From positions 130,186 to 194,185 of the forward strand of contig JABDLF010000002.1 in NCBI GenBank assembly GCA_013003115.1: a stretch of DNA of 64,000 bases, given 5' to 3'. Positions 1-64,000 of this stretch are shown piece after piece. This DNA comes from Gammaproteobacteria bacterium. GTDB taxonomy: Bacteria; Pseudomonadota; Gammaproteobacteria; Steroidobacterales; JABDLF01. The translations under genes and the position numbers were made by a program. The notes beneath the pieces were generated by a model. It did not search any database. It saw nothing but the letters and a program-made list of their open reading frames with translations, and was not told the DNA's origin. The stretch's first letter is position 1. Every line of letters begins with the position of its first letter.

Positions 1-214
1 AGGTTCCGACATAAATACGAATCTCCGGATGCTCGCGCTGCAGCGCTTCGAGGCCAGGCGGCGATTCACGCGTATCCGCAACGGTAACCGCAACACCGCG
101 GCGCGCCAGGAACCGGGCGACCGACAGGCCGGTTGCGCCAAGACCTGCTACCAGCACTTTGGCAGCTGTAACGGCCTGGTTGTTTTGCAAAGCGTTTACC
201 ATCTGATGATTCAT
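1..214 (-). CDS. murD: UDP-N-acetylmuramoylalanine--D-glutamate ligase, N-terminal part only (runs off the left edge)
   Basis: Reverse strand reads [61 protein letters not shown] at 214-212 overlaps the mraY stop; dcw synteny. Confidence 0.88.
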   Translation of the reverse strand, partial: MNHQMVNALQNNQAVTAAKVLVAGLGATGLSVARFLARRGVAVTVADTRESPPGLEALQREHPEIRIYVGT

Positions 215-1296
215 CAACGCAGCTTGAGCGTTGCGAGACCAACGAGCACGAGGATCACGGTGATGATCCAGAAGCGCACGATGACCTTGGGCTCTGCCCA
301 ACCCTTTAATTCGAAATGATGATGAAGCGGAGCCATTCGAAAGATGCGCTTGCCCGTCAGCTTGAACGAAGCAACCTGCAGCACGACGGAAACCGTCTCC
401 ATAACAAACACGCCGCCCATGATGAGCAGAACGATTTCCTGACGAACGATCACGGCCATAACGCCCAGCGCGGCGCCGAGCGCCAGTGCGCCGACATCGC
501 CCATAAAAACCTGCGCCGGGTAAGTGTTGAACCAGAGGAAACCGAGGCCCGCGCCGACCATCGCCGCGCTAACAATGAGGACTTCTCCGCTCCCCGGAAT
601 GTACGGAATGCCGAGATAACCCGAGAAATTGATGTTTCCTGATGCGTAGGCGAAAACACCGAGCGCGCCACCCACCATCACCGTCGGCATAATGGCCAGG
701 CCGTCCAGACCGTCAGTCAGATTGACGGCGTTACTGAAGCCCACAATCATGAGCCAGGCGAGCACAACGAAAAACACGCCAAGGGGCAGCATGACGTCCT
801 TGAACAAGGGCACGATTAGCTGAGTCTCAACGGGCTCGCGCGCAGTAAGAAAAAGTACCAGCGCAAAAACGACGCCGAAAAACGATTGCCAGAAAAACTT
901 TGCCTTCGCGCTCAGCCCCTTTGAGTTACCGAGTGTCAGTTTCTTGTAGTCATCAACAAAACCAATCGTGCCGAAACTGAAGGTCACGCCCAGAACGACC
1001 CAGACGTAGCGATTTTCGAGATCCGCCCACAGCAGAGTCGCGACAATCATTGCCACCAGGATTAGCGTGCCACCCATGGTCGGCGTGCCGGCTTTCAGAA
1101 AATGCGACTCCGGACCATCGTCGCGCACGCTCTGGCCAATTTGGTGAAAATTGAGCTTGCGTATCATCAGTGGCCCGAGCAGGAGCGCCATGAGCAGTGC
1201 CGTCAGGGCGCCCATAATCGCGCGCATCGTCAGGTAGCTGAACACGTTGAAGCCCGAGTAGATGCTGGTCAGGTAGTCTGTCAGGTAAAGCAGCAT
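214..1296 (-). CDS. mraY: Phospho-N-acetylmuramoyl-pentapeptide transferase MraY
   Basis: ORF 214..1368 trimmed to MLLYLTDYL; motifs [28 protein letters not shown]. Confidence 0.97.
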
Positions 1297-1300
1297 CGGC

Positions 1301-2689
1301 TCAGCCCCCGTTCGCCTGTCGCTGCGCGCCATTGGCGTTTGCAACCAGCGCGTCAACGACCTGTTCAAGTTGCATTGAACGTGAAGCCTTCACCAGCACG
1401 GTGATGCCCTCGCCAACCTCACCCCGCAGCGCGTCGATGAGTTCTGCCGCGCGTGGATACCAGGTGGCGCCTTGCCCGAAACTCTTGACTGCCTCTGCTG
1501 ATAGCTCACCGGTCGCCAGCAAGCGCTTGACGCCGCTCGCGCGCGCGAGCTTGCCTGCGGCCGCATGCTGCCCGGTGGCCCCTGCACCCAGCTCGCCCAT
1601 GTCGCCGAGGACAAGCCAGGCTTCGCCACCGAGATCCCTTTGCACGTCCAGCGCCGCCCGCAACGAGTCCGGGTTCGCGTTATAAGTGTCATCGATAATG
1701 GTTGCGCCGGTTGCGGCGACGCGCAGCTGCAAACGCCCGGCGACGGTTTGGGTCGCTGCCAGGCCTTGCCTGATGTCATCGAGAGTTGCACCGGCCGACC
1801 AGGCCGCGGCCGCTGCTGCGAGCGCATTGCGCACGTTGTGCACACCGGCAAAAGGAATCGTGATTTCAGCTTGCCCGGCGCGGCTCTCAAGCCTGAAGCG
1901 CGTGGCCACCCCACCGTCGCCACCTTGCAACTCGATGTCTTTCGCAAAGAAATCGGCGTCGGCGTCAATGCCCACAGAAACCACCTGGCGGCGCCCGATA
2001 AGCCCGCGCCACATATCGGCAAACTCGTCGTCCGCATTCAAAACAGCAACGCCGGCGGGACCGAGGGCCGTAAACAGCTCGCCCTTCGCGCGCGCCACTC
2101 CCGCTACGCTGCCGAAACCTTCGAGATGGGCGGGGCCCGCGTTGCTGACGACGCCCACCGTGGGCAGCGCGAGCGTCGCGAGATAATCGATTTCGCCGGC
2201 GTGGTTAGCGCCCATCTCAACCACCGCGGCGCGGCTTCCCTCGTCGATCCCGAACAGAGTCAGCGGGACGCCAATGTCGTTGTTGAGGTTGCCGCGAGTC
2301 GCCAATACCGGCCCGCGCTGCCGCAGGATGCTGGCAATCATTTCTTTGATGGTTGTTTTGCCGTTGCTGCCTGTTACGGCAATCAGCGGTATGTCGAAGC
2401 GCTGGCGCCAGGCACGCGCGAGCCGACCGAGGGCGACACGTGTATCTGTGACGATGACCTGCGGCAAATCCAGCGGCATGAATTTTTGCACAAGAGCGCC
2501 AGCCGCTCCTTTGCGCGCAGCCTCTTCGACATAGGCGTTGCCGTCGAAATTCGGACCGCGCAGCGCCACGAACAATTCTCCGGGCCTGAGACCACGCGTG
2601 TCCGTAGAGACCGATTGGAAAAGCGCATCGTCACCCTTCAGTTTGCCGCCCGTTACGTCTGCAAGAAATGACATATGGAGCGGCTTCAT
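1301..2689 (-). CDS. murF: UDP-N-acetylmuramoyl-tripeptide--D-alanyl-D-alanine ligase
   Basis: Mur ligase [11 protein letters not shown] motif, dcw position between mraY and murE. Confidence 0.96.
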
Positions 2690-4209
2690 GCGGACACCTC
2701 CTGTGCCCGGGGGACAATACCCAGCAGGCCTGAGACTACAGCCCGGTCACTGAACGGCTGCCGCCCGGCTGCGGTAGTCTGGTAGCTTTCGTGGCCCTTG
2801 CCGGCGACGATGACGACGTCTCCCTCACCGGCAACCGCAATTGCCGATTCGATGGCCGCTGCCCTGTCGCGTATAACGCGAGCCTGTGACCCTGCGCCGG
2901 CCACAATTGCATCAACAATGGCGTCGGGATCTTCGTTTCGAGGGTTGTCATCAGTGACGATAATCTCGTCCGCGAGGCGCGCCGCGATCCGTCCCATCTC
3001 CGGTCGCTTCCCGGGGTCGCGCTCGCCACCGCAGCCAAAAACCAGCAGCAGTTTTCCGCGGGCGTGGGCCCGCGCCGCGAGCAGTACTTTCTCGAGTGCA
3101 TCCGGCGTATGCGCGTAATCGACAACCACCAGCGGGCCCTGCTTGTTCCTGAACGTTTCCATGCGACCAGCAGGTGCCGAAACATTTTCCAGCGCCCTGA
3201 TCGATTCCCTGAAACTGAAGCCCCAGCAAAGCAGAATGCCAAGTGCAACGAGAAGATTGCCTGCATTGAACTCGCCGACGAGGCGGCTGTGCAGCCGCGC
3301 TGCGCCATAGCTGCCTTTTACCTGGAAGGTAATGCCCGACTCGTGAGCGTCAATATCGCCGTAGCTTAGCCAGTCGCCTTCCTTGTTCTCCGATCCCGGC
3401 GCCGCGATCAGAATGCGATGCGTCCCCTGCGGCGTTGCGGCTGCGATACGCGCGCCCGCCGGATCACCGCAGTTAATGACGGCATGTCCCGGAGTAAAGC
3501 GAGTGAAGAGCTCTGTTTTCGCAAGCGCGTAGCGATTCATGTCACCGTGGTAGTCAAGATGATCACGGCTCAGATTGGTGAAGCCTGCACATTCGAAACG
3601 AACAGCGTTGACCCGACCTTGAACAAGCGCGTGCGATGACACTTCCATTACAACGTGACGGATCCCGTCGTCGCGAAAGCCTGCAAGCTGTCGATGTACG
3701 CCAACAGCGTCCGGCGTTGTCAGGAGCGATGCTTTGAGATTGCCGGGGCGGCCGCTACCGAGTGTTCCTATGATTCCGCAGCCGGGCCCCAGCGTTTCGA
3801 GCGCCTGCGCAACAAAGAAAGCCGTGGATGTTTTGCCGTTTGTTCCGGTGATGCCGGCGACGTGCAGGCTCGCCGACGGCTGACCAAAAAACCGATCCGC
3901 AACAATGCCCGTCGCCTCGCGCAGACCGGGCACGGATACGCCGGTAATCCCGTCCGGCAATCCTGGCGCGCTTGCGCCTGCTGAAGGCTCCCAGGCTATG
4001 GCGGTGGCACCGCGAGAAATTGCTTCGTCTGCAAACTCGAGTCCGTGGCGCGCCGTGCCGGCACACGCAAGGAAGAGGCTCCCGGGCACAACTTCCTGAG
4101 CTGTTTGACTGATATCCGTTACGGCGACGTCCGGCAGGGTCTCGCCGGCCAGGTCCCCGAGCAGATTCGCCAGGGTGTTTTCCGGCCTGCTTGTTGGCGC
4201 AGCCATCAC
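2686..4209 (-). CDS. murE: UDP-N-acetylmuramoyl-L-alanyl-D-glutamate--2,6-diaminopimelate ligase
   Basis: GTNGKTS motif, DDNPRNEDP meso-DAP specificity motif, dcw synteny. Confidence 0.96.
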   Translation of the reverse strand: MMAAPTSRPENTLANLLGDLAGETLPDVAVTDISQTAQEVVPGSLFLACAGTARHGLEFADEAISRGATAIAWEPSAGASAPGLPDGITGVSVPGLREATGIVADRFFGQPSASLHVAGITGTNGKTSTAFFVAQALETLGPGCGIIGTLGSGRPGNLKASLLTTPDAVGVHRQLAGFRDDGIRHVVMEVSSHALVQGRVNAVRFECAGFTNLSRDHLDYHGDMNRYALAKTELFTRFTPGHAVINCGDPAGARIAAATPQGTHRILIAAPGSENKEGDWLSYGDIDAHESGITFQVKGSYGAARLHSRLVGEFNAGNLLVALGILLCWGFSFRESIRALENVSAPAGRMETFRNKQGPLVVVDYAHTPDALEKVLLAARAHARGKLLLVFGCGGERDPGKRPEMGRIAARLADEIIVTDDNPRNEDPDAIVDAIVAGAGSQARVIRDRAAAIESAIAVAGEGDVVIVAGKGHESYQTTAAGRQPFSDRAVVSGLLGIVPRAQEVSA

Positions 4210-5963
4210 GGCTCCGTCCTCGCCTGGATCGTGATGGGCGGATTGGTGGATTCCAGCGCAGGCGGCGCGATATCGTCTGGCGCTACGTTCAGAATTCGCA
4301 GCGCCCCGGCAGCAACGGCGGCAAACACTGGCGCCGCAACCTCGCCGCCGTGATATGCCTCGCCGGCCGGCTCATCAATCATGATGGCAATTGCCACGCG
4401 CGGCTGCTCAGCAGGTGCTACGCCAGCAAAGACCGCGTGATAGCGGTGCTGGGAATACCCCCCGGGCTCCGACTTGCGCGCAGTACCGGTCTTACCCGCA
4501 ACGCGATAGCCGCGCACCCGCGCCTCGCTGCCGGTGCCCTCGTCCCCTGTTACCGACTCCATAATATCGATAAGCCGTGACGCCGTTGCCGCCGACAAAA
4601 CCCTCTCACCTTCGGCAACGCCTTGCTCCCGGGTCATCACAACCGGTCGACGAATTCCCAGCGAACCGATGGCGGCGTAGGCCTGCGCAAGCTGCAGCGT
4701 TGTGACCGTAAGCCCGTAGCCGTAGGACAAGGTTGCCTGGTTGATCTCTCGCCAGTGCTGATAGTGATTGAGAAGGCCCGCAGACTCGCCCGGGAATCCG
4801 CTGCTCGTCAGTCGCCCCAGTCCAAGCCTTGAGAGCGTGCTCCACAGCACTTCGGGCTCCAGCGCCAGGGCGATATGGGTCATCCCGACATTACTCGACT
4901 TCGTGACAACGCCAGTCACGTCAGTCATTCCGTAATCGCGCCGATCGCTTATGGTCTTGTTGCCAACCCGCACAAATCCCGGGTGTGTGTCCACCGCCGT
5001 GCCAGGCTCAAACCGGCCGCTTTCAAGGGCCGCTGCAACGACCAGCGGTTTGATGCTCGAACCCGGCTCATAAATATCGGTAACGGCCCGATTGCGATAG
5101 CTGGACACCGGCGCGTCAGAACGATTATTCGGGTTGTACGATGGCTGATTGGCAATTGCGAGAACTTCGCCGGTTTGAATGTCGAGTACCACCACAGAGC
5201 CTGAGCGCCCGCCATGCTGGCGGATCGCCGAGAGAAGCTCCCGATAAGCAAGATATTGCACGCGCAGATCAATGCTCAGCGCCAGGTCTTTGCCTTCTTT
5301 GGGCCGGCTGATGCTCTCTACGTCACGCACAGTCTGGCCCAGCCGGTCTTTCAAAACGCGTTTAGCGCCATCCGTGCCGGCAAGCCAGTGATCGTAAGCA
5401 AGCTCCATACCCTCCTGACCACGATCATCAATATCGGTAAAGCCCACGAGGTGTGCGGTTACCTCACCCGCCGGGTAATAGCGGCGATATTCCCTGAGCA
5501 CATGCACCCCGGGGATCTCAAGCTGCATAACGCTTGCCGCCTGGGCCGGGCGCATGTGTCGGCTCAGGTAGACGAACTCCCTGTCGGCGTTTTTCTCGAT
5601 CTGCCTGACAAGGCTCTGGTGATCACGCTCCAGTGCGCGGGCCAGCACCGCGAGCTTGTCTTTGACCTTCACGAGCTGTCGGGGGTCGGCCCAGATCGTG
5701 TCAACCGGTGTGCTGATGGCCACCGGCTCTCCGTTGCGATCCGTAATGCGCCCGCGGTGCGCCGATATCTTTTCGGTGCGCAGGAAACGCGCCTCACCCT
5801 GCGCGGCCAGGAATCCGTTATCAAGAACCTGCAGGTCCACGGCGCGCGCCACCAGCGCTGCAAAGCAAAGAGTAAAAAGCCCCAGCACGAACGGTGCGCG
5901 CCAACGCCAACCAGATGGCCTTTGCCGATAACTGCCTATCGGAATGCTTGTACGGTTCTTCAT
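4206..5963 (-). CDS. ftsI: Peptidoglycan D,D-transpeptidase FtsI (PBP3)
   Basis: SSIK, SSN and KTGTAR penicillin-binding motifs, N-terminal TM, dcw synteny. Confidence 0.96.
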   Translation of the reverse strand: MKNRTSIPIGSYRQRPSGWRWRAPFVLGLFTLCFAALVARAVDLQVLDNGFLAAQGEARFLRTEKISAHRGRITDRNGEPVAISTPVDTIWADPRQLVKVKDKLAVLARALERDHQSLVRQIEKNADREFVYLSRHMRPAQAASVMQLEIPGVHVLREYRRYYPAGEVTAHLVGFTDIDDRGQEGMELAYDHWLAGTDGAKRVLKDRLGQTVRDVESISRPKEGKDLALSIDLRVQYLAYRELLSAIRQHGGRSGSVVVLDIQTGEVLAIANQPSYNPNNRSDAPVSSYRNRAVTDIYEPGSSIKPLVVAAALESGRFEPGTAVDTHPGFVRVGNKTISDRRDYGMTDVTGVVTKSSNVGMTHIALALEPEVLWSTLSRLGLGRLTSSGFPGESAGLLNHYQHWREINQATLSYGYGLTVTTLQLAQAYAAIGSLGIRRPVVMTREQGVAEGERVLSAATASRLIDIMESVTGDEGTGSEARVRGYRVAGKTGTARKSEPGGYSQHRYHAVFAGVAPAEQPRVAIAIMIDEPAGEAYHGGEVAAPVFAAVAAGALRILNVAPDDIAPPALESTNPPITIQARTEP

Positions 5964-6253
5964 GGGCGCAAGATCACAATTTCAGCGGGATCGGGTACGC
6001 GCATCTTCAGACGCTGCCGCGCCATTTGCTCGATGCGCGCATGCGTTGCCCAGGTGCTTTGCTCGATCAGCAACCGATCCCAGTCGATGTCCAGTTCATC
6101 ACGCTCGTCATAGAGCGCCTGCAAGTTAATAAATGCCTTGCGGGATTCATGCCGTGCATAAACGACGCCAAGCGCAGACGAGATTGTTCCCGCCCACAGC
6201 AGCACGAGGCCCAGCCAGGCGCTGCGAGAGAGCCCGTCATGTTCCGCCATCAC
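5960..6253 (-). CDS. ftsL: Cell division protein FtsL
   Basis: 97 aa bitopic coiled-coil protein between rsmH and ftsI. Confidence 0.88.
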   Translation of the reverse strand: MMAEHDGLSRSAWLGLVLLWAGTISSALGVVYARHESRKAFINLQALYDERDELDIDWDRLLIEQSTWATHARIEQMARQRLKMRVPDPAEIVILRP

Positions 6254-7185
6254 GGCAGACGCTCCGCGATCCGCATGATGGCGCTGCGCGCGCGCGGATT
6301 CGCTGCTAACTCTTCACGACCGGCGCGCACCGCCTTGCCAACCAGCTTAAGTATCGGACGCGCCTCCGGCGGTATGTCCGGCATGCCCGCATACATCGGG
6401 TCGGGTCGCGCGTGTCGTCGCATGAAGCGTTTCACGATGCGATCTTCGAGCGAATGAAAACTGATCACACAAAGGCGCCCGCCGGGCGCAAGGATTTTTA
6501 CTGCCTGACCGAGACATGAGTCAAGCTCTTCCAGTTCGCGATTGACGTGCATGCGGATTGCCTGAAAGCTGCGCGTTGCCGGATGTTTGTGACGCTCCCG
6601 CGACGGGCTTGCCTTGTCGATTAAGTCAGCGAGCTGCCGGGTCGTCTCGAGGGCGCTCCCGGCATCGTTCCTGATTGCCACAATGGCGCGTGCGATGCGG
6701 CGATGAAATTTTTCTTCGCCGTAGTCTCGAAGCACCTCCGAAATTTCTTTTTCGCTGGCGCGGCCGAGCCACTCAGATGCGGGCATCCCGGCGCCGGGGT
6801 CCATCCTCATGTCCAGCGGACCGTCAGACTGGAAGCTGAATCCTCGCGCCGGATCGTCCAGCTGCGGCGACGACACGCCGAGATCCATCAGGACGCCGCC
6901 CACCTGCGCCTGCCAGCCGAGCTCCGAAACGCAGGTCTCCAACTCGCTGAACGGCGCTTGTCGAATCCGCACCCTTGGGTCACCCGCAAACCTCTCACGC
7001 GCGTAGTCAATCGCGTCCGGGTCACGGTCCAGTACCAGCAGGCTGCCTTCTTTACCAAGACGCGCCAGCATTTCACTGGCGTGGCCGCCACGACCAAATG
7101 TCGCATCGACATATTTACCGTCCATAACTATGTTCAGCTTCGCTAATACTTCGTCTAGAAGTACTGGCTGGTGTGAAAACTCCAA
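6250..7185 (-). CDS. rsmH: 16S rRNA (cytosine(1402)-N4)-methyltransferase RsmH
   Basis: HQPVLLDEV, DATFGRGGHA, DLGVSSPQLD motifs. Confidence 0.97.
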   Translation of the reverse strand: MEFSHQPVLLDEVLAKLNIVMDGKYVDATFGRGGHASEMLARLGKEGSLLVLDRDPDAIDYARERFAGDPRVRIRQAPFSELETCVSELGWQAQVGGVLMDLGVSSPQLDDPARGFSFQSDGPLDMRMDPGAGMPASEWLGRASEKEISEVLRDYGEEKFHRRIARAIVAIRNDAGSALETTRQLADLIDKASPSRERHKHPATRSFQAIRMHVNRELEELDSCLGQAVKILAPGGRLCVISFHSLEDRIVKRFMRRHARPDPMYAGMPDIPPEARPILKLVGKAVRAGREELAANPRARSAIMRIAERLP

Positions 7186-7194
7186 GGCCCACCC

Positions 7195-7647
7195 CTAGAG
7201 CGACAGAGACTCAAGCTCACCGGTAAGGCCCTGATCAGGGTCCTGCTCCTGCAGCCATGCATCCCTCTTGGCATTCCAGCTTTCTTCGTCCCACAGCTCG
7301 AAACGATTGCCCTGCCCGATCAGCACCGCCTTCTTTGTAAGGCCGGCAAACTCCCGCAATTCGAGTGGCAGCAAAATCCGACCGCTGCCATCGAGATCAA
7401 CCTCTGTGGCGTAGCCGACCATCAGCCTCTGCAGCTTGCGCGCCTGGTGATTGAGGCTCGGCAAGCGCATTAGCTTGCGCTCGATCTCCTCCCAGTCAGG
7501 CATCGGATAAATCAGCAGGCAGTAGTCACGGTCGACGGTAACGACCATTTGCCCGCTGCAACGGCTTGTGATTTGCTCGCGATAGCGCGTGGGAACCGAG
7601 AGACGTCCCTTTGCATCGAGCGTTATTTTGCTGGCACCACGAAACAT
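7195..7647 (-). CDS. mraZ: Transcriptional regulator MraZ
   Basis: MFRGASKITLDAKGRLSVPTRYR and DGSGRILLPLELREFA SpoVT-AbrB repeats. Confidence 0.97.
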   Translation of the reverse strand: MFRGASKITLDAKGRLSVPTRYREQITSRCSGQMVVTVDRDYCLLIYPMPDWEEIERKLMRLPSLNHQARKLQRLMVGYATEVDLDGSGRILLPLELREFAGLTKKAVLIGQGNRFELWDEESWNAKRDAWLQEQDPDQGLTGELESLSL

Positions 7648-7675
7648 GTTTTTAGCTCAGGGGGCAGGGTCGCAA

Positions 7676-7700
7676 CCCATTTTTTCCCACTTTTTACCAC
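7676..7700 (-). promoter_or_regulatory. MraZ-binding box: three repeats at exact 10-bp spacing
   Basis: Minus strand GTGGT-AAAAA-GTGGG-AAAAA-ATGGG; matches the TGGGN-N5 repeat pattern of MraZ operators. Confidence 0.8.
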
Positions 7701-7708
7701 TTCGTGAC

Positions 7709-7737
7709 ACTATGCTGTCGACATATTTAAGTGTCAA
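7709..7737 (-). promoter_or_regulatory. Sigma70-type promoter for mraZ/dcw cluster
   Basis: Minus strand TTGACA (7737-7732), 17-bp spacer, CATAGT (7714-7709), directly upstream of the MraZ box. Confidence 0.65.
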
Positions 7738-7985
7738 CATGCTGCTGCAAAAAACTGTTTCCCCACAACCACTTAGGGGGGCAAACCGGTGAAAGTTTGA
7801 GCAGTTTGAACGGGGCTTTCAAGCCTGAAATCAGTAGCTTGTGAGCACTTCTTTCGGCTGGCCTCAAGAACAGCGCACGAAGGCCTGTTTGCCACTGCTA
7901 TTCCGGCTGTAGAACGCGATTAGCGCAAAGCTTTAAATATCAGTTAGTTAGGCGGGTTATCCTGATTTAGACCCCGTGGCAAGGA

Positions 7986-8352
7986 GTGGGAGCCGGCCGT
8001 TAAGCCGGGTTCTGTCGTGGGCAGCCATTCATCTGGGTCGCATGTCGCCATGCGCCTCAAGCAACCTACCCGGGGACACGCGCGGGCCGCGCGCTGCGGC
8101 ACAAGGCCGCCTGCCCCCCTATTTGGTCTTGCTCCGGGTGGGGTTTACCGTGCCGCGGCATGTTGCCACCCGCGCGGTGCGCTCTTACCGCACCTTTTCA
8201 CCCTTACCGGCATCCGAAGATGCTTAGGCGGTATTTTTTCTGTGGCACTTTCCGTAGGCTCACGCCTCCCAGGCGTTACCTGGCACCCTGCCCTGCGGAG
8301 CCCGGACTTTCCTCGGCACAATAATGCGCCGCGACTGCCTGGCCGACTCCCG
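7986..8352 (-). ncRNA. rnpB: RNase P RNA, bacterial class A
   Basis: Minus strand has GAGGAAAGTCCGGGCTCC near the 5' end, ACGGAAAGTGCCACAGAAA, and AGAACCCGGCTTA near the 3' end; terminal helix GGGAGTCGGCC/GGCCGGCTCCC; located between rsmI and mraZ. Confidence 0.96.
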
Positions 8353-8358
8353 AGCGCA

Positions 8359-8387
8359 ACCATAGAGCCGTGCCACCTTGCTTACAA
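8359..8387 (-). promoter_or_regulatory. Candidate rnpB promoter
   Basis: Minus strand TTGTAA - 17 bp - TATGGT, about 7 nt before the inferred RNA start. Confidence 0.5.
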
Positions 8388-8401
8388 CCCGTATATGCGG
8401 T

Positions 8402-9250
8402 TTAAGCCTCCGAATTCGAGCTACCGCAGATGCGCTGCGTTATGGCGTAAGCCTCGTTTCGGCCCGCGCCGGTAAGCCTCGACAAGACCCTGGCGGCATC
8501 TCTCGGCGACAGGTGTTCCAGCAAAATGCGCGCGGTGTCTTCAAGCTCTCGCTCTTCGGGCCGTGCCGCTTCGACCCCCGCCACCAGCAGCACCAGCTCT
8601 CCCCGTGTCATTGTGGACTCACCCTTCGCGCGCTCGAGAAGGGTCTCAAGGGACCCACGATAGACCTGCTCATGAATCTTGGTCAGCTCGCGAGCCAGCG
8701 CCGCATTTCGCAGGCTGCCAAACACATCGCACATGGCCTGCAGATCGTCGAGCAGACGATGTGGTGCGACATAAAAAATCATCGTCGCCTGCAGATCCGA
8801 TAGCGTCTCGAGCCGGGCTGAGCGCGCCCCCGCGCGAGCGGGCAGAAAGCCCTCGAACCAGAATTGCTCGCCAGGCAGCGCCGCCACCGACAGCGCCGCT
8901 ATGGCGGCGGCCGGTCCGGGGATCGGCGAAACCGGGATGCCCGCCGCTGCCGCTGCCGCCACCAGGCGCGAGCCCGGATCACTCAGCAGCGGCGTGCCGG
9001 CATCGCTGATCAGTGCAATAGATGCGCCCTCCTCCAGCTTCTCGATAATAGCCGGGACCCGGCTGGCTTCATTGTGCTCGTGCAGCGAAATCATCCCCGT
9101 GCCGATGCCAAAATGGTCGAGGAGCTTGCGGCTGTGGCGGGTGTCCTCCGCCGCGATCATACTGACCGATGACAGGATGTCCCGACCACGCGCACTCAGG
9201 TCGCCAAGATTGCCGATCGGGGTAGCGACCACATACAGGCATCCCTTCAT
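8402..9250 (-). CDS. rsmI: 16S rRNA (cytidine(1402)-2'-O)-methyltransferase RsmI
   Basis: MKGCLYVVATPIGNLGDLS, AEDTRHSRKLL, SDAGTPLLSDPG; start trimmed from ORF to ATG at 9250. Confidence 0.95.
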   Translation of the reverse strand: MKGCLYVVATPIGNLGDLSARGRDILSSVSMIAAEDTRHSRKLLDHFGIGTGMISLHEHNEASRVPAIIEKLEEGASIALISDAGTPLLSDPGSRLVAAAAAAGIPVSPIPGPAAAIAALSVAALPGEQFWFEGFLPARAGARSARLETLSDLQATMIFYVAPHRLLDDLQAMCDVFGSLRNAALARELTKIHEQVYRGSLETLLERAKGESTMTRGELVLLVAGVEAARPEERELEDTARILLEHLSPRDAARVLSRLTGAGRNEAYAITQRICGSSNSEA

Positions 9251-9288
9251 AATTTGACAGCACTCCTGACAGCTCTGACACTGCACCC

Positions 9289-11225
9289 ATGTACAGATAC
9301 ACAAGCATCCTGCACTCCTCGCCGCTGACGGCGCAAGCATCCGGTTGCGCAGCAAAGACGTGGCGATCGCTTGCCTTCGTGCTTGCGCTTGGGCTGCTGG
9401 CCGCCTGCGATGTCGTTCCTGAGCGCCGTGGCGAAACGGACGACCGCTACATACAAACACGAGCGGAGCGCCTTGAGCGATCAGGGCGCCACGATCTGGC
9501 CGCTGAGCTTTATGAGCAGCTCGCGGGGCGCGATGACGCGAATCAGCGGTTCTGGCTCGCAGCTGCGAATCAGTGGCACGCTGCCGGCGAGTGGCGCGAC
9601 GTCGAACGCGTTTTAAGTGAAATCACTGTGCCGCTCAGCGAAGACCAGTTGCTGCAGAAAGCCCTGCTGGGCGCCTCTGCCGCACTTTCACTGGAGGCGC
9701 CCGCAAGAGCCCGCATGTGGCTGTCTGGCCTGCCCGGGGAAACGCCGGACAGAGCCCGGTCTGCTTTGAAATGGATTGAGGTGCGGCTGTCTCTGGCAGA
9801 AGGAGACCCGCGCAAGGCCATTGAACTCAACGACGAACGAGAGATGTGGCTCGCAAATGCAAAAGACATCCTCGCCGGTCGGCGCGCCCTTTTGGCGGCC
9901 CTTGCCGATGAACAACTCCTTGGCCGCTCAGCGCCAGCAAGGCCGGATGAAGAGGTATATGCAGGCTGGCTGGATCTTGCCATGATCCGCTCCGGCGCTG
10001 ATCGCGATCCGTTTGTCGTGCGCTCTTCACTACGTGAATGGGGCGAACGCTACCCCGAGCACCCGGCCCAGGTCCTGTTGGCAGAGCTCCTGGCCGAATA
10101 CAGGCAGTTGCTCGATTATCCCGAGCGACTGGCGGTACTGTTACCACTGAGCGGGCGTTTTGCCACAGCGGGTCAGGCCGTTCGTGACGGGATGCTGGCC
10201 GCCTACCTGCGCCAGGACGAGACGCGTCCCGAACTGCATTTCTTCGACACCGGCAAACATAACGTGGTTGATTTGTACGCCCGTGCCGCCAGTGAAAATG
10301 CAGACTTCATTATTGGCCCCCTGACCCGGGATGCACTCGACGAGCTTGCCGCAGCGGCGCCCTTAAGCGTGCCAACGCTCGCGCTGAACAATTTGACGGA
10401 ACAATTACCACGACCCGGCCTTTACCAGTTCGGGCTTACACCGGAGGACGAGGCGCGCCAGGCAGCGCGTCGGCTGCTGGCGAGCGGCCTGGTGCAGGGA
10501 ATTGCACTGGTCCCGGCATCTGACTGGGGCGGTCGCATGCTGGCAGCATTCAGCGAAGAACTCGAAACCGCCGGGGGCATACTCCTCGACTACCAGGAGT
10601 ACGCACCGCGCGACGACGACTTTTCCGCCCCCATTACAACGATCCTGCACCTGGCAGAGAGCCGCGCACGCTATCGAAGCCTGTCCGGCGTACTCGGTCG
10701 GCGCCTCGAGTTTGAGCCGCGCCGGCGTGAGGATGTGCAGTTCATATTCCTCGCGGCGACGCCCGAATCGGGGCGACTCATTCGCCCGCAGCTCCGATTT
10801 CACTATGCATCCGACCTGCCCGTATTCTCCACCTCGGCAATCTACGAGCCCCGCCCCGGGCGCAACGGCGACCTGAATGGCATCAGCTTCGTGGACATAC
10901 CGTGGCTGATCGAAGGCGCTGAGGATACATCTGCGCTGCGCGAGCAGCTGGCGGCGTTGTTCCCACAACGCATGCAGAGCTGGCCGCGCCTTTATGCCCT
11001 GGGGTACGACGCCTATCGACTCGTACCCGCGCTTTTTAGTGGCCGACTCACGGAAGATGGTGTGATCAAAGGACTGACCGGCGATCTGACCATGACGCGT
11101 GATGGCCAGATAATGAGAAAAATGCGCTGGGCGCAGTTCACAGGGGGCGCGCCGGCCTTGCTTGAAGACATTGCGCCGCGCGAGACGGTAGAGCCGCGCG
11201 AGACGGTAGAGCCGCCGGAGCAATT

Positions 11226-11229
<4 letters not shown>
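9289..11229 (+). CDS. lpoA: Penicillin-binding protein activator LpoA family lipoprotein
   Basis: Lipobox LLAACD, LppC/periplasmic-binding-like domain, divergent from rsmI and followed by yraN. Confidence 0.88.
11176..11211 (+). repeat. Perfect 18-bp tandem duplication in the 3' end of lpoA
   Basis: CCGCGCGAGACGGTAGAG x2, encodes PRETVEPRETVE. Confidence 0.95.
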
Positions 11230-12225
<996 letters not shown>

Positions 12226-12267
12226 GCGCTGGCCCGCGCGCGACCTGAAGCGTAAGGCGGCCCTGGC

Positions 12268-12678
12268 TTATTTAACAACCCGAAGATGGGAACGCACGTT
12301 GCTGTCGCCCCCGGGCTGCTCGTCCGGGGATCCGTCGGGCGGGCTGGGACCTTTGACGTCAGATGAAAATATCATGCCCTGACCTGACTCTCTGGCGTAG
12401 ATTCCGAGTATGGCGCTTACTGGCAGCTTGATGAAAAAGGGGCTGCCACCAAACCTGGCCTCGAACGCGACGATATCGTTTCCCAGCATCAGATCGCGCG
12501 TTGCCGTCTCACTGATATTCAGTACTATGCGGCCGTCCCGTGCATGGCCAGAAGGAATTTCCACGCCCTGGGCGCCGGCGTCTACGACGATATGGGGCGT
12601 CTGGCCGTTATCGGCCATCCACTCGTGCATGGCGCGGATAAGGTAAGGGCGGCGCGAACTTAAAGATTGGTCAGTCAC
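12268..12678 (-). CDS. sspB: ClpXP protease specificity-enhancing factor SspB
   Basis: RPYLIRAMHEWMADNGQTPHIVVDA; adjacent to sspA. Confidence 0.92.
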   Translation of the reverse strand: MTDQSLSSRRPYLIRAMHEWMADNGQTPHIVVDAGAQGVEIPSGHARDGRIVLNISETATRDLMLGNDIVAFEARFGGSPFFIKLPVSAILGIYARESGQGMIFSSDVKGPSPPDGSPDEQPGGDSNVRSHLRVVK

Positions 12679-12700
12679 TGTCTACCCGCCCCACTTTAGT

Positions 12701-13333
12701 TCAGGCGCGCATTTCCTGCTCGAGTTCGGTGAGGCTGCTCTTGAAAGAGCGCCTTCGGAACACGCGCGAGCAATACTTGTCGATGGCCTTGGACTCGCCC
12801 TCAATATCGATATCGAACTGCTTCAGACGCCAGAGTATCGGGGAAATGCTGCAGTCTACAAGCGAAAACTCATCACTCAGAAAAAACTTCTTGGCCGAGA
12901 AAACTTCAGCGCTCGCAAGTATGCTCTCGCGCAGAATTTTGCGCGCCTTGTTGGCTTTGCGTTTGTCCGACTCGCCGATGGTCACGGCCAGCGTATACCA
13001 GTCTTTCTCAATTCTGTAGAGGGCAAGACGGAACTGCGCTCGCGTGACCGGATCGACTGGCATCAACGGTGGATGCGGGAATCTCTCATCGAGATACTCG
13101 ATGATAACGCGCGAGTCATACAGCACGAGATCCCTGTCCACCAGCGTTGGCACGCTGTGGTAAGGATTCAGATCCAGCAGGTCTTCGGGAAGCTTCGGTC
13201 CATCAACGTTGACAATATCCACGTTGATGCTTTTTTCCGACAAAACAATGCGTGTTCGGTGACTGCTCGGGCAGGTGGGATTGGAAAACAAGGTCATTAC
13301 CGACCGCCGATTGGCGACGAGAGCCATATCCAT
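12701..13333 (-). CDS. sspA: Stringent starvation protein A (GST fold)
   Basis: GST-like N-terminus, LVDRDLVLYDSRVIIEYLDERFPHPPLMPVDP; downstream of bc1 genes. Confidence 0.93.
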   Translation of the reverse strand: MDMALVANRRSVMTLFSNPTCPSSHRTRIVLSEKSINVDIVNVDGPKLPEDLLDLNPYHSVPTLVDRDLVLYDSRVIIEYLDERFPHPPLMPVDPVTRAQFRLALYRIEKDWYTLAVTIGESDKRKANKARKILRESILASAEVFSAKKFFLSDEFSLVDCSISPILWRLKQFDIDIEGESKAIDKYCSRVFRRRSFKSSLTELEQEMRA

Positions 13334-13363
13334 ACTCCAGGTTAAAAATTAAGCGCGCTGCTA

Positions 13364-14110
13364 TCAGCGAACATCCGACCAATACTCCTTCTTGAGGAGC
13401 AAGGCCAGCACGAAGAACACCAGGAGGAACGCCAGGACCCAGCCGCCCATGGCGCGACGCTTGAGCTGCACGGGCTCACCGATGTAGGCGAGGAAGTTGA
13501 CGATGTCGCGCACGAACTGCTCATATTCCCTGGGTGTCAGGCTGCCCTGCGTGACCGGCTCAAAGTCCTCAAATACTTTATGTACGTTGCCGCCGTCGTC
13601 GAGCTCATCACGAAAAACTGCGCGCTGAAGCCCCTGCAGCTCCCACAATACGTGGGGCATGCTTGCGCCTGGCAACGCCAGGTTGTTGCTGCCGACGGGC
13701 GACTTTTCATCGACGTAAAAAGTCATCAGGTACGTGTAGAGCCAGTCTGCGCCCCGCGATCGTCCTGTGAGGGACAAATCAGGAGGTGTTCGTCCAAACC
13801 ATGCGCTCGCCTCATCGGCAGGCATCGCAATGGTCATGGTGTCGAATATACGATCGCCCGTGAACATCAGATTTTCGAGCATCTGACTTTCGCTGAGCTG
13901 CAGGTCTTTTGCCAGCTGGTTGTACCTGACAAAGCTCGCCGAGTGACAACCCTGGCAGTAGTTCACGTAGTTACGTGCACCGCGGCGTAGCGATGCCGTA
14001 TTTGTCAGGTCGTTGTTCGCATGCATCAGCGTCTGGCTGCCGCCAGCAGCAATGGCGCCGGCGGGCATCGCAAGGAGTATTACGAAAAGCAGGGTCAACC
14101 TGTTAACCAT
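13364..14110 (-). CDS. petC: Ubiquinol-cytochrome c reductase cytochrome c1
   Basis: CQGCHS heme motif, C-terminal TM, operon with petB and petA. Confidence 0.95.
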   Translation of the reverse strand: MVNRLTLLFVILLAMPAGAIAAGGSQTLMHANNDLTNTASLRRGARNYVNYCQGCHSASFVRYNQLAKDLQLSESQMLENLMFTGDRIFDTMTIAMPADEASAWFGRTPPDLSLTGRSRGADWLYTYLMTFYVDEKSPVGSNNLALPGASMPHVLWELQGLQRAVFRDELDDGGNVHKVFEDFEPVTQGSLTPREYEQFVRDIVNFLAYIGEPVQLKRRAMGGWVLAFLLVFFVLALLLKKEYWSDVR

Positions 14111-15365
14111 GATAGGTCACCCTGTCCGGAACCGGCTTGGTTTTCTCATTACGTGTATAAAACGGCATCAGTATAAAGAACGCAAAATACACCAACGTAA
14201 AGAATCGCGACAGCCATGTGTAGGTGCTGGTCGGCTTCTGCAGCCCCAGCCAGCCCAAAGCAACGAAACTGATCGCAAAGCTGAAAAGCGCAACCTTGAA
14301 AGTGGTGCTGCGATAGCGAATCGAGCGCACGCTGCACTTGTCCAGCCACGGCAGCAGGAAAAGCACGACGATGGCCATGCCCATCAGCACCACGCCCCCG
14401 AGCTTGTTCGGGATTGCCCTCAAAATGGCGTAAAACGGGGTGAAGTACCAGACTGGCGCGATATGTTCCGGCGTCTTAAGCGGGTCGGCCGGCTCAAAAT
14501 TGGCGTGCTCGAGGAAATACCCGCCCATCTCCGGAGCAAAAAAGATAATTGCCGCAAAAATTGCCAGGAAAACCGTGATGCCGACAAGATCCTTGGTTGT
14601 GTAATAAGGATGAAAGGCAATGCCGTCCAGCGGTATGCCGTCTTCGTCCTTGAGTTTCTTGATATCCACGCCGTCGGGGTTGTTCGAGCCCACCTCGTGG
14701 AGCGCAAGGATATGCGCGACGACCAGCATGATGAGGACCAGCGGCACCGCCACTACGTGCAGGGCGAAGAACCGGTTCAGCGTAATATCAGAAATGTAGA
14801 AATCGCCTCGAATCCACTCGGCCAGGCCTTCACCGACAACGGGTATGGCCCCGAACAGCGACACAATGACCTGCGCGCCCCAGTAAGACATCTGACCCCA
14901 CGGCAACAGATATCCCATGAAGGCTTCGGCCATCAGGGCAACGTAAATGAGCATGCCGAAAACCCACAGGAGTTCTCGCGGCTTTTTGAACGACCCGTAC
15001 ATCAGCCCGCGAAACATGTGGAGATAGACGACGATGAAAAACATCGACGCCCCGGTGGAATGCATGTACCTGATCAGCCAGCCCCATTCAACGTCACGCA
15101 TGATGTACTCGACGGATGCGAACGCCTCGGCTGACGACGGCTTGTAGTTCATCGTCAGAAAAATACCGGTAACAATCTGGATGACGAGAACCACCATGGA
15201 CAGAACGCCGAAGTAGTACCAGAAGTTGAAGTTCTTTGGTGCGTAGTATTCTGAAACATGTTCGCGCCACATCTTTGACATGGGAAAGCGATCATCGATC
15301 CAGTTGCCAAACGCCGCCAGGCGGCCACCCGTGTACTGCGATGCTGATGCTTTGCTGTGCTTCAT
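14103..15365 (-). CDS. petB: Cytochrome b of the bc1 complex
   Basis: Multi-TM, heme-ligand histidines, SSAEAFASVEYIMRDVEWGWLIRYMHSTGAS. Confidence 0.97.
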   Translation of the reverse strand: MKHSKASASQYTGGRLAAFGNWIDDRFPMSKMWREHVSEYYAPKNFNFWYYFGVLSMVVLVIQIVTGIFLTMNYKPSSAEAFASVEYIMRDVEWGWLIRYMHSTGASMFFIVVYLHMFRGLMYGSFKKPRELLWVFGMLIYVALMAEAFMGYLLPWGQMSYWGAQVIVSLFGAIPVVGEGLAEWIRGDFYISDITLNRFFALHVVAVPLVLIMLVVAHILALHEVGSNNPDGVDIKKLKDEDGIPLDGIAFHPYYTTKDLVGITVFLAIFAAIIFFAPEMGGYFLEHANFEPADPLKTPEHIAPVWYFTPFYAILRAIPNKLGGVVLMGMAIVVLFLLPWLDKCSVRSIRYRSTTFKVALFSFAISFVALGWLGLQKPTSTYTWLSRFFTLVYFAFFILMPFYTRNEKTKPVPDRVTYHG

Positions 15366-15961
15366 GCCTGCGACCCCGTATCGTCGCCAATCAGAATGAC
15401 GGTGTCTGCCAGGTAGCGATGCGGCGGCACCGGGAGGTTCAGCGGGGCGGGAACGCCTTTGAATACTCTGCCGGCCAGGTCAAACTTCGAACCGTGGCAG
15501 GCACAGAAAAAGCCGCCCGACCAATCCGACCCCAGGTCTTCCGGCGCAACTTCCGGGCGAAATTCCGGAGCGCAGCCCAGGTGGGTGCAAACGGCAACAA
15601 GGACCAGAATGTCATCCTTGATTGAACGAAATTCGTTGCGGGCATAGGCAGGCTGCTGAGGCTCTTCTGAATTCGGATCCCGGAGTTCAGTCGCGCCCAG
15701 CTTCGTGATGCGCTGCAATTCACTCGGCGTCCGTTTCACAACGTAAATCGCCTTGCCCCGCCACTCCGCCTTTAGCATGGCGCCAGCCTCGAGCTTGCTG
15801 ATATCAATATTTACGGCAGCGCCAAGCGCCTGTGCCCTCGCGCTGGGCTTCATCGAAGCCATGAACGGGGTGGCCACCAGTGCAACGCCCACTCCGCCAG
15901 TTACCGCTGTCGCTACGGTCAGGAAACGACGCCTGCCGAGATCAACACCCTGCTCGCTCAT
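15362..15961 (-). CDS. petA: Rieske iron-sulfur subunit of the bc1 complex
   Basis: CTHLGC and CACHGSKFD Rieske motifs, Tat-type N-terminus GRRRFL. Confidence 0.97.
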   Translation of the reverse strand: MSEQGVDLGRRRFLTVATAVTGGVGVALVATPFMASMKPSARAQALGAAVNIDISKLEAGAMLKAEWRGKAIYVVKRTPSELQRITKLGATELRDPNSEEPQQPAYARNEFRSIKDDILVLVAVCTHLGCAPEFRPEVAPEDLGSDWSGGFFCACHGSKFDLAGRVFKGVPAPLNLPVPPHRYLADTVILIGDDTGSQA

Positions 15962-16074
15962 CGAGCGTTCTCCTTTACTTTTTTCAACCAGATGCCCTGC
16001 CGTTAATTCGTATCCGATATATATCTAAGCTTGATCCGATCGGCGAATTTTCAATAGCGATTTGTCGTCAATTG

Positions 16075-16134
16075 AACTTAGGACTTTACAATTTAGGGCT
16101 TTACAACTTAGGTTTTTACAACGTAGGGTTTTCA
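16075..16134. repeat. Iteron-like array, four 15-bp units upstream of petA
   Basis: AACTTAGGACTTTAC / AATTTAGGGCTTTAC / AACTTAGGTTTTTAC / AACGTAGGGTTTTCA, head to tail. Confidence 0.9.
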
Positions 16135-16146
16135 TCGTCATCGCAC

Positions 16147-16165
16147 TGCGTTCGATTTGAACGCA
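16147..16165. repeat. Perfect inverted repeat, 7-bp arms and 5-nt centre
   Basis: TGCGTTC-GATTT-GAACGCA in the petA/degS intergenic region. Confidence 0.85.
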
Positions 16166-16342
16166 CAACAAAACGTCACAGTTTGCCAATAGCAGTGTTT
16201 GCCCGCTCGGGCTGCTCAGCGCCCACGCTCCAAAGGGATATCGATCCTCAGGCTAACCCCGGATTATACACATTTCGCCCTGGCGCTGACCACGTAACCC
16301 CCTGCCCGCGGCCTGCTTCCAGCTGTTAGAATTTGGACGACG

Positions 16343-17488
16343 TTGGCGGGCTGGTCGGGGATTCGATTGAAAAAAACACTGGTTTTTCTGCTGCAGTGGG
16401 TGTCAGCCGGCCTTGCCGTCGCTTTCATCGTAATGCTGTTAAGACCCGACCTGGCGGGCCGCGCAGGCGACAGCGCAAGCTACGGGCCGGCCGCATCCGG
16501 TTCCTTCTCGCGAGCGGTCGCATCCGCCGGGCCCTCGGTGGTAAATATTTATACGCGCCGTCAGGTTATAAGAGGAGGCGGAGCCGAAACCAGACGTCGC
16601 AGCATCCCGCCAGCGCCATTGAGAACTATGCCCCCGGCGATTCGCTACGAAAACAGCCTCGGCAGCGGCGTAATCGTAAGCCCGGATGGCTACGTACTCA
16701 CAAATAACCACGTTGTCGACAAGGCGCTGGAAATTGCCGTCTTGCTGGCTGATGGCCGTTATGCTGCTGCCGAGGTTCTCGGCAGCGATCCGGATACCGA
16801 TCTGGCGTTGCTCAGGATCGGGCTCGACGAGCTCAAGGCCATTAAATTGGGCCGCAGTGAAGCCGTGCAGGTTGGCGACGTCGTGCTGGCCATAGGAAAC
16901 CCCCTGGGACTCGGACAAACAGTTACCCAGGGAATCGTGAGCGCGACCGGTCGCAGCCGACTTGGCCTGTCGACTTTTGAGGATTTCATCCAGACCGATG
17001 CGCTGATTAACGACGGCAACTCCGGCGGCGCGCTCATCAACGCACGCGGCGAACTGATCGGCATAAACACGGCGGTCCTGTCCCAGCGGATGAGAACGCA
17101 GAGCACCGGCATCGGTTTTGCCATCCCCGTCAGCATGGCCCGTGGGGTGATGGCCCAGCTGATTGAGCATGGTCACGTTATTCGCGGCTGGCTCGGCGTC
17201 AGCTCGCTCGAAGTGACGCCGGAACTCGCGGAGGCCGCGGGACTCAGGTCAGCCCGGGGTCTTTGGATTGAAGAGGTGTATGCGGGCACGCCGGCCGAGG
17301 ACGCAGGCCTTAGGCGTGGCGACGTCCTGACGCACGTCAATGGTCGCGAAATCTTCTACGTACAGGAAGCACTAAACCTTATCGCCGGCATGCCGCCCGG
17401 GGATATCGTAGAGCTTGCCGGCAGTCGCGGCGGCCGCGAATTCTCTGCCCGGGTCAAAATCTCGGAGCGCCCCTCTCCCGGCAGTTGA
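16343..17488 (+). CDS. Periplasmic S1C serine protease of DegS/DegQ/AlgW type with PDZ domain
   Basis: N-terminal TM, TNNHVVD, GNSGGALIN, single C-terminal PDZ; probable TTG start. Confidence 0.92.
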   Translation: MAGWSGIRLKKTLVFLLQWVSAGLAVAFIVMLLRPDLAGRAGDSASYGPAASGSFSRAVASAGPSVVNIYTRRQVIRGGGAETRRRSIPPAPLRTMPPAIRYENSLGSGVIVSPDGYVLTNNHVVDKALEIAVLLADGRYAAAEVLGSDPDTDLALLRIGLDELKAIKLGRSEAVQVGDVVLAIGNPLGLGQTVTQGIVSATGRSRLGLSTFEDFIQTDALINDGNSGGALINARGELIGINTAVLSQRMRTQSTGIGFAIPVSMARGVMAQLIEHGHVIRGWLGVSSLEVTPELAEAAGLRSARGLWIEEVYAGTPAEDAGLRRGDVLTHVNGREIFYVQEALNLIAGMPPGDIVELAGSRGGREFSARVKISERPSPGS

Positions 17489-17491
17489 CCC

Positions 17492-19005
<1,514 letters not shown>

Positions 19006-19161
19006 TCGCAGCAGTCTCCTGGTGATCGTCGGCCGCAGGGCCGGGTGTGAGTTGGCGCATACTAGCGCAACATGGCTGGCGCCGCTCGCTGCAGGGCAAA
19101 AGTGTATGATTGTCGGCCGCTGGCGAGCACCACAACCAGACGCGAGGGCGTTTGATAATTC

Positions 19162-20127
19162 ATGCTGGTTTATTCCATCACAATCATTGCGGGCTTTCTG
19201 CTGCTGGTCTGGGGCGCCGATCGCTTCGTACTGGGAGCCTCGGCGACGGCGCAAAACCTCGGCGTCTCACCATTGCTGATTGGCATGACCATCGTCGGCT
19301 TCGGCACATCCGCACCCGAGATTCTCGTATCGGCGAACGCCGCACTTTCGGGCAGCCCCGGGCTGGCCGTTGGTAATGCCATTGGCTCCAATATCGCGAA
19401 TATCGCCCTGATACTGGGTGCTACCGCCCTCGTTATGCCCCTGACGATTCGCTCGGCGACTCTGCGGGGCGAGCTGCGTATGCTGCTCGCCGCCACCTTC
19501 GGCGCCACGTTGCCATTTGTTGACGGCAGGCTGAGCCGTCTCGATGGTTTAGCCCTGCTTGCTGGACTGGGGCTCATGATTTACCTGCTTATCCGGCTAG
19601 GCGTACGCAGCCGCATCAGTGACCCGATGCTGGCCGAAGTCGAGGCCGAAATCCGACATGACATCAACATGCCCACAGCGATGATGTGGCTGGCCGTCGG
19701 GCTCGTTGTCCTGCTGGGCGCTTCGCGCGCCCTGGTGTGGGCTGCCGTCGGAATCGCCGAGGCACTGGGGGTCAGCGATTTGGTCATCGGGCTGACCGTT
19801 GTGGCCATTGGCACCAGCCTGCCGGAGCTCGCTGCCTCACTGACGGCGGCCGTACGCAACGAGCACGACCTGGCCATAGGGAATGTCATCGGCTCGAACA
19901 TGTACAATCTGCTGGCAGTTCTGGGCGTTGCAGGAGTCCTGGCGCCACTGAACATAGAAAGACATGTGCTCATCAGGGATATACCCCTGATGATCGCATT
20001 GACTCTCGTGCTTTTTGTCATGTCATTGAACTATCGCGGCAAAGGGCGAATCACGCGACTTGAGGGTCTTGCTTTGCTCGTGACTTTCGTTGCTTACCAG
20101 CTGTTTGTTCTTATGGATGTAAGCTGA
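19162..20127 (+). CDS. Calcium/sodium antiporter YrbG family (CaCA)
   Basis: Two alpha repeats GFGTSAPEILVSANAAL...GNAIGSNIANI and AIGTSLPELAASLTAA...GNVIGSNMYNL. Confidence 0.93.
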   Translation: MLVYSITIIAGFLLLVWGADRFVLGASATAQNLGVSPLLIGMTIVGFGTSAPEILVSANAALSGSPGLAVGNAIGSNIANIALILGATALVMPLTIRSATLRGELRMLLAATFGATLPFVDGRLSRLDGLALLAGLGLMIYLLIRLGVRSRISDPMLAEVEAEIRHDINMPTAMMWLAVGLVVLLGASRALVWAAVGIAEALGVSDLVIGLTVVAIGTSLPELAASLTAAVRNEHDLAIGNVIGSNMYNLLAVLGVAGVLAPLNIERHVLIRDIPLMIALTLVLFVMSLNYRGKGRITRLEGLALLVTFVAYQLFVLMDVS

Positions 20128-20134
20128 GTTTCTT

Positions 20135-21130
20135 ATGGCTGCCGCGAGCAAAAAAAAATATGATGAAAAGCAGGCGCTCGCGACAGCGCGCGAAGTCCTG
20201 GAGATTGAAGCCGCCGCCGTTGCCGCACTGGGCAGCCGGCTTGCCGACGACTTTGGCGCCGCTGTCAGGCTCTGTCTCGAATGTAGCGGGAGAATTGTGG
20301 TAACCGGTCTGGGGAAGTCCGGACATGTTGGCGGCAAAATCGCGGCCACGCTGGCGAGCACGGGCAGCCCTGCTTTTTTTGTGCACGCCGGTGAAGCCAG
20401 CCACGGCGATCTCGGCATGATCACAAGAAGTGACGTCGTACTTGCCATATCCAATTCCGGAGAGACAGCCGAGATCATTGCCATACTTCCGCTTTTCAAG
20501 CGTCTCGGTGTTCCGGTCATAACCATTACCGGGAACGCCGACTCGACGCTCGCAAAAGAAGCGGATGTCAACCTCGACGCGGGCGTCAGCGCAGAGGCCT
20601 GCCCCCTGAACCTCGCGCCTACGGCCAGCACGACCGCGAGTCTCGCCATGGGCGATGCGCTCGCCATCACCCTTCTTAAGCTGCGTGGTTTTACGGAGGA
20701 GGAGTTCGCACTCTCGCACCCGGGCGGCAGCCTCGGGCGTCGTTTGCTGCTCCGGGTAGGCGACCTCATGCACAGGGGCGAAGAAATACCGCGGGTAGGC
20801 AAAGACACGGTGCTAAGCGAGGCCTTGCTGGAGATGACCCGGAAGGGGCTGGGTATGACCGCAATCGTCGACGAAGACAGTCAGATTCTAGGGATCTACA
20901 CCGACGGTGACCTGCGCCGGAGTCTTGACGGGCAGATCGACGTGCATCGCGCCTGCGTCGCCGACGTCATGACCCGAGGCTGCAAGACCATACGCAGCGA
21001 CGAGCTGGCCGCCGTCGCCGTCAATCTGATGGAAACGCACAAGATCAGTGCCTTGCTGGTCGTCGACGAGAACGATCGGCTGGCAGGCGCGATCAACATC
21101 CATGACCTGCTGCGCGCCGGTGTAATGTGA
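20135..21130 (+). CDS. kdsD: Arabinose-5-phosphate isomerase
   Basis: SIS domain plus two CBS domains; GLGKSGHVGGKIAATLASTGSPAFFVH. Confidence 0.95.
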   Translation: MAAASKKKYDEKQALATAREVLEIEAAAVAALGSRLADDFGAAVRLCLECSGRIVVTGLGKSGHVGGKIAATLASTGSPAFFVHAGEASHGDLGMITRSDVVLAISNSGETAEIIAILPLFKRLGVPVITITGNADSTLAKEADVNLDAGVSAEACPLNLAPTASTTASLAMGDALAITLLKLRGFTEEEFALSHPGGSLGRRLLLRVGDLMHRGEEIPRVGKDTVLSEALLEMTRKGLGMTAIVDEDSQILGIYTDGDLRRSLDGQIDVHRACVADVMTRGCKTIRSDELAAVAVNLMETHKISALLVVDENDRLAGAINIHDLLRAGVM

Positions 21131-21645
21131 ACAGCGATCAGCTTGCAGCACTCAGCAATATTCGTCTCGCCATATTCGACGTAGACGGCGTGATGACTGA
21201 CGGCAGGCTCTACCTGCTTCCGGATGGCCAGGAAATGAAGGTCTTCAATTCACGCGACGGCCTCGGGCTCAAGCGCCTGCTTCACGCAGGCGTCGAGCTG
21301 GCGATTATTTCGGGGCGAAGCGCACCCGTAGTGGCGGAACGGGCGGCCGCGCTGGGGATCAAACATGTTTACCAGGGCCATGAGAACAAGCTGCCAGTGT
21401 TCCAAAAGATAATTGCAGAAACAGGCATCAGCGCAGAGCATTCTCTGTTCACCGGCGATGACCTGACAGATCTGCCGGTCATGCGTGCGGCAGGACTTGG
21501 CATCGCAGTGGCCGACGCAGAGCCGCAGGTACTGGCTGAAGCCGATCTGGTGACGACGCGCAGTGGCGGCTGCGGTGCGGTACGAGAAGTCTGCGAAATG
21601 TTGCTCGCTGCCCAAGAGCCCGCACAAGGAGCGGCGCCAGAGTGA
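21127..21645 (+). CDS. kdsC: 3-deoxy-D-manno-octulosonate 8-phosphate phosphatase
   Basis: HAD motif FDVDGVMTDGRLY, FTGDDLTDLPVM. Confidence 0.94.
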   Translation: MNSDQLAALSNIRLAIFDVDGVMTDGRLYLLPDGQEMKVFNSRDGLGLKRLLHAGVELAIISGRSAPVVAERAAALGIKHVYQGHENKLPVFQKIIAETGISAEHSLFTGDDLTDLPVMRAAGLGIAVADAEPQVLAEADLVTTRSGGCGAVREVCEMLLAAQEPAQGAAPE

Positions 21646-22202
21646 CGCTGCGAAACATTTTAGGCGGAGCAATGCTGGTGGCAGCGGCCGGGGCCAGCTG
21701 GCTGCTGGTCAAAAGCGTCAGCGGTGACCGGCCAGATACCGCCGGCGCCACGCAGGAATCGAAAGGTTACTATATAAAGGGCGCTGCGATTCTCGGGACC
21801 GACGAGGATGGCGGGCTGCTTTACAGGGTGGAGGCCACGGACATCAGACATATGCCAGGCGAGAACATGGTGGCGCTGACCGACGTAACCGTGCGCTACA
21901 GCGCGGCCGGCCAGCCGGCGTGGTCGGTTACGTCAGCAACAGGCAGCATCGACGATGCAAGCTCCGAGATCAGCCTGGAAGGAGAGGTGCGCCTCCGCAA
22001 CGAGAGCACAGCGCAAGAAGAGCCTTATCTCATCGAAACGGATACGCTTCTGTTCAGCCCGCGCCGGCGCTACGCAAGTACAAGCGCACAGGTGCGCATC
22101 ACCCAGCCCGGCGTGCTGCTTACGGCAACCGGCATGGAAGCAGACCTCGAGAAAGAAATGTTGCAGCTAAAGGCGTCGGTAAGTGGCCAGTTCAGTCCCT
22201 GA
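21642..22202 (+). CDS. lptC: LPS export system protein LptC
   Basis: N-terminal TM, LptC-like domain, position between kdsC and lptA. Confidence 0.85.
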   Translation: MTLRNILGGAMLVAAAGASWLLVKSVSGDRPDTAGATQESKGYYIKGAAILGTDEDGGLLYRVEATDIRHMPGENMVALTDVTVRYSAAGQPAWSVTSATGSIDDASSEISLEGEVRLRNESTAQEEPYLIETDTLLFSPRRRYASTSAQVRITQPGVLLTATGMEADLEKEMLQLKASVSGQFSP

Positions 22203-22815
22203 CAAATTGCGCTTGCTGCTGCTGGCCGCTGCCTTGCCAGCGTTAAGCTGGGCGCAGCTTGCGGGACCGGGGCTGCCCATATCGCTTGACGCCGACTCTT
22301 CCGAGTTCGACCGCAAAAATAACGTCATGATTTTTAATCAGATCAGCATTCGCCAGGGTGACCTGACGATCAGCGCCAATCAGGCACGATCTTCGAATCT
22401 TGATTTCGGCAACGCCGAATGGGTGTTCTCGGGTAACGTCCTCATTGAGGGCCTCGACACGCGCCTGCGCGCAAGCACAGCGACCCTGCGCTTTGTTAAT
22501 CACGACCTGCGCAGCGCGCGCATAGCCGGTAAACCGGCCGCCTTTGAGCAGGAAAGGGCTGAATTTGATGAGCCCGTTCGTGGCAGTGCCAGCGTCATGG
22601 AATATGATTTGGCCGCTAAATTGATAAAAATGAGCGGCAGCGCATGGTTACAGGAAGGAAATAATGAGATTCTCGGAGAGGTTATTGCTTACAACATCGC
22701 AGAGCAGCGCGTAATAGCGACCTCCGATGAAGCGGGGAGCCAGCGAGTGCAAATCACAATTACGCCGGACGAAAACACCAGGATTGAGATTCCAAAACCG
22801 CCAGTCGACAAATGA
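22183..22815 (+). CDS. lptA: LPS transport periplasmic protein LptA
   Basis: OstA-like domain after a signal peptide, [30 protein letters not shown]. Confidence 0.9.
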
Positions 22816-23537
22816 GTACATTTAAAGCCGTCAATATCCGCAAGAGCTTCAAGTCACGAGCGGTCGTCAAAGATGTCTCTCTGGAGGTAAGCAGCGGCGA
22901 AGCTGTGGGACTGCTTGGGCCAAACGGCGCCGGCAAAACGACGTGCTTTTACATGATGGTCGGCCTGATTTCCTGTGACGGTGGCGCCATTGTCCTGGAC
23001 GACCAGGAAATTACGCGGTTGCCCATGCACGGTCGGGCGCGACTCGGCCTCGGCTATCTGCCTCAGGAAGCTTCCGTGTTCCGCAAGCTGTCCGTGGCGG
23101 AGAATATTCTGGCCATACTGGAAACGCGCGCAGACCTTGATCGTGCGCGCCGCGAGCAGCTGCTGGAGGAGCTTCTGGAAGAACTCCATATTACCCACAT
23201 CCGCAACAGCATCGGCATGAGCCTGTCGGGTGGTGAACGCCGGCGTGTTGAAATCGCGAGGGCGCTGGCAACGAGCCCCGAGTTCATACTGCTTGATGAA
23301 CCTTTTGCCGGCGTCGACCCGATCTCGGTGCTGGATATTCAGCGCATCATCACGCAGCTCACTGCCCGCGATATCGGGATTCTGATCACCGACCACAACG
23401 TTCGCGAGACGCTGGGTATCTGTAGCCGCGCCTACATCCTGAGCGATGGCCAGGTAATAGCAACAGGGTCGCCTGACCACCTGCTTGCCAACAAGCGGGT
23501 TCGCGAGGTGTACCTGGGTGAAGGTTTTCGACTATAA
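22812..23537 (+). CDS. lptB: LPS export ABC transporter ATPase LptB
   Basis: [48 protein letters not shown]. Confidence 0.97.
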
Positions 23538-23688
23538 ATGGAACTATGCTGAACACGACTGTCTGCCAGATGGCTTCGTCCGCAAATTTTCCGCGGCCTG
23601 TCGTATGCTCGCGCCACCGCGCACTTTCAGCTGGCTGTCGCCGGCCGTCAGCGTCTGAAGACACCACATCTTTGTTTGAGCAAATTTC

Positions 23689-25134
23689 ATGCTGAAGCCT
23701 TCGCTGCAACTTAAGATTGGTCAACAGCTGACCATGACCCCCCAGCTGCAACAGGCTATCCGCCTGCTGCAGCTGCCGGTTATGGATCTTCAGTCCGAAA
23801 TCCAGGGGGCACTCGAAGAAAATGTGATGCTTGAATCCGTTGAGGAACTGTCAGAGCCAGGCCTCGGGGAAAACTCGGGCGAGGGGCAGCAGGAGGGCGA
23901 CGCAGAGCGATCAGATGACGTTGAGGTAACCTGGGGTGACACCGCAACGCTGCCCATACCCGAATCAAGCTGGTCCAGCACCACGGGGCCGCGAAGCAAC
24001 GAAAACCGCGGACCCCTGACTCAGGATTTCGCCCCACGCGCGGGACAGTCGCTTAAGGAGCACCTGCTGTGGCAGCTGCAGATGGACCGCTTCGATACAC
24101 GGGAATATGCGATCGGCCGCGCCATTATCGATGGCATCAGTGATGACGGCTACCTGGAAGATGACCTCGCGAGCCTTTGTGATCTGCTGAAACCTGATCT
24201 GCTGGTGAGTGAAGACGAAGCCGAAGCAGTATTGCTCAGGATTCAGCAATTTGATCCGGCCGGCGTCGCCTGTCGGGACGTCGCAGAGTGCCTCGAGATT
24301 CAGCTCGACCAGCTGGACGAAGAAACAGAAGGCCTCGAAATTGCGAGGCGCATAATTCGTGAGGGACTCGACGACCTTGGGGCGCAGCGCTTTCCTGCAC
24401 TGCGACGCAATCTTGGCTGCAACGAAGACGAATTCGAGGCCGGCCTCTTGCTCGTCAGATCCTTGCATCCGCGACCGGGCTCATCCGTGCACGCTGCCGA
24501 CTCCGAGTACGTCATTCCTGATGTCTTCGTCCGCAAAATAGATGGTCGCTGGCACGTCGAAATCAACAGCTCAATTGTGCCGGAGCTGCGCGTCAATCAA
24601 AGTTATGCCGGGCTTGTCGGACGCAGCGGTGACCATGCCGTGTTGAAGACTCAGCTGCAGGAAGCCCGTTGGCTTGTGCGCAGCCTGGAGATACGGAACG
24701 ATACCGTTCTGCGCGTGGCCGCTTCGATCGTAGAGCGGCAGCACGAGTTCCTGGAACGAGGCGACGAGGCAATGCGCCCGATGATTCTCAAGGATATTGC
24801 CAAATTACTGGATATGCACGAGTCAACTATTTCGCGCGTCACGACAGCCAAATATATGCATACCCCGCGCGGCATTTTCGAGTTTCGTTATTTCTTCTCC
24901 AGCCACGTCGGCGGCAGCGGGGACGGCGAAGAGGTCTCGTCGACCGCGATTCGCGCGATGATCAAGAAATTAATTGCAAATGAGAACCCCGAAAAACCGC
25001 TCAGTGACAACAAAATCGCAGTTATGCTCGCCGAAGATGGCATCAATGTTGCGAGGAGGACGGTCGCGAAGTACCGTGAATCAATGTCGCTTCCCTCGTC
25101 AAGCGACAGAAAGCGCCTCGCTCTCAGACAATAA
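23689..25134 (+). CDS. rpoN: RNA polymerase sigma-54 factor
   Basis: N-terminal LKIGQQLTMTPQLQQAIRLLQL and RpoN box ARRTVAKYRE. Confidence 0.97.
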   Translation: MLKPSLQLKIGQQLTMTPQLQQAIRLLQLPVMDLQSEIQGALEENVMLESVEELSEPGLGENSGEGQQEGDAERSDDVEVTWGDTATLPIPESSWSSTTGPRSNENRGPLTQDFAPRAGQSLKEHLLWQLQMDRFDTREYAIGRAIIDGISDDGYLEDDLASLCDLLKPDLLVSEDEAEAVLLRIQQFDPAGVACRDVAECLEIQLDQLDEETEGLEIARRIIREGLDDLGAQRFPALRRNLGCNEDEFEAGLLLVRSLHPRPGSSVHAADSEYVIPDVFVRKIDGRWHVEINSSIVPELRVNQSYAGLVGRSGDHAVLKTQLQEARWLVRSLEIRNDTVLRVAASIVERQHEFLERGDEAMRPMILKDIAKLLDMHESTISRVTTAKYMHTPRGIFEFRYFFSSHVGGSGDGEEVSSTAIRAMIKKLIANENPEKPLSDNKIAVMLAEDGINVARRTVAKYRESMSLPSSSDRKRLALRQ

Positions 25135-25156
25135 AACAACCAACAAGGAGCCAGCA

Positions 25157-25480
25157 ATGCAAATGAATCTTACCGGACACCATGTCGATATTACTCCCCC
25201 GCTGCGCGACTACGTCACAACAAAGATGGAAAAGGTGGAAAGGCATTTCGACAACGTGACAGATGCCCATGTAATTCTTACGGTTGAAAAACTCCGCCAC
25301 AAAGCCGAAGCCACAATTCATGTCAGCGGTGGAAATATTTACGCGGAAGCGGTTGAGGAAGATATGTACGCGGCGATTGACGCCATGGTCTCCAAGCTGG
25401 ATCGCCAGGTTAAGCGCCACAAAGAAAAGCTGAAGGCGCATCATGCGCGCGGCTCCGGCAAAGAGAAATACGCCTCCTAA
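25157..25480 (+). CDS. hpf: Ribosome hibernation promoting factor, short form
   Basis: MQMNLTGHHVDITPPLRDYVTTKMEKVERHFDNV; downstream of rpoN. Confidence 0.94.
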   Translation: MQMNLTGHHVDITPPLRDYVTTKMEKVERHFDNVTDAHVILTVEKLRHKAEATIHVSGGNIYAEAVEEDMYAAIDAMVSKLDRQVKRHKEKLKAHHARGSGKEKYAS

Positions 25481-25495
25481 GGGCGAAAAGCTGCC

Positions 25496-26071
25496 ATGAG
25501 CATGGCCGACCTTTTGGAGCCCGCGAGAGTGCTTGCGAACGTCGAGGCGCGCAGCAAGAAACATGCACTTGAGATTTTGAGCGAGTTAATTGCCGGTATA
25601 TCAGACGAACTCGAAAACGAACAGGTTTTCGAGGCCCTGGTAGAGCGCGAGCGTATCGGCAACACCGGCATGGGCAAAGGCGTTGCGATTCCGCACGGCA
25701 GGGTCAGCGAACTTGGCAAAACAACCGCGGCTTTTCTGAAACTGGGTGAGGCAATCGACTACGGCGCACAGGACGGCGAGCCGGTGAAAATGATACTTGC
25801 TATCGCCGTGTCCAATGACGAAGATCCCGATGCCTTCGAGGACGTGGCCCTCTCCGCCCGGACCCTGGCGGATCCGGAGCTGGTCCGTATGCTGGAAGAA
25901 GCCAGCGGCAGCAGGGCGCTCTACGAACTGCTGACCGGGCATATCCCGGCCGGTAACGCTGCAGACAATGCTCAGACCGTTAAAGAGACACCGCCGGATA
26001 GTGAAAACCGGCCAGACGGCGGGGATCAGGATCACGAGGACAGCAGCGACGATGCCGCGCGCCCCGACTAG
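25496..26071 (+). CDS. ptsN: PTS IIA-like nitrogen regulatory protein PtsN
   Basis: IGNTGMGKGVAIPHGR with phospho-acceptor His; extended acidic C-terminus. Confidence 0.93.
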   Translation: MSMADLLEPARVLANVEARSKKHALEILSELIAGISDELENEQVFEALVERERIGNTGMGKGVAIPHGRVSELGKTTAAFLKLGEAIDYGAQDGEPVKMILAIAVSNDEDPDAFEDVALSARTLADPELVRMLEEASGSRALYELLTGHIPAGNAADNAQTVKETPPDSENRPDGGDQDHEDSSDDAARPD

Positions 26072-26101
26072 GCATTCCGCCCGGGTCAGTCTCGCGGGAT
26101 C

Positions 26102-26977
26102 ATGAAGCTTATTCTTGTAAGCGGACTCTCCGGCGCTGGCAAGAGCGTAGCGCTGCATAAGCTTGAGGACCTCGGGTATTACTGCGTCGACAACATTCCA
26201 GCTGCCCTGCTGAGATCATTTGTTGAACTGACAATGGCGAGCGGAGACGTCATGTATCGGCGCGTCGCGGTCGGCGTCGATGCCCGCAATCGAGCGGCGG
26301 ACATTGATTCGCTTCCGCACCTTGTAAATCAGTTGCGCAGCGATGGCATCAATTGTGAGGTGGTATTTCTAAACGCAGACGAGAACGTGCTGGTCAAGCG
26401 CTATGGCGAAACCCGCAGGCGCCATCCACTCAGTGGTTCCGGCAGCAGCCTGCGCGACGCCCTTGCGGGTGAGAAAACACTGCTGGTGCCCATCAGCGAA
26501 GCTGCGGACATCGTCATCGACACCAGCAGCATGAGCGTACATGACTTGCGTGAGATGATTGAAGACCGGATCGAAGGCGACGGCACCGGTTCAGAAACGC
26601 CCAGGTTTTCACTGCTTTTCGAGTCTTTTGGTTTCAAGCACGGCATTCCGGATAACGCCGACTTCGTTTTCGACGTTCGCTGCCTGCCGAACCCTTACTG
26701 GGAGGCGGCATTGCGCCCCGGCACTGGCCTCGATGAGCCAGTGGCAAAATTCCTGGAGGGGCACGCCATGGTGGAACGCATGATCAGTGACATCGCCCGC
26801 TTCATTCAGGAATGGCTGCCACCGATAAGCGTCGCCGACCGCAGCTATCTGACGGTGGCCATCGGCTGCACCGGAGGCAGACACCGATCGGTGTATGTCG
26901 TCGAGCAACTCGCAGAAAAATTTCGCAGGGAATATCCGCAACTCCTCGTAAGACACAGCGCACTGCCCGCCCCTTAG
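26102..26977 (+). CDS. rapZ: RNase adapter RapZ (nucleotide-binding)
   Basis: VSGLSGAGKSVALHKLEDLGYYCVDNIPAALL, GCTGGRHRSVY. Confidence 0.96.
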   Translation: MKLILVSGLSGAGKSVALHKLEDLGYYCVDNIPAALLRSFVELTMASGDVMYRRVAVGVDARNRAADIDSLPHLVNQLRSDGINCEVVFLNADENVLVKRYGETRRRHPLSGSGSSLRDALAGEKTLLVPISEAADIVIDTSSMSVHDLREMIEDRIEGDGTGSETPRFSLLFESFGFKHGIPDNADFVFDVRCLPNPYWEAALRPGTGLDEPVAKFLEGHAMVERMISDIARFIQEWLPPISVADRSYLTVAIGCTGGRHRSVYVVEQLAEKFRREYPQLLVRHSALPAP

Positions 26978-27065
26978 CCACCTCCCCGATTACCTGAAGG
27001 CCATTAGACCCTGCCAGGTAAACCCACTACACTCGGCCACATCGTTTTTTGCTGAACAACAAGCC

Positions 27066-28421
27066 ATGAATGCAGCAGCCGAAGAATTTCGCGAAACACG
27101 CCTGCAGGCCGTGCGCGGCGCGCTCGAAAGTGGCGCCGTTCGCAACGTCCAACGCATGCTGCATTCCCTGCATCCCGCAGAGCTCGGCCGGTTGCTCGAA
27201 TCGCTGCCGCCTGCGGAGCGCACAATCGTCTGGCAACTGGTCGATCCGGATGCGAAGGGCGATGTTCTCCTCGAGGTTAATGACGAAGTCCGCTCAGGGC
27301 TTATTGACAACATGGAGCCAGAGGCACTGGTTGCCGCTACGGGCGACATGGAGGTCGACGACCTTGCTGACGTGTTCGAGGACCTCCCCGAGGCCGTCAT
27401 TACGCAGATTCTGCGGGCAATGGACGTGCAGGACCGGGAGCGCCTCGAATCGGTGCTTGCCTACCCCGAGGACAGCGCCGGCGGCCTGATGAATACCGAC
27501 ACGGTCACGGTGAGGCCGGATGTCTCCCTGGACGTCGTACAGCGCTACCTTCGGTTGAGAGGCAATCTGCCCGACCGCACTGACATCCTGTTCGTGGTCA
27601 ATCGATACGGCCAGTACCTGGGCAGCCTGGGCCTGTCTGCTCTTCTCGTCAGCGACCCGCAGGCAACCGTGGCGGAACTCATGGACACCAGCGTAGAAGG
27701 CATTGTTGCCAACGTGTCCGCCTCAGAGGTAGCCAGGCGATTCGAGGAACGCGATCTCGTATCCGCGCCGGTAACCGACGAGGACAACAGGCTGCTGGGA
27801 CGAATTACCGTTGATGACGTTGTCGACGTCATCCGTGAAGAAGCCGAACACTCGCTGATGAGCATGGCCGGCCTCGATGAGGACGAGGATATGTTTGCCC
27901 CGGTCGTGACCAGCGCCCGCAGGCGGGCCCTGTGGCTCGGTGTCAACCTCGCCACCGCCTTTGTCGCAGCGGGCGTCGTAGGCCTGTTCGAGGCCACTAT
28001 CGACAAAGTTGTCGCACTTGCCGTGCTGATGCCCGTCGTCGCCAGCATGGGCGGAATCGCAGGCGGTCAGACGCTGACTCTGATGATCCGTGGCCTCGCG
28101 CTGGGCCAGGTAGAGAAGTCTAACGCGCGTTTTATGATGGGCAAGGAAATAGCGGTCGGCATCCTCAACGGCATATTCTGGGCGCTGGTTGTCGCCGCCG
28201 TCGTCATGCTCTGGTTTGGAAACTGGCAGATCGGCGCGGTCATAGCCCTTGCAATTACCATCAACATGTTTGTTGCCGCCATTTCCGGGGTTGCGATACC
28301 GCTGTTGTTGCGGCGGCTTGGGGTTGACCCGGCGCTCGCGGGTAACGTGATTCTTACCACCGTCACTGACGTCGTCGGTTTCTTTGCTTTTCTGGGACTT
28401 GGCGCGCTGCTGCTTATCTGA
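27066..28421 (+). CDS. mgtE: Magnesium transporter MgtE
   Basis: MgtE N domain, two CBS domains, five-TM C-terminal domain with GGIAGGQTLTLMIRGLALG. Confidence 0.95.
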   Translation: MNAAAEEFRETRLQAVRGALESGAVRNVQRMLHSLHPAELGRLLESLPPAERTIVWQLVDPDAKGDVLLEVNDEVRSGLIDNMEPEALVAATGDMEVDDLADVFEDLPEAVITQILRAMDVQDRERLESVLAYPEDSAGGLMNTDTVTVRPDVSLDVVQRYLRLRGNLPDRTDILFVVNRYGQYLGSLGLSALLVSDPQATVAELMDTSVEGIVANVSASEVARRFEERDLVSAPVTDEDNRLLGRITVDDVVDVIREEAEHSLMSMAGLDEDEDMFAPVVTSARRRALWLGVNLATAFVAAGVVGLFEATIDKVVALAVLMPVVASMGGIAGGQTLTLMIRGLALGQVEKSNARFMMGKEIAVGILNGIFWALVVAAVVMLWFGNWQIGAVIALAITINMFVAAISGVAIPLLLRRLGVDPALAGNVILTTVTDVVGFFAFLGLGALLLI

Positions 28422-28440
28422 GTCAGCCGCAGGCCGAAGA

Positions 28441-29649
28441 TCAGTTTCCGAGCGCGGCCTCAAGATGACGAGGTGCATCCAGCACTTCAACCGCCTCCCC
28501 TGAAATAAACGGCAGCAGATGGTCCCTGCGCGCCATGGCATCTTCATAACCCAGCTCTATCAGTTCGCGGCAATAGGCCTTCTCGAACAGCAGGTAGCTG
28601 ATGAGCTGGCTGCTACCGGCATTGAATGCGCCAAGCCCGCGCAACAGCAGCCGAACAGACCGTGGGAACTCGGACGCATGCCGCCTGGCGATTTCCCGAA
28701 TGTCCTTGCTCGGCACGATGATCATCGTATCAATGCGCTTTAGATTTTCACCTAGCGACTTCTCGAGCGTGCCGGGCGGGAACTGCGCAACGATCCTGTT
28801 GATGCGCGTAAGGCGCTCGAGATCTGCGTAAAGCCCGTCCAGAAATATCGTATCCAGCATGTAACCTGCAATCTGGCCAAAGCTGGGAAGCGTGGCGCCC
28901 TCGGTCTCGCCGCGCTCGCGGCTGCCCTCATCCCGCACACCAACCACCAGCAGCCGGTCAGCGCCAAGATGCACAGCTGCTGACAGCGGCGCCGACTCGC
29001 GAATGGCGCCATCGCCAAAGAACTCGTCGCCTACCCGCGTGGGCGGGAAAATAAACGGCACCGCAACGGACCCCATAAGATGATCCAGATTTATACGAGT
29101 CCGGCGTCCCTCGCGACGCGAGCGCAGCCAGGGCTTCAGGTCATCGCAGCCTTCGAAAAAAGAAACGGCCCGGGCGCACTCGTACCCGGACGCTGTGACA
29201 GCCAGCGCGTGCAGTGCGCCCGACTCGATGGCCTGCTCAATACCACCAAAATGAATATGGCCTTCCAACAGTTCGCGCAGCGGCGCATTATCGAGGAGCG
29301 ACCTCGGGTTACCGACGCCAAGCCCGCCGGTGGTAAACGTGAGTAACCAGTGCAGGGATGACTTCAGCATCGTCCATGAGTCGGCGCGATAGACCTGCTC
29401 AATGGCAAAATTGCTCCAGACCGCATTAAGCCGCCGCACACCACTTTGAAATCGTCGAGCGTTACTTGCAAGAACCGTGGCATTGATTGCGCCAGCGGAC
29501 ATGCCGGTCATAATGGAGAAGGGGTTCGGGGACCCTGGCGGCATCAGCTCCGCAATCGCCTTCATCGCCCCCACCTGGTAGGCGCCACGGGCACCCCCGC
29601 CCGGCAGAACCAGGCCGATCCGTGGATGCCTAAGGGATTCACCAGCCAT
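28441..29649 (-). CDS. Patatin-like phospholipase
   Basis: GGGARGAYQVGAMKAI oxyanion motif, GMSAG nucleophile elbow, DGAIRESAP. Confidence 0.93.
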   Translation of the reverse strand: MAGESLRHPRIGLVLPGGGARGAYQVGAMKAIAELMPPGSPNPFSIMTGMSAGAINATVLASNARRFQSGVRRLNAVWSNFAIEQVYRADSWTMLKSSLHWLLTFTTGGLGVGNPRSLLDNAPLRELLEGHIHFGGIEQAIESGALHALAVTASGYECARAVSFFEGCDDLKPWLRSRREGRRTRINLDHLMGSVAVPFIFPPTRVGDEFFGDGAIRESAPLSAAVHLGADRLLVVGVRDEGSRERGETEGATLPSFGQIAGYMLDTIFLDGLYADLERLTRINRIVAQFPPGTLEKSLGENLKRIDTMIIVPSKDIREIARRHASEFPRSVRLLLRGLGAFNAGSSQLISYLLFEKAYCRELIELGYEDAMARRDHLLPFISGEAVEVLDAPRHLEAALGN

Positions 29650-29775
29650 AGGTGGAATCCTATTTCATGTGCCCCGCCGGGGCCAGCGACGCCGTCACGT
29701 TTTCCTGTGCAGCGATTTTATGCCTGGCGCGTTTTCGGCTATGCTGCGGCCCCCGTTTGAAAATGGCAGGCCCTC

Positions 29776-30339
29776 ATGAACGCTCTTTTTTCCCGCACTG
29801 TGTTTGCAGCCCTGTTGATATTTTTAGCTGTACCGCTCTCGGCCAGCGCTGGTGCGCCAGCCATCGGTGACGATGCTCCCGCCTTTCGCCTGCAGGACCA
29901 GAACAACGACTGGCATACGCTGGAAGACTACCAGGGCCAATGGGTCGTACTATATTTTTATCCGAAGGCCGATACGCCGGGATGCACAACCGAAGCGTGT
30001 TCGTTCCGCGACGACATTTTCAAGTTCAAGAAAATGGGCGCGAAGATCGTTGGCGTCAGCCTCGATGATGTCGCATCGCAAAAGGAATTCGCAGAAAAAT
30101 ATTCTTTGCCATTCGCGCTGCTGTCGGACGCAAAAAGTCAGACCGCAAAGGACTACGGCGTCCTAGGGAACCTGGTGCTGGCAAAATATGCCAAACGCGA
30201 GACTTTTATCATCTCTCCCACGGGCAAAGTTGCAGCACACTACAAGAAGGTCAACCCGGACAAACACTCCACAGAAGTTCTCGAGGATCTCAAGATGCTG
30301 ATGAAGGAGCAGGCAGGCGAGGCACATGACGCGCCCTGA
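29776..30339 (+). CDS. Exported peroxiredoxin of the PrxQ/BCP subfamily
   Basis: Signal peptide then FYPKADTPGCTTEACSFRDD (paired Cys five residues apart). Confidence 0.93.
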   Translation: MNALFSRTVFAALLIFLAVPLSASAGAPAIGDDAPAFRLQDQNNDWHTLEDYQGQWVVLYFYPKADTPGCTTEACSFRDDIFKFKKMGAKIVGVSLDDVASQKEFAEKYSLPFALLSDAKSQTAKDYGVLGNLVLAKYAKRETFIISPTGKVAAHYKKVNPDKHSTEVLEDLKMLMKEQAGEAHDAP

Positions 30340-30557
30340 CAGGCCAGCAGATCCGGGCGAATGAAGCCAGCCTGATCCCGGCATGCCCAGCGCGGACGCC
30401 CGGAGCGAGCGGCCTGACGATCCGCATCGGGAACAAAGCACTGCGACTTCCGTCACGCCATCAGGAGCAGGTCTGCGGAGCTAAGATTTTTGCGCGGGCT
30501 TTTCGGTATCGCGCGTAAGGCGCACAACCCCTCCCGATCGGGCAACGCCTCCCTTTC

Positions 30558-32966
30558 TCAGGGCGCCGGGACGAGGCGAAGCTGATATCGCGGGGGGCCC
30601 GGCAGAAATGACAGCGGCTCGCCTTTCGCCCATGAATTATGCTGCGAGCCATAGTATGGCGACAGAGGGTGGCCACTCTGACCGCCCGGCATGTGCAGGT
30701 ATCCCTCCTCTTCGCGACCCGGCGAAACACCGAGCCGCTGAGAAGCACCAAAGCCTGGCGCCTGCACACGCGGCATGTTGTTGTCGCCCGGCAATGCCAG
30801 CGCGGGCATGTTGACCAGCTGGCCCAGACCGGGCACAAACTGTGACAGTGGATGCGCTACGCGAACGCGGTTGCGTTCACCCCAGACCCGGTCAGCAAGA
30901 CCGCCGGAATAGCGCTCCTGATAGTAATCAACGGTGTCGTCAACGACATCAAGCATCCAGTCTCGCCAGCTCTCGTAACGCGTCGGCAGCAGGTGGGCAG
31001 GCTGCTGCTCAAGCAGTGTCCAGAGCGCACCTTCCCACTGGCTGCTGTAGATCGAAGTCGACGGCGCAGCTTCACGGGCCTCCGTCGTCAGTTCTTCGAA
31101 AACCTCGTCGAACAAAAAAACGCGCCAGGCGCGCACGAGGCGGAACCCCGCCGAGTCAACGCTTGCCCTCGGGTGCCAGTCGGCGATTGCGGCGCGCAGT
31201 TCGGAGCGCCCGGGTTGGCCCTCGAGTGATTCGTCGTCAAGAAGTTCGAGCAGCAGCTTCTGCCAGCGCTCCAGGAACAATGCCCGGTCATCCAGCTGCA
31301 GCCACAGCATGTCGGCCTCGTTCGCTGATTCCATTGCGGTCAGCGAATCCCGAATCTGGGCCGCACGGGCGCCCAGGTCGTAGCCGCCGTCACCCAGAAA
31401 CCTGAGCCCTTCGGCATCAACGACGCGGGCGTTCGCCGTCCAGATCTGGCCACCGGGCGGGTTGAAGATCCGCGGATACTCCCGAGCCTCGTACCAGCCC
31501 TGCCAGCCGACACCCGGGTCCGCCCATGAGGATGCGTAGCGCGAATCGTAGCCCGCGCGCCGGGGAACACGGCCGAGAATCGTCCAGCCGATGTTGCCCT
31601 TGCGGTCGGCCACCACGAAGTTTTGCGGTGGCGCGCCAATGCCGTTGGCAATCTCGAGGGCGGAAACAACGTCTTTCGCTCCGGCTAAATCAATGATCCC
31701 GGAGTTGACCGCCTCCGGCTCGTGCGCAAGCCATTTGAGCGCAAGCAGCCTGCCCTCGTGATCTTCTCCAATAACAGGCCCCCAGCGAGTCCATTGAAAG
31801 CTCACCGGCTCAGCATCCCCGCCTTTGACCGGAATGCTCTGTTCATACGTCGTAAATGCCTCGTAGCCGTCGCCCACGCGGTAACGAGACGCATCCTCAG
31901 GATCAACCTCGATGATTACGAGGTCCGACCAGTCACCATAGCTATTGGTAAAACCCCAGGCGACGTTCCGGTTGCTCCCGACGATGACGCCAAACGTGCC
32001 GGGCAAAGTAACGCCCGTCACATCAATGGCCGGGACGTCGTCTGCAGAACCGCGAATTACCAGCCTTGCCTGGTACCACACGTTCGGCAGGCCATGCCCA
32101 AGATGCATGTCGTTGGCGAGTATCGCCACGCCGCTTTCTGTGCGGGAACCATGCAGCGCCCAGTTGTTGCTCCCCGGCACCATGTCGTGCCCTTGTTCGC
32201 TGCGATCCGCAACGCTGGCCGTCTTCTCCGGCTGCGCAGGCGGCAGCGTATAAACGTCTGCCCCCGGCACCGGCAGCGGGCTGCGCGCTTCACCCACAAC
32301 CGGGGCGTCCCACGGCGTGCCGTCCTGCGTCAGGAAAGCGAAGTAAGGGGCCGGGTAGACATCGCGCAAGGCCGTCAGCATCCCATCACGGGACGCCAGC
32401 TCATCAGTGAGCTGAAAGAACATTGCATAGACGACCAGCAGCAGGTCTTCGGGCTGCCACTCTCGTGGATGGGCGTTAAGCAGTAAATACTCGAACGGCC
32501 TCGCTCTCAGCTGCGCAAGCCCGGCATTGACGCCCGCGGTGTAGCTTTCAATGAGACGGCGTTCACTCGGCTCCAGTGTCTTAAGGCGTGCGACCGCAAG
32601 ATCACGCAATCGATGCCTGCGGCGCGACTTATCGAGAGGCACAGGCCCTTCACCCAGCAGCTCCGCCAGTTCACCGGCAGCTGCGCGCCGCGCCATGTCC
32701 ATTTGAAAAAAGCGCTCCTGCGCGTGCAGATATCCCAGCGTACGCGCCAGGTCAGACCAGTTTCCGGCGGTAATGCGGGGCCGTCCGTGAAGGTCTCTCT
32801 CGATGCTGACCGGCGCCTTAAGCCCGGCAATGCTGATTTCGCCCTCGATGGCAGGCAAGCTTCCGCGCAGTGCCAGCGACAACGCCACGAAAGCAAGTGA
32901 AAGCACGACGAAAATGGCGATCACAGAAAAGCCGAGGTAGCGCCAGCTGCGTCGGACGAAGCTCAT
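30558..32966 (-). CDS. Penicillin acylase family (Ntn-hydrolase) protein
   Basis: GSNNWALHGSRTESGVAILANDMHLGHGLPNVWYQARL; N-terminal TM or signal anchor. Confidence 0.93.
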   Translation of the reverse strand: MSFVRRSWRYLGFSVIAIFVVLSLAFVALSLALRGSLPAIEGEISIAGLKAPVSIERDLHGRPRITAGNWSDLARTLGYLHAQERFFQMDMARRAAAGELAELLGEGPVPLDKSRRRHRLRDLAVARLKTLEPSERRLIESYTAGVNAGLAQLRARPFEYLLLNAHPREWQPEDLLLVVYAMFFQLTDELASRDGMLTALRDVYPAPYFAFLTQDGTPWDAPVVGEARSPLPVPGADVYTLPPAQPEKTASVADRSEQGHDMVPGSNNWALHGSRTESGVAILANDMHLGHGLPNVWYQARLVIRGSADDVPAIDVTGVTLPGTFGVIVGSNRNVAWGFTNSYGDWSDLVIIEVDPEDASRYRVGDGYEAFTTYEQSIPVKGGDAEPVSFQWTRWGPVIGEDHEGRLLALKWLAHEPEAVNSGIIDLAGAKDVVSALEIANGIGAPPQNFVVADRKGNIGWTILGRVPRRAGYDSRYASSWADPGVGWQGWYEAREYPRIFNPPGGQIWTANARVVDAEGLRFLGDGGYDLGARAAQIRDSLTAMESANEADMLWLQLDDRALFLERWQKLLLELLDDESLEGQPGRSELRAAIADWHPRASVDSAGFRLVRAWRVFLFDEVFEELTTEAREAAPSTSIYSSQWEGALWTLLEQQPAHLLPTRYESWRDWMLDVVDDTVDYYQERYSGGLADRVWGERNRVRVAHPLSQFVPGLGQLVNMPALALPGDNNMPRVQAPGFGASQRLGVSPGREEEGYLHMPGGQSGHPLSPYYGSQHNSWAKGEPLSFLPGPPRYQLRLVPAP

Positions 32967-32978
32967 GAGACCCTGACG

Positions 32979-35330
32979 TCAGTCGTTGCGGGTGTCGGCG
33001 GGCGCGCTTGTTGACTCAGGGTAGAGCCAGCTTGCGATCGCCGGGAGGAGCAGCAGCGCACCCAGCATATTCACGATGAACATGAAGGTCAGCAGGATAC
33101 CCATATCGGCCTGGAACTTGAGCGGCGAGAAAATCCAGGTGCCTACACCGACGGCGAGTGTAACGCCGGTCACCAGCACGCCGTTACCGGCAATGCGCAG
33201 GGTCTTGAGATACGCGTCCGGCACGTTCATGCCTCGCTTGGTGCGCAGATGGTTGAAGCGCGCGAATATATAAATGCCATAGTCCACGCCGACGCCCACG
33301 CCGAGGGCGACCACGGGCAAGGTCGAGACCTTGAGGCCGATTTCCAACACGGTCATCAGCGCATAGGCGAGCAGCGACACCAGACCTAATGGCAGGACAA
33401 TACAAAGCACCGCCCGGAAGCTTCTGAAAACCGCCCAACAGAGCAGGATAACGGCGGAGAACACGCCAACAAGAATCGGGAACTGCGCTGCCTCCACGTC
33501 CTCGTTGGTGGCCGCCATAACGCCAACGTTGCCGGTCGCCAGCCGGTATTTCACCTTGTCGCCCGGATTTTCAGCGCGGTACGTCTTGACCGCCGCAACG
33601 ATGCGCTCGATCGTCGTGGCCTTGTGGTCGGTCGTAAACATGTGCACCGGCATCACGCTGCAGTCTGCGTTGAGCAGACCACTGCTGGTGGGCACATATG
33701 TCGTGACCTGCACCAGAACCGAGGTGTTACGAGGGATCACCCGCCATTTCAGCGACCCCTCGTTCCAGCCCGCATGCACGAGCTTGCTGACCACCGGCAG
33801 GGAGATCGCGCTCTGCACGCCGGGAATGTTGCTCATGTACCAGGTGAAATCGTCAATTTGCTTCATCACGTCATAGTCGATGCAGCCGTCCTTGGGCGCC
33901 TCTACGATGACTGAAAGAAGGTCCACACCGATGGAAAACCGCTCGGTGATAAGCCGGCTGTCGATGTTGTACTGCGAGTTTGTGCGAAGTTCCGGCACGC
34001 CTGGATGCAAATCACCGATCTTGATGCCGGTGCCCTTCCACAGCCCGAAACCGAGCAATACAAAGGCCACTGCGAGTACAACCGTCGCGTGGCGGCGCTC
34101 CGCCACCCAGTCCAGCGCAATCCAAAGTGGCTCAAAAAACTTCGCCGCGCGCACGAGTCTGAGCTTGTAATCTTCATCGTAATTGACATAGCTGAGCAGC
34201 ACCGGCAACAGCCAGAAATTCGTGAAACCAATCACGATCACGCCGATACTGGCGATAATTGCCATTTCCTGGATCGCCTGGATCTGGATCAACAGGATGG
34301 TAATGAAACCGATGGTGTCACTGGACAGGGCTATGTAGCCCGGCAGCAGCAAGCTGCGGAAGCTCGTCTTTGCGGACTCCAGCCCGTTCTGGCCTTTGAA
34401 CACGGAGGCGCGCGCCATGCTGACCATCTGCACCGCGTGACTGACGCCGATCGCGAAAATAAGAAACGGAACAAGTATTCCCAGCGGGTCGATGCCGAAG
34501 CCGAACGCAAACAGCAGGCCGAGCTGCCAGATCACCGCTACCGTCGCACAGGCAAGCGGAATCAGGGTCAGACGCCACGAGCGCGTGTAGAAGCCAACGA
34601 ACAGCGCGGTGATGATGAAGGCGACGCCAAAAAACATCACCACCATGCGCGCGCCATCGGATATGTCACCGATAGCTTTAGCAAATCCGATTATATGAAC
34701 GTCTACATTTTCATCCTGGAACTTGTTGCGAATCTTGGTTTCAAGTTCTTGCGCCACCATCATGTAATCGAGGGGTTCACCGCTGACAGGGTCTGCCTCC
34801 AGCAGCTCAGCGCTGATGATTGCACCGGAAAAATCGCTGGCTACCAATCGGCCCACGATGCCGGCCTTGAGTACGTTTTTGCGAACCTGCTCAATGCCCT
34901 CGTCGGTGGGCCTGAAGTCTGCGGGCACAACGTTGCCGGCAGAAATACCGTCAGCTGTCACCTCGGTGAAACGCACATTGGGCGTAAACAGGGATGAGAC
35001 GCGCGTCCGGTCAACGCCTGAGATGAAGAACACCTCGTCGGTCGCGAGCTTCAAGGTATTCATGAATTCCGGCGTGTAGATGTTGCCGTCGCGGGCTACC
35101 AGCGCAACGATAACCCTGTTGGCACCGCCAAACTGGTCTCGGTACTCCACGTAGGTCTGCATGTATTCATGATTGACCGGGACGCTTTTGGTAAAGCTGG
35201 TATCAATGCGAAAACCGGACACTACTGAAAAGAGCATTGCTGCGGTGATAATGGCAAACAGCCAGATGATGGCGATGCGATTGCCGAATATCAGCCGCTC
35301 GAGAAAACCTGCAATGTCAATTTTGGCCAT
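32979..35330 (-). CDS. RND superfamily / MMPL-domain transporter
   Basis: About 12 TM in two halves with two large periplasmic loops; GVGVGVDYGIYIFARF. Confidence 0.92.
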   Translation of the reverse strand: MAKIDIAGFLERLIFGNRIAIIWLFAIITAAMLFSVVSGFRIDTSFTKSVPVNHEYMQTYVEYRDQFGGANRVIVALVARDGNIYTPEFMNTLKLATDEVFFISGVDRTRVSSLFTPNVRFTEVTADGISAGNVVPADFRPTDEGIEQVRKNVLKAGIVGRLVASDFSGAIISAELLEADPVSGEPLDYMMVAQELETKIRNKFQDENVDVHIIGFAKAIGDISDGARMVVMFFGVAFIITALFVGFYTRSWRLTLIPLACATVAVIWQLGLLFAFGFGIDPLGILVPFLIFAIGVSHAVQMVSMARASVFKGQNGLESAKTSFRSLLLPGYIALSSDTIGFITILLIQIQAIQEMAIIASIGVIVIGFTNFWLLPVLLSYVNYDEDYKLRLVRAAKFFEPLWIALDWVAERRHATVVLAVAFVLLGFGLWKGTGIKIGDLHPGVPELRTNSQYNIDSRLITERFSIGVDLLSVIVEAPKDGCIDYDVMKQIDDFTWYMSNIPGVQSAISLPVVSKLVHAGWNEGSLKWRVIPRNTSVLVQVTTYVPTSSGLLNADCSVMPVHMFTTDHKATTIERIVAAVKTYRAENPGDKVKYRLATGNVGVMAATNEDVEAAQFPILVGVFSAVILLCWAVFRSFRAVLCIVLPLGLVSLLAYALMTVLEIGLKVSTLPVVALGVGVGVDYGIYIFARFNHLRTKRGMNVPDAYLKTLRIAGNGVLVTGVTLAVGVGTWIFSPLKFQADMGILLTFMFIVNMLGALLLLPAIASWLYPESTSAPADTRND

Positions 35331-35348
35331 GCCTGTTGCTATCCTGCC

Positions 35349-36449
35349 CTAAGGGGCATCGCCGCTGCTTGCTGACTGACCGGGGACAATAGTATTCACC
35401 CCATTTTCGCCGATAAGAATCAGTTCGCCAGAATTGCCGGGCATCAGGGTTGCCAGCGCCTTGCGGTTTTCCTGCTGGAGCAATGAAAAGACCGGTGGGC
35501 CGCCGCTCGTGCTTTCAGCAACAAGCAAGGTACCGCCGAGGCCCACCACTGCGGGAGAGCCGTCGACGATAGCTCCGCCCATGAATATGGCATCGGTGTT
35601 GACATCAATCTGCTGCCAGCTTTGACCACCGTCGGCCGAGTAAAACAGGTTGCCTCTCAGGCCATAAACCAGAAGGCTGTTTTCACCCAGCGGCAACGTC
35701 CCGTAGAACGAGCCTTCGTAGGGGCTTGGCAGTTCCTTCCAGGTTTCACCTACATCATCAGATCTGAAAATGTGACCCGCCTCGGCGGCAAGAAACAGGG
35801 CGCCGTCGGGCGCGGATCGGATATCGTTGAGATGCAGATCGCTGATGGGATCTTCATCATCAAGGAAGTCCATCATGTCTGCGATGCTGACTTCCTTCTC
35901 TTCTTCGTCCGTCTCGTCTGCAGCCTCGTCGTCGCCCACGACTTCGAAAAACCTGTCTTCCCAGGTCTCACCGCCGTCGAAAGTCTCGAGGAAATATCCG
36001 TAGGCGCCGATCACAATGCCGTGCGAAGAGTCCTCAAACCAGACGTCAAGCAGAGGCCGCTCCTCGTCGGGCGCAAAATGCACACGAGTCCAGGTGGCAC
36101 CGCCGTCACTGGTCTTGATGATGACGGCGTCGTGGCCAACAGCCCAGCCGTTTTCCCGGTCGCTGAAGAATACGCCCGTCAGCGTTGCCCGGGTCGGTAC
36201 TCTCACTTGTTCCCAGGTATTGCCCATATCTTCGCTCAGGAGGACATGGCCACGCTCACCTACAACAACCATCAGGTCATCGATAAGTGTGCCATCAAGC
36301 AAAAGGGTCTGCGGAGCAAGAGGGGCAATGATGGACCATTGCAAATCGTCTGGCGCATCTTCTGCCAGCGAGTCATTCACAAGCCCGAGCGGCATCACCA
36401 AAACGCTCAGGCAACACCATGTTCTCAGCCAGCTCAGACTCAATAACAT
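35349..36449 (-). CDS. YCF48/BNR-repeat beta-propeller exported protein
   Basis: Signal peptide; repeated SEDMGNTWEQV, SDGGATWTRV, FDGGETWED, SDDVGETWKEL, SADGGQSWQQI. Confidence 0.88.
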   Translation of the reverse strand: MLLSLSWLRTWCCLSVLVMPLGLVNDSLAEDAPDDLQWSIIAPLAPQTLLLDGTLIDDLMVVVGERGHVLLSEDMGNTWEQVRVPTRATLTGVFFSDRENGWAVGHDAVIIKTSDGGATWTRVHFAPDEERPLLDVWFEDSSHGIVIGAYGYFLETFDGGETWEDRFFEVVGDDEAADETDEEEKEVSIADMMDFLDDEDPISDLHLNDIRSAPDGALFLAAEAGHIFRSDDVGETWKELPSPYEGSFYGTLPLGENSLLVYGLRGNLFYSADGGQSWQQIDVNTDAIFMGGAIVDGSPAVVGLGGTLLVAESTSGGPPVFSLLQQENRKALATLMPGNSGELILIGENGVNTIVPGQSASSGDAP

Positions 36450-36533
36450 GCACGGTCCCCAGTGCTCGCCGACTGCCGTATCGGCAAAGAGACCGCCGGG
36501 CCTATGCGCAGCCCGGCAGTCGCATCATTATTT

Positions 36534-37913
36534 TTAGCGCGTCCCGGCCCGTCGCAGGGCTGCAGGCGTAAAGTCAGACAACGTCAGTGGCGGACTGAAA
36601 TCGTAGGTAAACGATTCTTCGTTGTTAAGGCCAAGCGCCAGATAGCGCCCTGACTGCAGGTCCGTCGTCACTTCCAGCGTTGTCCAGTAGTTGGGCTCAT
36701 CGTAGTAATTGATTCCGAAGCCTTCCTGTACACGCCACAGCTCGTCGCGATTGTCATAGCAGTCCACCGCTACAATCTGCCAGCTGTCTTCGTCGATGTA
36801 GAACGTCCTGCGCTTGTAAATATGGCGCGTGCCGTCCTTCAGCGTCGCATCTACGACCCATACACGGTGCAGCTCATAGCGCAGCAGCTCAGGATTGACG
36901 TGCAGCGGCGCAAGAACCTGGTCGTACTTGACCTTGTCGCTGTGCAGCTTGTAGTTGTTGTACGGGACGTACATTTCTTTCTTGCCGACCAGCTTCCAGT
37001 CATAGCGCTCGGGGCTACCGTTGTACATGTCAAACTGATCGCTGGTTGCCAGACCGTCGGAACCGTCGCGCGGGTTATCGAAGGCGACGTTCGGCGCCCT
37101 CCTCACCCGACGCTGGCCCGGGTTGTACAGCCACGCCTTGCGAATTTCCTTTTCCTGGTCAAGAGTCTCATGCACCAGCAGAATCTGTCCGGCAAGACGG
37201 GCCGGCGCAGTGATTTTCTGTCGGAAATAAACAATGACGTTGTTCAGCGCCTCTTCCGTCATGCCGGGCTCAAAGTACGCACCCTTGAACTCGTCTTCGA
37301 ACTTCACCAGCGTATAGCTGCCGTCACGCGTCACCGCCGCCTGGCCGATGTTGCGAGCAGCGTTTACGGTGCGATAACGCAGTATGTGGTTCCAGATTGC
37401 TTCCAGACCATTCGCCGGGATGGGGAACGGCACGCCGCTGATTGTCCCAGTAACCGCATTGCCGCTGGGCTTGAGCTCAGCCGTTGCTGCGGCAGCGCGC
37501 GTCGCCTCGTAAATACGTTCCGGAAACGCAGCGGAGCGGCGGGTCTGATATACGTTCATAGAATACGAATCGTAGGCGGAGAGCATCGCCTTATGGCCCT
37601 CAGTCAGCTTGTCCGCGTACTGGGCCATATTGCCCTTGTCGACCTTGAACTGAACCTGATCGGCTGCAAACGGATCGGGATGGTGCCCGCCCGTCTTGAA
37701 GTCGGGGAATCCAGCGTCTGCGGCCGACTTAATTCCGCCCGTCCAGGCCGGGATCGTTGCGTCCGCGTTGCCGGCACGTTCGGCTCCCATGGGCGTGAGA
37801 TCGGTGCCGAGACGAGCCAGCTGATCGGGGGGCAGCTTCGCCACAGCCGGGCTGCTCATTGCCAGCGTTAACAGCGTGGCGGCAAGTAAATGTTTTGCAT
37901 CTCGATGCATCAT
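36534..37913 (-). CDS. DUF1329 family exported protein
   Basis: Signal peptide, LARLGTDLTPMGAERAGNADATIPAWTGGI; adjacent to DUF1302. Confidence 0.9.
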   Translation of the reverse strand: MMHRDAKHLLAATLLTLAMSSPAVAKLPPDQLARLGTDLTPMGAERAGNADATIPAWTGGIKSAADAGFPDFKTGGHHPDPFAADQVQFKVDKGNMAQYADKLTEGHKAMLSAYDSYSMNVYQTRRSAAFPERIYEATRAAAATAELKPSGNAVTGTISGVPFPIPANGLEAIWNHILRYRTVNAARNIGQAAVTRDGSYTLVKFEDEFKGAYFEPGMTEEALNNVIVYFRQKITAPARLAGQILLVHETLDQEKEIRKAWLYNPGQRRVRRAPNVAFDNPRDGSDGLATSDQFDMYNGSPERYDWKLVGKKEMYVPYNNYKLHSDKVKYDQVLAPLHVNPELLRYELHRVWVVDATLKDGTRHIYKRRTFYIDEDSWQIVAVDCYDNRDELWRVQEGFGINYYDEPNYWTTLEVTTDLQSGRYLALGLNNEESFTYDFSPPLTLSDFTPAALRRAGTR

Positions 37914-37928
37914 GCAATCTCCTTAAAA

Positions 37929-39950
37929 CTAGAACGCGTACTTAACGACGAGCGAAATAAAATCTCGATCGTTCACCAAGTTATACCGCTCAGCCCCGAA
38001 AAAGTTCGTAAACTTAAGTTGAGCTTCCCACGCAGACTGGTAAGTAGCGGTCAAACCCAGCGTGTACGCCTTGCGGTCTTCCAGAAAGTTTCCGCCTGGC
38101 CCGGGAGAAACACCCGACACGTCATGATTCCATGCAATGCTCGGTGCCAGGTTTATGCCTTTGTAAACGCTGTTGTAGCGCAGCGCACCAACAAGACGAT
38201 AACCCCATGAGAAGTCGTCGGCGAAATGACTGGCGTCTTCGATAACGCCAACGGCCGTTGGTGAGTGCACGGTTCCGGTGGCCGCTAGGTCAGCGTTGCC
38301 ACTGATGAACGTACCCGGGCCATCAAAGCGCAGCACGTCCTTTGAGGGCATATCGTGTACCCAGTTGAAGCCAACTTCACCCAGAATAACCAGCTGGTCG
38401 GCCCCAAACCGGCGCGGGTAAATTTGCGTGGCCGTAAACTGCATCTGGCTCACATCCAGCCGTCGATAACCCTGGATATTCTCCTCGACATCAAAGTCAC
38501 CGAGCTGCCCGAATGTGCCGAATACGGTTCGGCCGAAATCATCCAGGGGCGCGAGGGCTGCAAACAAAACCTCCAGGTCATCCACCTGCAGGGGCACGTC
38601 CTGGCGGAATGAGTACTCGCCTTGTAACGCCGTATCACCGATGGTGGTGTTGAAGCTCACGCCGTATAGCTTGATATCTTCCGGGTACTCCGTGTAGTAG
38701 CCCGAGCCTTCGGCCAGGGAGTCGGTCACGAAATTCGGTACGTCTGCGGCGCCTATGGCACCGGCTAGCAGCGCGTCTACGATAAATGTCGCGGTTGCGG
38801 TCAGCTCGGCCGTCACCGCAGCGTCAACGCTGCCGCCCTTACCAATAATCTCGCCCTGGCCGCGCGCGACCGCCGCAGCAATCGCCGCGTCGCGGTCACC
38901 GGCCGGCACGCCCAACGGTATGCAGCCGCCGGACAGACAGGTCGCGCCTGTCCCAACCGCCCAGGCGTTGCCGTAGCCCTGAAAGTCGGTGGTGCGACCG
39001 CTCGCGATGGGCAGGCGGCTGTGATAGTTCACGAAGTAGAAGCCCAGGTCGGTGCCGCCGAAGATCTCGGAGTAATAGCGGAAATTGATGCCGAATTGGC
39101 CCTGGTCATCCGGACGCGGGGTCGTTTGACGACGAACGTCAAGAAAATTGCCTTCGGGTACGCCACCAAAGCCGAGCATCACAAATTCGGCGCCCGGGCC
39201 GCCTATGTCCGAGCCGCTGAAATATGTGCCGGTCGGATCAGGGATCGTGGGCTCCCAGCGCAGCTGATAGAAAGCTTCCATGCTCAGCGCATCGGTAAGC
39301 CCGATGTTGCCCGAAATCATGGGAACAGGGATGAGGGCCTCACGGAGTTCGCCGCCAGGTGTACGAATAGCACTAACGTCGATGGGGTTGATCGTGTTGA
39401 TGCTGTTCTGGATAAAGGTGCTTTCGCCCCAGCTCAGCACCTGCTGGCCGGCGCGTATTTCAGCCGGCATATCGGAGACGTCAAAATTTATCCAGGTGTA
39501 GGCATCGAGCAAACGGATGTCCGAACCGACCCTGTCAAGCGCCTGCTGAGAAAGCGGTGTCCTGTCACGAGGGCCGCCGTTTTCGTTTTCGGTGTCGTAA
39601 AAATAGGTACCGCGAACGAACGCGCCGATATTTTCATAGACCATCTCGACTTCGCTGACGACCTTGAAAATATTGCTGATGGTGCCCGTGTCGTAGTTGA
39701 GGTTACCGTCGTCAGCGTTAACACCAAAAGCTGTGCCGCCGTTGGCGATACCGATGATCGCCGGGTCTCTGCTTTCGACCCGCCAGGCGTTGCCCCAGGA
39801 CAAGGTGGTGTCCCAGCTTCCGGTAATGGTGCCGTCCTTGAATTCGAACTGGATGGCCTGAGCCGGCGTGGCCAGCAACATACTGACGAGGAATCCTGCA
39901 CCGAGTGTACGCAGCAAGTGAACACGCCCGGAAGCCGGCTTGTTATTCAT
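37929..39950 (-). CDS. DUF1302 family outer-membrane beta-barrel protein
   Basis: Signal peptide MNNKPASGRVHLLRTLGAGFLVSMLLATPAQA; amphipathic strands; terminal LVVKYAF; trimmed from ORF start 39974. Confidence 0.88.
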   Translation of the reverse strand: MNNKPASGRVHLLRTLGAGFLVSMLLATPAQAIQFEFKDGTITGSWDTTLSWGNAWRVESRDPAIIGIANGGTAFGVNADDGNLNYDTGTISNIFKVVSEVEMVYENIGAFVRGTYFYDTENENGGPRDRTPLSQQALDRVGSDIRLLDAYTWINFDVSDMPAEIRAGQQVLSWGESTFIQNSINTINPIDVSAIRTPGGELREALIPVPMISGNIGLTDALSMEAFYQLRWEPTIPDPTGTYFSGSDIGGPGAEFVMLGFGGVPEGNFLDVRRQTTPRPDDQGQFGINFRYYSEIFGGTDLGFYFVNYHSRLPIASGRTTDFQGYGNAWAVGTGATCLSGGCIPLGVPAGDRDAAIAAAVARGQGEIIGKGGSVDAAVTAELTATATFIVDALLAGAIGAADVPNFVTDSLAEGSGYYTEYPEDIKLYGVSFNTTIGDTALQGEYSFRQDVPLQVDDLEVLFAALAPLDDFGRTVFGTFGQLGDFDVEENIQGYRRLDVSQMQFTATQIYPRRFGADQLVILGEVGFNWVHDMPSKDVLRFDGPGTFISGNADLAATGTVHSPTAVGVIEDASHFADDFSWGYRLVGALRYNSVYKGINLAPSIAWNHDVSGVSPGPGGNFLEDRKAYTLGLTATYQSAWEAQLKFTNFFGAERYNLVNDRDFISLVVKYAF

Positions 39951-40116
39951 AATTTTCCTCCAAAGAGATCGCACGAATCCTGCAGGCTTGTTTAGATCTG
40001 ATTATGCCTGACCAGTCGGACCCGGGAAACGCGGGAATCGATGACCGCGTAACACAGTTATAAGTCGTGCCAGCGCACGGCCCCCCGGGCATTGCTGTAC
40101 TAAGCCCTGCGAAGCG

Positions 40117-40144
40117 AATATACACGGGTTTTTTAGAAAAAGAA
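40117..40144 (-). promoter_or_regulatory. Candidate promoter for the DUF1302-to-penicillin-acylase cluster
   Basis: Minus strand TTCTTT - 16 bp - TATATT. Confidence 0.4.
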
Positions 40145-40145
40145 T

Positions 40146-40158
40146 TGTGCACTGCACA
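40146..40158. promoter_or_regulatory. 13-bp palindrome TGTGCACTGCACA next to the candidate -35
   Basis: TGTGCA-C-TGCACA perfect dyad. Confidence 0.55.
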
Positions 40159-40279
40159 CAAACTCGCTGGAGCGTAGTTTCTAAGCAACAATCGGGCTCG
40201 AAGCGTTATTCTGCCTTGGCTTCCGGGTGTGTCGAAGTCACTCGTTGTTGCACCGCTCCGGGCGCCCCCAACCCTTTAA

Positions 40280-41764
40280 TTACTGCGCTTCTTCAGGCGC
40301 AATATCCACAAGATCCGTATCGCCCGCGCGGATGATTTTCATTGTGTTGGTGCCACCGCTGACCCCTCGAAAATCACCAAATGTCACGATGATTACGTCA
40401 CCTTGCCTGACCTTGCCCGCCTTCTGCAGTCGCTGCGCAGCAGCATCCACGACGTCTTCCCGCTCCACCGACACCACATCAAACGTCACCGGGTAAACAC
40501 CTCGGTAGAGCGTGACCCGACTGCGCGTCTTCTCATGACGCGTAAAGGCATAAATCGGAATTCCGCTGCTTATCCGCGACATCCACAGGGCAGACGAACC
40601 TGACTCTGTGAGCGCAATTATGGCGCGCGTCGGCAGGTGATTCGCAGTGTACATACAGGCCATGGCAATGGCCTCATCTGCGCGCTTGAAAAGCGCGTTG
40701 AGGCGATGACCCGACGTCATCGTGGCCCTCTGTTTTTCGGCGCCGACGCATATCCGCGCCATCGCCTCGACCACCTTTACCGGGTATTTGCCGGTGGCTG
40801 TCTCGGCGGAAAGCATAACTGCGTCCGTACCGTCCATCATCGCATTGGCGACGTCCATCACTTCCGCGCGCGTCGGCACCGGGCTCGTGATCATAGACTC
40901 CATCATCTGCGTCGCCGTAATCACCACCTTATGGGATTCGCGCGCAGCATGAATAATCTGCTTCTGGACCGCAGGCAGCTCTTCGTCTCCTATTTCGACG
41001 CCCAGGTCGCCCCGCGCGACCATCACGGCATCGCTGACCGCAAGAATGTTCTCGAGGTTGTCTATCGCCTCTGCGCGTTCAATCTTTGCGACGATGCCGC
41101 CAACGCCACCCTCCTTTTCGAATCGCCGGCGGGCTTCCTCAACGTCGTCGGCGTCTCTCGGGAACGACACGGCGAGATAATCAACGTCGAGCTTCGCCGC
41201 CAGCACAATGTCTTCGAAGTCTTTCTCAGTCAGCGCCGCAGCCGACAGGCCACCGCCTTTGCGGTTAATGCCTTTGTTGTTTGACAGTCGCCCCCCCTGC
41301 TGCACGCGGCAGCGTATGGCACTGCCCTCAACGGCCATCACCTCGAGGCTGATCGCACCGTCGTCAAGCAGCAGAATGTCGCCCTTGCTGACATCCTGCG
41401 GCAGATCCTTGTAGGTCAGCCCTACCTGCTTCTCATTTCCGTCATCGCGCCCAAGCTCAGCGTCCAGCGTGAATGACTGGCCTTCCTTGAGGTCAATGGG
41501 GCCGTTGCGAAAACGATCGATGCGGATCTTGGGGCCCTGAAGATCCCCCAACACGCCCACGGATTTGCCGAGTTCAGCGGCCGCCGCGCGCGCAGCCTTC
41601 ACACGCTTGCCATGATCTCCGGCGCTGCCGTGGGAGAAATTGATGCGCACGACGTCGACACCAGCCTGCAAAATTGCGCGCATGATTTTCGGGTCATCGG
41701 TACCCGGGCCGAGAGTAGCAACAATTTTTGTGCGCCTTGTCATCGGTGCTGTCTGGTCTTGCAT
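40280..41764 (-). CDS. pyk: Pyruvate kinase
   Basis: RRTKIVATLGPGTDDP, MVARGDLGVEIG, SAETATGKYPV. Confidence 0.97.
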   Translation of the reverse strand: MQDQTAPMTRRTKIVATLGPGTDDPKIMRAILQAGVDVVRINFSHGSAGDHGKRVKAARAAAAELGKSVGVLGDLQGPKIRIDRFRNGPIDLKEGQSFTLDAELGRDDGNEKQVGLTYKDLPQDVSKGDILLLDDGAISLEVMAVEGSAIRCRVQQGGRLSNNKGINRKGGGLSAAALTEKDFEDIVLAAKLDVDYLAVSFPRDADDVEEARRRFEKEGGVGGIVAKIERAEAIDNLENILAVSDAVMVARGDLGVEIGDEELPAVQKQIIHAARESHKVVITATQMMESMITSPVPTRAEVMDVANAMMDGTDAVMLSAETATGKYPVKVVEAMARICVGAEKQRATMTSGHRLNALFKRADEAIAMACMYTANHLPTRAIIALTESGSSALWMSRISSGIPIYAFTRHEKTRSRVTLYRGVYPVTFDVVSVEREDVVDAAAQRLQKAGKVRQGDVIIVTFGDFRGVSGGTNTMKIIRAGDTDLVDIAPEEAQ

Positions 41765-41779
41765 GAGGCCCTCCGGCAG

Positions 41780-42958
41780 CTAATCTTTGTTCCGGGCACG
41801 AGCCTCTAAAACAGCGACGGCCGGCAGGGTCTTGCCTTCCAGAAATTCAAGGAATGCGCCGCCTCCGGTTGAAATATATGACACGCCGTCTGCGACGCCG
41901 AATTTGTCTATGGCCGCAAGGGTATCGCCGCCGCCCGCCACCGAGAACGCAGCGCTGCCCGCTATGGCCTCGGCCAGCACGCGGGTACCGTCGGCGAAGG
42001 CATCAAATTCAAAAACACCGACTGGCCCATTCCAGACGATAGTGCCGGCGTCGCTCAGCATTGCGGCGTAATTTCGTGCCGTCTCCGGACCAATATCCAG
42101 CACCATCTCGCCAGGCTCTACCTCGCTTACCGCTCGAACCACCGGGTTTGCATCGGCAGCGAAGTGATCCGCGACGACGACGTCAACGGGCTGGGGAATC
42201 GCTGCCCCGCGCTCCCGGGCGATTCGCGCGAGCTTTTGCGCCTGGGGTACGAGGTCGGGTTCGAAAAGCGACTTGCCAACTTCGTGCCCTTCGGCCGCAA
42301 TAAAAGTATTGGCAATGCCTCCGCCCACAATAAGCTGATCAACCTTGTCCAGCAGCGACTCAAGCACCGTCAGCTTTGTCGACACCTTGGAGCCGCCGAC
42401 TATGGCCACGAGAGGGCGCGCAGGCTCGTGCAGCGCCTTGCCCAGTGCGTCCAGTTCACCGCACAGCAGCGGACCTGCACAGGCGATCGGCGCAAGCCTT
42501 GCAACGCCTTCCGTTGACGCCTGCGCGCGATGCGCGGTGCCAAAGGCATCCATAACAAATACGTCGCACAGAGATGCGATGCGTCTTGCAAGGTTTTCGT
42601 CGTTGCTTTTTTCGCCAACGTTGAAACGCACGTTTTCTAAAAGCGTGATTTCTTCTGCGATGAGTTCTACGCCGTCGAGCCAGTCCCGAACCAGGCGTAC
42701 CGGCCGGCCTGTCAGTGCCTGCAGAGACCCGGCGACCGGAGCGAGGCTCGCCGCTTCCTCGAAGTGCCCTTCCTTCGGGCGCCCGAGGTGCGACATCACC
42801 ATGACCTTGGCACCCGCCTCCAGTGCCGCAACGATCGTAGGAACTGCCGCGCGTATGCGGGCATCGCTCTGCACAACACCGTCGGCAACGGGCACGTTCA
42901 GATCCTCACGGATCAGCACACGCTTGCCGCCAAGCTCTACATCTTGCATGCGCAGCAT
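41780..42958 (-). CDS. pgk: Phosphoglycerate kinase
   Basis: [47 protein letters not shown]. Confidence 0.97.
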
Positions 42959-42988
42959 GTCTAGTGCCTCGCAGCGGCGCAGGTCATG

Positions 42989-44002
42989 TCAGCGCGCCTT
43001 GATCAGCGCGCGGGTCGTATCCAGCATGCGGCAGGAGAAGCCCCATTCGTTGTCATACCAGGAGCAGACCTTCACAAAGCGCTTGCCCATCATGCGGGTA
43101 AGCGACGAATCATACGAAGATGACGCGGGGTCGTGGTTAAAGTCGATGGATACCAGCGGCTCATCGATGTAAGCCAGGATTCCTTTCAGCGGACCCTCAG
43201 CGGCCTCTTTCATGAGCTTGTCTACTTCCTCGACGCTGGTGTCGCGTGCCGCTTCGAAGGTCAGGTCGACCATGGAAACGTTGATGGTCGGAACGCGAAT
43301 TGCGAACCCGTCCAGGCGCCCCTTCAGATCAGGCAGGACAAGCCCGACTGCGGCAGCCGCGCCTGTTTTTGTGGGAATCATGGACATGGTCGCCGAGCGC
43401 GCGCGGCGCAGATCGGAATGATAGACGTCGGTCAGCACCTGGTCGTTGGTATAGGCATGGATCGTCGTCATCAAACCATGCACGACGCCAATTGCGTCAT
43501 TAAGCGGCTTCACCAGGGGCGCAAGACAGTTGGTCGTGCAGGATGCGTTGGAAATGACCGTATCGCTGCCTTTCAGCGTGTCGTGGTTTACCCCGTAAAC
43601 GATGGTAGCGTCGATATCGCCGCCGCCGGGCGCCGAGATTACGACCTTCTTTGCCCCTGCCTGCAGATGACCCGAGGCCTTCGCCTTGTCGCGGAAGAAG
43701 CCCGTGCACTCAAGCACGACATCAACTTCGAGTTTCTTCCAGGGCAGGTCAGCGGGATTCCGCTCCGCGCAAACGAGGATACGATCACCGTTAACGATCA
43801 TATAGTCGCCTTCGACGCTGACCGTGCCCGGAAACTTGCCGTGCGCTGTGTCGTAGCGCGTCAGGTGCGCGTTGGTGTTTGCGTCGCCAAGATCATTGAC
43901 TGCAACGATCTGCAGTTCCCCGGTGCGCTCGCCTTCGTACAGCGCCCGAAGTATGTTTCGGCCAATACGCCCATAGCCATTGATTGCAATCCTCGTCGGC
44001 AT
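42989..44002 (-). CDS. gap: Glyceraldehyde-3-phosphate dehydrogenase
   Basis: [10 protein letters not shown], catalytic [12 protein letters not shown]. Confidence 0.97.
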
Positions 44003-44058
44003 TTTTAGATGCTCCCCTTAGGTTCTCTGAAACAGATCGTTTCTGAATGTGTGCGCTT

Positions 44059-46053
44059 TTATAACATCGCTCGCAGCGTGCCCGCGACATTTTCCTCGGT
44101 AAATCCGAGAAATTTGAAAATTTCCCCGGCAGGCGCCGACTCCCCGAAGCGATCGATGCCGATCACCCTGCCCTCGTCACCTACGTAGCGATGCCAACCC
44201 GAGCTCACCCCCGCTTCCAGCGCCAGGCGGCAGCGAACAGCAGGCGGGAGAACGGTTTCACGGTACTCGCGGCCCTGGGCGTCAAAGACTTCTCGACAGG
44301 GCATAGACACGACCCGCACCCGGCGCCCCTCATTCCCCAGGGACTTCGCCGCCGCCACGGCGAGTTCAACCTCAGAACCCGTCGCAATAATTATCGCCTC
44401 GGGGTTCCCATCGCCTGACTGCCAAAGCGTATAGCCGCCGCGCGCAATTGCCGCAATCTGGTCATCGGCCCTGGTCTGCTGTGGCAGAGTCTGGCGAGTC
44501 AGCGCCAGTACCGCTGGCCCGTTGGCACGCTGAAGAGCCGCTTGCCAGGCAGCGACCGTTTCAACAACGTCGCAGGGACGCCAGACATGCATGTTCGGAA
44601 TCAGCCGCAGGCTCTCTACGTGCTCGATTGGCTGATGGGTTGGGCCGTCTTCACCGAGACCCACCGAATCATGGGTCATTACGAAGATGTTTCGCAGGCC
44701 CATCAATGCTGCCATACGCAGCGCGTTGCGCGCATAGTCGGTGAACACCAGGAACGTCCCGACGTAGGGCAGGCAACCGCCATGCAATACAAGGCCGTTG
44801 CCGATGGCCGCCATGGCGAATTCACGCACGCCAAAATAGAGATAGTTGCCCGCAGAGTTGTCGGCGCTCAGCGTCGACGAGCCCGACCAGCGCGTGTTAT
44901 TGGAGCCTGTAAGGTCCGCGGATCCGCCGATCAGCTCGGGCAGCCCCGGCCCGAACCCCTCCAGGGCAAACTGTGAAGCCTTGCGCGTCGCCATGTTTTT
45001 CTGCCCGGCCGCCGAACGGAGCAGTTCGTCGGCTCGTGCCGCGAATTCATCCGGCAACGTGCCGCCGACTCGCCGCGAAAACTCGGCGGCGAGCTCCGGA
45101 AAGGCCTGCGTGTATTTCTCAAACAGATCCTGCCAGCCGCGTGTGCGCGCGGCGCCTGGTTTCCGCGCATCCCAGGCCGCGCGAATATCGGTGGGTATCT
45201 CGAAGGCCGGGAATCGCCAGCCAATCCTCTCGCGAGCAAGGACAATTTCGTCCTCGCCCAGCGGGGCACCGTGGCTGTCCGCAGTGCCGGCCTTGTTCGG
45301 CGATCCCCACCCTATGACGGTCTTGCAGCAAATCAGGCTTGGCCGAGAGGCTTCGTCGCGGGCTGCCTGCAGCGCGCTCGTTATCGCTTGCGGATCGTGT
45401 CCGTCTACGTCGCGAATGACCTGCCAGCCATAAGCCTCGAAGCGTGCTGGCGTGTCATCGGTAAACCAGCCCTGCACCTCTCCGTCAATGGAGATGCCGT
45501 TGTCGTCGTAAATACAGATCAGTTTGCCGAGACCAAGGGTTCCGGCCAGCGAACAGGCCTCGTGAGAAATCCCTTCCATGAGGCAGCCGTCGCCGGCGAA
45601 CACCCAGGTATGGTGATCAACGATGTCGAACCCGGGCTTATTGAACCGGGCCGCCAGGGCGCGTTCGGCGATTGCCATTCCGACGGCATTGGCCAGCCCC
45701 TGGCCGAGAGGACCGGTCGTTGTCTCCACGCCCGGTGTCAGGCCGTACTCGGGGTGGCCCGCTGTTTTTGCGTGCAGCTGCCGGAAATCACGAAGATCAT
45801 CGAGGGACAGCGCATACCCGCTCAAGTGCAGCAGCGAATAGATCAGCATAGAGCCGTGGCCATTGGAGAGTACGAATCTGTCGCGATCCGGCCAGGCCGG
45901 GTCTTGCGGGTCATGGCGCAGAAAGTCATTCCACAGCACCTCCGCAATATCCGCCATGCCCATCGGCATCCCGGGATGACCCGAGCGGGCACGCTGAACC
46001 GCGTCCATGCTGAGGGCGCGAATGGCGTTTGCTAACTCCCGGCGGGTGGGCAT
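44059..46053 (-). CDS. tkt: Transketolase
   Basis: [50 protein letters not shown]. Confidence 0.97.
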
Positions 46054-46132
46054 TTGTTGTTCTCGGACGACTTTGGGGCGCGCATTGTCGCGTATGCCAT
46101 GGCCACGGGCAACCGCGCGGGCTTACCCGGGC

Positions 46133-46687
46133 CTATTCACGCCATTTAATGGAGCAGCCGATACTCGCATGCTGCTCGTCCGGCCCCACGCCTGTCTCGG
46201 CAATCTGGCACATCGCATCGAAAAGCTCGCGCTTGGTGTCGGCGGGTGCTGGTCGCATACCGCTGGCATCGATGCGACCACGGTAGCGCAGCTCAAGGTT
46301 GGCGTCGAAGCCAAAAAAGTCAGGGGTGCAAACGGCACCATAGGCCCGCGCGATGTCCTGGGTGTCGTCGAGCACATAGGGAAACGGCAGCGCCTTGCTC
46401 TTCGCCAGAGCGGCCATGGCCGCAAAGCTGTCGGCAGGATAGCGATCCGTATCGTTGGACATAATTCCGACGCTGCCAACGCCGAGGCTCGCAAGTTCTC
46501 GGGTGTCGCGGACAATACGGTCGAGCACCGCCTTTACGTAGGGGCAATGATTGCAAATAAACATCACCAGCGTGCCGTTCGGGCCCCGGCAGTCCGCCAG
46601 GCGCCATGTTTTGCCGTCGACGCCCGCAAGCTCGAAGTCGGGTGCGACGACCCCGACGTCCACCGCCGGGGTCTCAAGAGCGGCCAT
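46133..46687 (-). CDS. Thioredoxin-fold AhpC/TSA-type protein
   Basis: APDFELAGVDGKTWRLAD, FICNHCPYVK. Confidence 0.88.
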   Translation of the reverse strand: MAALETPAVDVGVVAPDFELAGVDGKTWRLADCRGPNGTLVMFICNHCPYVKAVLDRIVRDTRELASLGVGSVGIMSNDTDRYPADSFAAMAALAKSKALPFPYVLDDTQDIARAYGAVCTPDFFGFDANLELRYRGRIDASGMRPAPADTKRELFDAMCQIAETGVGPDEQHASIGCSIKWRE

Positions 46688-46883
46688 TTAGTCCGCCCGC
46701 TCGTATAGCTAACTGAAACAATCTGGCCATTTCCACTCCGTGGTCTTTAATAATCTCAAGCCTCGCCCATCCTGCATTGCCAAAACAGGTGCGTGACAAG
46801 TTATACTAGTTCGCTTTTATGCGACGCATGGCCCGGCACCTGCCGGCGACCGGCCGCTCGCTTTCAATCGCAAAGAATACACC

Positions 46884-48080
46884 ATGCTCAAAAATTACCA
46901 GTTCACCTCCGAGTCTGTCTCCGAAGGTCATCCGGACAAGATGGCAGATCAGATATCGGACGCAATTCTCGACGCCATTCTTGAGAAAGACAAAAACGCG
47001 CGGGTAGCCTGCGAAACTTTGGTCAAAACCGGTGTCGCAATCGTCGCCGGCGAAATCACTACCAAAGCCTGGGTCGATCTGGAAGAACTGGTGCGCGGCG
47101 TTATCGTCGACATTGGTTATGACTCGTCCGAAGTCGGTTTTGACGGGCACACCTGCGCAGTCATAAACATCATCGGCAAGCAGTCTCCCGATATCGCCCA
47201 GGGCGTTGATCGCAAGAAGGCCGAGGAACAGGGCGCCGGCGATCAGGGGCTGATGTTCGGATACGCGACTAACGAAACGCGCTCGCTCATGCCGGCACCA
47301 ATTTATTATTCGCACCTGCTCATGGAACGCCAGGCGAAGCTCCGCAAGCGCAAGAACAATCCACTGCCGTGGCTGCGCCCGGATGCCAAGAGCCAGGTTA
47401 CCTTCCGCTATGAAAACGGCAAGCCAGTTGCAATTGACGCAGTCGTGCTCTCCACCCAGCACGCCGCCGGCATCGGCAGGAAGAAACTTGTTGAAGGCAT
47501 TATGGAAGAGATCATCAAGCCGGTGCTGCCTGCAAAGTTTTTGACGAAAAAAACCAGGTACCACATCAACCCGACGGGCCTGTTTGTAATTGGCGGGCCG
47601 GTTGGAGACGCCGGTCTTACCGGCAGAAAGATCATTGTCGATACTTACGGCGGTATGGCGCGCCACGGCGGAGGCGCGTTTTCCGGCAAGGACCCTTCCA
47701 AGGTCGACCGCTCGGCTGCGTACGCAGCGCGCTACGTGGCAAAGAACATCGTCAAGGCTGGCATCGCTGCTCGCTGCGAATTACAGGTCTCCTATGCTAT
47801 CGGCGTCGCGCGACCAACATCCGTGAGCGTGGACACTTTTGGTACCGGCAAACTGCCGGACGAAAAGATTGCCAGCCTGATCAAAAAGCATTTTGACCTG
47901 CGGCCCTACGGCATTATGAAGATGCTGAACCTGCTGCACCCCATGTACCGGCGAACGGCAAGCCACGGCCATTTCGGGCGGGCGCCGCGCAAGGTAGGAA
48001 AAGGCCGGGGAAGCTGGACCGAGTTCAGCTGGGAGGCAACCGACAAGGCGGAGGAACTGCGGAAGGCCGCGGGCCTCTGA
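46884..48080 (+). CDS. metK: S-adenosylmethionine synthetase
   Basis: [42 protein letters not shown]. Confidence 0.98.
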
Positions 48081-48107
48081 TTAAAGCCGGCGCAGTGCGC
48101 CGAGGCT

Positions 48108-48180
48108 GTACCGAGGAGCGTTGCAACAGGATTTCCCTGCCAGGCTCGGACACAGCTTTAAAAACCCAACGCCGCTCGTT
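48108..48180 (+). ncRNA. S-adenosylhomocysteine (SAH) riboswitch
   Basis: CCGAGGAGCGUUGCAAC (48111-48127), CCAGGCUCGG (48140-48149) pairing CCGAG/CUCGG, and AACGCCGCUC (48168-48177) whose CGCUC can pair with GAGCG; directly upstream of ahcY. Confidence 0.92.
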
Positions 48181-48198
48181 CAATCAGGAGATCAATCC

Positions 48199-49617
48199 AT
48201 GATGAACGCTGTAGTAGACAAAGACTTTTCCGACTATCACATCAAGGACATCAGCCTCGCTGCCTTCGGCCGCAAGGAGATTGCGATAGCGGAAACCGAA
48301 ATGCCAGGACTGATGTCGGTGCGCAGGGAGTTCGCAAAGGACCAGCCCTTGAAGGGCGCGCGCATCGCCGGCTCTTTGCACATGACCATTCAGACCGCCG
48401 TTCTCATCGAGGCCCTGGTGGATCTCGGTGCCGAGGTGCGCTGGGCGTCATGCAACATTTACTCAACGCAGGACCACGCGGCTGCGGCCATCGCGGCGAG
48501 CGGCATTCCTGTTTTCGCCTACAAGGGCGAAACCCTTGATGAGTACTGGGAATACACCCACCGCATTATTGACTGGCCAGCAGGCGGCGCGCCCAACATG
48601 ATCCTGGATGACGGCGGTGACGCCACCATGCTGGTGATGATCGGCAGCAAGGCCGAAAAAGATCCGTCAGTCCTTGATAATCCCGAAAGCGAAGAAGAGA
48701 GCGCGCTTTTCGCGTCGATCCGCAAGCGCCTCGAAAGCCGGCCCGGTTTTTATTCGAAAATCCTCGCAAACATCCAGGGCGTCACAGAAGAAACCACGAC
48801 CGGTGTCGCGCGCCTGTATCGGCTGATGAAAGACGGCGAGCTGCCGTTTCCGGCCATCAACGTAAACGACTCGGTAACGAAGTCGAAATTTGACAATCTC
48901 TATGGCTGTCGCGAATCGCTGGTGGATGGCATCAAGCGCGCAACCGACGTCATGATTGCCGGGAAAATCGCTCTCGTTGCCGGCTACGGTGACGTTGGCA
49001 AGGGCTGCGCGCAGTCACTGAGAGGGCTTGGCGCCATCGTTTGGGTCACCGAAGTTGATCCGATTTGCGCGCTGCAGGCCACCATGGAGGGCTTCAGGGT
49101 CGTTACGATGGACGACGCTTGCAGCGAGGCGGATATCTTCGTCACCGCAACGGGCAATTACCATGTGATCACCGAAGATCACATGCTGAAGATGAAAGAC
49201 CAGGCAATCGTCTGCAACATCGGCCACTTCGACAATGAGATCGACGTTGCAGGGATCGAGAAATATGAGTGGGATAACATCAAGGATCAGGTGGACCACG
49301 TCATTTTCCCCAATGGCAAGCGCATCATACTGCTGGCCAAGGGCAGGCTTGTGAACCTGGGCTGCGCGACGGGGCACCCGAGCTTCGTAATGTCCAATTC
49401 GTTCACCAACCAGGTGCTTGCGCAGATTGAACTGTGGGAGCGCGGTGACAACTACAAAAACGAGGTCTATGTTTTGCCGAAGCACCTTGACGAGAAAGTC
49501 GCAAGGCTGCATCTCGACAAGCTTGGTGCCAAGCTTACCGAACTCGACAAGCGCCAGGCAGACTACATCGGTGTGCCGGTAGAGGGTCCTTTCAAGCCGG
49601 ATCACTACCGCTACTGA
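48199..49617 (+). CDS. ahcY: Adenosylhomocysteinase
   Basis: [28 protein letters not shown]-terminal KPDHYRY. Confidence 0.98.
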
Positions 49618-49650
49618 TTCGCCTGCGAAGCGCAAATTGACCTCAACAAG

Positions 49651-49678
49651 GGGCGGCTTTCGAGCCGCCCTTTTTTTT
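49651..49678 (+). terminator. Rho-independent terminator after ahcY
   Basis: GGGCGGCT-TTCG-AGCCGCCC followed by T8. Confidence 0.93.
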
Positions 49679-49736
49679 ACCACCTGTACCGACATGCCGG
49701 GCGCTTGACCCGCCGGGGGTTTGCGGCCAACTTAGA

Positions 49737-50327
49737 GTGATGATTGCCGGAATACTGCTGTTTCTCCCGCTCACTGCGGTCCTGCTCATTGTGGAGCTCA
49801 GGCTCGATTCGGCTACGCGTGGCAGCCCTGTGCAAGGCTGGCTCGCCGAACATCTTTACCTGCCCCTGCTGCGCTCGGCAGCGCTGCTGATTTTTATTTT
49901 TGTCGCGCACCCCGAGCTGTTCGGCATTCCTGAAGCGCCCTCTCTTGGCGCATTGCTTGCTGACGGCCACTATCGATTTGATCAGCTCATTAATGTATTG
50001 CTGCTGATCGCGCTGCTGCTGCCAATGGTTCCGCTGCTCGATCGTGTTTCCGGCCTGACGCTCGCCTTGCAGGGCATGTGCGCAGTGGCCCTCGTGGCAA
50101 GCTGGATGGCTTCTGAAAGAGGCGTGCCAATCGCGCTCGCTCCCGACATCTGGCTGGTGGTCAGGATTTCAGCCGTGCTACTTGCAGCACGGATCGCCGG
50201 TGAATTGCTGGCGAGGGAATTCCTCGTAACCCGACGGAATCGCGAGCTCATCCTGGAAGCCCTGCGCATGCTTGCACAGCTGCCCGCCGTCGTCCTCTAC
50301 GCGCATTTTCTTGGCGCCCAGCTCTGA
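49737..50327 (+). CDS. Hypothetical multi-TM membrane protein
   Basis: 196 aa, about 5-6 hydrophobic segments; no family recognised. Confidence 0.65.
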   Translation: MMIAGILLFLPLTAVLLIVELRLDSATRGSPVQGWLAEHLYLPLLRSAALLIFIFVAHPELFGIPEAPSLGALLADGHYRFDQLINVLLLIALLLPMVPLLDRVSGLTLALQGMCAVALVASWMASERGVPIALAPDIWLVVRISAVLLAARIAGELLAREFLVTRRNRELILEALRMLAQLPAVVLYAHFLGAQL

Positions 50328-50471
50328 GACCTGATGGCTGGATCGGTCTGCGGACCACGAATCGGTGCGCGAATGTTCCCGTGCGTTCTCCTGCTGACAG
50401 CACCCGAATGTGAGGATTGCACGTTCCCGTGGGGTTAAGATGTCAGCCTGGCCCTCAACGAAAAGCACACC

Positions 50472-51251
50472 ATGTCAAATCCGCACCTTGAACAAAGCGA
50501 GGCCACGCTGCGGCTTGTGCAGTTCACTGATCCGCACCTGTTCGCCGATCGCAGGGGTGAAATGCGCGGCGTCAACACCTATGACTCTCTAAACAAGGTT
50601 CTGGATGCGGCGCGCAGGGATCACTGGACGCCGGACGCAGTTCTGGTTACCGGTGACATCGCTCAGGACGAGTCGCGCGCCGGTTATCGTGTTTTCCGCG
50701 AGCTATTCGATCCGCTCTCGCTGCCTGTCCTTTGCCTGCCCGGCAATCATGATGATCCGAAATTTATGCGCGAGGAACTCAAAGATCCGTTTATCGTGAC
50801 CCGGGACGTGATGTTCGACAGCTGGTGCCTGCCCCTGCTCAGCACCTATGTGCGTGGCACTGCCGCCGGGGAAATCAGCCGCGACTCGCTCAAGCGCCTC
50901 GCCGCAGCGCTGAGCGCGAACGAGGAGAAACATGTTCTCATCTGCCTGCACCATCAGCCCGTGCCCGTCGGCAGCAAATGGCTGGATGGCGTCGGGCTAA
51001 GAAATCCCGAAGACCTGTTTTCGGTTATCGACAAGTTCGAAAACGTCCGCGGCATTCTCTGGGGCCATGTGCACCAGGAGTTCGACGCCGAGCGCAAAGG
51101 CGTGCGACTGATGGCAAGCCCCTCAACCTGTCGGCAGTTCCTGCCCGACAGCGACCAGTTCGCGCTGGACGACGGCCCTCCCGGCTATCGCTGGCTGCGC
51201 CTTGGTCCCGACGGAAAAATAGAAACAGGAGTCGTGTATGTCGATGACTGA
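50472..51251 (+). CDS. cpdA: 3',5'-cyclic-AMP phosphodiesterase CpdA-like metallophosphoesterase
   Basis: FTDPHLFA, VTGDIAQDESRAGY, LPGNHDD, GHVHQEFD. Confidence 0.92.
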   Translation: MSNPHLEQSEATLRLVQFTDPHLFADRRGEMRGVNTYDSLNKVLDAARRDHWTPDAVLVTGDIAQDESRAGYRVFRELFDPLSLPVLCLPGNHDDPKFMREELKDPFIVTRDVMFDSWCLPLLSTYVRGTAAGEISRDSLKRLAAALSANEEKHVLICLHHQPVPVGSKWLDGVGLRNPEDLFSVIDKFENVRGILWGHVHQEFDAERKGVRLMASPSTCRQFLPDSDQFALDDGPPGYRWLRLGPDGKIETGVVYVDD

Positions 51252-52152
51252 AAAATTGCACCTGCGGGAATCGTGGCGTATGCCACCTGCCGTTGCGCTG
51301 GCGCTTTTCTTTCTCGCTTGCCTCCAGCCGGCAACAGCATCGGAGGAAGAGACGGGCATGCTCTGGCGCGTATCAGGGCACAGTAACAGCGTCTATCTGC
51401 TGGGTTCGGTGCACATGCTGCGCGAAAGTGATTTCCCCCTGCCCGGCGATATCGAATCAGCCTACACAGATGCAGAAGCGCTGGTGATGGAACTGGACAT
51501 GGATGATCTCAATCCCCTCGCTGTACAGACGCTGTTCTTCACCCGCGGAACCTTGCCTGACGATACGACGCTAGCGGAAGTCATGGGAGAAACGAGGTGG
51601 CGCGAAGCAAGCGCTGCGGCCAGCGCCCTTGGCATAGACCTGTCCATGCTCAAGCGCGTAAAACCGTGGTGGGCCGCCATTACTGTCGTGCAGCTGCAGC
51701 TTGGCAAGATCGGCTTCAATCCTGAATTGGGGCTGGAAGGATACTTCACGCAACGCGCAGGCGCAGATGGCAAGCCTATCGAAGGGTTGGAAACCGCGGC
51801 CTTTCAGATCGGCCTTTTCGACAGCATGGATGAGGAACGGCAGGTGGAAATGCTCATGAAAGCGCTGGACGATGCCCAGGCGCTGGAGCAGGAAATGGAC
51901 AAGCTGCTGCGCGCCTGGCGAAGCGGCGACACAAATACGCTGGCCACGATTCAGTCAGAATCTTTCGCAGACTTTCCCGCCCTATACGACGCCTTGATTC
52001 ATCGCCGGAACAGAGATTGGATTACTGCCCTGTCGCGGCTGCTCGACGATGAGCGTGACTACCTGGTTGTGGTCGGCGCCCTGCACCTTGTAGGTAAGGA
52101 TGGTGTTCCGGCCGGCCTTGCTGATATGGGCTACAAAGTTGTACGCGAATAG
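51238..52152 (+). CDS. TraB/GumN family exported protein
   Basis: Signal peptide; VYLLGSVHMLRESDFPLP, VGALHLVGKDGVPAGLADMGYKV. Confidence 0.9.
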   Translation: MSMTEKLHLRESWRMPPAVALALFFLACLQPATASEEETGMLWRVSGHSNSVYLLGSVHMLRESDFPLPGDIESAYTDAEALVMELDMDDLNPLAVQTLFFTRGTLPDDTTLAEVMGETRWREASAAASALGIDLSMLKRVKPWWAAITVVQLQLGKIGFNPELGLEGYFTQRAGADGKPIEGLETAAFQIGLFDSMDEERQVEMLMKALDDAQALEQEMDKLLRAWRSGDTNTLATIQSESFADFPALYDALIHRRNRDWITALSRLLDDERDYLVVVGALHLVGKDGVPAGLADMGYKVVRE

Positions 52153-52155
52153 GCC

Positions 52156-52320
52156 TCAGATTTCGATCATTTCAAAATCTTCTTTGCCGGCGCCGCAGTC
52201 CGGGCATCGCCATGACAACGGAACATCCTCCCAGCGAGTTCGCGGAGCAATGCCGGATTCCGGATCACCCTGCTCTTCCTCGTATACGTAGCCGCAGATC
52301 ACGCACATGTATGCTTTCAT
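52156..52320 (-). CDS. Rubredoxin (54 aa, absent from the ORF track)
   Basis: Reverse-strand translation MKAYMCVICGYVYEEEQGDPESGIAPRTRWEDVPLSWRCPDCGAGKEDFEMIEI; CxxCGY and CPDCG iron ligands. Confidence 0.95.
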   Translation of the reverse strand: MKAYMCVICGYVYEEEQGDPESGIAPRTRWEDVPLSWRCPDCGAGKEDFEMIEI

Positions 52321-52461
52321 TAAATTCAACGTCCCAGACTGATTTCGCTCGTCGATATTGTCCCATTTTAATTGGCCCGGAGAAAGGGACGACGGATTGC
52401 CGCGAACGGCTATAATGCCGCGTTAAACCGGTTCACGGAAATCAACGGCGAGGGTCGAACG

Positions 52462-53736
52462 ATGCACAGCCTGTTCAATGACGCGCAGCAATTTATCCCG
52501 GGCGGTGTGAATTCACCTGTGCGCGCCTTTGCCGCGGTTGGCGGCGAACCCGTGTTTATAGCTCGGGCGCAAGGCGCCTATCTGCATGACGAAAGCGGCA
52601 ATCGCTACGTCGACTACGTTGGCTCGTGGGGGCCAATGATTCTCGGCCACGCAAACGCAGACGTAATAGCAGCGGTTTGCGACGCCGCCACACGCGGCCT
52701 GTCGTTCGGTGCGCCTACTGTCGTTGAAACCGAGATGGCGCGCACCCTCTGCAGCATGCTGCCGTCTATGGAACTTGTACGCATGGTCAGCTCGGGCACC
52801 GAAGCAACCATGAGCGCGATTCGTCTTGCTCGTGGCTTTACCGGGCGCGACAAGCTGCTCAAATTCGAGGGCTGCTATCACGGCCACTCCGACTCGCTGC
52901 TGGTAAAGTCGGGCTCGGGTGCGCTCACCCTGGGCGTGCCTACATCACCCGGGGTGCCGGCTGCGCTGGCCAAAGAAACCCTGACATCACCGTTTAATGA
53001 CCTCGACGCCGCGACATCAATCTTCGAGCGCCACGGAGAAGACATCGCCGCCGTGATCATCGAGCCAGTCGCCGGCAACATGAATTTCGTGCGCCCTGTG
53101 CCGGGTTTCCTGGAGGGCCTGCGCAGTCTCTGCGACCAGCACGGGAGCGTGCTGATATTTGATGAGGTTATGACGGGATTTCGCGTCGCGAGGGGCGGGG
53201 CGCAGGAAGTTTTCGGCGTGCAACCCGATCTCACTACGCTCGGAAAGATCGTCGGCGGCGGTATGCCTGTCGGCGCATTCGGCGGGCGCCGCGACATAAT
53301 GCGCTGCATCGCACCCGAGGGGCCGGTCTACCAGGCGGGAACCTTATCGGGCAATCCGGTAGCCATGGCAGCCGGGCTGGCCAATTTGAAGCCGCTGCAG
53401 GACAAAGACTTCTACACGCGTCTCGAGGCAATCACAAAGCGTCTGGTTAACGGCCTTTGCAAAGAGGCCGCGGCCGCGGGCATCCCTTTATATGGGGACG
53501 CGCTGGGCGGCATGTTCGGAATATTTTTTACCCCAACCAGCCCGGTCACCACCTTCGATCAGGTCATGGCATGCAGCCAGGACAACTTCCGGCAGTTCTT
53601 CCACGGTATGCTCGAGAAAGGCTTCTACTTCGCCCCTTCAGCGTTTGAAGCAGGCTTTGTTTCGGCCGCACATACGCAGGCAGATATTGACGAAACCATC
53701 GCCGCTGCCCGGGGCGTTTTCGAACAAATGCGTTGA
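52462..53736 (+). CDS. hemL: Glutamate-1-semialdehyde 2,1-aminomutase
   Basis: [40 protein letters not shown]; trimmed to [11 protein letters not shown]. Confidence 0.97.
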
Positions 53737-53746
53737 CGCCCGCGCG

Positions 53747-54184
53747 CTATTCAGCGCCTATCACCGTAACTTCGTGGGCCTGGGGCCCTTTGTCCGTTTC
53801 CTTGATTTCGAAAGCCACGCGCTGGCCGGCCGTCAATGATCGATGGCCTTTCCCTCGAATGTCCCGGAAATGCACAAAGATATCGGCACCATTGTCGACG
53901 GTGATAAACCCGAAACCCTTCGCAACGTTAAACCACTTCACAACACCCTCGTCTGACCCCCTGGCGTCGCCCGCTGCAACAACCTCGCCGCCATTCCACC
54001 ACGAAGCCAGCAGCGAACTCGTAAACGCACTAATGAGGATCACGCCTCCTGCGAGCAACGCTACGCTGGTCGATCCCGACGCGGCAATGGCCTCAAGCGC
54101 GACGAGGCCGGTCGCAAACGCGGCAGCAACCGGCACTGCAAGTAACAAACTTATAAGCAAACATCTGACAATAACTCTAACCAC
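53747..54184 (-). CDS. Membrane-anchored cold-shock-domain protein
   Basis: Two N-terminal hydrophobic segments, then GVVKWFNVAKGFGFITVDNGADIFVHFRDI. Confidence 0.9.
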   Translation of the reverse strand: MVRVIVRCLLISLLLAVPVAAAFATGLVALEAIAASGSTSVALLAGGVILISAFTSSLLASWWNGGEVVAAGDARGSDEGVVKWFNVAKGFGFITVDNGADIFVHFRDIRGKGHRSLTAGQRVAFEIKETDKGPQAHEVTVIGAE

Positions 54185-54318
54185 GGAACACTCCCAGAAT
54201 TCATTCAGCTTTGAATATCATTGGATTGTCGGCTCACAGAGTTCACTCTGCGCGGACTGAACACGCGCTGCTTACTACGCCGACCGCGTCAGGATAATGT
54301 CTTGCGGCAACTTTTGCA

Positions 54319-54642
54319 CTACTCCGGGGGCAAAGACGCAGCCGCGCACCGCCAACAGCTGCCGAACTGACCTTCCAGGTGTTCGCCGCATGCCTTGCAC
54401 ACCCATGGCTCACCAGGATTTTCATAACTCTCGAGGATTGCGGCCAGAACGCGGCTTGCGGGTTCAAACTCCGCATCGTCTACCACCCAGATTTCAGGCC
54501 AGCAAACAATCGGGGGCAGCTCACCGGCTGCCTGCCCCGTCATATTCATGTTGCGGGTTATGCACGCGATACCCGCCTGATCAAGCGCCTCAGAAACCTG
54601 GTCAAGTACGACGGTGTTGTGACTCGAATATAGTCTTTTCAA
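54319..54642 (-). CDS. DUF2007-type protein with C-terminal zinc ribbon
   Basis: MKRLYSSHNTVVLDQVSEALDQAGIACITRN...WVVDDAEFEPA plus CKACGEHLEGQFGSCWRC. Confidence 0.8.
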   Translation of the reverse strand: MKRLYSSHNTVVLDQVSEALDQAGIACITRNMNMTGQAAGELPPIVCWPEIWVVDDAEFEPASRVLAAILESYENPGEPWVCKACGEHLEGQFGSCWRCAAASLPPE

Positions 54643-54645
54643 GTT

Positions 54646-55293
54646 TCATTGCTCCGGGGGCTGCTTGCTCTTGATGGTCAGCTGCGAGATCACGGGTTTC
54701 AGCAGCGCCAGGCGCGCCTCGGCCGAGCGCAGCTCCAGGCACCGCTGACGAGTATCAAGAGTCAACGGCAGGATTTCGGCGAGACGAAAACTCACCCAGC
54801 TCGCGTCGTCATAGTGCCGGGAAACGTCGCCGTAGAGCATTTCATTCGACTCGAGCAAAGATCGCAATACAGTCGCCATTGGACTCAGCTCTTGTTCCCC
54901 AACGTCAGGTACTTCGTCCACCAGCCACGTCACCTCGGCGAGATTCAGCCCGTCATCCTGCTGGCGCACCGACTCCAGCTGGAATCGTCGTTCTCCGCGC
55001 CCCGTTATATACAGGAGCCCGTCGCTGCCCTGATTCCAGTCGACGATGCGCGCGCTGGTTCCCATCTCCGCCAGGCGCGCTACGCCTTCCTCGCCCTCAG
55101 ACACGAGGAGCGCTACGCCGAAAGCGGCATCATCCCGGGCGCACCGTGAAACCATATCCACGTAGCGCGTCTCGAAAATCCTGAGCGGTAAAGGCCCGCC
55201 TGGAAAAAGCACGAGAGGCAGCGGGAATATTGGAATTTCCTTGTCGCTCACAAACAGCCTCGTCTCTCCAATGATGTGCGATACACCGGTCAA
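54646..55293 (-). CDS. LON substrate-binding-domain protein (peptidase S16 N-domain-like)
   Basis: IPIFPLPLVLFPGGPLPLRIFETRYVDMV. Confidence 0.93.
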   Translation of the reverse strand: MTGVSHIIGETRLFVSDKEIPIFPLPLVLFPGGPLPLRIFETRYVDMVSRCARDDAAFGVALLVSEGEEGVARLAEMGTSARIVDWNQGSDGLLYITGRGERRFQLESVRQQDDGLNLAEVTWLVDEVPDVGEQELSPMATVLRSLLESNEMLYGDVSRHYDDASWVSFRLAEILPLTLDTRQRCLELRSAEARLALLKPVISQLTIKSKQPPEQ

Positions 55294-56687
55294 TCCGCTC
55301 CGCAGGCGCGGGCATCGATTGCGCCCGCCAGTCGCGCGGGCAGCCCTTCAAAGCCACCGTTGCTCATGATGACCACGTCGTCACCTGAGCGCAGGCCCGC
55401 GAGCACCTCGGCAACAATGAGGGATGTCTTGTCGCGAACCACTACCTTGTCACCAAGGCCGCTGAGCGCCTGCGCGGGATTCCAGGTCAGGCTCTCGCCC
55501 GCATACACGTATACCTGGTCGGCATCCGCCAGCGCCTCCGGCAACACGGCGTTGTGTATGCCCATCTTCATTGTGTTTGAACGGGGCTCGATGATGGCGA
55601 TCAGCCGCCCCTGAGGATGACTGGCCCGCATACCGCGAAGCGTGCTGGCAATGGCCGTCGGATGGTGAGCGAAATCGTCGTAAATCCGCACGCCATTCTT
55701 GTTTGCCAGCAGCTGCATGCGGCGCGCCACGCCGGAGAATTCGCCAAGCGCCTCCAGAGAAGTATTAACCGGCACGCCGGCGTGGCGGGCTGCCGCTACG
55801 GCTGCAAGAGCGTTGCTGACATTGTGCAGCCCTCCCAGAGTCCAGTTCACCGCGCCACGGACCTGGCCCTGGTAACTTATGTCGAAGGCCCGACCGCCGT
55901 CGCGAACGTTGCAGGCTTGCCAGTCTGCGTGCTGCACGCCCGCTTTCCCGGACGGCGGCAGACTAAAGCCCTCGAGCGGGGTCCAGCAACCTTTTGCTAT
56001 AACGTCTGCGATATTTTTGTCCCGCGCCGGATAGATCACCCTGCCCTCGCCGGGCACCGTTCGCAGAAGCTGGTGGAACTGCTGCTTGATTGCATTCAGA
56101 TCAGCGAAAATATCAGCGTGATCGTACTCCAGGTTATTCAGCACGACAGTTCGCGGCCTGTAATGAACAAACTTCGAACGCTTGTCGAAGAACGCCGTGT
56201 CGTATTCATCGGCTTCAACGACAAAAAAATTCCCGGCCGTGCTGCGCGCGGACTGGCCGAAATTCGCGGGTACGCCACCGATCAGGAACCCGGGCTCAAG
56301 ACCTGCGTAATCCAGAATCCAGGCGAGCATGCTGCTGGTGGTGGTCTTACCATGGGTGCCGGCCACGGCCAGAACCCACTTGTCCTGAAGAATATGGTCC
56401 GCGAGCCACTGGGGTCCGGAGCGATACGGCAGGCCGCGGTTCAGGATCTCTTCAACCACCGGGTTACCACGGCTCATCACGTTGCCGATGACGACGCAAT
56501 CCGGCTGCGGCCGCAAATGCGACGGCTCATAGCCCTCTCGCACAAGGATTCCCAGTGTCGCCAGCTGATCGCTCATCGGCGGGTAGACGCCAGCGTCCGA
56601 ACCGGTAACTTCGTGACCCGCCTGCTTCGCGAGGGCGGCAATGCCACCCATGAACGTGCCGCAGATGCCGAGAATATGGATATGCAT
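55290..56687 (-). CDS. mpl: UDP-N-acetylmuramate:L-alanyl-gamma-D-glutamyl-meso-diaminopimelate ligase
   Basis: HILGICGTFMGGIAALAKQAGHEVTGSD, AGTHGKTTTSSMLAWIL. Confidence 0.95.
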   Translation of the reverse strand: MHIHILGICGTFMGGIAALAKQAGHEVTGSDAGVYPPMSDQLATLGILVREGYEPSHLRPQPDCVVIGNVMSRGNPVVEEILNRGLPYRSGPQWLADHILQDKWVLAVAGTHGKTTTSSMLAWILDYAGLEPGFLIGGVPANFGQSARSTAGNFFVVEADEYDTAFFDKRSKFVHYRPRTVVLNNLEYDHADIFADLNAIKQQFHQLLRTVPGEGRVIYPARDKNIADVIAKGCWTPLEGFSLPPSGKAGVQHADWQACNVRDGGRAFDISYQGQVRGAVNWTLGGLHNVSNALAAVAAARHAGVPVNTSLEALGEFSGVARRMQLLANKNGVRIYDDFAHHPTAIASTLRGMRASHPQGRLIAIIEPRSNTMKMGIHNAVLPEALADADQVYVYAGESLTWNPAQALSGLGDKVVVRDKTSLIVAEVLAGLRSGDDVVIMSNGGFEGLPARLAGAIDARACGAD

Positions 56688-56694
56688 GACTACT

Positions 56695-57321
56695 TCAGGT
56701 GCCCAGGGGGAACAGCGCGCCTACTATCGCGAGGCTCGCAAGAACATAAAAAATTCCCAGTGCGAGGCCGGCAAGCGCGTGAATCTCCATCGCTGCGGCA
56801 AGAATGTGGCCCATGACGGCCGCGTACCAGGCGAGCATTACCACGTAGACCGCGACGGCGATTCTGGACAAAACAGGCAACTGCAGACCGGGATCAGAGT
56901 TCGTACCCGCCACATCGTCCACCGCCACGGGCTGCCCGGCAATGAGTATGAAAAGCACAGGCAGCGTATAGAACCCGATGATTGCGCCACAGCCAAGGGC
57001 TGCAGTCAGGGACTGCCGAAATCGCTTCGGGTGCCCCGCAACGCCGAGCATTACCCATATCCAGGCGCTGAGAAGTCCGGCATCAAACAAGACAGCCGCA
57101 GCGCTCGTGGTGAACTCGCGCAAAAGCGTGCCATCGATCAGCAAGCCGGTGAAGCTGACAGCAAGGTAAGCCGCGAGCGCAAACTGCAGCAGGAACGGGG
57201 AGGCTGGCAGCACATCGGGTCCGTCTCGCCGCAATAAAATATTTGTAAAAGCTCTGAACAAAACCTGCATCGTGGCAAGCGCGGCGCCTTGTATGGCGTC
57301 ATTTGACGCGGCGGGGCTCAT
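56695..57321 (-). CDS. Yip1-like multi-TM membrane protein
   Basis: About 5 TM segments; overall resemblance to YIP1 family proteins. Confidence 0.5.
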   Translation of the reverse strand: MSPAASNDAIQGAALATMQVLFRAFTNILLRRDGPDVLPASPFLLQFALAAYLAVSFTGLLIDGTLLREFTTSAAAVLFDAGLLSAWIWVMLGVAGHPKRFRQSLTAALGCGAIIGFYTLPVLFILIAGQPVAVDDVAGTNSDPGLQLPVLSRIAVAVYVVMLAWYAAVMGHILAAAMEIHALAGLALGIFYVLASLAIVGALFPLGT

Positions 57322-57339
57322 GATACCCTTGCTGCCGCA

Positions 57340-58494
57340 ATGAATACATCAAACGATCAGGACTCTATGCATAAATTGCCGCCGCTAATAAGCGATCAGC
57401 CGGCGCTTGACGCACTTTGCGAGAATCTCGCGCGCGCCAAACGGGTCGCCGTCGACACCGAGTTCGTGCGTGATCGTACTTACTTTCCGAGGCTCTGCCT
57501 GATCCAGATTGCGACCGATGAGGCGCTGCATCTCATTGACCCGCTTGGCGGAATAGACCTTGCGCCGCTGTTCAGCGCACTGGCAGAACCCGGCCTCGAA
57601 AAGATACTGCACGCGGCGCGCCAGGATCTCGAGATTTTTTATCTCGAAACTGGCGATGTACCCCGAGGCGTTTTTGACACGCAGCTTGCGGCCGCCTGCC
57701 TGGGCTATGGCGAGCAGCTCAGCTATTCAAAACTGGTCGGGGAACTGCTCGGCGTTGACCTTGGAAAGAGTCATGCGCGTACCGACTGGATTCGACGACC
57801 GCTGGCACCGGCGCAGCTGCGTTATGCTGCGGACGACGTTCTGTATCTTCTTAGAGTGCATGATGAACTCACGAAGCGGCTGAGCCAGGCCGGTCGACAA
57901 GACTGGCTGGCCGGTGAGTTTGCTGCCCTGAGCGAAACCGGCCTGTATGCGCCCGAGCCGAAGCTCGCCTATCGCAGGATTCGGGCGCAGAAAAATCTCG
58001 ACGCGACCCGGCGCGCGCGCCTGGCAGCACTGGCGCAATGGCGCGAGCAGATGGCTATTGACAAGAACTTGCCAAGACGATGGATCGTTGCAGACAAACC
58101 GCTTTTGGACCTCGCGTCACTGGATGGCTCAGACCCTGATGCGGTGCGCGGGGTTGCCGGGCTTCCGGCAAAACTCCTCAGCCGGGAGCTTGACGCAATT
58201 TGTGCTTTGCTGAGCACTGGCAGCGAGCAGGCAAATAACTTCCGGCAAGGTTCACAACGGCCCACTGCGGCGGAAAACCGCACGCTCAAAAAGCTGAGCG
58301 AGTTCGTGCGCAGCGAGGCCACAAGACTTAAAACAAGCCCGGCATTGCTGGCCACGCGAGACGACCTGCGGCAACTGATGGCCGGCGATCCTGAAGACTG
58401 CATCCTGATGCAGGGCTGGCGTCGCGGGGTCGTGGGCGAAAAGCTGTCACGCCTGTTGCAGTCGGAAAAACCAGCGCCTGAAACCAACGCCTGA
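57340..58494 (+). CDS. rnd: Ribonuclease D
   Basis: VAVDTEFVRDRTYFPRLCLIQIA, DEDD exonuclease and HRDC domains; start may be Met at 57367. Confidence 0.95.
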   Translation: MNTSNDQDSMHKLPPLISDQPALDALCENLARAKRVAVDTEFVRDRTYFPRLCLIQIATDEALHLIDPLGGIDLAPLFSALAEPGLEKILHAARQDLEIFYLETGDVPRGVFDTQLAAACLGYGEQLSYSKLVGELLGVDLGKSHARTDWIRRPLAPAQLRYAADDVLYLLRVHDELTKRLSQAGRQDWLAGEFAALSETGLYAPEPKLAYRRIRAQKNLDATRRARLAALAQWREQMAIDKNLPRRWIVADKPLLDLASLDGSDPDAVRGVAGLPAKLLSRELDAICALLSTGSEQANNFRQGSQRPTAAENRTLKKLSEFVRSEATRLKTSPALLATRDDLRQLMAGDPEDCILMQGWRRGVVGEKLSRLLQSEKPAPETNA

Positions 58495-58538
58495 AACTAA
58501 CGCTTTATGGCAATGCGGGCGCCTGCTCGCCCTGGCAA

Positions 58539-59246
58539 TCAGGGGTCGGGGGCGTCAATCTCGACGGTCATCGCGGTCGCGATTCCGTCTCGTTCCAGCG
58601 TCTCGATAGCGCTGACCAGGCGGCCGTACACTTCGTCGATGCCACCGTCGGCATCAACGCTCACCAGCTTGCCCTGACGATGGTAGTACTCCACAAGGGG
58701 CTCGGTCTGCGCTGCATAGACTTCAAGCCGCTTTGCAATGGTTTCTTCATTGTCATCGGTGCGCTGAAAGTAGTCATGCGGCTGCCCTGTCACTTCGCAA
58801 AGTTCGCGAGCGTCAAAGTCCGGCTGGTGAACGTTTGCCACCTTGTCGCAAGCTTTACAGGTGCGTCGGCCGCTCAGGCGCTTGAGCAGAACCCCGTGAT
58901 CGACGTCCATCAGTACAGCAGAAGCAAGGGGCTTGCCGATGTCATCAAGCAGATCATCGAGCGCGCTCGCCTGCGCGAGGTTGCGAGGGAAACCGTCGAA
59001 TATAAACCCGGCCTGCGCGTCCTGTTCCGTGATGCGCGCGCGAATCATGCCTATGACTACCGAATCTGCCACCAGCTCGCCCTTGTCCATGGCGGCCTTT
59101 GCCTTCAAGCCCAGTTCGCTGCCGGAGGCGACCGCCTGGCGAAGCAGGTCACCTGTGGAAATCTGGGGAATACCGTACTCGGCCATCAGGCGCTGTGCCT
59201 GCGTGCCTTTACCCGACCCCGGGGCACCCAATAGGACTATTCGCAT
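58539..59246 (-). CDS. adk: Adenylate kinase
   Basis: GAPGSGKGTQAQRL, FIFDGFPRN, Cys-containing LID. Confidence 0.96.
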   Translation of the reverse strand: MRIVLLGAPGSGKGTQAQRLMAEYGIPQISTGDLLRQAVASGSELGLKAKAAMDKGELVADSVVIGMIRARITEQDAQAGFIFDGFPRNLAQASALDDLLDDIGKPLASAVLMDVDHGVLLKRLSGRRTCKACDKVANVHQPDFDARELCEVTGQPHDYFQRTDDNEETIAKRLEVYAAQTEPLVEYYHRQGKLVSVDADGGIDEVYGRLVSAIETLERDGIATAMTVEIDAPDP

Positions 59247-59418
59247 AATAATTGCTTCGCTCGCCGCAGCGACAACGGTAAAAATCCGGCGCCGCCAGAA
59301 AACAGGCGCTAAAGCTAACCTCTACACCGCGGTGGGTCAATCAGCTGCCGGTTCCGGCGAATTCCGCTATGCTCGCGCAACACATTGACAGGGCAATGAC
59401 ATCAGGGGGGAAAGACCG

Positions 59419-60684
59419 GTGAGCAGCAAGAACGCATTTTATGCGCAGAGCGGTGGCGTCACATCAGTCATCAACGCAAGCGCCTGTGGCGTGATCGAGA
59501 CGGCACGCAAGCACCGCAGGCACATTGGCAAGGTATACGCCGGTCGCAACGGGATCATCGGCGCGCTCACCGAAGACCTTATCGACACCTCCCGGGAGCC
59601 GGCCAGGGCAATCGCGGCCCTGCGACACACGCCAGGCGGCGCCTTCGGGTCCTGCCGCTTTAAGCTGAAGGGTCTCGACGAAAGTCGCCGTGAATACGAA
59701 CGCCTCATCGAGGTATTTCGCGCCCACAATATCGGCTACTTTTTTTACAACGGTGGCGGTGACTCCGCAGACACCTGCCACAAGGTCTCCCAGCTCTCCC
59801 GTAAGCTGGATTTTCCTATCCAGGCAATTCACGTCCCGAAGACCGTCGACAATGACCTCCCCGTTACCGACACTTGCCCCGGTTTCGGATCCGTCGCCAA
59901 ATACGTTGCGGTTTCCACCCAGGAAGCAGCGCTGGACGTGGAGTCCATGGCGTCAACGTCGACCAAGGTCTTTATCCTTGAAGTGATGGGGCGCCATGCG
60001 GGATGGATCGCGGCAGCAGGCGGACTGGCCGGCAACAGCAGCCGCGAGGCGCCGCACATTATCCTGTTCCCGGAAGTAGAATTCGCCGAGACCGCGTTCT
60101 TGAAGCGCGTAGACCAGGCGGTCAAGCGCTACGGATATTGCGTGGTCGTCGCATCCGAGGGCGTCCGCCACCCGAACGGCAAGTTCCTGGCTGAGGCGGG
60201 CAGCCGCGATGCGTTCGGGCATGCCCAGCTCGGCGGCGTAGCCCCCTATCTTGCGGCGCTGGTGAAAGAACGGCTTGGACACAAATACCACTGGGCGCTG
60301 GCAGACTACCTGCAGCGGGCCGCGCGTCACATTGCATCGAAAACCGACGTAGAACAGGCCTACGCCGTAGGCAAGGCAGCAGTTGAGCTGGCGATACGCG
60401 GTGAAAACGCCCTGATGGTGACCATAAAGCGCATATCAGACAGTCCATATCGCTGGAAGACGGGCGAAGTGCCCCTGGCGCGCGTCGCCAATCGCGAGAA
60501 AATGATGCCCGCGAGATTCATCAGCAAGGACGGTTTTGGCATCACCGCGGCCTGCCGGCGATACCTGGGGCCGCTGATACGTGGCGAGGACTATCCGCCC
60601 TTTGGTAAGGATGGCCTGCCGCGCTACGTGCGCCTCAAAAACACCCCGGTCAAGCGCAAGTTAAAGACCCGATTTGTGCTATAG
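59419..60684 (+). CDS. pfp: 6-phosphofructokinase, predicted pyrophosphate-dependent
   Basis: GGGDSADT and PKTVDNDLPVTD (Lys of PPi-type enzymes), MGRHAGWIA; adjacent to H+-PPase gene. Confidence 0.92.
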   Translation: MSSKNAFYAQSGGVTSVINASACGVIETARKHRRHIGKVYAGRNGIIGALTEDLIDTSREPARAIAALRHTPGGAFGSCRFKLKGLDESRREYERLIEVFRAHNIGYFFYNGGGDSADTCHKVSQLSRKLDFPIQAIHVPKTVDNDLPVTDTCPGFGSVAKYVAVSTQEAALDVESMASTSTKVFILEVMGRHAGWIAAAGGLAGNSSREAPHIILFPEVEFAETAFLKRVDQAVKRYGYCVVVASEGVRHPNGKFLAEAGSRDAFGHAQLGGVAPYLAALVKERLGHKYHWALADYLQRAARHIASKTDVEQAYAVGKAAVELAIRGENALMVTIKRISDSPYRWKTGEVPLARVANREKMMPARFISKDGFGITAACRRYLGPLIRGEDYPPFGKDGLPRYVRLKNTPVKRKLKTRFVL

Positions 60685-60858
60685 TGCCGCGCTTTCCGCG
60701 CGCGGCAATTACTTAAGCAAGCGCCCCGGAAGCCGCCTCCCGGGCGGTGGTCGAGGGCAAAAACTGAAAGCATATGCAAGCTGGCCGCCGCGGAGTCACA
60801 ATTTGTTTGCGCCCTGAGTGCGCCGGAAACCAGCGTTTCCGAACTGGGAGGATATGAA

Positions 60859-62883
<2,025 letters not shown>

Positions 62884-62902
62884 CCGCAGCGGCACTGCCC
62901 TG

Positions 62903-62932
62903 AAAACGCCGCCAGCTGGCGGCGTTTTTTTT
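62903..62932. terminator. Bidirectional terminator between convergent hppA and GGDEF/EAL gene
   Basis: AAAACGCCGCCAGCTGGCGGCGTTTTTTTT. Confidence 0.92.
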
Positions 62933-62937
62933 GGGCA

Positions 62938-64000
62938 TTAGTGTATCGTTGCAAGCGGTCGCGGCCGCTCTATGCCGTAGCCCTGCACGTAGTCAACGCC
63001 CATTTTCCTGATGAGGCCCAGCACCGCCTCGCTTTCCACATGCTCCGCAATAACCGAGATCTCGAGCGTTCGCGCAAGATCCACCATGGCGTTAATCATC
63101 GCGCGATTCACATCATCATTTTCAAGCCCACGTACAAACGATCCATCGATTTTAAGAAAATCCATTTCCAGGTTGCGCAGATTGGCAAAGGAACCCAGTC
63201 CGCTGCCGAAATTATCCAGGGCAAACATGCAGCCCATACCGTGCAGCACCCCGATAAAGCGCTGCGCATGCTCAAGGTTGGTGACTACGGTTGTTTCGGT
63301 GAGTTCGAAGCACAGGCGATCAGGCGCCACGCCGGTGCGGTCCAGACAATCAACGACGAACTCGAGGAATTGAGCATCGCCAAGAGTCTGGCCGGAAATA
63401 TTCAGGGAAAAAGTACGATGCTCTGGTATCCGAAGATCTCCATTGCGAATTGCTGCCAGCGCGGTTCGCACCACCCAGCGGTCGATAAGGGGCATAAGAT
63501 GATAGCGCTCTGCCGCCCGCATAAAAGACCGTGGCGAAATCTCATCGCCCCCTTCGTCACGCAGCCTCAGCAAAATTTCCACGGCGGGGCCACGATCTCC
63601 GACGCGGGCAAGCGAGACAATAGACTGCGTAAAAAGCTCGAAGCGGTTTTCTTTCAGGGCACTTTGCAGGCGCTGTAACCACTGGATTTCACCGCGCTGG
63701 CGTGCCACCGACTCGTCGCGTGAAGAGAAAACGTGAACCCTGCCACGCCCTTCCCTTTTGGCCATGTAGCAGGCCGAGTCGGCCGCGCCGAGCGCGTCCT
63801 CAACGCTGCCACTCTCCTGGCTGATTTCCACCAGGCCGATGCTCACACCTACGTCAAAAATCTTGTCTCGCCAGACGAAACGATAGTTCCTGATGGCGTC
63901 GACGATGTCATCCGCGATTTGCGTCGCCTTTTCCAGCGGGCAACCTGACAGCAAGGTACCGAACTCGTCGCCGCCAAGGCGCGCCACCGAATCGGAGTCA
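62938..64000 (-). CDS. GGDEF-EAL domain protein (N-terminus beyond right edge)
   Basis: RLGGDEFGTLL, EIL, FELTET, DNFGSGLGSF, LKIDGSF, IAEHVE, VQGYGI. Confidence 0.93.
   Translation of the reverse strand, partial: DSDSVARLGGDEFGTLLSGCPLEKATQIADDIVDAIRNYRFVWRDKIFDVGVSIGLVEISQESGSVEDALGAADSACYMAKREGRGRVHVFSSRDESVARQRGEIQWLQRLQSALKENRFELFTQSIVSLARVGDRGPAVEILLRLRDEGGDEISPRSFMRAAERYHLMPLIDRWVVRTALAAIRNGDLRIPEHRTFSLNISGQTLGDAQFLEFVVDCLDRTGVAPDRLCFELTETTVVTNLEHAQRFIGVLHGMGCMFALDNFGSGLGSFANLRNLEMDFLKIDGSFVRGLENDDVNRAMINAMVDLARTLEISVIAEHVESEAVLGLIRKMGVDYVQGYGIERPRPLATIH

Follow-up and report, generated by a model that had tools for sequence, protein, structure and literature searches.

An AmeABCD-type envelope transport cassette and its probable relocation to a pyk-linked acylase locus in a gammaproteobacterium of the order Steroidobacterales

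The five-gene cluster and its four-part transport cassette

The window analysed here, a stretch of 64,000 nucleotides from a contig of a gammaproteobacterium (order Steroidobacterales), carries five head-to-tail open reading frames on the minus strand at positions 39950-30558, as established from the listing of open reading frames and the sequence. The genes, named A to E in the direction of reading, are separated by intergenic gaps of 15 (A-B), 84 (B-C), 18 (C-D) and 12 nt (D-E), and their Pfam assignments, with E-values spanning 1e-21 to 1e-175, are far beyond chance; both the layout and the five families described in a first-pass annotation of this DNA were thus borne out by coordinates and Pfam.

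Gene A (37929..39950, minus strand, 673 aa) encodes a DUF1302 outer-membrane beta barrel of the AmeA type (PF06980, 2.5e-175), with a signal-peptide-like N-terminus and a C-terminus reading ...VVKYAF, in agreement with the terminal KYAF noted earlier. Its AlphaFold model (pLDDT 78) is a barrel that comes closest, among PDB structures, to porins, Occ channels and AlgE, rather than to the FadL-like barrels that we had considered for DUF1302; as all of these matches reach a TM of only 0.3-0.4 of the query, they indicate a beta barrel and little more. Gene B (36534..37913, minus strand, 459 aa) encodes a DUF1329 periplasmic protein of the AmeB type (PF07044, 1.3e-155). The Lol-type fold previously proposed for it is supported both by a LolA_like Pfam match (6.3e-13) and by its structure model (pLDDT 88), which matches LolA3 (9tp6; E 7.7e-17, target TM 0.82) and a solved DUF1329 protein (4z48; 5.4e-16), so that the product of gene B shares the fold of LolA-like periplasmic lipid carriers. 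Gene C (35349..36449, minus strand, 366 aa) encodes an exported YCF48-like propeller of the AmeC type (PF14870, PSII_BNR/YCF48, 4e-23), and gene D (32979..35330, minus strand, 783 aa) an HAE3-like MMPL/RND inner-membrane transporter of the AmeD type (Pfam MMPL, 3.4e-21), for which the best NCBIfam model is TIGR00921 HAE3 (1.6e-35), at a score of 122 bits that lies below the cut-off of 352 bits. Gene E (30558..32966, minus strand) encodes a penicillin-amidase-family Ntn-hydrolase (PF01804, Penicil_amidase, 4.3e-153) that is predicted to be membrane-anchored or periplasmic.

Within the five-gene cluster, neither the open reading frames nor Pfam revealed a membrane-fusion adaptor (MFP) or TolC gene. 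The cluster is therefore not a standard tripartite RND exporter, in which HAE1, MFP and TolC share an operon, just as the first reading had held. By families and gene order, A-D are instead an AmeABCD-type cassette, with contiguous DUF1302, DUF1329, YCF48-like and RND genes in that order. The cassette was described in Castellaniella defragrans, where deletion of AmeABCD lowered monoterpene tolerance and raised Nile Red accumulation, and its authors termed it a tetrapartite HAE3-type RND system of conserved composition and order (PMC6394551). In both, four genes of the same families stand in one order, and an RND protein (in the window HAE3-like by best model match) is accompanied by a pair of periplasmic proteins and a barrel in the outer membrane, without TolC or MFP; however, the cassette in the window does not lie in a monoterpene island and its same-order homologues adjoin plsB, the likeness being drawn from families and gene order. 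The earlier proposal of a four-gene trans-envelope conduit for hydrophobic molecules is accordingly supported by a published match (PMC6394551). A comparable set is known from Pseudomonas putida (PP_0765, PP_0766, PP_2018 and PP_2019), in which proteins of the DUF1302 and DUF1329 families work together with an RND transporter and a periplasmic protein; growth on Tween 20 requires all of them, and contacts among them are predicted (PMC10866462). There the genes are split over two loci, while in the window they are contiguous. A benzene degrader expresses a related cluster at high levels (PMC13101534). By best model match, gene D falls in the same RND subfamily as the HAE3 lipid transporters HpnN (hopanoid) and BstA (sterol), but scores far below the cut-offs of those models; HpnN is reported to work with no periplasmic or outer-membrane partner of its own (PMC6394551).

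As the first-pass annotation had anticipated, the first four families recur together. Many same-order genomes have the cassette, and so do most of 40 loci sampled in the other orders of this class; it also occurs on plasmids of Pseudomonas sp. MPC6, Massilia sp. WG5 and Azoarcus sp. KH32C, with no acylase listed near any of these three copies. The transport half of the original interpretation was thus reasonable and already known in outline. What is unusual is the place of the cassette; the system itself is known and widespread.

The usual site of the cassette and its probable relocation

In the window, the cassette is preceded by pyk, pgk, gap and tkt (40280..46053, minus strand) and followed by gene E. 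The spacer between pyk and gene A (39951..40279, minus strand, 329 nt) forms the upstream insertion junction and is the presumed promoter or leader of the cassette; it holds one promoter-like and one terminator-like match, both weak and near chance. The downstream junction is the 12-nt D-E spacer (32967..32978, minus strand). Elsewhere in the order, the common arrangement is plsB-A-B-C-D and, beyond it, suhB, a DEAD helicase gene and rho: plsB lies upstream of the cassette in 14 loci, with suhB, the helicase gene and rho downstream in several. The plsB gene of the window's own genome is on another contig (G000:C5), and its plsB-suhB interval contains slyX (named from sequence), trhO and a GAF gene. 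A-D are absent from this interval, in an assembly that is 82% complete and from which a second cassette copy could be missing. The trhO and GAF genes of the interval were found in none of loci L109-L187 except L132 itself, which marks the interval as a replaced slot and not a clean excision.

In phylogenetic trees of D and B confined to this order, the D gene of the window groups as sister to its plsB-linked counterpart from family f16 (94/98), on a long branch (0.71), and its B gene lies inside the f9/f11 group (99/97), which is also plsB-linked; the same-order relatives compared all come from outside the window's own family and genus. When A-D were examined as candidate foreign DNA, their GC, GC3 and 4-mer composition proved unremarkable, with GC and GC3 resembling those of the neighbouring genes. 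A search of the cassette junctions for long flanking repeats found none.

From these observations we consider it probable that A-D, an AmeABCD-type four-part envelope transport cassette, moved within the lineage from a position after plsB to its present one between pyk and the pyk-linked acylase gene E. A within-lineage move is the simplest account, because the window cassette groups with plsB-linked ones, the genome's own plsB slot lacks ABCD, and the GC content is ordinary. A second course of events, in which the cassette disappeared from beside plsB and horizontal transfer later brought one in between pyk and the acylase gene, appears unlikely. Transfer from outside the order could have occurred, since class-level homologues of D in other orders, absent from the trees, are 60-64% identical to it, and both the long D branch and the presence of such cassettes on plasmids would fit; yet the grouping of D and B with plsB-linked homologues, the match of GC and GC3 to the neighbouring genes and the lack of a long flanking repeat at the junctions speak against it.

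The acylase and its ancestral neighbourhood

Gene E has the features of a penicillin-amidase Ntn hydrolase. Its PF01804 match is full-length (1-665 of 675), and the nucleophilic Ser266, which follows the autocleavage residue Gly265, is invariant across nine homologues together with Gly265 and Asn512; given this conserved cleavage site and Asn512, the enzyme is probably active. The nearest solved structure is the D-succinylase 7eby, aligned over nearly the full length (2.1e-45). The Gly-Ser self-cleavage site and the Asn are shared with this enzyme, glutaryl-7-ACA acylase and PvdQ, but on the PvdQ model gene E scores 39 against a cut-off of 950.

Among same-order relatives, the acylase gene lies in the run tkt-gap-pgk-pyk-acylase in 17 of 20 acylase loci (the run being truncated at a contig end in some), and the genes that come after it are mostly those for peroxiredoxin, patatin and mgtE. 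The same block occurs in the window (27066..30339; peroxiredoxin and mgtE on the plus strand, patatin on the minus strand; patatin and AhpC-TSA also by Pfam) and forms the right flank of the empty site, of which tkt to pyk are the left. The order in the window is thus the pyk-acylase order of relatives with A-D set between pyk and the acylase. In 13 loci, of which 10 are from the same order and three are MAG contigs (L004, L029 and L032), pyk and the acylase gene are separated by -4 to 13 nt, which points to an old tight pair. Across 59 genomes of the order, DUF1329 orthologues and full-length orthologues of the acylase (about 45-53% identity) are on separate contigs or at least about 70 kb apart, and the acylase orthologues keep their pyk neighbourhood whether or not the genome has ABCD. 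None of the loci searched, whether same-order or class-level, has an E-type acylase next to ABCD; the single acylase seen next to the cassette elsewhere (L154) is distant (27%), divergently oriented and upstream of A. Among the papers searched, none pairs DUF1329 with penicillin acylase.

On the evidence of gene order, gene E is an ancestral pyk neighbour and not a cassette member or conserved partner; it is tied to ABCD by position alone and, judged from the 12-nt gap, is probably now co-transcribed with it. The five-gene arrangement is most likely an accident of cassette relocation. That the five genes instead form a true unit, in which the acylase processes N-acyl amides or lipopeptides carried by ABCD and the relocation was selected for co-expression, is in our judgement highly improbable. 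The short same-strand D-E gap and the intact catalytic Ser266 and Asn512 are compatible with such a unit, but a gap of this kind is expected if the cassette entered a tight pyk-E junction, and the survey of gene neighbourhoods for conservation of the acylase beside the other four came out against the linkage, with A-D in 0 of 66 acylase loci. The first-pass annotation had treated the five genes as one unit with an acyl-amide or lipopeptide processing step; its transport half (A-D) is supported, while its acylase half (E) is not, as the ABCD-acylase linkage is seen in this genome only and the home of the acylase is next to pyk, where the cassette came in between the two. A misjoin of ABCD into the glycolysis region is hardly credible even in a genome fragmented into 115 contigs, as it would require a false join at either end of ABCD, both falling exactly between genes, within a 201-kb contig whose synteny is collinear on both sides, and ABCD is also missing from its usual site on another contig.

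Cargo, mechanism and direction of transport

Genes of lipid metabolism (plsB, WS/DGAT, fadD, fadA, fadB/ECH or a VolA-like lipase) are found near the cassette in 32 of 68 ABCD loci and in 1 of 66 acylase loci taken as a control of equal total length, an enrichment that is inflated because the probes were picked from the test loci and that includes 14 loci representing one inherited plsB linkage. A VolA-like lipase (PF12262) lies near gene A in seven loci, in one of them (L161) about 27 nt upstream on the same strand; in Vibrio cholerae, VolA acts as a lysophospholipase, releasing fatty acids that can then be taken up (PMC9496633). Cassette copies on named plasmids are near a fatty acid-CoA ligase gene, or near acyl-CoA dehydrogenase and thiolase genes. 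The idea that ABCD substitutes for FadL was discarded: FadL-family matches occur in 7 of the 24 genomes that have a DUF1329 match and in 10 of the 35 others, no association where an anti-correlation would be expected.

Together with the LolA-fold model of DUF1329, the neighbouring plsB, wax-ester synthase, VolA-like lipase and fadD/A/B genes lead us to favour an acyl or other hydrophobic cargo, and the lipid-gene, lipase and plasmid fatty-acid-gene neighbours make acyl lipids our best guess for the ancestral one. We tentatively hypothesize, with rather less than even confidence, that the ancestral job of gammaproteobacterial AmeABCD was the envelope trafficking of fatty-acyl lipids, linked to the metabolism of phospholipids and fatty acids (plsB, fadD/A/B, wax-ester synthase, VolA-like surface lipase), and that monoterpene and hydrocarbon efflux is a later specialisation. 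In such a system, the RND pump D in the inner membrane, presumably driven by the proton gradient, would move hydrophobic and probably acyl-chain cargo; the YCF48-like scaffold C would keep the LolA-fold carrier B near D, which would hand the hydrophobic molecules to B; and B would shield them across the periplasm and exchange them with the barrel A, which would pass them through the outer membrane. Outward transport is slightly favoured over inward on the basis of RND precedents and the Castellaniella dye data, whereas the P. putida Tween 20 phenotype and the lipase linkage could mean the inward direction.

The analysis removes a false lead, namely an acyl-amide processing step in the transport system, and the case of ABCD and the acylase shows how little can be concluded from adjacency in a single genome. 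Acyl lipids also offer a testable class of cargo for this widespread envelope system of four parts, with families that still go by the names DUF1302 and DUF1329, and the plsB and lipase linkages may guide the first choice of mutants and assays.

Surroundings of the acylase gene

In relatives the penicillin-amidase-family (acylase) gene adjoins pyk. Insertions other than the cassette lie in the gap between the two in some lineages (loci L090, L093, L094 and L006), namely an SDR gene in family f16 of the same order and ~2.5 kb in L006, so this gap is possibly a site where insertion has recurred. In several families an AAA ATPase gene and a VWA/CoxE-like gene follow 3' of the acylase gene on the same strand (L096, L098, L099, L101, L102, L104 and L105), whereas the window lacks this pair. 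At class level, L154 is the sole locus of the DUF1302-DUF1329-YCF48-RND (ABCD) cassette with any acylase gene nearby; this gene (15813-18719) encodes a distant homologue (27%) and is divergent from the DUF1302 gene.

The remainder of the genome

Elsewhere in the window's genome (contig C5, L132, 1-5372), plsB is followed by slyX, trhO, a GAF gene and then suhB; the trhO and GAF genes of this interval were sought in the ABCD loci and found in none. A second DUF1329 match (C77:5953-6171, L002) is weak, at 24.1 bits barely above the cut-off.

Variation in cassette composition

A VolA-like lipase gene (PF12262), or a cluster relative, lies near the DUF1302 gene in L150, L151, L153, L160, L161, L168, L144 and L145, upstream of it and mostly on the same strand, with divergent orientation in L144 and L145; the family was assigned by Pfam for L161 and L168, and by clustering and BLAST for the remaining loci. 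The plsB-linked cassette of f16 (L122 and L123, from f16 genomes, and L113-L116) comprises DUF1329, YCF48-like and RND genes, with no recognisable DUF1302 gene, and a further, solitary DUF1329 gene (~69% identity to that of the window) lies away from it. Either the barrel has been lost or replaced in f16, or the solitary DUF1329 protein partners another barrel. Two loci (L182 and L183, genomes G285 and G389) carry double cassettes in tandem, A-B-B-C-D and then A-B-C-D plus an extra DUF1329 gene (B), an arrangement that suggests duplication and cargo specialisation.
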